DNA from: Mogibacterium sp.
GTDB lineage: Bacteria; Bacillota; Clostridia; Peptostreptococcales; Anaerovoracaceae
NCBI GenBank assembly: GCA_017432075.1
Contig: JAFRJV010000109.1
Span: 1 to 38,994, forward strand
Direction: 5' to 3'
DNA length: 38,994 bases
The notes under the pieces: model-generated
What the model was told of the DNA's origin: nothing
The model's database searches: none
The model's input: the letters and a program-made list of their open reading frames with translations, nothing else
Shown: positions 1-38,994 of the stretch, piece by piece
Numbering within the stretch: the stretch's first letter is position 1
Layout of the letters: each line of letters opens with the position of its first letter
Translations under genes and position numbers: made by a program

Positions 1-527
1 AACCCTCCCGCGTGTTTTACCGAGCTGTCCGTATCGACCATTACTCCAAGTCCAACCACCGATGGAGTCTGCTCGGAAACGGTGAAATAGTAAGCAAGAT
101 CGTCACCTATTTCGCCTGTCTGTATTTCGACCTGCCCGTTATAAGGCTCTTTGAGTCCGAGGTCCATTATAACCGTAAGAAAGCCCTTTCCTACCGCTCC
201 GCCGACGTCAAGCTTACCGGCACGTTTCAGAGGTATATCAACAGCCGGATTTGCCGCGAAGCCTTTCACGTTGCCGTGGCTGTCAGCAGTGACCGTCAAT
301 TGGGCTATAGGGCCGTCACCCTTCATCTGTAGGGTCAGCTTATCATCCTCACCTTTCATCATGGAGCCCATCATGGCGCCGGCACTCAGAAGTCTTCCCA
401 GAGCTGCCGTCACCACAGGGAATGTATGATGCAGCTCACGCGCTTCCGCTGTAAGTCCGGTAGATCTGATGGCAAACGCCCTTACAGTTTCTCCCGCAGC
501 AGTTGCTCTTACAATATAGTCATTCAT
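1..527 (-). CDS. hslO: Hsp33 redox-regulated chaperone (partial, C-terminus outside window)
   Basis: The minus strand reads MNDYIVRATAAGETVRAF from 527 and stays open to the window edge (about 175 codons). Family-typical stretches are seen: the GRLLSAGAMMGSMMKG helix, KGDGPIAQLTVTADSHGNVKG, GKLDVGGAVGKGFLTVI, and SEQTPSVVGLGVMV. Hsp33 is a cytosolic holdase activated by oxidation of a C-terminal zinc-binding cysteine tetrad; that part lies beyond base 1, so I cannot check it. The start is supported by AAGGAAG about 10 bases upstream. It follows the CDF transporter gene by 14 bases on the same strand and is probably co-transcribed with it. Confidence 0.93.
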   Translation of the reverse strand, partial: MNDYIVRATAAGETVRAFAIRSTGLTAEARELHHTFPVVTAALGRLLSAGAMMGSMMKGEDDKLTLQMKGDGPIAQLTVTADSHGNVKGFAANPAVDIPLKRAGKLDVGGAVGKGFLTVIMDLGLKEPYNGQVEIQTGEIGDDLAYYFTVSEQTPSVVGLGVMVDTDSSVKHAGG

Positions 528-541
528 TGTCTTTTGCTTCC

Positions 542-1654
542 TTAATCTGATATATCTAAATCTGCTACCACGATGACCTTGTACTCAGGGTATTTCTCCC
601 TGATCTCATCGCATATTATCTTTATACCTTCACTTTGTGGGATATCGAAACTCATAACAACATCGAATCTGATTATCTTCCTTTCTTCATCGATATAGAA
701 TCCGTGCATCTGAAGAGCCCACTCGTGAGCCAGCACTATCTCCTCGATTGTCGTTCTGATATTTTCCGCTTTCGTGTCTGCGTTGCGCGAGTAAACCCCG
801 ACTCCGGTCAATATGACTCCGGTCTCCCTATACACTCTTTCAGTGAGTTTTCTGGTAAGCACATCTACCTGATCTACCGTCATGCTGTCAGGCAGTTCTA
901 TATGGATGGAAGCATATTCTCTGTCAGGTCCGTAATTGTGGACGAAAAGATCATAAGCGCCAAGCACTGCAGGTTCGCTTGTGACGATCTCCTTTATCTT
1001 TTTTGAAACCTCAACATCAGCTCTCCTTCCCAGAATATCGCTGACAGTATCACTGATCATTTCATATCCGGCCTTGATGATAAAGCCCGAGATTATGACA
1101 CCCATATAAGCCTCAAGAGATATACCTTTGAACGTATATACCAGAGCTGTTATGAGTACTCCGGCGGATATCGCGGCATCTGACAGAGCGTCCGTACCTG
1201 AAGCGACCAAAGCGCCTGATCCGGTCTGCTCACCTTTCGATTTAACATATCTGCCAAGCAGTATCTTTGTTATAACAGCAACACCGATAATGACAAGTGC
1301 AAGACTGGAATAATGAGCTTCAACCGGATCGATTATCTTCTTTACAGATTCGACCAGCGAAGTGATACCGGCATACATGACAATCGCGGCCACAATCAGC
1401 GCTGACAAGTATTCGCTTCGTCCGTGGCCCAGCGGGTGTTTTTTGTCAGGTTTCTTGCCTGCTACCTTGGCACCGATAATCGTTATGATCGAAGACAGAG
1501 CGTCAGAGAGATTGTTTACAGCATCCAGTACAACGGCTATAGAGTTGGAAAGAAGCCCTACGGCAGCCTTGAACGCTGCGAGCATCAGGTTTACAACGAT
1601 TCCGACTACACTCGTTTTTACGATTATTTTTTCTCTGTTCTGCTGTTCATTCAT
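542..1654 (-). CDS. Cation diffusion facilitator (CDF) family transporter
   Basis: A 370-residue membrane protein. CDF proteins export divalent metals (Zn, Mn, Fe, Co) in exchange for protons. Six hydrophobic segments are visible in the first 210 residues. They carry the paired acidic metal-site patterns of the family, DAVNNLSD in TM2 and DALSD in TM5. A cytoplasmic ferredoxin-like dimerisation domain follows (YASIHIELPDSMTVDQVD). A second, duplicated C-terminal stretch ends the protein, so it is longer than the usual ~300 residues. I start it at MNEQQN (1654) because AGGGGAAGG lies just upstream. The longer reading from 1720 would begin inside the -35 box of its own promoter. The metal specificity cannot be told from sequence. 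Confidence 0.88.
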   Translation of the reverse strand: MNEQQNREKIIVKTSVVGIVVNLMLAAFKAAVGLLSNSIAVVLDAVNNLSDALSSIITIIGAKVAGKKPDKKHPLGHGRSEYLSALIVAAIVMYAGITSLVESVKKIIDPVEAHYSSLALVIIGVAVITKILLGRYVKSKGEQTGSGALVASGTDALSDAAISAGVLITALVYTFKGISLEAYMGVIISGFIIKAGYEMISDTVSDILGRRADVEVSKKIKEIVTSEPAVLGAYDLFVHNYGPDREYASIHIELPDSMTVDQVDVLTRKLTERVYRETGVILTGVGVYSRNADTKAENIRTTIEEIVLAHEWALQMHGFYIDEERKIIRFDVVMSFDIPQSEGIKIICDEIREKYPEYKVIVVADLDISD

Positions 1655-1691
1655 CTTATTTACCTTCCCCTGAAATCTTCTCATGAAAGAG

Positions 1692-1720
1692 ATTTTACTG
1701 CAAATACGCATTTGTTGCAA
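1692..1720 (-). promoter_or_regulatory. Vegetative promoter of the CDF-hslO operon
   Basis: On the minus strand, -35 TTGCAA (1720-1715), a 17-base spacer and -10 TAAAAT (1697-1692). The predicted transcript starts near 1685, leaving about 30 bases of leader with the ribosome site AGGGGAAGG. Confidence 0.6.
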
Positions 1721-1821
1721 TGTCGCGGGATGTCAGTATATGAATCAGCAAGAGAAATATTGTTGTTAATCTGTTACAATACAGTCATATGAAACCTAGC
1801 TGCAAAGGATATGATCTGATT

Positions 1822-3282
1822 ATGGAAAATAACAAAACTATCTGCTTATTGAATGACTCATTTCCGCCGATCATTGACGGAGTATCGAATGCAGTCCTCA
1901 ACTACGCACGTTTCATTGAAAAGAACCACTCGCACGCACTTGTGCTTACACCTCAGGTGCCGGGCTCAGATGACAGTGCCTACGATTTTTCAGTTGTGAG
2001 GTTTCCGAGCATAGATACCCGTAAGATTATAGGTTATGTCGCAGGTTATCCCTTTTCGCCTGAAGCCGCTCACGAAGTAAAGGCTCAGAATGTTTCCGTG
2101 CTTCATACGCACTGCCCTATTACATCATGCCTATTGGGCAGACAGCTGGCTGAGTCATATGACCTGCCGCTCGTTCTGACATGGCATACTAAGTACGACA
2201 TAGATATTGCCAATGCGATAAAAAGCAAGGTGCTTCAGGAAGGGGCACTTCAGGCTCTTCTTCTCAATGTAAATGCCTGTGATGAGATATGGACTGTCAG
2301 CAAAGGGGCCGGTGAAAACCTAAGGTCGATCGGATTTGAAGGTGATTATATCGTTATGCCAAACGGCGTTGACCTTCCGAGAGAGAAAGTATCTGAAGAC
2401 CTCATAGCCGGGGCTGTTTCAGGATATGATATTCCGTCTGACCTGCCGTGCTTCCTATTCATAGGAAGACTGATGTGGTATAAAGGCCTGCGCATAATAC
2501 TTGACGCTCTGAAGTCTCTCGATATGAAAGGCACGGACTTCCGCATGGTTTTCATAGGAGGCGGAGGCGATGAGCGCGAGGTGCGCGATTACGCAGCTAC
2601 GCTCGGTCTTGACCGCAAAGTTATCTTCACGGGAGCAATTTCGGACAGGGAAAAGCTCCGTGCATGGTACTGCCGTGCCGATCTGTTCCTCTTCCCTTCT
2701 ACCTTTGATACCAACGGACTGGTAGTAAGAGAAGCTGCCGCATCGGATACCGCTTCAGTCATAATAGCTGGTAGCTGTGCTTCAGAAGGTGTGACTGACG
2801 GCAGAAACGGGTTCCTCATCGATGAGAATGCAGAATCCCTGGCATCAAAGCTTACTGAACTGTGCACGCAGCCTGACCGCATGAAAGCAGTCGGCAAATG
2901 TGCAGGTGATGAACTTTATATATCGTGGGAAGATGCCGTTGCTCATGCATATGACCGTTATGGTACCGTCATAGATAACTTCAAAAGCGGAGTCTACGGC
3001 AAGCGCGATCCTCTGCGTGGTTCATGGATGCAGTCACAGGGTGAGCTCATGCAGATACTCGGTGATATCGATGCCGCCGGCAAAGCTCTGAAGCGTGACA
3101 TCGAGGAAACACAAGAGGAAATCGAAGCTTCGATTCGCTCCAGGCGCAACAAAGTAATAGTCGATGCCATCACCACTCATTATGAAGCTAAAGAAAACCT
3201 TCTGTCGATCGGCAAAGAGATAAAAGAGCAAATAGCAGAGGCCCGGGAAGACTTCTGGGAAAAGCTGGACCGTTATCTGTAA
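1822..3282 (+). CDS. Glycosyltransferase family 4-type (GT-B fold)
   Basis: A 486-residue protein. The N-terminal half opens with the acceptor-side pattern FPPIIDGVSNAVLNYA and contains HTHCP. The C-terminal half has the sugar-nucleotide domain (FIGRLMWYKGLRIILDAL, then DLFLFPSTFDTNGLVVREAA). The usual E-x7-E motif appears here as D-x7-E. The layout resembles diacylglycerol glucosyltransferases and other lipid- or wall-directed group 1 transferases; the acceptor is unknown. The last ~70 residues are charged and helical, a likely coiled coil that is not part of the catalytic fold. The start at 1822 follows AAAGGAT. An in-frame ATG at 1789 would sit right at the predicted +1 of a TACAAT -10 box (1775-1780). 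Confidence 0.82.
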   Translation: MENNKTICLLNDSFPPIIDGVSNAVLNYARFIEKNHSHALVLTPQVPGSDDSAYDFSVVRFPSIDTRKIIGYVAGYPFSPEAAHEVKAQNVSVLHTHCPITSCLLGRQLAESYDLPLVLTWHTKYDIDIANAIKSKVLQEGALQALLLNVNACDEIWTVSKGAGENLRSIGFEGDYIVMPNGVDLPREKVSEDLIAGAVSGYDIPSDLPCFLFIGRLMWYKGLRIILDALKSLDMKGTDFRMVFIGGGGDEREVRDYAATLGLDRKVIFTGAISDREKLRAWYCRADLFLFPSTFDTNGLVVREAAASDTASVIIAGSCASEGVTDGRNGFLIDENAESLASKLTELCTQPDRMKAVGKCAGDELYISWEDAVAHAYDRYGTVIDNFKSGVYGKRDPLRGSWMQSQGELMQILGDIDAAGKALKRDIEETQEEIEASIRSRRNKVIVDAITTHYEAKENLLSIGKEIKEQIAEAREDFWEKLDRYL

Positions 3283-3321
3283 AAAAACATGGGTACTGAT
3301 ATCAATCAGTACCCATACTTT
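3281..3321. terminator. Bidirectional intrinsic terminator
   Basis: A perfect 12-bp stem (3289-3300 with 3305-3316, ATGGGTACTGAT) with loop ATCA. A T-run follows on the plus strand (CTTTTTC) and an A7 run precedes it (3281-3287), which is a T7 tail for the minus strand. It sits between the convergent glycosyltransferase and tsf genes. Confidence 0.9.
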
Positions 3322-3344
3322 TTCAGGTTTTCAGTTTGTTCAGA

Positions 3345-4442
3345 CTACTTGTTAGCTGCTTCCATCTGGGCAGCAACCTCAGCTGCGAAATCTTCTTCCT
3401 TCTTCTCGATGCCTTCGCCTACTTCGAATCTGATGACTTTGACCAGTGAAAGATCCTTATCAACGCTCTTCAGATACTCAGCAACTGTCTGCTTACCGTC
3501 TTCAGCTCTTACATATACCTGATCGAGCAGGCAGATTTCCTTGAGCTGCTTTTTGATACGTCCATCGACCAGACCCCTGAAGATCTTGTTTTCGGAGATC
3601 TCAAGCTTGGCAGCAATAGCAAGACCTGCAAGTCTTGTCTTTGCTTCCTCTGACAGGAAGTTTGGCAGGTAGTTGAAGTTAAAGCTCTTATCTGCTCTCT
3701 TTTCGTCCAAGATGTCTACGTCTTCCTTGCTCCATACGCTGCCGACTTTTTCAAGCAGTCCGTTGAGGATCGGCTTAGGAAGTGTGAACGGGTCGTTCAG
3801 TGCACTTTCAAGAGTGATCTTGCCGAGGCTTGCGAGTTCCTCTTCGGAGATCTCGTCTCTGCTTACATACTGAGGATTCATTGCAGCTACCTGCATTGCA
3901 ACGTTCTTCAGAGCTTCCTTGTTAGCATCATTGTCTGCACCGTTAGCAGCAACGATAACACCGATGTTTCCGCCGCCGTGGATGTATGTAGCCAGGACTT
4001 CTCCGGAAGCCTTGTCGATTCTTCTAACGGACATGTTCTCACCGATTTTTGCGATGAGAGCTATCAGAGCTTCTCCTACTGTGGATCCATCGAAAGGCAT
4101 AGCCTTGAATGCATCCATATCGTTGCTTTCTGCCTCGAGAGCCAGATTTGCAAGTCTTTCTACGAATCCGATGAATTCGTCATTCTTGGCAACAAAGTCT
4201 GTTTCAGAGTTTACTTCTACGATGGCAGCAGTCTTGCCGTCTTCTGAACATGCAGTTCTTACAAGACCCATGGCAGCGATTCTGCCTGCCTTCTTAGCAG
4301 CCTTTGAAAGTCCCTTTTCTCTCAGAACTTCTACAGCTCTGTCCATATCTCCGTCAGCTTCAACCAAAGCCTTCTTGCAGTCCATCATACCTGCGCCTGT
4401 CATATCACGCAGTTCTTTGACCATCTTTGCTGTTACAGCCAT
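3345..4442 (-). CDS. tsf: Elongation factor Ts, long form
   Basis: EF-Ts recycles EF-Tu by GDP release. The N-terminal UBA-like module and the Tu-contact motif are clear (KELRDMTGAGMMDCKKAL, then TDFVAKNDEF at about residues 81-90). The core (GGGNIGVIVA) and the C-terminal GRIKKQLKEICLLDQ segment are also present. At 365 residues it is longer than the ~300 I would expect for a clostridial EF-Ts. About 55-60 extra residues lie between YVSRDEIS (about 199) and the C-terminal GRIKK module (about 295). It follows rpsB in the same direction, the standard rpsB-tsf order. Confidence 0.96.
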   Translation of the reverse strand: MAVTAKMVKELRDMTGAGMMDCKKALVEADGDMDRAVEVLREKGLSKAAKKAGRIAAMGLVRTACSEDGKTAAIVEVNSETDFVAKNDEFIGFVERLANLALEAESNDMDAFKAMPFDGSTVGEALIALIAKIGENMSVRRIDKASGEVLATYIHGGGNIGVIVAANGADNDANKEALKNVAMQVAAMNPQYVSRDEISEEELASLGKITLESALNDPFTLPKPILNGLLEKVGSVWSKEDVDILDEKRADKSFNFNYLPNFLSEEAKTRLAGLAIAAKLEISENKIFRGLVDGRIKKQLKEICLLDQVYVRAEDGKQTVAEYLKSVDKDLSLVKVIRFEVGEGIEKKEEDFAAEVAAQMEAANK

Positions 4443-4484
4443 TTTTTCCTCCTGTTATTTAAAGAATACTCAGAATCGCACGAA

Positions 4485-5237
4485 TTACTCTTCGTCTGCA
4501 GCTTCCTCTTCTGCCTCAGCCTCTGCAGCCTCTGCAGGAGCTTCCTGGAAGCTCTCGCCCTGCTTAGCCTCGATGATAGCGTCAGCCATGCAGCTTGTGA
4601 TCAGCTTGACGGCTCTGATAGCGTCATCGTTTGCAGGAATTACATAGTCAACATCGTCTGGATCGCAGTTGGTATCTACCATACCTACTACAGGGATACC
4701 GAGAATAGCGGCTTCCTTGACAGCGATTCTTTCCTTCTTAGGGTCAACAACGAAGATTGCTCCAGGCATTCCCTTCATGTCCTTGATTCCGCCGAGATAC
4801 TTCTCGAGCTTATCAGCCTCAGCGATCAGCTTCAGAGCTTCCTTCTTGGCATACTTGTTGATAGTGCCGTCTTCCTGCATCTGTCTGATCTCAGTGAGTC
4901 TTTCGATTCTCTTGCTGATAGTCTTGTGGTTTGTGAGCATTCCGCCCAGCCATCTCTCGTTTACATAGAACATTCCGCATCTCTCAGCCTCATCCTTGAT
5001 GGCAGCCTGAGCCTGCTTCTTTGTTCCTACGAACAGAACCGGCTTACCGGTCTCTCCGACCTTTCTCATGAAATCATATGCGTCATCGATAAGTCCCAGC
5101 GTCTGCTGAAGGTCGATGATATAGATTCCGTTTCTCTCTGCGAAGATGTAAGGAGCCATCTTAGGGTTCCATCTTCTTGTCTGATGTCCGAAATGGACGC
5201 CTGCTTCGAGCAGCTGTTTCATTGATACTACTGACAT
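4485..5237 (-). CDS. rpsB: 30S ribosomal protein S2
   Basis: 250 residues, beginning [27 protein letters not shown], the diagnostic S2 N-terminus. [24 protein letters not shown] and the [19 protein letters not shown] motif follow. The C-terminus is an acidic Ala/Glu tail typical of Firmicute S2. It is the first gene of rpsB-tsf, with a strong promoter 140 bases upstream and a hairpin at the predicted transcript 5' end. Confidence 0.98.
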
Positions 5238-5348
5238 TTTTTAACCTCCGGTTAATCAACTTCCACTGAGTCTCAGCCCTTGGGCCATACGCCTTAAACC
5301 CCTGAGTTTCAGGGCACCGCGGCCGACTGCAGTGTGACAAATAAATAC

Positions 5349-5402
5349 GGGCGCGCAAGACGCGCGCCCATATATTATAGGTAATCACTCCTGCAATTGC
5401 AA
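5349..5402 (-). promoter_or_regulatory. rpsB promoter with +1 leader hairpin
   Basis: On the minus strand, -35 TTGCAA (5402-5397), a 17-base spacer and a perfect -10 TATAAT (5379-5374). The predicted transcript start (about 5368) falls at the first bases of a GC-only stem, GGGCGCGC/GCGCGCCC (5369-5362 with 5356-5349, loop 5 bases). The mRNA would therefore begin with a very stable hairpin, followed by about 110 bases of leader. The hairpin could protect the 5' end or belong to an S2 autoregulatory leader; I cannot tell which. Confidence 0.75.
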
Positions 5403-5451
5403 GGGTTTTATACTACTTTTTCAGCACCGCTTTAAAAACATTTTGCAGTAC

Positions 5452-6936
5452 TTACTTGTCCAGTTTTCCGCATTTTGAGAATACACGATCGAATCTCGCG
5501 ATGACATCATCGATCATTTTTTCGTCATATGCCGCGCTCGTGTACAGTCTTGATCCGGCCAGGGTTATTATTCCCTCTGCCATGTATGCGGCTCCGATGT
5601 GTTCCATCTCTATCTGCCTTCTGGAAGTCTCTTTCAGTACTGTCGGCAGCGTCCAAGGCTTGCTCCAGTCGACCGCGAAATGCATGGTGCCTACTGTATC
5701 GACATGGCATATGGATCCCTGGTTGAACACAACGAACGGGAGTCCGTGTTTCTCCGCGGATGCCCTGATGCCTTCGGTCAGACGGTCTGCCAGACGGCCG
5801 GCTTTCTCACAGGCATTCGTCTTCTCGATCTCTTCGAGAGTATAGTAGCCTGCGCAGCAGCTTATAGGCGTTGCAGCCATGGTTCCGCCGCAGAGAGCTT
5901 TCTTTACCTTCTTGCCCGATGAATCGAGTCCTGCACCGAGATGCTGCATACAGTCTCTGTGTCCTCCTATACCGCCCGCTCCCGGATATCCTCCGGCGAT
6001 CACCTTACCGAACACCGTCAGGTCAGGATCTACTCCAAAGTATCCCTGTGCTCCGGAGAGACCGAGGCGGAATCCTGTTACAACCTCGTCAAATATAACG
6101 AGTGCACCGTATTTATGTGCAAGCTCTACAGTGCCTTCAATGAATTCCTTTGTTACCGGCCATGTGCCGCTCTCCGGTCCTACAGGCTCTACGTAAACCG
6201 CCGCAGTTCCGCCTGTAAGTCTGTTTTTTCTGAGTTTCTTTTCAAGGTCATCAAGATCTCCCGGGAAGAACTCGTCAGTATGGCTGAACGCGTAGCCCGG
6301 CACGCCTCTCGACTGCAGCCCTTTTGTCCCCGGTATCCTTATTCCGTAGCAGAGCATATCAGACCATCCGTGATAGGCGCCGCCCATCTTCAGGATGTTC
6401 TTGTTGCCGGTCTTCAGTCTGGCAACTCTTGCAGCTACCATATCTGCTTCAGTACCCGAGCCAAGCATGCGGAACATCTCGACAGACGGTACCAGATCGG
6501 AGATTTTTTTTGCGAGCTTGTATTCATATTCATGGAAGAGACCGGTCGACGGTCCGCATGTATTGAGCAGGTCGATGACCTTCTCTCTGATGCACTCAGG
6601 ATTGCTGCCGAGCACAGTCGGTCCTCCCGCCTGAAGAAGATCGTAATACTCGTTTCCATCTATGTCGTAGAGCTTCGCCCCGTCTGCCTTCGTGATGACT
6701 ATCGGGAACGGATAATTGAACGCAAGATTGTGCTGCACTCCGCCCGGGATTATCTTCTTTGCCTCGCTGATTTCTGCTTTGGAGCGTGAGCATTTCTTTT
6801 CGAAATACTCCCTCTCATACTCCGCGAGAGCATCGGGAAGCACGCCGTAGATCGGGCTTTTTATGAGTTTATCAAGCTGAGCATTCACTGCATCAGCATC
6901 TAGATACTTATCGATCGCAAATCCGTTATATGCCAT
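5452..6936 (-). CDS. Class III PLP aminotransferase / glutamate-1-semialdehyde aminomutase-like
   Basis: 494 residues. GSGTEADMVAARVAR (phosphate loop region), GGAYHGWSDM, FDEVVTGFR and FGKVIAGGYPGAGGIGG (Schiff-base lysine) place it in the fold type I class III family, closest in pattern to glutamate-1-semialdehyde 2,1-aminomutase. About 60 residues precede the core domain, so it is longer than HemL (~430). No tetrapyrrole gene is nearby, which argues against a heme role. It is the last gene of an operon with an Fe-dependent alcohol dehydrogenase and a MATE exporter. The ribosome site AGGAGGAAT overlaps the end of the MATE gene. The substrate is unknown. Confidence 0.82.
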   Translation of the reverse strand: MAYNGFAIDKYLDADAVNAQLDKLIKSPIYGVLPDALAEYEREYFEKKCSRSKAEISEAKKIIPGGVQHNLAFNYPFPIVITKADGAKLYDIDGNEYYDLLQAGGPTVLGSNPECIREKVIDLLNTCGPSTGLFHEYEYKLAKKISDLVPSVEMFRMLGSGTEADMVAARVARLKTGNKNILKMGGAYHGWSDMLCYGIRIPGTKGLQSRGVPGYAFSHTDEFFPGDLDDLEKKLRKNRLTGGTAAVYVEPVGPESGTWPVTKEFIEGTVELAHKYGALVIFDEVVTGFRLGLSGAQGYFGVDPDLTVFGKVIAGGYPGAGGIGGHRDCMQHLGAGLDSSGKKVKKALCGGTMAATPISCCAGYYTLEEIEKTNACEKAGRLADRLTEGIRASAEKHGLPFVVFNQGSICHVDTVGTMHFAVDWSKPWTLPTVLKETSRRQIEMEHIGAAYMAEGIITLAGSRLYTSAAYDEKMIDDVIARFDRVFSKCGKLDK

Positions 6937-6951
6937 ATCGAATTCCTCCTG

Positions 6952-8325
6952 TCAGATTATCGCTTTATTTTTCCATCGTCCCGACTTGTAGACGATGTAT
7001 GTCATCGTTGCTCCTATCAGCCATGTCACCAGAAGTGAAACGAACATCATATAGAAATGGCCGTGAGGTTCTTCAGGTGACCTTGTCATCCATGTCATCA
7101 GATATGCCAGCGGCACACGTATGATCACCGTAGATATCATTGACAGCCACATCGGCGCCATCGTATCGCCTGCTCCGCGCATTATGCCCTGCAGACACTG
7201 CGTTACTTCCATGGCAATATACCCGACACTCAGGATCATCATCATGTGATAACTCTGTTCCACCAGCTCATCCGTATTGGTGAACAGCATCATCAGGTAT
7301 TTACCGAAGAGTAGTATGAGCACGGTTATCACCGCTGAGGTCGCCATGGCAACGTATGTACCCTTCTTTGCTCCTATCTCTACGCGGTCCAGCCTGCCGG
7401 CTCCGATGTTCTGTCCCGCGAATGTTGTCATCGCAGCGCCGAACGAGAACGCAGGCATCATTACGAATCCGTCTATCCTCATGACTATGACATTTGTTGC
7501 GATGCACATAGGGCCGAAGCTGTTGGTAAGTGACTGCACTACTACCATAGACAGAGAGAAAATAGCCTGAGTCACACCGGAAGGAAGGCCAAGTCTCACA
7601 AGTTCCCCCAGATACTTGCGGGTCGGCTTCAGGTAAACTGCTTTCATGTCAAAACAGTCAGTCCTTCTGCGGAGCTTCAGGAATGCCAGAACGGCTGAGA
7701 AAGTCTGTGCTATGACTGTAGCCAGCGCAACGCCCGGGACTCCCAGCCCGAGCTTTGCCACAAAGTAAATATCAAGAAATATGTTCAATATTGTTGCTAT
7801 CACAAGGTACAGGAGCGCGGACACCGAATCACCGAGTCCTCTCAGCATACCGCCCAGGATGTTATAGAACGCGCAGCCTGCTATACCGAGGAAAATAGTC
7901 ATGAGGTATCTGTCGCACCAGTCTATTATCTCTGCAGGAGTGTTCAGCAGCTTAAGCAGCGGCATCGTTACCAGCGGAGCAATAGCCATGACTATCAATG
8001 ATGCAACGAAAGTCATCGTAATACATGTTCCTATGGTGCTGGACAGTGCCTTACGCTGTTTGGCGCCGAAATACTGGGATACCATGATCCCCGCTCCGAC
8101 GGATATTCCCATGAAAAGGACCAGTAGCAGATTGAGTATCGGCCCTGCGCTTCCTACTGCTGCAAGGGCATTGTCTCCCACATATTTTCCCACGACAATA
8201 CTGTCAACAGTGTTATACAGCTGCTGAAACACATTGCCTATGAGCATAGGTATCATGAATTTGACGATCTGGCGTACCGGATCGCCCTGTGTCATATCTA
8301 CGGGTTCAAATAACTTCTTCCACAT
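6952..8325 (-). CDS. MATE family efflux transporter
   Basis: 457 residues, almost wholly hydrophobic, with 12 predicted helices in two similar halves. The family N-terminus (PVRQIVKFMIPMLIGNVFQQLYNTVDSIVVGKYVG) is followed by GISVGAGIMVSQYFGAK and, in the second half, FGAAMTTFAGQNIGAGRLDR. These proteins export drugs, metabolites or other organic cations using Na+ or H+. The ATG lies 3 bases after the alcohol dehydrogenase stop with no strong ribosome site, so translation is probably coupled. It ends 15 bases before the aminotransferase. Confidence 0.93.
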   Translation of the reverse strand: MWKKLFEPVDMTQGDPVRQIVKFMIPMLIGNVFQQLYNTVDSIVVGKYVGDNALAAVGSAGPILNLLLVLFMGISVGAGIMVSQYFGAKQRKALSSTIGTCITMTFVASLIVMAIAPLVTMPLLKLLNTPAEIIDWCDRYLMTIFLGIAGCAFYNILGGMLRGLGDSVSALLYLVIATILNIFLDIYFVAKLGLGVPGVALATVIAQTFSAVLAFLKLRRRTDCFDMKAVYLKPTRKYLGELVRLGLPSGVTQAIFSLSMVVVQSLTNSFGPMCIATNVIVMRIDGFVMMPAFSFGAAMTTFAGQNIGAGRLDRVEIGAKKGTYVAMATSAVITVLILLFGKYLMMLFTNTDELVEQSYHMMMILSVGYIAMEVTQCLQGIMRGAGDTMAPMWLSMISTVIIRVPLAYLMTWMTRSPEEPHGHFYMMFVSLLVTWLIGATMTYIVYKSGRWKNKAII

Positions 8326-8328
8326 TGC

Positions 8329-9546
8329 CTACCAGCATTCTTTATATATCTCAAGTATCTCTTCTTTTGTCAGCGGTCTGAACGCTCCCTGCGAGATAAA
8401 ACAGGACTCTGCGATCTCAGGAAGCAGTTCATATTCTTCTTTGCCGAAGCCGAGCTCACGCAGAGTCGTCGGAAGGCCTATTTCCTTTATGAAGGATCCG
8501 AGCTCTTCGATCCCTGCAAGAGCAAATGCTTCATCACTATTATATTCTTCACGGTCAAGACCCCAGACTCTGTCCGCAAACCTCATGAATTTTCCGAGGC
8601 CATCCTTACATATATGTCTGTAATATACCGGATGCAGAACAGCGAGACCTTCGCCATGGTTGCAGTCCGTATAAGCCGAAAGCTGATGCTCCATGTTGTG
8701 GGCCTGGAAGTCCTTGGTCTTTCCGGTCTTTATTATGCGGTTCTCTGCCAGGGATGCCGCCCACATTATATTGCTCCTGGCCGGATAAGCGGCAGGGTCC
8801 TCGACTGCTGCCCTGAAGTCCCTTATGAGCCCTCTCATAAGACCTTCGGCCACGTCATCAGCCGGATTGTCTTCCACAGGATAGCTGAAGTACGTTTCCA
8901 TTATATGGGACAATATGTCAAAAGTACCGGCTCTGAGCTGTCTCAGCGGCATCGTAAGCGTGTATGACGGATCCATAAGAGCAAATAACGGATTCATCTC
9001 AGGATAGTCTCTGTCTGTTTTGATGTGTGTCTCCTCGTTTGTGAGGACTGCACAGCCATTCACCTCACTGCCCGTAGCCGGCATGGTCACTACCACTCCG
9101 CACGGAATGACCTTGTGAGTCATCGGCTTCCCCTGTATCCAGAAATCCTCCCAGGCATCGCCGTCATAGCCTGCCTGCACGGATATTGCCTTGCAGCAGT
9201 CCATTACCGAGCCGCCGCCGATACCGATGATGAGACCGACGTTCATCTGAGAAGCAAGTCCGGCTCCCTCCTTCATCTTTCCGAGAGTCGGATTCGACAT
9301 TATCCCCGGGAATTCAATTATCTGACGGCCTTCTTCCGGATCACCTGCCCGGCTGTATCCCAGCGATTCAAGCACGCTGATCACATCGTCATACGCACCG
9401 TTTCTCTTTACTGAACCTCCGCCGTAACCGATCATGATGCTGCGGCCCGGCAGTGCGAATTCCTCGACCAGATGCGCCAGATGCTCCTTAACACATCCTT
9501 TTCCGAACTCCACTTTAGTTCGGCATTCCCAGCTGAAATCTTTCAT
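8329..9546 (-). CDS. Iron-containing alcohol dehydrogenase (butanol dehydrogenase-like)
   Basis: 405 residues of the group III metal-dependent ADH family, which reduces aldehydes to alcohols with NAD(P)H. The nucleotide loop IGIGGGSVMDCCKAI is at residues 107-121. The likely metal ligands are all present: D210 and H214 (FDILSHIMETYFS), H287 (HNMEHQLS) and H297 (NHGEGLA). The opening motif FSWECRTKVEFGKG resembles the YugK/BdhA branch. It is the first gene of the ADH-MATE-aminotransferase operon and has its own promoter. Confidence 0.92.
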   Translation of the reverse strand: MKDFSWECRTKVEFGKGCVKEHLAHLVEEFALPGRSIMIGYGGGSVKRNGAYDDVISVLESLGYSRAGDPEEGRQIIEFPGIMSNPTLGKMKEGAGLASQMNVGLIIGIGGGSVMDCCKAISVQAGYDGDAWEDFWIQGKPMTHKVIPCGVVVTMPATGSEVNGCAVLTNEETHIKTDRDYPEMNPLFALMDPSYTLTMPLRQLRAGTFDILSHIMETYFSYPVEDNPADDVAEGLMRGLIRDFRAAVEDPAAYPARSNIMWAASLAENRIIKTGKTKDFQAHNMEHQLSAYTDCNHGEGLAVLHPVYYRHICKDGLGKFMRFADRVWGLDREEYNSDEAFALAGIEELGSFIKEIGLPTTLRELGFGKEEYELLPEIAESCFISQGAFRPLTKEEILEIYKECW

Positions 9547-9589
9547 ACTCTGTCCTTTTTCCGTCGCAAACTGTAAACCCTTAACTTTA

Positions 9590-9619
9590 AGTATACGCTG
9601 TTTGCGTATCTGCGGGCAA
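9590..9619 (-). promoter_or_regulatory. Promoter of the alcohol dehydrogenase operon
   Basis: Minus strand -35 TTGCCC (9619-9614), an 18-base spacer and -10 TATACT (9595-9590). The predicted start near 9583 leaves about 36 bases to the ATG. Confidence 0.55.
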
Positions 9620-9651
9620 TAAGAATCGGAGGCATCCTGACGGATGCCTCC
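9618..9651 (-). terminator. Terminator of the orphan PrdA-N gene
   Basis: A perfect 10-bp stem, GGAGGCATCC (9628-9637 with 9642-9651), loop of 4. On the minus strand it is followed by GATTCTTATTG, a modest U-rich tail. Confidence 0.7.
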
Positions 9652-9687
9652 AACGTCTGTTTACAGATTCAATAGGATATTTCCCGC

Positions 9688-10095
9688 TTATACCGGAAAC
9701 TCGATTGCGATGTCCTTGCCCTCTGCGATGTAGAGCTTAACGACTCCGCCGCCGAATGTCATCTGTGTGCCTGCAGGAACTGCCATTGCAGGAGCTGCTG
9801 CTGCTGCAGGAGCTTCCTCAGCTGCTGCTTCTTCACCGGCAGCAGGATCCTGGATGTTGTCTACGATCTCAGCTGTGAGCGGTGTCAGTGAGTCGGATAC
9901 TTCCTTAAGTGTAGCACCGAGGCACTGTCCGATAGTCAGGCATCCGTCAAGCTTCAGAAGTCCTGTATCTACCAGGTCAGGGAAAATAGCAGGGTCTTCA
10001 AGGTTGTGGTGCGAGATCTCACCCGGCTCCATTCTGCAGCAAAGTACAGCAGGATCATTCTTATGTTCTAATGCATATTCCAGTTCGATTGACAT
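9688..10095 (-). CDS. Free-standing PrdA N-terminal-domain protein
   Basis: A 135-residue protein that aligns along its whole length with the first ~135 residues of PrdA encoded at 20479-22335. Shared stretches include NDPAVLCCR, EDPAIFPDLVD, the LDG...GQ segment, DSLTP, an Ala/Glu-rich linker, and a final GEGKDIDIQ-like strand (here AEGKDIAIEF). It stops exactly where PrdA continues into its catalytic part, and it lacks the Thr-Cys cleavage site. The start at 10095 has CGGAGGAAATGAT upstream. It has its own terminator and a weak candidate promoter (TTGTTT, 17 bases, TACAAT, about 10178-10150), so it looks like a real gene rather than debris. The function is unknown; a carrier, assembly or docking module for proline reductase is possible. 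Confidence 0.8.
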   Translation of the reverse strand: MSIELEYALEHKNDPAVLCCRMEPGEISHHNLEDPAIFPDLVDTGLLKLDGCLTIGQCLGATLKEVSDSLTPLTAEIVDNIQDPAAGEEAAAEEAPAAAAAPAMAVPAGTQMTFGGGVVKLYIAEGKDIAIEFPV

Positions 10096-10245
10096 ATCAT
10101 TTCCTCCGTTTTCTTTCAAGCAAATACCGGGATACAGACACATACCGCCTAAAATATCATTGTAGTTTCAGGCATTTGTCTAAACAAATAGACGCTTTCA
10201 ATATTGCAGGATATTGCGATAACCCGTATCAATAGACATGAGGTG

Positions 10246-10287
10246 AAAGTTTATAAACAGCCTGTTCAGTGAAGCTGAACAGGCTGT
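10246..10287 (-). terminator. Terminator of the dnaE-phosphorylase operon
   Basis: A perfect 13-bp stem, ACAGCCTGTTCAG (10257-10269 with 10275-10287), loop of 5, just after the phosphorylase stop. The minus-strand tail TTATAAACTTTC is only moderately U-rich. Confidence 0.75.
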
Positions 10288-10300
10288 CGGAGCATATTAA

Positions 10301-11050
10301 TCAAAGCTTATCTATTATCGCAAAAGCCGCTTCCAGCTTGCGTGTGTCGTGATTCGCCTTGCCGAGAGTCGATATGTCATATCCATCGACATCTACCACA
10401 TCCCCGGTCTCAAGGAAATCGTACAGCTGCCAGCCGTAATAGTCACATACAGCCTGGACTCCCGCCAGCTCCATGTCAACCGCCAGACAGCCTTCATTCT
10501 TCCGGTCAGTTACAAGACGCTCGGTTTCCCTGTAAAACGCGTCCGTCGTCCACACCGGACCTGTTACATACGGTATTCCTGCTTCTTCAAAGCACTCAGC
10601 GACTTTTTCCGCCCCGCTTACCGTAATGTAGTCAGCAGGCTCTGCATAATAGAACGACATGCCCTCGCCCCTGTACGCCTTGCCCGGAACAACGTATCTC
10701 CCGGAAGTCTTTCTGCTGTCGAGTGTTCCGGCTGATCCGAACATGATGAAGGTCTCCGCGCCTGTGAGCCAGTTTGATTCGATCACCTGATGTGATGCGA
10801 TGGCTGACCCGATCGCAGACAAATAAAAAGCAACACGTCTGCCGCCGTACTCAAACAGGTGTATAGGGGTGACCATGTTGCAACCGGTCATCTCACCGCA
10901 CTTCGTGCATTTAAAATGATCTGTCAGATATGCATGGATCTGACGCGAAAAAACAACAATGCATATTTCCGCGCAGTCACACTTAGGACCGTAAAAATCC
11001 TCAGGAGTAAACAGCGGTTTAGTGTCCGGATCATAAAAGTCTTTCATCAT
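10301..11050 (-). CDS. Nucleoside phosphorylase family protein
   Basis: 249 residues of the PNP/UDP phosphorylase superfamily. The phosphate-site loop region reads FIMFGSAGTLD, and the substrate-site motif is LAVDMELAGVQAVCDYYG (family pattern E-M-E). The opening segment has Cys pairs (CDCAEIC, CTKCGEMTGC) that look like added metal or disulfide sites. The family cleaves nucleosides to base and ribose-1-phosphate; the base specificity is not readable. The ATG at 11050 follows AGGTGA at 5 bases, and the upstream flavodoxin stop is 5 bases away. It ends the PP2C-dnaE-flavodoxin operon. Confidence 0.82.
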   Translation of the reverse strand: MMKDFYDPDTKPLFTPEDFYGPKCDCAEICIVVFSRQIHAYLTDHFKCTKCGEMTGCNMVTPIHLFEYGGRRVAFYLSAIGSAIASHQVIESNWLTGAETFIMFGSAGTLDSRKTSGRYVVPGKAYRGEGMSFYYAEPADYITVSGAEKVAECFEEAGIPYVTGPVWTTDAFYRETERLVTDRKNEGCLAVDMELAGVQAVCDYYGWQLYDFLETGDVVDVDGYDISTLGKANHDTRKLEAAFAIIDKL

Positions 11051-11055
11051 GAGGA

Positions 11056-11619
11056 TCACCTGCCGCTCTGCTGACCGGTTATCTTTTTTGCATCCTTAAC
11101 AAGCGAGGCTATATTCTCCCGTTTCACCAGATCGCAGCCATTATCGATGCGGTCTTTCATCATGTTTGCCTGTGATTTCGCATCACTCGTGCTGCCCGAG
11201 AGAAGCACCGCCCTCATCGTTTTCATGAGGAACTTATCAAGGCCGGTGACTGCTTCAGGATCGTATCTTCCTCCAAGAATGTACATAAGCACTCTGTGCT
11301 CGTTCTTCGGATCTGTCTTTCCCAGACTGTAACCCCAGACCTGCGCGTAGTTCTCCGCTGTCTCATCTGCAAAGCCGACTCCATAAACGATCAGCCTTTG
11401 CATGAGCTCATCATCCAGCATCTTTGCGAATTTGTCGAAATCAACGATTCCGGATCCGCGTATCCATCCGCCGTAGATGATACAGTCGTATTCGTGCAGG
11501 TCGATGCCTTTCGCATCAGAAAGCGGCAGTGCTTCGCATCCGAGATCTTCGGCTATCCACTCCGCATACTGCCTGGTCGATCCTCTTTTTGATGTGTATA
11601 TTACTATGCTTTTTGCCAT
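11056..11619 (-). CDS. Flavodoxin-domain protein
   Basis: 187 residues. The FMN-binding P-loop is at the N-terminus (VIYTSKRGSTRQYAEWIAEDLG, where S/T-x-x-G-S/T-T is the phosphate loop), and YDCIIYGGWIRG marks the second FMN loop. The C-terminal part has helices resembling HemG-like or flavodoxin_5 proteins. Its ATG overlaps the dnaE stop by one base (TAATG), so translation is coupled. A redox partner role is likely; the partner is unknown. Confidence 0.85.
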   Translation of the reverse strand: MAKSIVIYTSKRGSTRQYAEWIAEDLGCEALPLSDAKGIDLHEYDCIIYGGWIRGSGIVDFDKFAKMLDDELMQRLIVYGVGFADETAENYAQVWGYSLGKTDPKNEHRVLMYILGGRYDPEAVTGLDKFLMKTMRAVLLSGSTSDAKSQANMMKDRIDNGCDLVKRENIASLVKDAKKITGQQSGR

Positions 11620-14600
11620 TACCCTTTTACGTTCTCCGCTCCGAGGAGCCTTACCAGTTTGGCCCTGAGATCATCTTTGAAAACCACCCGGTTATCAGCA
11701 TTGCACCTTACCGGCTTCTGGCCCGGAAGATATACAAGAACATCCCGTTCACCCGGATACAGGCTGAACATGTCCGTAAGATGCATCAATACTTTGCGAG
11801 CGCCTCCGTGCGACCTGACCACTTCCTCCGGTACCCTGAGTTTGACAGGATCGTTCAGAGGCATGGATGTTCTGTTCTCAGCAGGATATCCATATGCTTC
11901 TGTATCTCTGCCGTTCTGTGATCTGCTTCTGCCCAGACTCGCTATATTTTCTATCGGCACTATATCTTCTACGAGTATTTCAGCTTCACTCTCATCCTTG
12001 AAGCTGACGCGCCCGGATATGCCGACTATCATGTCGTTCTTGACAAGGTTTCTCTTTCGTTCATAAACCTTAGGGAAGACTATGGCATCGATGACTCCGT
12101 CGAAGTCCTCAAGAGTCATTCTGGCCATTTCCTGTGACTTCCTCGTGATCATGGTACGCACGCCGTTTATCATGCCGGCCATGATGACCGAATCACCGTC
12201 CTTGAATTTTGAGGTGTTGATCACCATGCTGTCGGCATCATCCCCTTCAGCGGTAAACTCCTCGCCGCCTCCGGTCAGTTCAGCGGTCCCCACGCTCGTA
12301 TTGTCTCTTATAAGCGCTGCGTATTCGTCAAGTGGATGTCCCGAAAGATATACCCCAAGCATCTCCTTTTCCATGGCGAGCTTGGTTTCCTTGCTGAAGT
12401 CAGCCACTTTCGGAAGCTCAGGGCTCGCGATGGCTTCATCGGCGAAGTCCTCGAGCTGGAACAGACTGATCTGCGCCCTGCTGCCCTGCTTTGCCTTCTT
12501 CTGGGCTCTCTGTACGGCATCGTCGCACACCGCCATCAGCTGTGCCCTGTTCGGATTGATGTCGTCAAAAGCTCCTGCTCTTACCAGCGATTCTATAGCT
12601 TTTCTGTTGAGCTCGCCGGCGTCGATCGCCTCTATGAACTCATAAATATCATGCGTTCCTTTGACAGACTCGCGCGCCTCTATTATTGCTTCGATTATCC
12701 CCTCGCCGACATTCTTGACCGAAAGCATGCCGAACCGTATACGTCCGTCTTTTGTTGAGAAGTTCTTTTCGCTTCTGATTACTGAAGGAGGATCCAGCAC
12801 AATGCCCATCTCGCGGCAGTTTCTTACATAATCCGCCGTATGCTTAGCGTCTCCGGCCATGCTGGTCATCAGTGCAGCCATGAATTCAGCCGGATAGTGA
12901 GCCTTCAGGTAAGCGGTCTGGTAAGAGATCACCGCATATGCCGCAGCGTGCGATTTATTGAACGCATATGAAGCAAACGTGACCATGTCTTCAAATATGG
13001 TCTCCGCAGCTGCTGCAGGAACGCCGTTTCTTGCGCACCCGGCAATCTCAACATTGCCGTCTTCATCCGTCTTGCCGTTGATGAAGTACTGCTTCTCCTC
13101 AAGCATGACCTGCATCTTCTTTTTGCTCATCGCGCGGCGGACAAGGTCTGAACGTCCGAACGAATATCCGCCGAGGTCACGCACTATCTGCATTACCTGC
13201 TCCTGATATATCAGGCAGCCGTATGTGACTCCGAGGATAGGTTCGAGATGCGGATCCACATATTTCACGTGATCCGGATGTTTCTTGTTGTCTATATATT
13301 TAGGGATCGAGTCCATCGGTCCCGGTCGGTACAGCGCTATTCCCGCAACTATGTCTTCAAAGCAGCTCGGCCTCAGGTTCTTCATGAAGTCTGTCATGCC
13401 GCCGCTCTCCAGCTGGAACACGCCCTTTGTGTTGCCATCAGATATGAGTTTGTAAACCTCAGGATCGTCGAAGTCCATGGATGAAAAATCGATGTCGATG
13501 CCGTGGTTAGCTTTGATCATGCGCAGCGCATCGCGTATGACCGTGAGGTTCCTGAGTCCGAGGAAGTCCATCTTGAGGAGTCCGAGCTCCTCTATGGTCG
13601 TCATGTTGAACTGTGTGGCTACGCCCTTGTCGGATGAATAAAGCGGCACATACTCATCGAGCGGCATCTTCGAGATAACGATGCCTGCAGCATGAGTCGA
13701 AGCGTGACGCGGCAACCCCTCGAGAGCCATAGAAAGGTCAAGCACCTGCTTTACGAGAGGCTCATTCTCATATCTCTGCCTGAGGTCAGGGTTGACCTCG
13801 AGAGCCTTGGCAATAGTAATGCCAAGCTCATTCGGGATCGCTTTCGCTATCGCATCACCCTCTGCATAGGTCGCGTCAAGAGCTCTTGCTATGTCTCTGA
13901 CAGCCGCCTTGGCCTTGAGCGTACCGAAGGTTATGATCTGCGACACCTTATCCTTGCCATATTTGCGTATTACATAATCGATGACTTCCTGGCGTCTTTC
14001 GATACAGAAGTCTATGTCTATATCCGGCATGCTCACGCGCTCCGGATTAAGGAATCTCTCAAAGATGAGACTGTATTTTATCGGATCTATCTCGGTAATA
14101 TCAAGGCTGTAAGCCACGATGCTGCCCGCAGCGGATCCTCTGCCCGGCCCGACTGCGATCCCGTGGGATTTCGCATAATGGATGAAGTCCCAGACTATGA
14201 GGAAATATTCCACATAACCCATGCCTTCTATCACCTTGAGCTCAGTCTCGAGTCTCTGCCTGTATATGCTTTCAGGATCCATCGCTTCGGCTCCGTAACG
14301 CTTCACAAGGCCTTTATAGCAAAGCTCCCTCAGATAATCGTCTGTGCTTCTTCCGTCAGGAGGTATGTACTCAGGCAGGTGATAATTTCCGAATTCGAAC
14401 TCTACATTACATCTTTCGGCGATCTCATGTGACCTGTCAATCACTTCAGGCATATCAGGAAAGAGTTCCCTCATCTCAGCTTCAGACTTAACGTAAAACT
14501 CGTCGTTCTCAAACCTCATGCGGTTCTCATCGGTGACCTTTGCCTGGGTCTGGATGCACATCAGCACGTCCTGGGCCGTTGCATCACTCCGCCTCATATA

Positions 14601-15218
14601 GTGAGCGTCATTTGTAGCTACGATAGGGATCCCCGTATCATCGCTGATCATCTTCAGCCCGGTCATGACGGTTAAATCCTCTTCGAGATGGTGGTTCTGT
14701 ATCTCGAGGAAGAAATTGTCTTCTCCGAATATATCTTTCAGCTCAAGTGCTTCCCTTTTTGCACCGGCATAATCTCTTGCAAGAAGCAGCCTCTGCACAT
14801 TGCCCGCCAGACAGCCTGAAAGGCAGATCAGTCCTTCGCTGTACTGTCTCAGAAGCTCCTTGTCTACACGAGGCTTGTAGTAAAAACCATCAACATAGCT
14901 CCTGGAAACTATCTTTACGAGGTTGCTGTAGCCCTTCTGATTCTCGGCAAGGAGTATAAGGTGACCATACCCGCGGTCTTTATCCGGATCCTTGTCATAA
15001 AGGGTCCTCGCAGCCGTGTATACCTCGCAGCCTATTACGGGTTTAATGCCCGCTTTTTTACACGCCTTGTAGAAATCGACCACTCCAAACATGGCTCCAT
15101 GATCTGTAATGGCGCACGAATCCATGCCGAGCTCCTTGACATATTCAGGGAGCTCGGAGATCCTGCTCATTCCGTCAAGCAGGCTGTATTCAGTATGCAG
15201 ATGTAAGTGCGTAAACAT
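11619..15218 (-). CDS. dnaE: DNA polymerase III subunit alpha (DnaE type)
   Basis: 1199 residues, the usual DnaE length. The N-terminal PHP domain starts HLHTEYSLLDGMSRI, with DHGAMFG and NDAHYM metal motifs. The catalytic palm has GPGRGSAAGSIVAY and the acidic triad motif PDIDIDFC near residue 395. The tudor/thumb region, helix-hairpin-helix (LNRKAIESLVRAGAFD) and C-terminal OB domain (VIMAGMINGVRTMITRKSQ, EDFDGVIDAIVFP) follow in order. There is no exonuclease domain, as expected for DnaE. The ATG immediately abuts the stop of the phosphatase gene (TAAATG), with GGGAAA as ribosome site. Confidence 0.97.
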   Translation of the reverse strand: MFTHLHLHTEYSLLDGMSRISELPEYVKELGMDSCAITDHGAMFGVVDFYKACKKAGIKPVIGCEVYTAARTLYDKDPDKDRGYGHLILLAENQKGYSNLVKIVSRSYVDGFYYKPRVDKELLRQYSEGLICLSGCLAGNVQRLLLARDYAGAKREALELKDIFGEDNFFLEIQNHHLEEDLTVMTGLKMISDDTGIPIVATNDAHYMRRSDATAQDVLMCIQTQAKVTDENRMRFENDEFYVKSEAEMRELFPDMPEVIDRSHEIAERCNVEFEFGNYHLPEYIPPDGRSTDDYLRELCYKGLVKRYGAEAMDPESIYRQRLETELKVIEGMGYVEYFLIVWDFIHYAKSHGIAVGPGRGSAAGSIVAYSLDITEIDPIKYSLIFERFLNPERVSMPDIDIDFCIERRQEVIDYVIRKYGKDKVSQIITFGTLKAKAAVRDIARALDATYAEGDAIAKAIPNELGITIAKALEVNPDLRQRYENEPLVKQVLDLSMALEGLPRHASTHAAGIVISKMPLDEYVPLYSSDKGVATQFNMTTIEELGLLKMDFLGLRNLTVIRDALRMIKANHGIDIDFSSMDFDDPEVYKLISDGNTKGVFQLESGGMTDFMKNLRPSCFEDIVAGIALYRPGPMDSIPKYIDNKKHPDHVKYVDPHLEPILGVTYGCLIYQEQVMQIVRDLGGYSFGRSDLVRRAMSKKKMQVMLEEKQYFINGKTDEDGNVEIAGCARNGVPAAAAETIFEDMVTFASYAFNKSHAAAYAVISYQTAYLKAHYPAEFMAALMTSMAGDAKHTADYVRNCREMGIVLDPPSVIRSEKNFSTKDGRIRFGMLSVKNVGEGIIEAIIEARESVKGTHDIYEFIEAIDAGELNRKAIESLVRAGAFDDINPNRAQLMAVCDDAVQRAQKKAKQGSRAQISLFQLEDFADEAIASPELPKVADFSKETKLAMEKEMLGVYLSGHPLDEYAALIRDNTSVGTAELTGGGEEFTAEGDDADSMVINTSKFKDGDSVIMAGMINGVRTMITRKSQEMARMTLEDFDGVIDAIVFPKVYERKRNLVKNDMIVGISGRVSFKDESEAEILVEDIVPIENIASLGRSRSQNGRDTEAYGYPAENRTSMPLNDPVKLRVPEEVVRSHGGARKVLMHLTDMFSLYPGERDVLVYLPGQKPVRCNADNRVVFKDDLRAKLVRLLGAENVKG

Positions 15219-16813
15219 TTATTTCCCGTTATATCTGAAAGCAAGCATGGTGATGTCGTCGAACTGCTCCGCATCTCCTGTAAATCCGTCTATTGATTCC
15301 CTGACGTTTTTCAGGAGCTCATCAGGAACAGCCCCGCTGTTACGGTTAAGCGCGGCGACAAGCCGGTCTTCTCCGAATAGCTTCATATCTCTGTTGGCAG
15401 CTTCTGTGACACCGTCTGTATATACGAAGAGCGAATCTCCCGGATCAAGCCTGAAGCTGCGCTCCCTGAATGTGATATCATCCAGTGTTGCGAGAGCCGG
15501 CGAATGCCTGTATCTGACAAGCTCGTATATGCCGCCGTTCTCTCTTATAGCCGGGTGTTCATGCCCTGCATTGATCTCAACACATTCACCGGTTTCAAGA
15601 TCTATCAGCACCATCCACGCAGTGACAAAGAGTTCCATGTCATTGCTCTCTATCAGCTTTTCATTAACAGCACGGAATGCTTCAGCCGGGCTCATTCCCT
15701 GCTTCATGCTGTATTTTATCAGTATCTTTGTCGCGACCATGAAGAGTGAAGCCGGAACGCCTTTGCCGGAAACATCTGCAATTACAAGAGCCAGATGCCT
15801 GTCATCCGTCATGAAGATGTCATAGAAGTCACCGCCTACCTCTCTGGCCGGTACCATCGATGCGGCCAGATCGAATTCCTCAAGTTTATCATACTGCATG
15901 CCCAGCTTAGGAAGTATGCCCATCTGGATCTTTGCTGCAGCATTAAGCTCACCGCTGACCCTTTCTTTCTCAGCTGTTATCGATGAAAGTTCTTTTATAT
16001 ACTCCCTGAGGTCAATATCCATCTTTGTGAAAGCGTCAGCCAGCGTCTCCAGTTCATCATTAGTGTGAATATCTATGCTCACCGCCTCTTCACGTTCCAG
16101 GTTTCCGACCATTGCCTCTGCACTTCCGGTCAGCATCACTATAGGCTGTATGAATTTTTTTCTGATAAGCCTGTAGACGATCAGCATGGCGATCGCCGAA
16201 AGAACAGCTGATGCAAGGAATATAGCAAGGATGAACTGCGAAACTATCGTTCTCAGCTCTATCTCCGGACGTGTCACACAAACGACAGCATTGATACTTC
16301 CATCACCGCCATACAGAGGCGCAAATGCACTTATGTAGTCCTCGTTATCACTGTACGTCCTGACAAGATTTTTTCTATGGACTCATCTTCCGAAGGACTG
16401 AAATCATAGTTCGCGCTGTATTCCCAGTATGTACCCGTGCGGTCACCGAGATCGTATGAACCCTCGCCGCCTTTAGTGTCCCAGACATAAATCGCCTCAT
16501 CGCCATCAGGTACAAACACGCTGATATCTGTCAGTCTTACCTCATCCCTGAATGATGTCAGGAATACTACGGTATTAACATAGTATTCATCCTTTATTCC
16601 TGTTCCTATGTAATCCGGAACAGTATCCCCTTTTATGACATGTGATATTATGCCCGCGTAATCACTTGTATCCTCGTGATAATGGCGTCTTGAAAGCACA
16701 GAAAAACCATAGGTCACCGGCAAGCTGACCACGATAGTAAGCAGCAGTGTGAAAATGATCATACCGCGTATTGTTCTGCGTCCTATACTTTCTCTTTTGT
16801 CATCCCTAAACAT
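15219..16813 (-). pseudogene. Membrane sensor-HAMP-PP2C phosphatase, split by a -1 frameshift
   Basis: Two minus-strand reading frames make one protein. Codons from 16813 encode a membrane anchor (FTLLLTIVVSLPVTYGF) and an extracytoplasmic sensor. This frame ends at 16331. The second frame runs through a transmembrane helix, a HAMP segment and a SpoIIE/RsbU-type PP2C phosphatase (REVGGDFYDIF, IADVSGKGVPASLFM, FVYTDGVTEA, DDITMLAF). They join at a run of six A (16374-16369). With one more A, the text continues EKNLVRTYSDNEDYISAFAPLYG and reaches the second frame, giving 531 residues. The cause could be a true mutation, a sequence error, or slippage on the A-run. Such proteins usually dephosphorylate anti-sigma-factor antagonists. 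It abuts dnaE. Confidence 0.85.
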
Positions 16814-16877
16814 GGATAAAGTATAACATATCTTGCTCTTTGACTTCTGATATTTACGAATTTATTGTCTCCATTTA

Positions 16878-16907
16878 TTGCCACGATTCGGCAGTTAGAT
16901 GTACAAT
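16878..16907 (+). promoter_or_regulatory. Promoter of the cysteine synthase-like gene
   Basis: -35 TTGCCA (16878-16883), an 18-base spacer and -10 TACAAT (16902-16907). The predicted +1 is near 16914, downstream of the in-frame ATG at 16899, so that ATG cannot be the start. Confidence 0.65.
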
Positions 16908-16943
16908 ACTTGGGTAAAAATATTAAGGGGTCATGGACAGCAA

Positions 16944-17873
16944 ATGGTTTATAACAGCATTCTCGAGGCTATGGGCAACACCCCGATGATACGCCTCAAT
17001 CACATCAATCCGCCAACAAACGCAGAGGTTCTCGTCAAGTTCGAAGGACTCAATGTCGGAGGTTCCATTAAGACAAGGACCGCATACCAGATGATACTGG
17101 CAGCCGAAGAAGCAGGAGTCGTAGGACCGGGCTCTATAATCGTCGAGCCTACCAGCGGTAATCAGGGCATAGGCCTTGCCCTCGTCGGAGCAGTGCGCGG
17201 TTACCGCACTATTATTGTAATGCCTGATTCCGTCAGCATAGAAAGGCGCAAGCTTGTACAGCATTACGGTGCGGAAGTAGTTCTCGTTCACGATGACGGA
17301 GATATCGGAAAGTGCATACACGAATGCCTCGCAACGGCAATGAAGATGAAAGAGCAGGACAAGCACGTATTTGTTCCGCAGCAGTTCATAAACAAGAACA
17401 ACATTGTAGCTCAGAAGACAACGACTGCCCGCGAGATACTCGAACAGGTCAACGGGCCGATCCACGGATTCTGCTCGGGCATCGGTACCGGAGGCACGAT
17501 CACAGGCATAGGCGAAGTGCTTAGAGAACATAATCCGGACATTGAGATCTGGGCAGCAGAGCCTGAAGACGCTGCCATACTTGCCGGAGGCAGTATCGGC
17601 ACGCACGTCCAGATGGGCATCGGAGATGGCCTGATCCCTGACATACTGAACACGGAAGTCTATGACAACACATGCATAATCCCTGATGATAATGCCCTCG
17701 ATATGGCAAAGCGTCTGGCGAGTGAAGAAGGTATCATGTGCGGCATTTCATCCGGCACAAATGTAGTCGCGGCAATCATGCTGGCAGAAAAGCTCGGCCC
17801 GGGCAAAACAGTTGTAACGGTACTCCCGGATACAGCAGAGCGCTACTTCTCCACCCCACTGTTCGAAGAATAA
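16944..17873 (+). CDS. Cysteine synthase family PLP enzyme (O-acetylserine sulfhydrylase-like)
   Basis: 309 residues, fold type II. The PLP lysine is K43 in GGSIKTRTAY. The substrate loop is PTSGNQGIGLA, where CysK has TSGNTG. The phosphate loop is SGIGTGGTITGIGEVL, and the C-terminus carries GISSGTNVVAA. The usual GSxKDR around the lysine is replaced by GSIKTR, so it belongs to a side branch. Cysteine synthase is the best guess, but another O-acyl- or phosphoserine-using beta-replacement enzyme is possible. The start at 16944 follows AAGGGG at 13 bases, a loose spacing. It stands alone, convergent to the prd operon. Confidence 0.78.
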   Translation: MVYNSILEAMGNTPMIRLNHINPPTNAEVLVKFEGLNVGGSIKTRTAYQMILAAEEAGVVGPGSIIVEPTSGNQGIGLALVGAVRGYRTIIVMPDSVSIERRKLVQHYGAEVVLVHDDGDIGKCIHECLATAMKMKEQDKHVFVPQQFINKNNIVAQKTTTAREILEQVNGPIHGFCSGIGTGGTITGIGEVLREHNPDIEIWAAEPEDAAILAGGSIGTHVQMGIGDGLIPDILNTEVYDNTCIIPDDNALDMAKRLASEEGIMCGISSGTNVVAAIMLAEKLGPGKTVVTVLPDTAERYFSTPLFEE

Positions 17874-17883
17874 CAAAAAATAT

Positions 17884-18049
17884 AAAAAGCGGCTGTAAAA
17901 GTCATGCCGCGGAGTACGGCTCTCGCCTCGCTGCGGCTTAACGCAGCGGTACTAAGCTCTGGCTTCACAATATCTGACGATATTGCTCGCCAATCGCTAA
18001 GTGCCGGCTGCCGCAGAGCCTCCGCTTCACGACTTTTACAGCCGCTTTT
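17884..18049. repeat. 166-bp inverted-repeat element / bidirectional terminator
   Basis: AAAAGCGGCTGTAAAAGTC (from 17885) recurs inverted as its exact complement at 18031-18049. Between the arms are about 127 bases with further short palindromes, such as CAATATC..GATATTG near 17970. T-runs lie outside both arms (TTTTTATATTTTTT on the minus strand; TTTTCTATTG plus ATTTTTATT on the plus strand). The arms could fold into a long stem and end both the cysK-like gene and prdE. The size and nested repeats also fit a small interspersed or MITE-like element that inserted in a terminator. No gene inside. Confidence 0.65.
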
Positions 18050-18060
18050 CTATTGTATTT

Positions 18061-18540
18061 TTATTTGATTCCGCGCTCTTTCTTGAGCATGGCGATCTTG
18101 AGCTTCTTGATGCACTCCTTTACATCGTCTTCAGTATAGTTGTTCTCACCGACGATGTTGGACTCGATGCCTTCAGGATTCTTGTTGAAGTCAACTACAT
18201 TGTCGAGATACGGGCTCTCAACAACAAAGGTTCCTGCGGTGCCGCTCCAGTTGAGACCTGCAACAGGAATTCCCCTTTCGCCTATCTCATTGACACAGTT
18301 TACATAGTCTACGTCAAGGTTGCCCCATCCGTCTGTCTCAACGATGACTCCGTCAGGTCTTGCGCACTCAGCTACTACTGCAGCTGTCCTGGAGCATCTG
18401 ATCTTTTCTTCGTTGCCCTCAGGCGATCCGAATACCAGAACTCCCATCAGGTCGATTCCTGGATCCTCACCAAGCAGTTTGATCAGAGGATCTCTGAAAT
18501 GGTGAAGGCTTGTTTCTTTTGTCGAAGGACCTACTCCCAT
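18061..18540 (-). CDS. prdE: Proline reductase-associated protein PrdE
   Basis: 159 residues aligned with the C-terminal fragment of PrdA. LMGVLVFGSPEGNEEKI matches LVGVIFVGSPQANTDKF in PrdA, and DGVIVETDGWGNLDVDYVNCVNEIGERGIPVAGL matches DGAFVTTEGFGNNHVDF and following. It starts MGVGPSTKE where PrdA has Cys-Ile-Gly-Pro-Ala-Ser-Lys-Glu at its cleavage site. The pyruvoyl-forming Cys is therefore replaced by the initiator Met, and no pyruvoyl group can form. It lies 11 bases after prdD with ribosome site AAGGAGGTG. Its role in proline reductase is accessory and not settled. Confidence 0.87.
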   Translation of the reverse strand: MGVGPSTKETSLHHFRDPLIKLLGEDPGIDLMGVLVFGSPEGNEEKIRCSRTAAVVAECARPDGVIVETDGWGNLDVDYVNCVNEIGERGIPVAGLNWSGTAGTFVVESPYLDNVVDFNKNPEGIESNIVGENNYTEDDVKECIKKLKIAMLKKERGIK

Positions 18541-18551
18541 ATTGCACCTCC

Positions 18552-19316
18552 TTAGTTCATCGCCTTGATGGCACCGTCTCTGAACTCGTTAGGAGTCAGC
18601 ATGACAGGCATCGCGCCGTAATCTATAAGTGACTTTCCTCCCTCAACACCGCATGGCTGATCAGGGAAGATCCATGTATCGAGCATTGCACCGTGAGCGA
18701 TCATCTCCTTGATGACCAGCACTTTCTTCTGACCCGGACGGATCCTGTCATAATACTCGTGTCTCTCTGTGCACTTTGTGCCTTCAAACTTCTTGAGCTG
18801 TGGTCTGAATTCGTTCATCCACTCCTCTACCATTCTATATGCATCGATGATGGCGTATCTCTCCTGGCCCATTCCCTTCTTAAAGGTAATGTCGAAGGAG
18901 ATGATGAAGTCGTCATCAGCCGGAGTGCCTGCTCTGTTGAGATAGAGCATGTCTTTAAGGTTGCCCTCGGATGAGCCGAACTCGTGTGCCTGCTCACCGT
19001 CAACGTCAACACCCGTAGGCATGACGTAAACGCCTGTGATTGTGTGGGTCGTGCCTTCTCCGCACTTGCCCAGCACCTTGACGGATATCGGGATGATATC
19101 CATGATGGTATTTGTATATCTGTCATGATCACCCGGTTTGATGATCTGGATGTCTATCTTTTCAATGACTTCGCTATGTTTTGCGGCCAGCTCGTCTAGA
19201 CCGTCTTTTGTTATGGTCATTTTGCCGTCTGTAGTGATCTTGTTCTCGTCTCCGAACTCAACATCATCCATATGGAATGCCCTGATCACTAATCTTCTCA
19301 GTTCAATGTCTTCCAT
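18552..19316 (-). CDS. prdD: Proline reductase-associated protein PrdD
   Basis: 254 residues aligned with the middle part of PrdA, from FGDENKIT (PrdA LGDETKIE) through HEFGSSEGNLKD (PrdA GEFGSSEGYIDE) to RPGQKKVLVIKEMIAHGAMLDTWIFPDQPCGV (PrdA RPGKKKIVIVKEIMGQGAMHDNFLFPTEPVGV). It ends FRDGAIKAMN, which corresponds to MDGCIHAL, just before the PrdA Thr-Cys cleavage site. PrdD plus PrdE thus look like a PrdA without its N-terminal domain, split at the processing point. The start follows AAGAGGATA. A terminator separates it from prdB. Confidence 0.88.
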   Translation of the reverse strand: MEDIELRRLVIRAFHMDDVEFGDENKITTDGKMTITKDGLDELAAKHSEVIEKIDIQIIKPGDHDRYTNTIMDIIPISVKVLGKCGEGTTHTITGVYVMPTGVDVDGEQAHEFGSSEGNLKDMLYLNRAGTPADDDFIISFDITFKKGMGQERYAIIDAYRMVEEWMNEFRPQLKKFEGTKCTERHEYYDRIRPGQKKVLVIKEMIAHGAMLDTWIFPDQPCGVEGGKSLIDYGAMPVMLTPNEFRDGAIKAMN

Positions 19317-19361
19317 TGTATATTATCCTCTTGAGCATAATGCGTTAGCTTTAAAGCCTCT

Positions 19362-19394
19362 TTTGTAAAAATGGGGCTGATTTCTCAGCCCCAT
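19362..19394 (-). terminator. Intrinsic terminator between prdB and prdD
   Basis: A perfect 10-bp stem, ATGGGGCTGA (19371-19380 with 19385-19394), loop of 4, followed on the minus strand by TTTTTAC. It lies inside the prd run, 48 bases after the prdB stop, and would lower or end transcription into prdD-prdE. Confidence 0.85.
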
Positions 19395-19441
19395 CTTCGG
19401 AATAGTCCGATGTCCTATTCGTTTTTCTCTGTACGTCAGTA

Positions 19442-20167
19442 CTAGATAACTGCGTGATATTCGAATGGCAGCGATACGATCTTGCCCGGAGTCTCGATTG
19501 TCTCGAGGAGCTCGAGGGAAGCTTTTACGATAGCTGTCTGCATCTCGACATCATGCGGAGCACCTGCGTTCGCCCCCATCGGAACCATAGGTGCTGCTGC
19601 TCTTGGTGTACCAGCCTGTCTTACTACTGGAGGAAGTGCTGCAATAATGACTGTAGGTATACCAACAGATTCGATTGCTCTCTGCACGATTGTTGCAGAG
19701 CGGTGGCAAGTTCCTCATCCAGCGGTGAGGAGACACGCATCTACGCCCTCCTCTTTAAGCATGTTAGCAACTGCAGGACCTGTCTCGTTAGTGAACTTCT
19801 CAATGTTTCCGCCGCCGCCCATGAAACCAGCATGGTATGGTGCGCAAGCCTTGATGAAGCCCTCTGCTGCGAGCTCTTTAAGTCTTGTGATTGGGAACAT
19901 GCAGTTGATGTCTTTGTTTACATCTGAGTTATCGTAACCACCGTGGGTTACCATCAGCTCTTCCTCTGTCGACTCGTTAGGAATCTTTCTCCATGTGAAG
20001 TCTCCGGCGAGGTTGAATCTCTCCTGGTCTACTCTGTGAACGCCGGCAGCTGTTGCGAGAGCAACTGTCATCTCGCTGAGCGGCTTTGTTACAGGAGCCC
20101 ATACTGACTTAGGAGTGATAGGTACGAAGATCTCAGATTGTAATCCTTTTACAACTGTCATACTCAT
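19442..20167 (-). CDS. prdB: D-proline reductase selenoprotein subunit PrdB (Sec at UGA)
   Basis: 241 residues when the in-frame TGA at 19717-19715 is read as selenocysteine (residue 151). The context is LLTAG-Sec-GTCHRSATIVQRA, the known active-site motif of PrdB. The length agrees with the 26-kDa selenoprotein subunit of D-proline reductase, which cleaves the proline ring to 5-aminovalerate together with the PrdA pyruvoyl subunit. Sequence after the TGA stays in frame and conserved in character to PFEYHAVI. A stem-loop follows the TGA. The start at 20167 has AGGAGGGT about 10 bases upstream. A caller that does not know Sec would split it in two. Confidence 0.96.
19680..19717 (-). promoter_or_regulatory. 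UGA-Sec codon and bacterial SECIS-type hairpin in prdB
   Basis: TGA at 19717-19715. After 14 bases comes a perfect 7-bp stem, CTCTGCA/TGCAGAG (19700-19694 with 19686-19680), loop ACAATCG. Bacterial SECIS elements sit directly 3' of the UGA in the coding region, as here. The loop does not match the E. coli consensus, which is usual for clostridia. Confidence 0.8.
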
Positions 20168-20182
20168 TTTGAATAAACCCTC

Positions 20183-20452
20183 CTATTTGGTTTTACTTTG
20201 CATTTCGTTCTGGAGTTCTCTGGAATGTTCGATCGTCTCAAGATATCTTTCGTTGACAGCAGAACTCTCCTGTTCAATGAAACTCATATTCCAGGCTACT
20301 TCCTGACCTATTTCGAGGTCGTAATCAGAAATTATCATCCTCTTTGGAATCCTGAGATGTCCCAGTCTGCCCTTGAAGTCGATGGCTACGCTTCCGTCAT
20401 GGACTTCCACGATAACGCCTTCCATTCTGATTATCCTGTCACCATATTTCAT
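20183..20452 (-). CDS. Small conserved protein between prdA and prdB (CBO2463/CBO2479-domain-like)
   Basis: 89 residues, beginning MKYGDRIIRMEGVIVEVHDG. The N-terminal ~50 residues look like a small beta-barrel (VAIDFKGRLGHLRIPKRMIISD), and the rest is a charged helix. From memory, a protein of this size and type sits between prdA and prdB in other proline-reducing clostridia and is named after C. botulinum loci. That assignment is recall, not a search. The ribosome site GGGAGA lies 12 bases upstream. It is 26 bases after prdA and 15 before prdB. The function is unknown. Confidence 0.75.
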   Translation of the reverse strand: MKYGDRIIRMEGVIVEVHDGSVAIDFKGRLGHLRIPKRMIISDYDLEIGQEVAWNMSFIEQESSAVNERYLETIEHSRELQNEMQSKTK

Positions 20453-20478
20453 ATCTATTTATGATCTCCCTTTTCAGA

Positions 20479-22335
20479 TTAGTCGTATTTAGCTTTTCTC
20501 TTCTCACTTATTGGCAGTGACTGCTCGTTCTCAACGAGTTCCATCTTTGTGCCGTAAGCCTTTTCGATCAGCTCTACGTTGTTCTCCTTAACTGCGTGTG
20601 TGTACTGTCTCTCAGGTGCCTTGATGCTCTCGCCGGCCATCTTAGCCTTCAGCATAGCCAGACCTCTGATAGCGTCTTCGTGGCAGAGTGTGTTGCATGC
20701 AAGTACTTCGTTCTCGATACCGGACATCGACTTGTTGTTGTCTACCATAGCATCGCAGTACTTGTTACCTGTTACGAGAGCTCCCTGTACAGCGCAGAAT
20801 GAGAATCCGACAACCGGAACGCCTCTCTTACCGATCTGCTCGATATGGGAAGTGAAGTCTACGTGGTTGTTTCCGAATCCCTCTGTTGTAACGAATGCTC
20901 CGTCTACGTTCATGGACTCTACCATCTGGCCAAGTCTTCTTGATACGTAGAACTTGTCAGTGTTAGCCTGCGGCGAACCAACAAAGATAACGCCTACCAG
21001 GTCAACGTCGTCATCGTGAATTGCTTCGTAAACCAGTGGCTCTCTCCAGTAATGTCTGGACATTTCCTTCGAAGCCGGTCCGATGCATGTCAGTGCGTGG
21101 ATGCAGCCGTCCATTACCTCGAGAGGGTTAGCAGCTACAGGAACGTTACCGAGGTCTACGTTCGGCTTAGCTCCGAGTACGCCAACTGGCTCTGTCGGGA
21201 ACAGGAAGTTATCGTGCATAGCGCCCTGGCCCATGATTTCCTTAACGATAACGATTTTCTTCTTTCCAGGTCTTCTAACCTGCTTCATTGTCTGAGTCTC
21301 TACAACCTGCTCATCAGTGAGATCCTTCTTCATTGCGTTTCTGATCTCCTGAGTTACGTGGTCAACTGCAGTATGAATAGCGATAGGGCCCGGTCTCTCC
21401 ATGTTCTTCTTGTTGTCGATTACGGCATGAGCTCTGATCATGATTTCGCCCTTGTCTACTGCACCAGGACGTCCCCACATCATGTTCTCATCGATGTAGC
21501 CTTCCGAAGAACCGAATTCACCAACCTGTACTCCCTCTTCAGTGATACCTGTTACTACCATTACTACGCCGTCGAGAACTCTTGTAACGCCTTCACCAAG
21601 CTCATAATCGTCTTCCTTAGTAGCGATCGGCTGGATATCCATTACTGTCTCAGAGTATACGTGGTAGTTGTCAGGTGTGATCACGTCGAGTTCGAGGCTG
21701 TGAACGAGCTTCTGAGCTTCAGCGCCCTCAGTAGCTGCTGCCTTACGAACGTACAGTGTTGTTCCTTCGATCTTGGTCTCGTCACCAAGAACTACCTTAT
21801 CGATCTTGTAGTGCTTACGTGTCATCTCTCTGACTACTACAGCCTCACCGGTCTCCTCTGCTGCTGCAGGAGCTGCTGCTGCAGGAGCTGCTGCTGCTAC
21901 AGGAGCTGCGACTGCACCGCCGCCGATTCCAGTAGGGATCTGGATGTCGATGTCCTTGCCCTCTCCGATGTGCAGGCTGATGTATCCGCCTGCTGCAGGA
22001 GCTGCAAATGCAGGAGCTGCTGCTACTGGAGCCTCTGCTGCTTCCTCAGCTGCAGGAGCTGCTTCAGCTTCCTCTTCTGCTGCATCGAACTTATCAACGA
22101 TGTCCGGTGTAATAGGTGTGAGAGAATCAACAGTCTTTGTAAGCTTTGATCCATTAAGCACCTGGCCAAGCTTCAGTGCGCCATCAAGGTTCAGCAGTCC
22201 CGAATCTACCAGATCTGGGAAAATTGCCGGATCCTCAAAGTTTGCAGGTGTCAGTTCTGTTCCTGCCTCTGCTCTGCAGCAGAGTACTGCTGGATCGTTC
22301 GCATGCTGTTTAGCTGTTTCAGCTGTTATTGACAT
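20479..22335 (-). CDS. prdA: D-proline reductase proprotein PrdA (pyruvoyl-forming)
   Basis: 618 residues from MSITAETAK (22335; AGGAGGAAG upstream). Domains in order: an N-terminal module with NDPAVLCC and EDPAIFPDLVDSGLL (1-85), an Ala/Glu/Pro linker (86-115), a short strand GEGKDIDIQ (124-132), a second Ala-rich linker (140-162), then the catalytic part. The processing site is Thr416-Cys417 (ALTCIGPASKE). Cleavage would give 416- and 202-residue chains, matching the known 45- and 23-kDa subunits, with Cys417 becoming the pyruvoyl group that binds D-proline. It lies between prdC and the small gene, in the same direction. Confidence 0.96.
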   Translation of the reverse strand: MSITAETAKQHANDPAVLCCRAEAGTELTPANFEDPAIFPDLVDSGLLNLDGALKLGQVLNGSKLTKTVDSLTPITPDIVDKFDAAEEEAEAAPAAEEAAEAPVAAAPAFAAPAAGGYISLHIGEGKDIDIQIPTGIGGGAVAAPVAAAAPAAAAPAAAEETGEAVVVREMTRKHYKIDKVVLGDETKIEGTTLYVRKAAATEGAEAQKLVHSLELDVITPDNYHVYSETVMDIQPIATKEDDYELGEGVTRVLDGVVMVVTGITEEGVQVGEFGSSEGYIDENMMWGRPGAVDKGEIMIRAHAVIDNKKNMERPGPIAIHTAVDHVTQEIRNAMKKDLTDEQVVETQTMKQVRRPGKKKIVIVKEIMGQGAMHDNFLFPTEPVGVLGAKPNVDLGNVPVAANPLEVMDGCIHALTCIGPASKEMSRHYWREPLVYEAIHDDDVDLVGVIFVGSPQANTDKFYVSRRLGQMVESMNVDGAFVTTEGFGNNHVDFTSHIEQIGKRGVPVVGFSFCAVQGALVTGNKYCDAMVDNNKSMSGIENEVLACNTLCHEDAIRGLAMLKAKMAGESIKAPERQYTHAVKENNVELIEKAYGTKMELVENEQSLPISEKRKAKYD

Positions 22336-22406
22336 ATCGATCTTCCTCCTAAAAGTTTTAGTTGCCTGTCTCACAATATGTGATGACAGTTATATAATTC
22401 CCTCCT

Positions 22407-22432
22407 CCCGGATCGTGATGGGGTTATCCGGG
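22407..22432 (-). promoter_or_regulatory. Hairpin in the prdC-prdA spacer
   Basis: A 7-bp stem, CCCGGAT/ATCCGGG (22432-22426 with 22413-22407), loop 12, without a U-tail. It is followed by a strong ribosome-site-like GGAGGAGGG that serves no visible open frame. A processing or stability element is possible. Confidence 0.4.
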
Positions 22433-22458
22433 CGAAGATAATTAACAGTGATAACTTA

Positions 22459-23838
22459 CTATTCTACAGTCTCGTTGTCCTCAACATTGTCTACAACATT
22501 GAGATCCTGGTCTACCTTCTTGGAGACCTTGAGTGTTCTGTAGAGCGGGTGACCAACTGCCATCATGGCAAGGTCTGTCATATGCATTACCTTGAGTCCC
22601 ATCTTAGGACCGGATGCCATAACTGTGTTGGAGCAGTCAGAGCAGTTGCCGATGATGATGTACTCGCAGCCTGCCTTCTTGAACTCGAGGTTGTTTTTAA
22701 CCTGTCCAGGGCAGTTTCCAGGACGCTCGCACTTGCGTGTTCCGTTTGGCATTTCAGCTGCCTGCTTGCAGTAGCAGACATGACCTACTGTACCATTGTA
22801 CTTAGCAACGAGGTCTTCCATTCTCTCGAGGTTTCCGCCGCATGCACATACAAGGATACCGACCTTAGCGCCGTGGAGATCTCTGAACGGACGTGTTACA
22901 AGAAGTGCGCCTGTGCACTTTGTGATAGGATCGCCAAGCTCGCAAGCCTTTCCTGTGAAGGATCCGCCCATGATGACTTCGCCGTAACCTCTTTCATCGA
23001 AGCCGCCTGCTCTGTCGATCAGAGCCTGTACGCTTGTGCCTACAGGAACGTTCTCGAATACGTGTGCTTCGCTTCCACCCTTGATCATTCCTCTTACTGT
23101 GATGTTCTTGTCGATAAGAGGCTTCTGGTCTTCGATGGCTGATGCACAGCTGTAAACCGTCTCACTGTTGATTACTACAGCGTTTGCTGCTGATGGGAGC
23201 TTGTCCGGCTCGAGTTCGATGCCGAGGCACTCTCTTACTACAGCACGCTCCTCGCCCATCGGATAGATATCCGGGAGAAGATGTCTTTCGATAGCCGGAT
23301 CATCCTTCAGAAGTGCGTCCAGCTTCTCAATTGTTGCTCTGTGTTTTTTCTTGATAGCGATGATGCCCTTGTCTGCTCCTGCGATCTCCATCAGATAATG
23401 GATACCTCTGAGCAGCTTAGCAGGATCTTCATCGATCTGCTGAATGTTGTGAGCGAGTCCAGGCTCACACTCGGAAGCGTTAACGAGAATGTAACCGTGG
23501 TCGAGAACCGGCTTATCATCCTTGCCGTTGTAGATCTTGATGAATGTAGGGAATCCTGCACCACCCTGTCCGATGATACCTGCTTCTTTGATCATTTCGA
23601 GGTTTGTGCCCTTCGGGATCTTTACATATTCATCAGGCTGCTCTTCATCCGGCTTGATGATGATCCTGTCTTCGAGGATCTCGACTACTTCGCCGTAAAC
23701 GCTGGAGTGAACGTTTGCTCCGAGTCCGGTTGGTGTCGCGATCAGTGTGCCCTTCTTTACCTTGTCGCCTACCGCTACAACCGGAGCGCATGGTCTGCCT
23801 ACGGCACCCTGCTTCAGTAACATCTGAATGTTTTCCAT
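22459..23838 (-). CDS. prdC: Proline reductase electron transfer protein PrdC (RnfC-like)
   Basis: 459 residues from MENIQMLLKQGAVGRPCAPVVAVGD (23838; AAGGAGATC upstream). The RnfC barrel-sandwich start is followed by the flavin-loop pattern GIIGQGGAGFPTFIKI, NASECEPGLAHN and the SLBB-like segment. A Cys-rich C-terminal region (VCACGG, CYCKQ, CERPGNCPGQ, GNCSDCSN) could bind iron-sulfur clusters. PrdC is thought to feed electrons from NADH to proline reductase. Some clostridial PrdC proteins contain selenocysteine; this one reads through without any TGA. It is the first gene of the minus-strand prd operon. Confidence 0.92.
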   Translation of the reverse strand: MENIQMLLKQGAVGRPCAPVVAVGDKVKKGTLIATPTGLGANVHSSVYGEVVEILEDRIIIKPDEEQPDEYVKIPKGTNLEMIKEAGIIGQGGAGFPTFIKIYNGKDDKPVLDHGYILVNASECEPGLAHNIQQIDEDPAKLLRGIHYLMEIAGADKGIIAIKKKHRATIEKLDALLKDDPAIERHLLPDIYPMGEERAVVRECLGIELEPDKLPSAANAVVINSETVYSCASAIEDQKPLIDKNITVRGMIKGGSEAHVFENVPVGTSVQALIDRAGGFDERGYGEVIMGGSFTGKACELGDPITKCTGALLVTRPFRDLHGAKVGILVCACGGNLERMEDLVAKYNGTVGHVCYCKQAAEMPNGTRKCERPGNCPGQVKNNLEFKKAGCEYIIIGNCSDCSNTVMASGPKMGLKVMHMTDLAMMAVGHPLYRTLKVSKKVDQDLNVVDNVEDNETVE

Positions 23839-23894
23839 AATACTTGATCTCCTTTGTCTTAAGACACGCAAAAAACGCCTTTTTTGACAAATCC

Positions 23895-23923
23895 ATAATA
23901 TCACTTATATTTATCGCTAGCAA
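23895..23923 (-). promoter_or_regulatory. Promoter of the prdC-prdA-prdB operon
   Basis: Minus strand -35 TTGCTA (23923-23918), a 17-base spacer and -10 TATTAT (23900-23895). The predicted +1 is near 23888, leaving a 50-base leader. I see no GG-N10-GC sigma-54 pattern in 23839-24164, the whole 326-base divergent spacer, which otherwise holds only the two promoters and the prdF leader. Confidence 0.65.
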
Positions 23924-24059
23924 CATTCCGTATTCAAAAAACATATCGGGAACCTATAGAAAATAAGGCTTTCACGGCACTCTCTTTTTTATAGTTTTGC
24001 CGATTAAAATTTCTTAATCAGGCATTAAGTAAAAGTGGATGCGAGGAGCTGTTATATCA

Positions 24060-24164
24060 TTGACGCTTATTATTGTTTGCGATATCATACATTATGAAGA
24101 TAAATGATCTTCAAGCACTATTTACACGTGTAATAAGTAATAATTACTAGGGAGGTAATTACCT
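24060..24164 (+). promoter_or_regulatory. prdF promoter and leader with two palindromes
   Basis: -35 TTGACG (24060-24065), a 17-base spacer and -10 TATCAT (24083-24088). At the predicted +1 lies GAAGAT-aaatg-ATCTTC (24096-24112), a possible operator or leader stem. The ribosome site GGGAGG is part of a perfect 12-base palindrome AGGTAATTACCT (24153-24164) that ends right at the ATG. Confidence 0.65.
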
Positions 24165-25235
24165 ATGGCAAAGTATCTTGAGCCAAAGATCAACTATGAC
24201 CTTTATAACAAGGACGTCGTAAGAACGATCGAGGCACATACAGAGGGCGAGTACTGCAGAGTCGCTCTCGACTGCCCGGATGTACCGGGATCAACCATGA
24301 TAAACAAAAAGCATTATCTCGAGAGACACTATGATCATCTGAGAACAATGCTTATGTTTGAGCCACGCGGACACCACGACATGTTTGGAGCTTTCCTTTG
24401 TGAGCCGATCAACCCTGAAGCTGATTTCGGTATCTTCTTCATGGACGGCGGCGGATACCTCAACATGTGCGGACACTGCACCATCGGAGCTGTTACAGCT
24501 ATCCTCGAGGGCGGCCTCATGGCTATGAACGAGCCTATCACTCACGTTACTCTCGAAGCTCCTGCAGGACTCATCAGAACTACAGCGACATGCAAGAACG
24601 GCAAGGTAACAGGCGTTACACTGACAAACGTTCCTGCATTTGTTTACAAAGAAGACCTCGAGCTCGAGTATCAGGGCAAGAAAGTCGTATACGACATCTG
24701 CTTCGGCGGTTCCTTCTTTGCTCTCGTAGATACAGAAAAGAACTTCGGACTCAAGGTTGGCGTTGACACAGCCAAGTTCCTTACAGAGTTTTCAAGCTTC
24801 GCTCTTCAGGAGATCAACAAAACTATCCCGATCCAGCATCCTGAACTCGACATTACATCAGTTGACCTCATCGAGAACTACTGCACAACGGACATCGACT
24901 TCAAGGAGACTTGCCCGGAAGCAAAGTTCGCTCTTAAAAACCTCGTAGTATTCGGCGAATTCGAAAATCCTCAGCTCGACAGATCACCTTGCGGCACAGG
25001 TACTTCAGCTAAGCTGTCCTGGCTCTATAAGCATGGTGAGCTCGGTGTTGGTGATTGCTTCGTTTACGAATCGTTCATCGGAACAAGATTCATCGGAAAA
25101 ATCGCTTCCGAAGGTCCAAAGGTTGGTGAATTCGACACCATCATCCCACAGGTCACAGGCGCTGCATACCTCTGCGGCGAAGCTAAATGGTTCATGGATG
25201 ATGATGACCACATGACAAAGGGCTTCTCGATCTAG
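24165..25235 (+). CDS. prdF: Proline racemase
   Basis: 356 residues. This cofactor-independent racemase interconverts L- and D-proline and supplies the D-proline used by PrdA/PrdB. The two catalytic cysteines are in place: C102 in MCGHCTIG and C276 in SPCGTGTSAK. The substrate loop EAHTEGEYCRV near residue 23 is also family-typical. It faces the prd reductase operon across a shared 326-base spacer and ends at a strong terminator. Codon choice is strongly biased to ATC, CTC and GGC, as expected for a highly expressed gene. Confidence 0.95.
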   Translation: MAKYLEPKINYDLYNKDVVRTIEAHTEGEYCRVALDCPDVPGSTMINKKHYLERHYDHLRTMLMFEPRGHHDMFGAFLCEPINPEADFGIFFMDGGGYLNMCGHCTIGAVTAILEGGLMAMNEPITHVTLEAPAGLIRTTATCKNGKVTGVTLTNVPAFVYKEDLELEYQGKKVVYDICFGGSFFALVDTEKNFGLKVGVDTAKFLTEFSSFALQEINKTIPIQHPELDITSVDLIENYCTTDIDFKETCPEAKFALKNLVVFGEFENPQLDRSPCGTGTSAKLSWLYKHGELGVGDCFVYESFIGTRFIGKIASEGPKVGEFDTIIPQVTGAAYLCGEAKWFMDDDDHMTKGFSI

Positions 25236-25261
25236 TTGATCGCTTTACACATGTAAAACCT

Positions 25262-25292
25262 AAGGCCGGCAGAAATGCCGGCCTTTTGCTTC
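25262..25292 (+). terminator. Terminator of prdF
   Basis: A perfect 10-bp stem, AAGGCCGGCA (25262-25271 with 25276-25285), with a GAAA loop and a T-rich tail (CCTTTTGCTT). Confidence 0.92.
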
Positions 25293-25323
25293 ACCTAATC
25301 TGTTGAAAAACAGACTTCAGATA

Positions 25324-25352
25324 TTGACATTTGTCCTTCTTCGTTGTAACAT
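25324..25352 (+). promoter_or_regulatory. Promoter of the tRNA-Arg gene
   Basis: -35 TTGACA (25324-25329), a 17-base spacer and -10 TAACAT (25347-25352), about 20 bases before the mature tRNA 5' end. Confidence 0.65.
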
Positions 25353-25373
25353 TTGACAGTCGCGAAAAGATAT

Positions 25374-25449
25374 GCGCGCGTAGCTCAGTGGATAGAGTGG
25401 CTGACTACGAATCAGTAGGTCGCGGGTTCGAATCCCTCCGCGCGCACCA
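25374..25449 (+). tRNA. tRNA-Arg(ACG)
   Basis: 76 bases with encoded CCA (25447-25449). Acceptor arms GCGCGCG/CGCGCGC pair fully. The D-arm is TAGCTCAGTGGATAGAG. The anticodon loop is CTACGAA with anticodon ACG at 25407-25409. The T-loop is TTCGAAT, with one C-U mismatch in its stem. The wobble A is probably edited to inosine, as for tRNA-Arg(ACG) in other bacteria. Confidence 0.97.
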
Positions 25450-25492
25450 TAAGAGCCTTGGAATCACACGATTCTAAGGCTCTTATTCTTTT
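25450..25492 (+). terminator. Terminator of the tRNA-Arg transcript
   Basis: A 16-bp stem with one internal mismatch, starting TAAGAGCCTT right after the CCA (25450-25465 with 25470-25485), then TTCTTTTCC. The following 25493-25594 holds only an AAAACTATAGTTTT palindrome (25506-25519) and no gene. Confidence 0.9.
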
Positions 25493-25594
25493 CCTGATTA
25501 GGCGAAAAACTATAGTTTTATCACTTTTTTATCACTATTAATTTGGATTTGATGATACGTAGCTGGGTTCATATCAAAATAGTTGTGGTTCTGT

Positions 25595-26509
25595 TCATAG
25601 ACTATCAGCCGCATTAAAAGCCTTTTTGTTCATATTATGTATCACTACACCTGTCAATATCAGTATTGCTCCAATAATACTGTTTATTCTGAACGGCTCA
25701 GCGAGTACGACAGTTCCCAGAACTGCCGTAGTAAGCGGATTAAGTGCTGTCAGAACACCTGCTGTTTCTGAAGATATAGTTCTCTGTGCCACCGGCTGCA
25801 TGGCGAATCCAAAACTCGAACAAATAACAGCCAGCATCAGAAGCAAGCCCCATTCAGCCGGAGTCTTGGGAAGATGCGGGCTTTCCGCCGCGACCGATCC
25901 GATCATTCCAAAAAGACCCATGAAGCCCACATACAGGATCCCAACCACGAATGCATCACATTTTTTTGACTCTCTGTCTGTCACTATTATCGCTCCGGTA
26001 TACAACAGTGCGGCGATCATGCACAGTATTTCTCCGATGCCTATCCTGCCGCTCATATCACCCATAGCAATTGATCCAACACCTGCAAGGCAAAGGATCG
26101 CGCTCACGATCGTGATCCTGCCTGGCCTTCTCCAAAGCAATACTGCTTCAAACAAAGGAACCAGCACTACTGCAGAATTCTCGATGAAAGACGCAGTTGA
26201 TGTCGTTGTGTGCTTCAGACCGTTCAGTTCCAGAGTCATTATCATGAAATACATCAGTCCAAGCAAAGCCCCTGCCCTCAGATTCCGATGATCGTCTTTG
26301 ACAGCTGTGATGACTCTGCGGCCGAATAAAGCAAACAAGATAAGGAACGCAGTCAGAGATCTGACTCCCAGAAGATTAAGCGGCTCCATCGTCTGCAAAA
26401 GCATTTTTGAGAAAATGAACGACGACCCTCTGGCGACAGCCACCGCTGCCATCAGAAGTATCGCCGCTCGCATTGTTAATTTCTTTTTCTGACTGTTCCC
26501 CTCAGTCAT
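25595..26509 (-). CDS. EamA/DMT superfamily transporter
   Basis: 304 residues with about ten hydrophobic helices in two repeated halves. Each half is a typical EamA module: an RGSSFIFSKMLLQTMEPLNLLGVRSL start and, in the second, ALNPLTTAVLGTVVLAEPFRINSIIGAILILTG. Such proteins export amino acids or metabolites. It is the last gene of the operon with the class I aminotransferase and the three RraA-like genes, 18 bases after the nearest of them, so it probably moves a substrate or product of that pathway. Confidence 0.9.
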   Translation of the reverse strand: MTEGNSQKKKLTMRAAILLMAAVAVARGSSFIFSKMLLQTMEPLNLLGVRSLTAFLILFALFGRRVITAVKDDHRNLRAGALLGLMYFMIMTLELNGLKHTTTSTASFIENSAVVLVPLFEAVLLWRRPGRITIVSAILCLAGVGSIAMGDMSGRIGIGEILCMIAALLYTGAIIVTDRESKKCDAFVVGILYVGFMGLFGMIGSVAAESPHLPKTPAEWGLLLMLAVICSSFGFAMQPVAQRTISSETAGVLTALNPLTTAVLGTVVLAEPFRINSIIGAILILTGVVIHNMNKKAFNAADSL

Positions 26510-26527
26510 GTATTTTCTCCGGATCGA

Positions 26528-27202
26528 TCAATCCTCAGGTGTCTGCAGCTTGTGATATCCGGTCTGCTGTCTCGCCTCTTTGAGAGTCACTCCCGCTTCG
26601 ATCTTAGCCATGATCTGCTGCTCGACAGCTTCGATCTCGAGAGCGACCTTGAGTACCTCCTCTGCCCTTTTGAATGGAACTACTACGACGCCGGTGTTAT
26701 CCGCACATATCAGATCTCCAGGACATACCTGCACGCCGGAGATGCTTACAGGCTCGTTGATGTGATCTACATAGACTCTGTCCTTGCCTGTAACCATGTA
26801 GATGCTCTTGCTGAAGATAGGATATTTGAGCTTACGGATAACATTGATGTCTCTGCACACGCCGTCTATTACTGTGCCGGCGATCCCGTGCTTTGTGGCA
26901 TAATAGCTCATTATGTCTCCCCAGACCGTGCAGTCAAGGCGGCCGTTATTATCGATAACGGCAACTTCGCCAGGCAGTATATCGTCTATGAAGTCTCCTA
27001 CGGTTCCCTTCACTTCCTCACCGCATGGTGCATAGTGTATGGTGAATGCCTGTCCGCAGATATAAGTATCAGGAACGACAGGGTGGATCCCCAGGCAGCC
27101 GCCTGTGATGCGCAGCTTGTCCATAGCGTCCGAGATGCTCGGTGTGTCAAGCTTGCTGAATGCTTCGATTATTTCTTTAGGTAATGTCAGTTCAGGTTTC
27201 AT
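26528..27202 (-). CDS. RraA-like protein, paralogue 1 (HMG/oxaloacetate aldolase fold)
   Basis: 224 residues. SISDAMDKLRITGG near the start, the core DNNGRLDCTVWGDIM (84-98) and the signature VIDGVCRDI with R117-D118 identify the RraA / 4-hydroxy-4-methyl-2-oxoglutarate aldolase fold. In enzyme members the R-D pair and nearby acids bind a divalent metal and pyruvate enolate. E. coli RraA has the same fold but binds RNase E; the metabolic setting here favours an aldolase or decarboxylase. It is one of three unlike paralogues in a row. The substrate is unknown. Confidence 0.88.
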   Translation of the reverse strand: MKPELTLPKEIIEAFSKLDTPSISDAMDKLRITGGCLGIHPVVPDTYICGQAFTIHYAPCGEEVKGTVGDFIDDILPGEVAVIDNNGRLDCTVWGDIMSYYATKHGIAGTVIDGVCRDINVIRKLKYPIFSKSIYMVTGKDRVYVDHINEPVSISGVQVCPGDLICADNTGVVVVPFKRAEEVLKVALEIEAVEQQIMAKIEAGVTLKEARQQTGYHKLQTPED

Positions 27203-27255
27203 AGCCTATTCCTTTCTATCTTCAGAGTCCGTTTCACTGAGAGTGTTTTTTTGAT

Positions 27256-27900
27256 CTATTTGTCTGAAAGCTTCTCTTCTACAAGCTTGTCAAATCCATA
27301 CACTTCCATAGTGCTCATTCCTGCAAGTAGTTTTTCCCGTACTTCTATTTCGTAGTCATACTTCTTCAGGGCTTTTGCGAAGATCTCGTCTTCATTCTCC
27401 TGTGGGATAACTACTACGCCGTCGCAGTCACCATAGATGATGTCTCCCGGTCTGACTGTCACTCCACCGCATACCACTGGTACATAAACTCTACCAAGGC
27501 TTTCCTTGACCGTGCCTCTCGGATTGAACGCCTTGACGAACACCGGGAGGCCAAGTTCCCTGATATCTTCGGAGTCGCGGCAGCTGCCGTCGATCACTAC
27601 TCCTGCAATACCCTTTACCTTACATGCCGTCGCCATCATGTCGCCGAAGTGTCCTGCTTCGGTGAATCCCTTGCAGTCAAACACAAGCACATCTCCGGCT
27701 TTAGCCATTTCCATACCCTGATGAAGCGCCAGATTATCTCCCGGGAAACACTCCACCGGCACAGCTCTGCCTATCATCTTAGACTTCGGATCTATAGGCT
27801 TGATCCTCGAATCCATGACTGAATTCCTGCCTGCTGAGTCTGCCACGTTTCCTGTAGGCAATTTCAGTAATTCTGCTCTTTTGTTTTCTGTAAGTACCAT
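27256..27900 (-). CDS. RraA-like protein, paralogue 2 (divergent)
   Basis: 214 residues with the same fold: GNVADSAGRNSVMDS, HFGDMMATACKVKGIAGVVIDGSCRDSEDI with the R-D pair, and VRPGDIIYGDCDGVVVIP at the C-terminal side. It differs from its neighbours in the central strand, where the NGRLD motif of the other two is replaced by CKGFTEAGH, so the substrate pocket is likely to be different. It sits 22 bases after paralogue 3 and 53 before paralogue 1. An aldolase or decarboxylase role, or a structural partner of the other two, would fit. Confidence 0.87.
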   Translation of the reverse strand: MVLTENKRAELLKLPTGNVADSAGRNSVMDSRIKPIDPKSKMIGRAVPVECFPGDNLALHQGMEMAKAGDVLVFDCKGFTEAGHFGDMMATACKVKGIAGVVIDGSCRDSEDIRELGLPVFVKAFNPRGTVKESLGRVYVPVVCGGVTVRPGDIIYGDCDGVVVIPQENEDEIFAKALKKYDYEIEVREKLLAGMSTMEVYGFDKLVEEKLSDK

Positions 27901-27922
27901 ATCTGTATCCTTCTTTCCGGAG

Positions 27923-28591
27923 TTACTTCTTCAGCATTTTTTCATAGTCGAATTTATCATCTGTACCAAGGATGTCACCCGTGGCGAGTATCTCTGCGAG
28001 CATCGCTTCTTCCTTGTCATAAAGTTCCTCAGCCTTGGTCAGTACTTCGTCCACATGCTCCCACGGAACTATGACTACTCCGCTCCTATCGCACATGACT
28101 ACATCACCCGGTCTCACCTGTACACCACCGAACGAGATCATCTCATTGGTACTCTGCTCCATCACTCTGCCTCGTGCAGTCGCAACCACACAGCCCCTTG
28201 CATATACAGGGAAATCTGCATCGATTATATCGTCGAGATCTCTGCAGCAGCCATCGATGACTACTCCTTTGACCTTGCGCATCTTTGCGCTGTTAGCGAG
28301 GATCCCGCCCCAGCAGGATGTATCGAGCCTGCCGCCATTATCTATAACAATGATGTCTCCCGGCTCGGAAGCTACTATGGCATTCATGCCCAGATGATGC
28401 TTGTTTTTAGTCTCGCCTGCAGCACACATCTTCATGGTGACTGCTCTTCCTACCATACGGCCCCAGCGCTCCATCATGGGACGGATGCCATAGGTCGCTC
28501 CGTGTATCCCGTAAAAGTCGCAGGCATCGCTCACATTTGTAGTCGACAGTTTCTCGAATCTCGTTCTATACTTTTCGTCAAATATGCTCAT
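27923..28591 (-). CDS. RraA-like protein, paralogue 3
   Basis: 222 residues. TTNVSDACDFYGIHGA, DNGGRLDTSCWGGIL, VVIDGCCRDLDDI and VQVRPGDVVMCDRSGVVIVP give the RraA fold with the R-D pair kept. The WGD of paralogue 1 is WGG here, a form also common in the family. There are several cysteines (C24, CAAGE, CW, GCC) not shared with the others. It is the first of the three after the aminotransferase, 12 bases from its stop, so co-translation is likely. Confidence 0.88.
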   Translation of the reverse strand: MSIFDEKYRTRFEKLSTTNVSDACDFYGIHGATYGIRPMMERWGRMVGRAVTMKMCAAGETKNKHHLGMNAIVASEPGDIIVIDNGGRLDTSCWGGILANSAKMRKVKGVVIDGCCRDLDDIIDADFPVYARGCVVATARGRVMEQSTNEMISFGGVQVRPGDVVMCDRSGVVIVPWEHVDEVLTKAEELYDKEEAMLAEILATGDILGTDDKFDYEKMLKK

Positions 28592-28603
28592 CTCAGACCT
28601 CCT

Positions 28604-29800
28604 CTATTTCAGCTTTGCCAGCGCGGCTTCTATCTTATCCATTCCTTCTTTTATCGTCTCTACTGAGACCGGATATGCGAATCTTACGGTATTCGGCGCT
28701 TCGAATGCATCTCCAGGGACTACTGCAACACCTGCTTCCCTGAGCAGATACTGGCTGAAGCCCTGCGCATCGCCGATCTTAACATTTTCATCTCCGTCAG
28801 TATAGGTCTTATCGAACCAGCAGCTTACATCAGGCATGAAGTAGAACGCTCCGTCAGGCATGCCTGCCTTGATCCCGGTTACTGCATCAAGACGCTGCTT
28901 CATATAGTCGCGTCTCTTTTCGAACGCCTGCCGCATCTCCTCGACCTCGGTATCGCATTTCTCAAGAGCTGCTATGCCTGCCCACTGTACCATGGTCGTG
29001 GAATTGCTTGTCGAATGGCCCTGGAAGGATATCATACCCTTGATGATATCTGCAGGTCCTGCTGCATAGCCGAGCCTCCAGCCCGTCATGCAATACGCCT
29101 TGGCAAATCCATTAAGTGTAATCGTTCGATCATAAGCATCCTGTGAGATGGATGCGATGCTGACATGCTTCTTATCTCCATATATCAGCTTCTCATATAT
29201 CTCATCCGAAAGGATATACATCTCATGCTCTTTGGCGAGCTCGGCCAATGCCTTCAGTTCTTCTTCGTTGTACACCGCTCCGGTAGGATTGTTCGGCGTA
29301 TTGATGATGATCGCCTTTGTCCTGTTCGTTATGGCTGCCCTGATGTTATTGATCGACAGATGATAATCCTCAGCGCTCTCTACAACGATAGGGACTGCCT
29401 CAGCAAGTTTGATCATCTCTACATAACTGACCCAGCAAGGTGCCACCACTATCACTTCATCTCCTGGATCGCAGATCGTCATTACTGCATTGAATACCGC
29501 CTGTTTGCCTCCTGTCGAAACACAGATCTGTTCAGCGGTGTAATTAAGACCGTTGTCTTTCTTGAGTTTGGCTGCGATGGCTTCTCTGAGAGGCGTGATG
29601 CCTCCGACAGCCACATATCTTGTTTTGCCTGTATCAGTCGCTTCTTTAAGGGCTTCCCTTACAGCTGCCGGTGTATCGAAATCCGGTTCTCCGACATTGA
29701 ATGAAATAACATGCTCTCCTCTTGCCTTCATTTCCGATACCATGCCGTTAAGTGTGCTTGTTGCGGATGGTGTCATTCTTTTAATTCTCTGTGAAATCAT
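28604..29800 (-). CDS. Class I/II aminotransferase (aspartate aminotransferase-like)
   Basis: 398 residues, fold type I. Residues: FNVGEPDFDTP (34-44), NTPNNPTGAVY (168-177), the PLP-binding DE-IYEKLIYG region (about 199-208) and the Schiff-base K234 in LNGFAKAYCMTGWRLGYAAG, with R242 after it. The Iγ-type layout fits aspartate/prephenate- or branched-substrate aminotransferases; the acceptor is not readable. It is the first gene of the operon leading into the three RraA-like genes, which suggests it turns an amino acid into a 2-oxo acid for cleavage. GGGAGA is the ribosome site. Confidence 0.92.
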   Translation of the reverse strand: MISQRIKRMTPSATSTLNGMVSEMKARGEHVISFNVGEPDFDTPAAVREALKEATDTGKTRYVAVGGITPLREAIAAKLKKDNGLNYTAEQICVSTGGKQAVFNAVMTICDPGDEVIVVAPCWVSYVEMIKLAEAVPIVVESAEDYHLSINNIRAAITNRTKAIIINTPNNPTGAVYNEEELKALAELAKEHEMYILSDEIYEKLIYGDKKHVSIASISQDAYDRTITLNGFAKAYCMTGWRLGYAAGPADIIKGMISFQGHSTSNSTTMVQWAGIAALEKCDTEVEEMRQAFEKRRDYMKQRLDAVTGIKAGMPDGAFYFMPDVSCWFDKTYTDGDENVKIGDAQGFSQYLLREAGVAVVPGDAFEAPNTVRFAYPVSVETIKEGMDKIEAALAKLK

Positions 29801-29855
29801 TGCTTGTCTCCCGTTTTTTACCTTATTAACTTGGCTGCACTATGTTGTGCTCACG

Positions 29856-29865
29856 TTGTCGACAA
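29856..29865. promoter_or_regulatory. Candidate GntR operator 1, upstream of the aminotransferase operon
   Basis: Perfect palindrome TTGTCGACAA, 56 bases before the aminotransferase ATG. The same ten bases occur before the regulator and before the transporter gene. I could not pick a convincing -35/-10 pair for this operon. Confidence 0.75.
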
Positions 29866-29875
29866 TTATTTTTTC

Positions 29876-29909
29876 CGGCTTCGGTTGTACCATTCCGAAG
29901 CCGTTTTTT
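29876..29909 (+). terminator. Plus-strand-only intrinsic terminator
   Basis: A 9-bp stem, CGGCTTCGG/CCGAAGCCG (29876-29884 with 29895-29903), followed by TTTTTTG on the plus strand. On the minus strand both sides are A-rich, so it cannot end gntR transcription. No plus-strand gene lies before it. Confidence 0.7.
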
Positions 29910-29946
29910 GACTTTGTTCAATTGTTACTTTGAATCATCCTAACAT

Positions 29947-30579
29947 TCAGAATGAACGCCTGGAAACCTCTATTGCCGTATCTCCTACAGAAGACAGATG
30001 CTGTCTGAGTGCCTCCTCTGCCTTGGCTTCATCGCCATCAATTATCGCATCTATTATGGCACTATGTTCCCTCAGTGACTTTTCACTGCGGCTCACGCCT
30101 TTAGCGCTTATCCTTCTGACACGCTCGCACTGCGAATTTAGATTTCCTGCAAAACTCCGGATCCTTGGACTGCTTGCGCTATCCACTATCATTCCATGCA
30201 GTTTTCTGTCCGCAGTGTGGAAGAGCTGCCAATCATTCTTTTCATATGCTTCCTCAAAATCCTTCTTTATATATTGGAGCTCTGTTCTGTCCAGTCTGCT
30301 GAATCCCTTTCTGAGGCACCAGCACTCTATCATCGATCTTAGTTCATATATCTCATCGACATCTGAAGGCGACACCTGTGAGACAAAACTCCCTCTGTCC
30401 GGATAACTGATTATGAGGCCTTCTCTCTCAAGCTCTCTCATTGCCTCCCTCAGAGGAGTCCTCGATATCCCCAGATCCTTTGCTACAGCTATCTCTGAAA
30501 TAGGAGTGCCAGGCTTAAGCTCATCAGCAAGAATCGCCTCTTTTAAGTAATGATATGCAACATCCTTTTTACTACTCAT
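29947..30579 (-). CDS. GntR family regulator, FadR/FCD subfamily
   Basis: 210 residues. The N-terminal winged helix contains the classic ISEIAVAKDLGISRTPLREAMRELEREGLI. The FCD ligand domain keeps the metal-binding acid and histidines (FHTADRKLHGMI, SLREHSAIID, ALRQHLSS), so the effector is probably a small carboxylate. The start at 30579 lies 6 bases after GGAGG; an adjacent ATG at 30582 is possible. It sits between two divergent gene sets and has TTGTCGACAA in its own leader, so it is likely to regulate itself and both operons. Confidence 0.93.
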   Translation of the reverse strand: MSSKKDVAYHYLKEAILADELKPGTPISEIAVAKDLGISRTPLREAMRELEREGLIISYPDRGSFVSQVSPSDVDEIYELRSMIECWCLRKGFSRLDRTELQYIKKDFEEAYEKNDWQLFHTADRKLHGMIVDSASSPRIRSFAGNLNSQCERVRRISAKGVSRSEKSLREHSAIIDAIIDGDEAKAEEALRQHLSSVGDTAIEVSRRSF

Positions 30580-30593
30580 CATCCGCCTCCACA

Positions 30594-30650
30594 TTGTCGA
30601 CAATTTGAATACATCTGTTATTATGATACTGTATTTTTTTCGTATGTCAA
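30594..30650 (-). promoter_or_regulatory. gntR promoter with candidate operator 2
   Basis: Minus strand -35 TTGACA (30650-30645), a 16-base spacer and -10 TATCAT (30628-30623), with +1 near 30616. The palindrome TTGTCGACAA (30603-30594) lies at about +13 to +22, a position suited to repression. Confidence 0.8.
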
Positions 30651-30737
30651 GTCATTTTTTCATTTTGATCTATTAATCGATGGCAATTTTATGATCAATG
30701 ATAAAAGAAAAAACATATTGTTTTTAGTTTTTGGGTA

Positions 30738-30791
30738 TTGCCTTTGAAAAAAACGTATAGTACAATCCAGTTGTTCGCAGATTGTCGACAA
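30738..30791 (+). promoter_or_regulatory. Transporter-operon promoter with candidate operator 3
   Basis: -35 TTGCCT (30738-30743), a 17-base spacer and -10 TACAAT (30761-30766), with +1 near 30773. TTGTCGACAA (30782-30791) lies at about +9 to +18, the same arrangement as at gntR. A small GCCTGC/GCAGGC stem follows in the leader. Confidence 0.8.
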
Positions 30792-30872
30792 CATGTGAAC
30801 AACTGCTATCCACTGAGGGCCTGCCCTGCAGGCAAGTACCACCTCACATAATAATAAGGAAAGGTGAAAAAA

Positions 30873-32267
30873 ATGAGCAACAATCAAAAGCAACACAAAG
30901 TCCAGTTTTATCTGGGTGATATCGGAGCAATAATCCCTTTTGTGGTTATGCTCGTCATACTTGTCGCACTTGTAATATCAGGCCATAAATCTGCACAGAA
31001 CTATTGGACAGCAGCATTTTCCGGAATCGTAGTTGCATATCTTCTCTGCAAAGACAAGCACGAATTCAATTCAATGATGTTCCGCTCACTTCAGGATAAG
31101 ATGTTTGCCCCACTGTTCCTGACATTTATCTTCTCAGGAATCTTTAGTAAATCACTAACCATTGGCGGTCTGGCCAAGGGAATCCTGTGGGCTGCTACAA
31201 AAATCGGTGTCGGTCCGGCATTCTTCCCTGCCGCAATGTTTATTATAGGATGTATTCTTTCCACCTCGATGGGAACATCCAGCGGTACTATTGTAGCAAT
31301 GGTCCCTATCTTTCTCCCTACTGCAGTTGCTCTAGGCTGTAATCCTGTTGTAACGATAGGTGCAATCGTAAGCGGAGCATATTTCGGAGATAATCTTGCT
31401 CCTATTTCTGACACAACGATCGCTTCAGCAGGTACACAGGGAATCTCTGTTGGTGAATGTGTGCGTACAAGACTTAAATACTCTATTTCAGCTGGATTAC
31501 TGACACTTATAGTCCTTGTATTCTTCGGCTTTACCAAACAGGTAGATCCTATGATCATCGAGTCAGTAGCGGAAACCAATCCTACCAGCCTGATTCTGAT
31601 CATTGCTCCTATCCTGCTCATCATACTTGTAGTAAAAGGAGTTGATCTTATTCCTGCACTGCTGATCGCTACAATCACATCAATAGTGCTCGGACTTGTC
31701 ACCGGTCTCATAACTCTTGAAAATGTTTATGATGTTGAAGGTATAGTTGCAACAGGTACAACATCGATGATCGGTATCATGATGCTTACCACGTTCACAT
31801 TCCTGCTCAATCGCTGTATAACCGAGTCTGGTGCAATGGACAACATGATAGGTAAACTCGCTGGACTTGCCAAAACACCTCGTTCTACGGAGCTGCTGCT
31901 TATTGCGATCTGCGCACTCATCGTAATTATGGTACCGTCCAACTCAACTGCTATCGTAGTAGCTGCACCGTTCGCTTACAGACTTATCAAAGCGCAGAAC
32001 ATGGAAAAGACACGCGGCTCAAATATTATGGATGGCATCTGTGTATCTGTCTCCGGACTTATCCCTTATGGAGCAGGTGTTCTGACAGCACACAGTCTGG
32101 CGATCTCCTGTGGAGTTATGCCTGAGACTTTCAGCCCTATTGATTTCATTCCATTCAACATATACAACATACTTCTGATCTGCGTGTTCATATTCGCAGG
32201 AATCACAGGCTGGGGTCGTAAGTTCACTGACCGCAGCAAAGATGATGATCAGATAGAAGCTGCATAG
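30873..32267 (+). CDS. NhaC-family Na+/H+ antiporter-like transporter
   Basis: 464 residues with about 11-12 hydrophobic helices. The family motifs are GCILSTSMGTSSGTIVAMVPIFLPTAVALG and SGAYFGDNLAPISDTTIASAG (the GDNxxPISDT signature), and near the end SGLIPYGAGVLTAH. NhaC-type carriers exchange Na+ and H+, and some members carry organic acids or amino acids coupled to ions. First in an operon with a PLP enzyme and an amidohydrolase, it may import their substrate. The start at 30873 follows AAGGAAAGG; a GTG at 30864 is in frame but lies in the ribosome site. Confidence 0.9.
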   Translation: MSNNQKQHKVQFYLGDIGAIIPFVVMLVILVALVISGHKSAQNYWTAAFSGIVVAYLLCKDKHEFNSMMFRSLQDKMFAPLFLTFIFSGIFSKSLTIGGLAKGILWAATKIGVGPAFFPAAMFIIGCILSTSMGTSSGTIVAMVPIFLPTAVALGCNPVVTIGAIVSGAYFGDNLAPISDTTIASAGTQGISVGECVRTRLKYSISAGLLTLIVLVFFGFTKQVDPMIIESVAETNPTSLILIIAPILLIILVVKGVDLIPALLIATITSIVLGLVTGLITLENVYDVEGIVATGTTSMIGIMMLTTFTFLLNRCITESGAMDNMIGKLAGLAKTPRSTELLLIAICALIVIMVPSNSTAIVVAAPFAYRLIKAQNMEKTRGSNIMDGICVSVSGLIPYGAGVLTAHSLAISCGVMPETFSPIDFIPFNIYNILLICVFIFAGITGWGRKFTDRSKDDDQIEAA

Positions 32268-32287
32268 CATTACACAATAGATTCTAT

Positions 32288-32324
32288 ATGGCGACTCGTC
32301 TATAACCTCCGGACGGGTCGCCAT
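32288..32324 (+). terminator. Hairpin between the transporter and the class V PLP gene
   Basis: A 13-bp stem with one G-T pair, ATGGCGACTCGTC (32288-32300) against 32312-32324, loop 11. It has no real T-run after it, so it is more likely a weak terminator, attenuator or processing site than a full stop. Confidence 0.55.
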
Positions 32325-32376
32325 GCAGGTATAATCGTTATTTAATATGTACATTTTCGAAGGAGCTACTTAAGAT

Positions 32377-33555
32377 ATGACAAATAAGGGATCAAGAGAT
32401 AAGTATGCAGATGAGCGTCGTTTCTTCCCTATTATGGAGGAGTGCATATTCCTGGATCACTGCACTGGGGGAATATACCCCACCTACTCACGGGATGCAA
32501 TGATCGATTATATCAAGAGAGGGTCTGAAACAGGTATGACCTTCGAGCAGTTTGCTGAATACTGGGTATACACAGACAGCGTTAGAAACGAAGTAGCTCA
32601 TCTGTTCCACTGCACAGGAAATGACATATGCTTTGGTTCAAGTTCAACGCAGCTTTTTAACATCTTTATAAATGGGTTGGATCTCCAGCCTGGAGATAAT
32701 GTAATAACCTCAAGTGCAAGCCACGAATCCGTTCCATTTATTCTTCTTAACCAAAGACAGAACGGAGTCGAGGTCAGGTTTGTTGATCCTATTGAAGGTG
32801 TTACGGATCCGGATCAGATTTTCAGTCTTGTGGATAGCAGGACTCGAGCAATATGTCTTAATCATGTTGAAAAGTTTAACGGATTCCGTCATGATCTGAA
32901 AATATACGGCGATTTCTGCAGAAGCCATGGTATTGCACTCGGTATAGATGCATCACATAGTGCAGGAGTGATGTATATTGATGTCAACGAGATGAATGTA
33001 GACTTTGTTACCTGCTCCGGATATAAATGGTTGATGTCTCCTCTGGGAATAGGCGCAGCATACATAAGTCCTGCTCTGCAGAAATCACTAAAGCTAGTTG
33101 ATACAGGCTGGTGCAGCGAGAAAGAACGCTGGAACAAGAATGTTTATGAGCCTAATACCAGAACCAATGCTTGCAGATTTGAATGCGGTGGTCTGAGCAT
33201 AATCGGCCTCATAGGTCTTGAATCAGCTGTTAAACACTATGCAAATCTTGGAAGCAGCGATGTTCAGGAATACGTTTTATCATTGTCCGATTATCTATAT
33301 CAACGTGTTAATTTGTATCTCAAGGAAATAACAGTCTATGGCGATATTCCTAGTAGCAACAGGTCAAATATAGTATTTCTCTCAATACCTGAGAACTATG
33401 GATTGAATGAAAAGTTCATGGAATCCAAAGGAATACGCGCTCACTGCTTTAACAAGGGAACCCTGCTGAGAATCGGCCTGCACTACATAAATAACAAACG
33501 TGACATTGACAGTCTTATTGCGTTTCTTTCAAGCGTTGAACAAAATAATATATAA
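32377..33555 (+). CDS. Class V aminotransferase-fold PLP enzyme
   Basis: 392 residues. Fold type I features: IFLDHCTGGIYP at the start, GSSSTQLFNIFING (phosphate loop), the PLP-ring D191 and H194 in GIDASHSAG, and K217 in CSGYKWLMSPLGIG. The family covers cysteine desulfurases, isopenicillin N epimerase-like proteins and kynureninase-like lyases; no desulfurase catalytic Cys loop is apparent. It could be a racemase/epimerase, lyase or aminotransferase. It lies between the transporter and the hydrolase on the plus strand. Ribosome site AAGGAG at 11 bases. It is noticeably A/T-richer than the prd genes. Confidence 0.86.
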   Translation: MTNKGSRDKYADERRFFPIMEECIFLDHCTGGIYPTYSRDAMIDYIKRGSETGMTFEQFAEYWVYTDSVRNEVAHLFHCTGNDICFGSSSTQLFNIFINGLDLQPGDNVITSSASHESVPFILLNQRQNGVEVRFVDPIEGVTDPDQIFSLVDSRTRAICLNHVEKFNGFRHDLKIYGDFCRSHGIALGIDASHSAGVMYIDVNEMNVDFVTCSGYKWLMSPLGIGAAYISPALQKSLKLVDTGWCSEKERWNKNVYEPNTRTNACRFECGGLSIIGLIGLESAVKHYANLGSSDVQEYVLSLSDYLYQRVNLYLKEITVYGDIPSSNRSNIVFLSIPENYGLNEKFMESKGIRAHCFNKGTLLRIGLHYINNKRDIDSLIAFLSSVEQNNI

Positions 33556-33610
33556 TTCCTTTTGTATATACATTAAATATGGCTGAAGGTCCATAGGAAA
33601 GGATTTAAAA

Positions 33611-34417
33611 ATGCCAAGAATAGCAGCAGTACAAATGAGCATGTCTGTGGATATGCACGAGAATTATGAAAAATCTCTGAAGTTTATAAAAGAGGCAGCA
33701 GAAGCAGGCTGTCAGATGGTATGCTTCCCAGAGGGACAGCTGACGCACTACCTGCCTCAGTTCCCGGGGCTTGATATCTCTGAATTCGGCATCCCTATTT
33801 ATCACGAATATGTTAAAGGACTTTGCCATGCATGCAGGGACTACAACATAATAGGAGGCTTCTCTATCACACTTAAAGAGAACAAGAATTATTATCCTGT
33901 AAGCATGATAGTTGATGAGCAGGGTGACATCCTGACCGTACAGAAAAAGCATCACATAGTGCGTGCGTATCACTTCTATGAGCAGGACTATTACACACCG
34001 GGAAATGATGGATTCAAAGTCGTTGATACATCCATAGGCCGGATCGGCACTATAGTATGCTTCGACCGCCATTTTCCGGAGAGCTGGCGCACACTTGCCC
34101 TAAAGGGAGCAGACTTCGTCTTCACTCCTGTTGCGAACGAAAAGGCTGAACCGTCTGATGTCTTCCAATGGGAGATACGGATCCCGGCTTTCCAGAACAG
34201 CTTTAACACGCTGATGGTCAACAGAGTTGGTCTCGAGGGCGAAATGGACTATTGTGGGGAGTCGGTATTCTCAGATGCGAGCGGCAATGTAGTCGCGCTT
34301 GGAGATGACCAGGAAGGACTTGTTATTGCAGATCTTGACTTTGATGTGGCTGTGAAGATTCGAAGTGAAAAGCAATATATGCCTCTCAGGCGCTCTGATG
34401 TATTTGAACTGGACTAG
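33611..34417 (+). CDS. Carbon-nitrogen hydrolase (nitrilase superfamily)
   Basis: 268 residues with the full Glu-Lys-Cys set: E41 in FPEGQLTHY, the lysine in QKKHHI (K112 or K113), and C150 in IVCFDRHFPESWR. Members hydrolyse amides, N-carbamoyl groups or nitriles. The size and motif wording fit an amidase or carbamoylase (omega-amidase or N-carbamoyl type) rather than a true nitrilase. It has AGGAAAGGA before the ATG, lies 55 bases after the PLP gene and is the last gene of the operon. In this setting it probably releases ammonia from the imported substrate or a pathway intermediate. Confidence 0.92.
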   Translation: MPRIAAVQMSMSVDMHENYEKSLKFIKEAAEAGCQMVCFPEGQLTHYLPQFPGLDISEFGIPIYHEYVKGLCHACRDYNIIGGFSITLKENKNYYPVSMIVDEQGDILTVQKKHHIVRAYHFYEQDYYTPGNDGFKVVDTSIGRIGTIVCFDRHFPESWRTLALKGADFVFTPVANEKAEPSDVFQWEIRIPAFQNSFNTLMVNRVGLEGEMDYCGESVFSDASGNVVALGDDQEGLVIADLDFDVAVKIRSEKQYMPLRRSDVFELD

Positions 34418-34474
34418 TTGAAATGCCAATATCGCACTAAACAAAGAACACAGTTTTTGATCACACATGGCACT

Positions 34475-34510
34475 ACCGGGGATATTGCCATCCCCGGTGT
34501 TGTTGTATAA
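34475..34510 (+). terminator. Terminator after the hydrolase operon
   Basis: A 9-bp perfect stem, ACCGGGGAT/ATCCCCGGT (34475-34483 with 34490-34498), then GTTGTTGTAT. The tail is weak in T but the position fits. Confidence 0.65.
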
Positions 34511-34529
34511 ATGCTATCCCGGTAGCAGA

Positions 34530-35600
34530 TCATCTTGCGCCTCTATCATTTCGGATATCTTTAACGGGATCGTACATCCTGATACCAGTCCTTTTGATAG
34601 CATACTGCATAAGTTTTTCAAGAGCATTGCCCCAGACTTCTGCCCAGGTCTCTATGCTTCTGCCGCTGAGGATTCTGCACATTTCTGTAATAATGGCGAC
34701 TGCTCTAACAAGAATGCTGTTATATTTTCTAGGATCGCTTTTACCGCCTGACTCTTTTATAGACTCAGCTGCAGGCTTCGAGATCAGTTCATGCTTTACT
34801 ATCATGAGGCTGTCCCTTGGTGCTCCCCTCCTGATCGCGATATCCACCTGATTGTTCCATTTTTTTCGGAGTGCGTTTGTCTCTCTGATCTCTTTTGCCT
34901 TCGGGTTGTTCTTGCCGATCTTTTTCGTAGCAAGATACGGGCTGTTTTTCGGGAACATCTGCAACTGTTGATCCTCTCTCAAGGGCTGATTGATCTTGTC
35001 CGTGAAGAATGCTTTCGCTTGCTCAGTGAATCTTTTCTGCTTGAATATCGGCTTCTTCTTGTCGAAAAGGTGCTGTTCATAAACCTCGCCTTTGGGAACC
35101 ATCGTGTATCCGGGCATCAGTTTTCCTTCGATCGTTGCTTCTTTTTTCGTCCTGAGATGTCTTCCATCCGGGTCGAAAAACATGTTGCGTGATGCGATCT
35201 TCTTCACCGGTTCGTCCAGTTTGTCACGCTCTGAGTAGATCAGATGGATGTGATAATTCGTCATATCATGGTTGTGATGGAGCGCTGCGACGCACTCAAC
35301 ACCGTACTCTTTCTTGAATGACTCAACGAAATATCTCAGCAGTTCATTCGGATCGATGCCTTCTTTGTAATAGACTTCCGGCAGAGCTATGATGAATTCT
35401 CTCGCCTCGATGCAGGTTCCGTCTGTGCCGGATCTGAAAAAGTCATCACGGTTCTCCTTAGCAAGCGCTCTCCAGTATTCTCTCGGCTGGGTCTCGTATG
35501 TCGCATAGAGATGTTCCTGCTTGGCCTCGTTGCTTATATAGCTGATCCTTCCCATTACGTTATGCAGTTTTTCATGTCTTATATAGCTTACTCGCTTCAT
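34530..35600 (-). CDS. Relaxase / mobilization protein (MobA/MobL-like)
   Basis: 356 residues. GRISYISNEAKQEHLYATYE at the N-terminus and the histidine triad motif HHNHDMTNYHIHLIYSERD (108-126) identify a HUH relaxase that nicks the transfer origin and stays on the DNA end. The C-terminal half is basic and helical and has no primase or helicase part, so it is a short mobilization type that would need a conjugation machine from elsewhere. The start follows AAAGGAGAAA. The 555-base gap upstream of it holds hairpins and repeats. Confidence 0.88.
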   Translation of the reverse strand: MKRVSYIRHEKLHNVMGRISYISNEAKQEHLYATYETQPREYWRALAKENRDDFFRSGTDGTCIEAREFIIALPEVYYKEGIDPNELLRYFVESFKKEYGVECVAALHHNHDMTNYHIHLIYSERDKLDEPVKKIASRNMFFDPDGRHLRTKKEATIEGKLMPGYTMVPKGEVYEQHLFDKKKPIFKQKRFTEQAKAFFTDKINQPLREDQQLQMFPKNSPYLATKKIGKNNPKAKEIRETNALRKKWNNQVDIAIRRGAPRDSLMIVKHELISKPAAESIKESGGKSDPRKYNSILVRAVAIITEMCRILSGRSIETWAEVWGNALEKLMQYAIKRTGIRMYDPVKDIRNDRGAR

Positions 35601-35706
35601 TTAGTTTCTCCTTTGTTGTTCATTTCTATTTCAAATACTGTTTCCTTTTTCATCGCTAACATCATTGGATCCAGGGATGATAGCAGTCGCGGCTGAGGAG
35701 CTTGTG

Positions 35707-35901
35707 GGTAACCGGACTCGCTGCAGGGCTGTGGAAAAGTGGGACGGTCAGCTCGCTGTCCTTGCACTTTTCCATGGTTCTGCTCCGGTTATCCATAAAT
35801 CCGCGGCCGTTTTTGCGCCGTTACTTGCAGACGGCGCCGCCCCTGCGAGGCGAAATACACAGAGTACGAACCGCAAGGTTTGTGCGATGGGTGTATTTCG
35901 C
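35707..35901. repeat. Cascade of hairpins upstream of the relaxase (candidate oriT or structured RNA)
   Basis: Outer stem GGTAACCGGA (35707-35716) against 35784-35794 (one mismatch) encloses an inner perfect 10-bp stem TGGAAAAGTG (35732-35741 with 35765-35774). Next come GCGCCG/CGGCGC (35815-35820 with 35832-35837) and an 11-bp perfect stem GCGAAATACAC (35850-35860 with 35891-35901), whose loop holds AACC-gcaa-GGTT. No open frame uses this stretch. An oriT is expected close to a relaxase gene. Confidence 0.6.
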
Positions 35902-35976
35902 TCTCAGTCGGCGAGGCCTCTTAAATAGATGGATTTTTGCTTACTTCCTGTACTGCCCGAAGAAGGAGTCACTGTT

Positions 35977-36069
35977 GCTCCTGTTCGTATGCTCCTATAT
36001 GGCTCCTCCTTACGTGCTCCTGTATGGCACCTGCTGCGTGCTCCTGCGTGTCATGACGTGTGTGCTCCT
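35977..36069. repeat. Six spaced GCTCCT repeats (iteron-like)
   Basis: GCTCCT starts at 35977, 35991, 36002, 36016, 36040 and 36064. Spacing falls into two sets of 24-25 bases. The best copies share TGCTCCTG. Further on, GCAAGATGG (36101-36109) is inverted at 36144-36152. The repeats lie directly downstream of the RepA-like ATPase gene, where replication or partition repeats would be plausible. Confidence 0.55.
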
Positions 36070-36155
36070 TCATGTCGTGATGTTCACTCCTGCCAAGGTA
36101 GCAAGATGGCAACATGGCAGCTTATATAAGTAACGCCGTCTTACCATCTTGCCAG

Positions 36156-37145
36156 CTACATCTGTTGCTCAGCGTCTTTGCAACACATGAACCATTTGTC
36201 GCCGATCCTCACGGATTCGATCCCGATGATCTTCATAGCATTGCGAAGTGTCTTCTCTGCGATCCCCTTCGCCTCTGCCTTTTCCAGAACATCTGAGCTC
36301 GCTATCATCTCTCCGTCCTCAGGTACCACTTCCTTGAGGAAATCGATAGCATCATAAGTCTTCTGTCCTTTGACCCCGGTCGGCACCAGAAGATCGTGTA
36401 CCGGTGTTTCATACTCTCCGATCCACTCGAAGCCCCTGTCCTTACTCAGACGGAAAGCGACCGGAGTGTGCTCATAAGTGAGCGATGGCTTCGTTGTTGC
36501 CAACACTCTCACGTCAGGATCTTCTCTTGATCTCGCGCAGAGTATCACGCTCCTTGCTGCAGCCATGAAGTCGATCGAGCCAAGCCCTCTGTAGTCAATG
36601 TTTGCTTTGCCATTCTTGTTCAGATGACCTATCAGGACCATTGCACATCTGTGACGCGCCCCTACATCGCCAAGACGCTTCATCTGAGGTCTGACCTCGT
36701 TCGCTCTGTGCATGTCTACCCTGGCTCCGAGGAATGCCTGAAACGGATCGAGCACAAAGAGCTTTGCTTGTGTATCTGCGATCGCCTTCTCTATCCTTTC
36801 ATCAGACATTGTGAGTGCTCTATCAGAATCGTCAATCGAAAAAACTCTTCTGCAGTCAGCGCCCGCTGCTATCAGACGCGGTTTTATCGTATCTGCAAGG
36901 CCGTCCTCCGCTGTCTGATAGATCACATTGACAGGTTCTCTTACCTGCGGGCTTCCCGGAGGTGAGAATAGGTCTCTGCCTGTTGTAAGTGCTGCGATGA
37001 TGTTGAGCATCGCCATAGTCTTTCCCTTTGCAGGGTCTCCGTGCAGGATCGTCAGCTTACCAAGAGGGATGAAGCCCTCCCAGAGCCATTCGACTTCTTC
37101 GGCTTCCACATCATTCATATTGATCAGTTTGTAGCTTTTATCCAT
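36156..37145 (-). CDS. RepA-like AAA ATPase (RecA-fold helicase type)
   Basis: 329 residues. Walker A is at 36-43 (GDPAKGKT), Walker B is KLFVLDPFQAF and the sensor-like segment is MVLIGHLNKNGKANIDYRGLGS. This is the AAA_25/RepA hexameric helicase family seen in plasmids and integrative elements. The C-terminal ~80 residues form a small winged-helix-like region (SSDVLEKAEAKGIAEKTLRNAMKIIG). It probably unwinds DNA for element replication. It lies 18 bases after the HTH gene with ribosome site GGAGGTGAG. Confidence 0.88.
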   Translation of the reverse strand: MDKSYKLINMNDVEAEEVEWLWEGFIPLGKLTILHGDPAKGKTMAMLNIIAALTTGRDLFSPPGSPQVREPVNVIYQTAEDGLADTIKPRLIAAGADCRRVFSIDDSDRALTMSDERIEKAIADTQAKLFVLDPFQAFLGARVDMHRANEVRPQMKRLGDVGARHRCAMVLIGHLNKNGKANIDYRGLGSIDFMAAARSVILCARSREDPDVRVLATTKPSLTYEHTPVAFRLSKDRGFEWIGEYETPVHDLLVPTGVKGQKTYDAIDFLKEVVPEDGEMIASSDVLEKAEAKGIAEKTLRNAMKIIGIESVRIGDKWFMCCKDAEQQM

Positions 37146-37163
37146 TCTGTCTCACCTCCTTCC

Positions 37164-37391
37164 TTAATTCCTTCTGCTGCACTTGATCTCCGCCGCCGGG
37201 ATCAAGCCATGTGTCGTGTCCATGAAGTACTGTTCGACTACATCGACATCTACCAGATACCTGTTGCCTGCCTTGGCGCTTGGAATGACTCCCTGAGTCA
37301 CCATTTCCCTCAGCAGATTCCTTGTGATCGCCGTCTCGGGATCTCTTGCTTTGAGTTCCTCGTAGGCCTTGTTAATAGTGCGTAAAGTCAT
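37164..37391 (-). CDS. Excisionase-like small HTH protein
   Basis: 75 residues. ITRNLLREMVTQGVIPSAKAGNRYLVDVDVVEQYF is the MerR-like winged HTH pattern of excisionase and recombination directionality factors (helix, wing with G-N/R-R-Y, helix). It could instead be a simple regulator. It starts the minus-strand operon with the RepA-like ATPase, with AGGAGGTAATC before the ATG. No integrase is seen to pair with it in this window. Confidence 0.75.
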   Translation of the reverse strand: MTLRTINKAYEELKARDPETAITRNLLREMVTQGVIPSAKAGNRYLVDVDVVEQYFMDTTHGLIPAAEIKCSRRN

Positions 37392-37445
37392 ATGATTACC
37401 TCCTTATCTCTTACGCAGTGAAAGCTGATAAGGCAGGCTATTTTG

Positions 37446-37538
37446 AAAACGAAAAAAGCCGGCCTACATGACCGGTTCTGATTGCACGACAAAACCTCGT
37501 ATTTGTTCTTCGTTAATCAGAATAAATCATGTAAGCCG
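37446..37538 (-). terminator. Long hairpin with U-run upstream of the excisionase-like gene
   Basis: 24-base arms at 37460-37483 and 37515-37538 are inverted copies with five mismatches (CGGC-TACATGA-TTCTGATT shared). On the minus strand the stem ends in CTTTTTTCGTTTTC. It would terminate a minus-strand transcript coming from 37.5-38.0 kb, or attenuate transcription into the excisionase-ATPase operon. Confidence 0.7.
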
Positions 37539-37589
37539 ACTACAATTTTTTGTAAACGGAAAAATCAATAAGGGTTATTTTACCTTATA

Positions 37590-37990
37590 CGTGTGCCGGG
37601 CTCCTTCCCGGAGCATTATCAGGCGGTCGCTAACGAGGCGACCTCACAGCCAGTTACGCACTCCCGAGGGATCTCCTCGGGCCGCCCCATGTATATATGT
37701 CAAGACGGGAGTATCATTGTCCCCTGGGATTGTCATCGCACATTGAAGTTGTCATCTTCCTTTTGGATACATAGTGTTATCGCTCGACCGTACTAGCGGT
37801 GTCATGGCGCACTGGTCCTGCATGCTCACGGTTTCCCGATGTCCCAGAGAAGGTTCCTGATAACGGTGGTATTCAATTTCATCTGTTGACTTGTTATTAT
37901 AGATACTCCCTGAAGGAAGTATTGCAGGATAACACAACCGCATGTATGTATCAAGCCTTGTCAAGACCTGTTACATACATGCAGGTCTGA
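37590..37990. other. Non-coding, hairpin-rich stretch of the mobile element
   Basis: The 748 bases between 37391 and 38140 have no convincing gene. Short frames there lack ribosome sites and protein-like composition. Three hairpins stand in a row: GCTCC/GGAGC (about 37610), GGTCGC/GCGACC (37625-37643) and CCCGAGG/CCTCGGG (37663-37681). At 37940-37982 an 11-bp repeat GCATGTATGTA is inverted, interlocked with AGACCTG/CAGGTCT (37964-37988). A minus-strand promoter-like pair TTGATA/TATCCT lies nearby at about 37953-37925. A structured RNA or an origin are the main options. Confidence 0.5.
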
Positions 37991-38056
37991 GCTGCCATTT
38001 ATCATTTGAAGGTATAAAGAAAGGTGATAAAAAGCAGCCTAAAATCGAACAAATGT

Positions 38057-38085
38057 TTGTATTTATTATATTAAAGTGCTATACT
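38057..38085 (+). promoter_or_regulatory. Promoter of the KilA-N gene
   Basis: -35 TTGTAT (38057-38062), a 17-base spacer and -10 TATACT (38080-38085). The -35 overlaps a small ACAAA/TTTGT inverted repeat. Confidence 0.6.
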
Positions 38086-38139
38086 CATGTCAACACAAGT
38101 TCGAACAGGTTTTCTTATAATGAATGAGAGGTCTCTAAA

Positions 38140-38874
38140 ATGGCAAAGAAGCCAATTATAGAAACGATCCACGCCAAAGGGATCGATATAAACATCTATA
38201 CGCATGATTTCAAAAACGAATATGTGTCTCTCACCGATATAGCAAGATACAGAAGTACTGATCCGAGGATCACCGTACATAACTGGCTCAGAGGACGAGA
38301 TATTGTGGAATTCCTTGGTTTATGGGAAGTGCTGCATAATCCGGATTTTAAACGTATCGATTTCGATACGTTTAAAGAGGATGTCGGCTCTAATGCATTC
38401 GTCTTTTCTATAAAGAAATGGAACGAGGACCTTCATGCTATCGGCCTGTTATCCAAATCAGGGCGTTATGGTGGCGGTATTTATGCTCATATGGATATCG
38501 CACTTGAGTTCGCGTCCTGGCTGTCTCCTGAGTTTAAGCTATACATAATCAAGGACTATAAGCGTTTGAAAAATGATGAGAGCAGCCGTATGTCCCTGTC
38601 ATGGAATCTCAACCGCGAGATCAGCAAACTCAATTACCGCATCCATACAGATGCAATCAGAGACAACCTCATCCCTGCTGACCTGACACCGGAGCAGATA
38701 TCCTTCACCTATGCAAGTGAAGCGGACGTTCTCAATATGGCTCTGTTTGGAAAGACTGCAAAAATGTGGAGAGATGAAAATCCGAAAAAGAAAGGTAACA
38801 TCCGCGATTATGCTACGATAAGCCAACTGCTTGTACTGTCCAACATGGAGAGCTGTATATGCCGGTCAGTTTGA
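38140..38874 (+). CDS. KilA-N domain protein (possibly C-terminally shortened)
   Basis: 244 residues. EYVSLTDIARYRSTDPRITVHNWLRGRDIVEFLGLWE and, further on, GRYGGGIYAHMDIALEFASWLSPEFKLYIIKDYKRLK form the KilA-N DNA-binding domain known from phages and mobile elements. A DIADLTPEQ-like connector and a KMWRDENPKKKGNIRDYAT C-terminal module follow. Homologues I recall continue 20-30 residues past LSNMES with a Q-S-E-R-type helix. Here the frame stops after CICRSV, so a frameshift near 38850 is possible but not proved. The start follows GAGAGGTC. Role: DNA binding, otherwise unknown. Confidence 0.85.
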   Translation: MAKKPIIETIHAKGIDINIYTHDFKNEYVSLTDIARYRSTDPRITVHNWLRGRDIVEFLGLWEVLHNPDFKRIDFDTFKEDVGSNAFVFSIKKWNEDLHAIGLLSKSGRYGGGIYAHMDIALEFASWLSPEFKLYIIKDYKRLKNDESSRMSLSWNLNREISKLNYRIHTDAIRDNLIPADLTPEQISFTYASEADVLNMALFGKTAKMWRDENPKKKGNIRDYATISQLLVLSNMESCICRSV

Positions 38875-38994
38875 ACACGCTGCACGGCGAATTTGAGCAA
38901 CCTTGCCGCTAACCTTGCCGCTCTGCTGAGCAGTCCGGCAACCATCCTCATATAATATTATTGGCACACATAAGTGTGACTATTATTCATAGGA
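38875..38994. other. Window end, no gene seen
   Basis: It contains a direct repeat of AACCTTGCCGCT (near 38906 and 38918) and no recognisable gene or terminator before the sequence stops. Confidence 0.5.

Follow-up and report, generated by a model that had tools for sequence, protein, structure and literature searches.

Which compound is metabolized by a locus in which an aminotransferase, three RraA-fold proteins, an exporter, a carrier, a class V PLP enzyme and an amidase are encoded together with a single regulator? We addressed this question in a stretch of 38,994 nucleotides, hereafter the window, from a Mogibacterium-like (Anaerovoracaceae) gut bacterium.

Organization of the Locus

Positions 25595–34417 of the window hold nine genes in two opposed sets. 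All nine, with the families that an earlier note on this DNA had given them, were recovered by family matches:

25595–26509, minus strand: EamA/DMT exporter, by family match
26528–27202, minus strand: RraA_A, RraA fold, with a D-X20-R-D motif and no E/D at +3
27256–27900, minus strand: RraA_B, RraA fold, LigK-like
27923–28591, minus strand: RraA_C, RraA fold, with a G-X20-R-D-X2-D motif
28604–29800, minus strand: class I aminotransferase of the aspartate-aminotransferase type
29947 to about 30579, minus strand: GntR/FCD transcription regulator, with the ATG near 30579 as the probable start and the open reading frame running from the TTG at 30603
30864–32267, plus strand: NhaC/DcuC-type carrier, with the ATG at 30873 as the likely start and the GTG at 30864 as the alternative
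32377–33555, plus strand: class V PLP enzyme, by family match
33611–34417, plus strand: nitrilase-superfamily amidase (carbon-nitrogen hydrolase)

These gene families, as well as the palindrome and its recurrence, the element boundaries and the A/C/B module with its catalytic residues described below, were read directly from the sequence. The final codons of the EamA/DMT gene diverge from those of a 97%-identical copy, and the match to that copy stops at 25621, the edge of the cargo.

A Candidate Operator Common to Both Gene Sets

A perfect palindrome, TTGTCGACAA, precedes the aminotransferase, regulator and NhaC carrier genes:

29856–29865: putative operator TTGTCGACAA, preceding the aminotransferase gene by 56 bases
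30594–30603: putative operator TTGTCGACAA, upstream of the GntR/FCD regulator gene and just downstream of a promoter-like TTGACA/TATCAT at 30650–30623
30782–30791: putative operator TTGTCGACAA, preceding the NhaC ATG by 82 bases and following closely on a weak promoter-like site at 30738–30766

The three copies are the only ones in the window and all lie inside the locus; shuffled sequences contained a mean of 0.04 copies, and none of 100 shuffles reached three. Either TTGTCGACAA or TTGTATACAA adjoins related GntR regulators in six of nine loci (the window counted), and a seventh has TTGTACACAA. Sites of the form TTGTNNACAA numbered 13 in the nine GntR-linked loci, at least one being present in seven of them, against a shuffled mean of 0.17 and a maximum of 2, as counted in hand-chosen intergenic stretches with 1000 rounds of approximate dinucleotide shuffling. 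Being common to the regulator and target operons and recurring beside homologous regulators, the palindrome has the properties expected of the site of an autoregulated GntR/FCD operon. At the level of predicted sites, its three copies and its recurrence bear out the earlier proposal that two gene sets share one regulator and one operator.

Three RraA Clades and the A/C Pair

The window's three RraA proteins fall into three old clades (A, B and C). The equivalents of R123 and D124, the catalytic Arg-Asp, were invariant in all 83 sequences counted across the three clades, and that of E199 was present in 82. A D occupied the first motif position in 28 of 32 A sequences, and E or D was found at +3 in 31 of 37 C sequences and in all 14 B sequences. 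Each of the window's RraA proteins satisfies one of two metal-binding motifs (D-X20 or RD-X2-E/D), which were reportedly described as alternatives within the HMG/CHA aldolase family by Mazurkewich in 2014. Since the A and C patterns match these two motifs, the idea that A and C are complementary losers of catalytic residues was rejected as stated. PMC5065237 states only that one of two motifs is present in most homologues. The RraA proteins retain the residues by which HMG/CHA aldolase handles the metal and the enolate, and a role as RNase E regulators was rejected on gene context and residues. RraA_B scored 188 bits against a cut-off of 179 with NF006731, but 165 against 304.5 with TIGR02798 (LigK), and its closest solved structure was 3NOJ, an HMG/CHA aldolase (profile match 3e-51); RraA_A and RraA_C fell far below both LigK cut-offs.

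An A gene was located within 2.5 kb of 21 of the 23 C genes having full flanks. The 10 of 36 C-clade genes with no A gene within this distance comprised eight without full flanks and two with them (L054 and L064). Five loci (L058, L066, L068, L069 and L074) had an A-clade gene without a C gene, a B-like gene adjoining in four; these loci, together with L054 and L064, rule out strict A–C dependence. The pairing spans seven phyla, plasmids counted, and its settings include AcnX-type genes, ring-cleavage genes and clusters without the amino-acid genes of this locus. This side-by-side occurrence across phyla and several pathway types suggests that the RraA module genes work together. Several A/C contexts include an adjoining enzyme able to make a 2-oxo acid, the candidates being an aminotransferase, an IPMDH-like protein, a D-2-hydroxyacid dehydrogenase, and a LigB-type dioxygenase with an amidohydrolase. 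Counting against the pathway proposed below, AcnX was found without an IPMDH-like gene in the stretch in L034, L037, L038 and L041; the five loci with an A-clade gene but no C gene count against it as well.

It is conceivable, albeit doubtful, that RraA_A and RraA_C form a single heteromeric enzyme, or are two enzymes in tight coupling, and perform a step with which the RraA fold has not yet been credited. That step, placed just ahead of a LigK-type aldolase or alongside it, would hydrate, tautomerise or decarboxylate a 2-oxo-enoic or 4-hydroxy-2-oxo acid. As a plug-in unit, the pair would then handle ring-cleavage products, acids of the AcnX type and, on the mobile element described here, an amino acid.

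Aminotransferase, Amidase and Class V PLP Enzyme

The nearest relatives of the aminotransferase are aspartate aminotransferases, and it has the GGKQ lysine, which makes an acidic substrate plausible. Of its six matches at E ≤ 1e-110, two belong to RraA sets, and no RraA neighbour is seen at the remaining four (L193–L196).

In the amidase, E41, K112/K113 and C150, presumably the Glu-Lys-Cys triad of the nitrilase superfamily, were invariant in all five aligned RraA-linked homologues. Its best NCBIfam score was with N-carbamoylputrescine amidase (140 bits), above deaminated-glutathione amidase (81 bits), neither being near cut-off; these scores leave side-chain amide hydrolysis a tentative assignment and count against the route proposed below. 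Nor were Nit2-type (omega-amidase) enzymes the best match in the profile and structure-sequence searches, where N-carbamoyl hydrolases outscored Nit2 (2w1v, E = 4e-11). Amidase homologues at E ≤ 1e-55 occurred in 25 of 296 family genomes, five of which (G000, G246, G275, G286 and G109) had them linked to RraA genes. No RraA neighbour was seen in 11 amidase neighbourhoods fetched from the other 20 genomes, several of them cut by contig ends or on short contigs. On these counts, the amidase was rejected as a pathway marker.

The class V PLP enzyme, to which an epimerisation step had been ascribed, gave its top matches with cysteine-desulfurase-type proteins (2.6e-39 by profile; 2.7e-22 by structure sequence). 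Its best foreign homologue in the 296-genome family sample was only 38% identical, no foreign match at E ≤ 1e-75 was detected in the 321-genome class sample, and pattern scans of viral contigs revealed no relative of this enzyme or of RraA_C. With such best matches, no close homologue in the genomes sampled, and neither orthology nor linkage to a characterised epimerase, an identity as an isopenicillin-N-epimerase or amino acid epimerase is unsupported, as is the epimerisation step. The enzyme fits nowhere in the scheme proposed below, which counts against that scheme.

Linkage of the Gene Set in Relatives

A genome of the same genus (L022/L032) contains NIT-AAT-RraA_C-RraA_B-RraA_A-DMT in one direction. 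The order RraA_C-B-A-NhaC-AAT was found in L042 and L049, with NhaC homologues (32–33%) inside their RraA-AAT sets, and L048 has GntR-RraA_A-C-B-NIT with the identical palindrome TTGTCGACAA twice. In L021, L023 and L031 the amidase sets lack the aminotransferase, and the L049 set has no adjoining amidase, so the two enzymes are not a fixed pair, a point against the pathway proposed below; the L042 contig ends within the aminotransferase gene. Linkage in relatives is genuine but incomplete, and the class V PLP enzyme was not seen linked to the set outside the window in the relatives sampled.

Proposed Pathway and Alternative Explanations

None of the full-text literature matches listed described a pathway with this exact set, in agreement with the initial assessment. 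We tentatively favour, as a possibility, that the locus, on an integrative mobilizable element inserted at tRNA-Arg, encodes an inducible route by which an acidic or amide-bearing amino acid is imported and converted to pyruvate. The amino acid would be taken up by the NhaC-type carrier and transaminated to a 2-oxo acid (a 4-hydroxy-2-oxo acid) by the aspartate-aminotransferase-type enzyme, its side-chain amide being hydrolysed, either ahead of this transamination or following it, by the nitrilase-superfamily amidase. The RraA set would perform metal-dependent pyruvate-enolate chemistry and cleavage to pyruvate, with RraA_B as a LigK/HMG-type aldolase and the A/C pair acting alongside it, whether as a second lyase or as a hydratase, tautomerase or oxaloacetate decarboxylase. 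Excess product may be exported by the EamA protein, and the GntR/FCD protein would repress both gene sets and its own gene from TTGTCGACAA. The lyase part is a reasonable prediction, and we infer the repression, the order of steps and the C–C bond cleaved. A 4-substituted glutamine or glutamate as the substrate, the specific class suggested earlier, was not supported and is a guess. Two features count against the route: the nine-gene set encodes no hydratase, as 4-methylene substrates would need, and it includes an exporter whose outward direction of transport is presumed.

An unlikely explanation is ordinary asparagine/aspartate dissimilation, in which the aminotransferase would yield oxaloacetate, or 2-oxosuccinamate deamidated by the amidase as an omega-amidase, and the RraA proteins would be oxaloacetate decarboxylases. 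Besides the kinship of the aminotransferase with aspartate aminotransferases, it could draw on precedents in two papers, namely oxaloacetate decarboxylation as a further activity of HMG/CHA aldolase (PMC5065237) and the coupling of glutamine/asparagine transamination to nitrilase-superfamily omega-amidases (PMC6302742). However, three distinct RraA clades retained together would be superfluous, and for the clusters of aromatic or AcnX genes that also contain the A/C pair, a 4-hydroxy-2-oxo acid of larger size would be the better fit. Further, asparagine use normally requires only asparaginase.

We give little credence to the amidase being an N-carbamoyl-amino-acid hydrolase in a locus degrading a ureido or hydantoin-derived amino acid. 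Its top NCBIfam match points that way, as do structure matches that include archaeal nitrilases, N-carbamoylputrescine and N-carbamoyl-D-amino-acid hydrolases, and the fly protein CG3027, a beta-ureidopropionase. Yet all are remote, with a best E of 1e-24 and 140 bits where the cut-off is 410, and the nine genes include neither a hydantoinase nor a dihydropyrimidinase.

Improbable, too, is a biosynthetic cassette in which the RraA proteins would join pyruvate to an oxo acid by aldol condensation and transamination of the product would give a 4-hydroxy-4-substituted glutamate for export by the EamA protein. Aldolases of the RraA class are reversible, monatin is made with a coupled RraA-type aldolase and aminotransferase, and relatives' operons also contain an EamA exporter; against synthesis, a carrier and an amidase appear to be co-regulated with the set, and the A/C pair recurs beside genes annotated as aromatic degradation.

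The Locus as Cargo of a Mobilizable Element

Judged from its sequence, the locus is the cargo of a mobilizable element integrated in a tRNA-Arg gene, with the following features in the window:

25374–25449, plus strand: tRNA-Arg(acg), whose last 37 bases (25413–25449) are the attL core
25450–25600: left end of the element, where a terminator-like hairpin and TTATCAC repeats are visible by eye
34474–38857: element backbone, with 75–77% DNA identity to three relatives
34530–35600, minus strand: MobA/MobL relaxase, 88% in G682, G275 and G691
36156–37145, minus strand: AAA_25 ATPase
37164–37391, minus strand: small HTH protein, HTH_17 below cut-off (20.1 against 27 bits)
38140–38874, plus strand: KilA-N protein

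A Phage_integrase-family gene follows the KilA-N gene in three relatives; here such a gene lies on contig C103 (25692–26834) of the same genome, beside an attR that shares 37 identical bases with the attL core. The two contigs are unjoined in the assembly, and we infer that the element links them. The left segment resembles the tRNA-proximal ends of L140 (to 25563) and L134, homology is lost at 25451–25491 in six of seven fetched relatives, relatives without the element have the tRNA-Arg site, and the outer flanks joined across attL/attR run along L139 and L142 on either side of the junction. The characters of an integrative mobilizable element were found, namely direct repeats at the 3' end of a tRNA that enclose a relaxase and an integrase, and an empty site in relatives, with the integrase and attR on the second contig, presumably linked. 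An open frame beside the tRNA (25507–25600), at first considered as an integrase tail, was discarded as such, since in L134 these TTATCAC repeats come after the stop of the real integrase, and an integrase was found on C103.

That the juxtaposition of cluster and relaxase is an assembly artefact is very improbable: the metagenome-assembled genome is 83% complete, in 160 contigs, with 4.9% contamination and C103 apart from the window, and a 97%-identical RraA half stands in a different context in another assembly (L026), but the cluster occupies the slot that in three relatives separates the tRNA-proximal end from the relaxase, and the attL/attR identity and the continuity of the joined flanks also argue against it.

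Significance and Comparison with Known Systems

RraA-fold proteins are common, mostly without an assigned reaction and often misnamed, the matches here including 'diguanylate cyclase', 'dimethylmenaquinone methyltransferase' and 'cellulase'. If true, the route from an amino acid to pyruvate would be an undescribed anaerobic one, carried by a mobilizable element in gut bacteria.

The HMG/CHA aldolases of protocatechuate/gallate 4,5-cleavage (LigK, ProA and GalC) share the RraA fold and the D-X20-R-D residues with the locus. Those systems use one enzyme, whereas the locus co-encodes three paralogues, has no aromatic genes and has an adjoining aminotransferase. The glutamine transaminase/omega-amidase (glutaminase II) couple, like the locus, combines an aminotransferase with a nitrilase-superfamily amidase, adjacent in L022/L032 and L035; the locus differs in an amidase profile nearer N-carbamoyl hydrolases, in the RraA genes of its set and in not being part of a methionine-salvage operon.

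Clusters of AcnX, LeuCD/IPMDH-like and UbiD genes (L027, L046, L047 and L057), for which, with their RraA set, we know of no assigned function, contain the RraA A/C(/B) clades of the locus, and that of L027 also has a GntR/FCD relative and operator as in the window. The 2-oxo acid would arise there via hydro-lyases and a dehydrogenase, in contrast with the aminotransferase of the locus. In the plasmid ring-cleavage clusters of Novosphingobium, Bradyrhizobium and Aminobacter (72 plasmid records had a match, and four regions were examined), RraA_C and RraA_A are adjacent and carry the motif pair of the window, with LigK too in Aminobacter; these clusters are annotated for aromatic catabolism, at 37–47% identity to the window's C and A. 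Finally, the mobilizable elements L134–L136 of the same genus are tRNA-integrated and encode, in equal order, a MobA/MobL relaxase, AAA_25, HTH and KilA-N proteins and a tyrosine integrase, with 75–77% DNA identity to the window's backbone and the same cargo slot. They target tRNA-Lys and carry a single 366-aa gene, whereas the element in the window targets tRNA-Arg and carries about 9 kb of catabolic cargo.

The locus is the cargo of an integrative mobilizable element

Gene calling and family profiles bore out all nine genes of the earlier note, in order and in family, and its observation of a catabolic locus at 25595..34417 was confirmed. The genome that contains the window (contig C21) comprises 2.75 Mb in 160 contigs. 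The nearest named homologues of RraA_C, among the matches listed, came from Mogibacterium-labelled goat and sheep gut metagenome genomes and from uncultured Clostridiales. The three RraA-fold genes are as follows:

26528-27202, RraA_A
27256-27900, RraA_B
27923-28591, RraA_C

The locus has on its left a tRNA-Arg gene (25374-25449) that stops just short of it. On its right come genes for four proteins: a relaxase (MobA/MobL), an AAA_25 protein, a small HTH protein and a KilA-N protein. The same backbone was found in three genomes of the same genus (L134-L136), 75-77% identical to window 34474-38857 and arranged as tRNA-Lys, cargo gene, relaxase, AAA, HTH and KilA-N, after which come a Phage_integrase-family gene and a repeat of the tRNA 3' end. 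The prdF-to-tRNA stretch was matched in 37 of 40 genus genomes, and seven of these sites were compared. The element backbone was absent from all seven of these tRNA-Arg sites. Homology to the window ended at 25451-25491 in six of them (L137, L138, L139, L141, L142 and L143), and continued to 25563 in L140, where a second tRNA-end copy about 2.7 kb further on points to another insert at that site. This insert (G682; L140 6058-8730), held between two tRNA-Arg 3' end copies, differs from the window's element, which marks tRNA-Arg as a repeated insertion target.

The genome carries one integrase of the element's kind, on contig C103 (67% identity to the L134 integrase). A second tRNA-end copy adjoins it, and attL (25413-25449) and attR have 37 identical bases in common. 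Further along C103 are a DUF711-like gene and an M20 peptidase gene, the same two that come after tRNA-Arg in L139 and L142. When joined, the outer flanks of the window and C103 were collinear with L139 and L142 to either side of the join, near which L139 has approximately 1 kb extra and L142 lacks approximately 1.75 kb. As the assembly does not connect C103 to the window, we infer that this integrase belongs to the window's element. The cargo span, from about 25600 to 34474, corresponds to the locus, which is the cargo of a mobilizable element. A second MobA/MobL relaxase gene (69%), accompanied by an AAA gene, is present on contig C1 (L145, 10000-20713), probably in another mobile element, since a serine-recombinase gene lies nearby.

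Elsewhere in the window, at 9.7-25.2 kb, there is a proline-reductase-type gene set, which includes a short PrdA-like ORF (9688-10143) and a gene for a PrdB-like subunit (19421-20167, minus strand; family assigned by eye). The latter has an in-frame TGA (LLTAG-TGA-GTCHR) that is likely a selenocysteine site.

The cargo is probably a mosaic

A 97%-identical copy of window 25621-28229 was detected in another assembly (L026, in a genome with 7% contamination), with neighbouring genes that resemble those of the same-genus chromosome L021. This match ends at 25621, within the final codons of EamA, and homology to the L022 stretch breaks off at 29812, which is 12 bases ahead of the aminotransferase gene. 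GC3 values were 0.49-0.58 in the half from the DMT exporter to the aminotransferase, 0.445 in the regulator, 0.41 in NhaC, 0.40 in the class V enzyme and 0.50 in the amidase. These homology limits and GC3 differences suggest that the cargo probably arose by fusion of two halves with different origins, which have one operator in common. L026, which holds the RraA-DMT half, is contig 81 of G232, a genome assigned to another genus; it is probably a contaminating contig, from an organism closely related to the window's species.

A predicted operator recurs at related loci

The predicted operator TTGTCGACAA is present in three copies, preceding the aminotransferase, regulator and carrier genes, and is absent from the rest of the window. 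Promoter-like hexamers immediately precede two of the three copies, which puts these copies where a repressor would act, albeit with four hexamers found in this stretch vs. 2.5 expected, barely above expectation.

Recurrence was analyzed in nine chosen loci, the window included, where the RraA genes have a GntR/FCD relative (33-41% identity) no more than about 4 kb away. In their intergenic stretches, picked by hand, 13 TTGTNNACAA sites were counted; 1000 approximate dinucleotide shuffles gave a mean of 0.17 and at most 2. At least one site was present in seven of the nine loci, six with the perfect palindrome TTGTCGACAA or TTGTATACAA and the seventh, L041, with TTGTACACAA; the intergenic stretches of L028 and L039 had none. 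An identical TTGTCGACAA precedes both the regulator and RraA_A genes in L048, whereas in L027 TTGTCGACAA precedes the regulator and TTGTATACAA precedes AcnX. Two copies of TTGTATACAA were found in each of L034 and L037. Kept outside this count were L043 and L044, with regulators (33-35%) about 9 kb off and no such site adjoining them, and the loci with regulators of 24-28% identity (L038, L046, L052 and L056). A site scan of L038, L046 and L056 placed TTGTATACAA directly before the L056 regulator.

The RraA genes belong to a widely conserved module

In a maximum-likelihood tree of 134 sequences, three supported clades formed around the window's RraA genes: A (32 rows, 100/99), C (37 rows, 99/90) and B (16 rows, 99/92); the deeper branching was weak. 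For the B clade, motifs were counted in 14 of 16 rows; the divergent L045 and L058 were omitted. The R and D of the R-D pair were present in all 83 A, B and C sequences. The D of D-X20-R-D was found in 28/32 A and 7/14 B sequences (E in six further B), and was replaced in the C clade by G (32/37) or E (5/37). E or D at +3 occurred in 31/37 C, 14/14 B and 4/32 A sequences.

Gene contexts came from a scan of genome contigs in which the 80 best relatives of RraA_C, out of at least 379, were retained, a selection that biases the scan towards C-like genes. A same-strand A gene no more than 2.5 kb away accompanied 26 of the 36 C-clade genes outside the window. Where the flanks were complete (23 genes in 22 loci, as L051 has two), 21 had one, the exceptions being L054 and L064. 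Both A and B adjoined 12 of the 36. A second RraA gene was nearby in five of the 45 scan loci that had no C-clade gene; A adjoins a B-like gene in four of these, and stands alone in L068. Record titles placed loci with A and C in Bacillota, Spirochaetota, Nitrospirota, Chloroflexota, Acidobacteriota and Actinomycetota, and Pseudomonadota plasmids also carry the pair. The window's RraA genes are members of a widely conserved module.

Among 296 sampled genomes of the family, the window's own included, RraA_C was detected in seven (E<=1e-45), the aminotransferase in six (E<=1e-110), the amidase in 25 (E<=1e-55) and the class V enzyme in eight (E<=1e-40; best foreign identity 38%). The co-occurrence in other genomes that the earlier note proposed to look for was found in part: within the same best 80 relatives, 8 of 35 C-clade loci (L030-L033, L035, L042, L048 and L049) had an aminotransferase and/or amidase gene nearby on the same strand. 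The amidase was present in six of the eight, the aminotransferase in four and NhaC in two; a Mogibacterium-like group supplied five. The eight do not include L051, whose aminotransferase match (25%) is on the opposite strand. This Murdochiella locus (3690-11352) has two RraA genes of C type and one of A type, which diverge from that aminotransferase-like gene, from another PLP-enzyme-like gene (by eye) and from another RraA gene; it may be a second version of the module for an amino acid.

A tentative pathway and its relation to known systems

In alignment with the aspartate aminotransferase of Thermus, the window's aminotransferase also matches at the GGKQ lysine, which binds the distal carboxylate in the Thermus enzyme. 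The best structure match of RraA_B was the HMG/CHA aldolase 3NOJ (3e-51), and that of RraA_A and RraA_C the uncharacterised 3K4I. HMG/CHA aldolase cleaves HMG to two pyruvates and CHA to pyruvate and oxaloacetate, and also decarboxylates oxaloacetate (PMC5065237). On the basis of these matches, this chemistry and the alignment, an amino acid might be converted to a 2-oxo acid and then to pyruvate, a scheme with somewhat less than even chances as a whole. The interpretation given in the earlier note was partly supported; the substrate class that it named as one possibility, a 4-substituted glutamine or glutamate, appears unlikely.

The A/C pair also occurs in other contexts. In several clusters it is accompanied by varying combinations of AcnX, LeuC/D-like, IPMDH-like, DHOD-like and UbiD/UbiX genes. 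Among the best 80 relatives, nine C-clade loci outside the eight with an aminotransferase and/or amidase had AcnX genes nearby (L034, L037, L038, L041, L046, L047 and L055-L057). AcnX large and small subunits, LeuC/LeuD-like, IPMDH-like and RraA genes form a recurring cluster in L027, L046, L047 and L057, some of which add DHOD-like and UbiD/UbiX genes. L043 (scanned, including a Pfam run), with L044 and L045 alike by eye, is another catabolic cluster, in which RraA_C and RraA_A accompany AA_synth (PF06684), amidohydrolase, isochorismatase and D-2-hydroxyacid dehydrogenase genes, as well as lactate-racemase-N and serine-dehydratase-alpha-like genes. PIG-L-family genes, the fold of GalB-type 4-oxalomesaconate hydratases, lie near RraA_C in L036 (6127-6873) and L052 (8678-9412).

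Dehalococcoidia clusters (L059 scanned, L060 alike by eye) pair A and C with LigB-type dioxygenases and an amidohydrolase. Four of 72 plasmid records with a match were also examined, and their A/C pairs had the same motif split as the two clades. The clusters of pNL1, pLA1 and pCB82_1 contain ring-hydroxylating or extradiol dioxygenase, amidohydrolase and RidA genes; the RraA_A-type genes of pNL1 (L197 8665-9333) and pLA1 (L198 8646-9302) are annotated 'diguanylate cyclase', although sequence and motif identify them as RraA. Several of these contexts would form a 2-oxo acid that RraA-type pyruvate-enolate chemistry could finish. Aminobacter pANY103a encodes a LigB-type dioxygenase, an amidohydrolase, C, A, a full LigK (profile scores of 357 bits, cut-off 179, and 346, cut-off 304.5) and a 4-hydroxybenzoate 3-monooxygenase. 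Since LigK adjoins C and A there, this arrangement suggests that the pair does something besides the LigK reaction.
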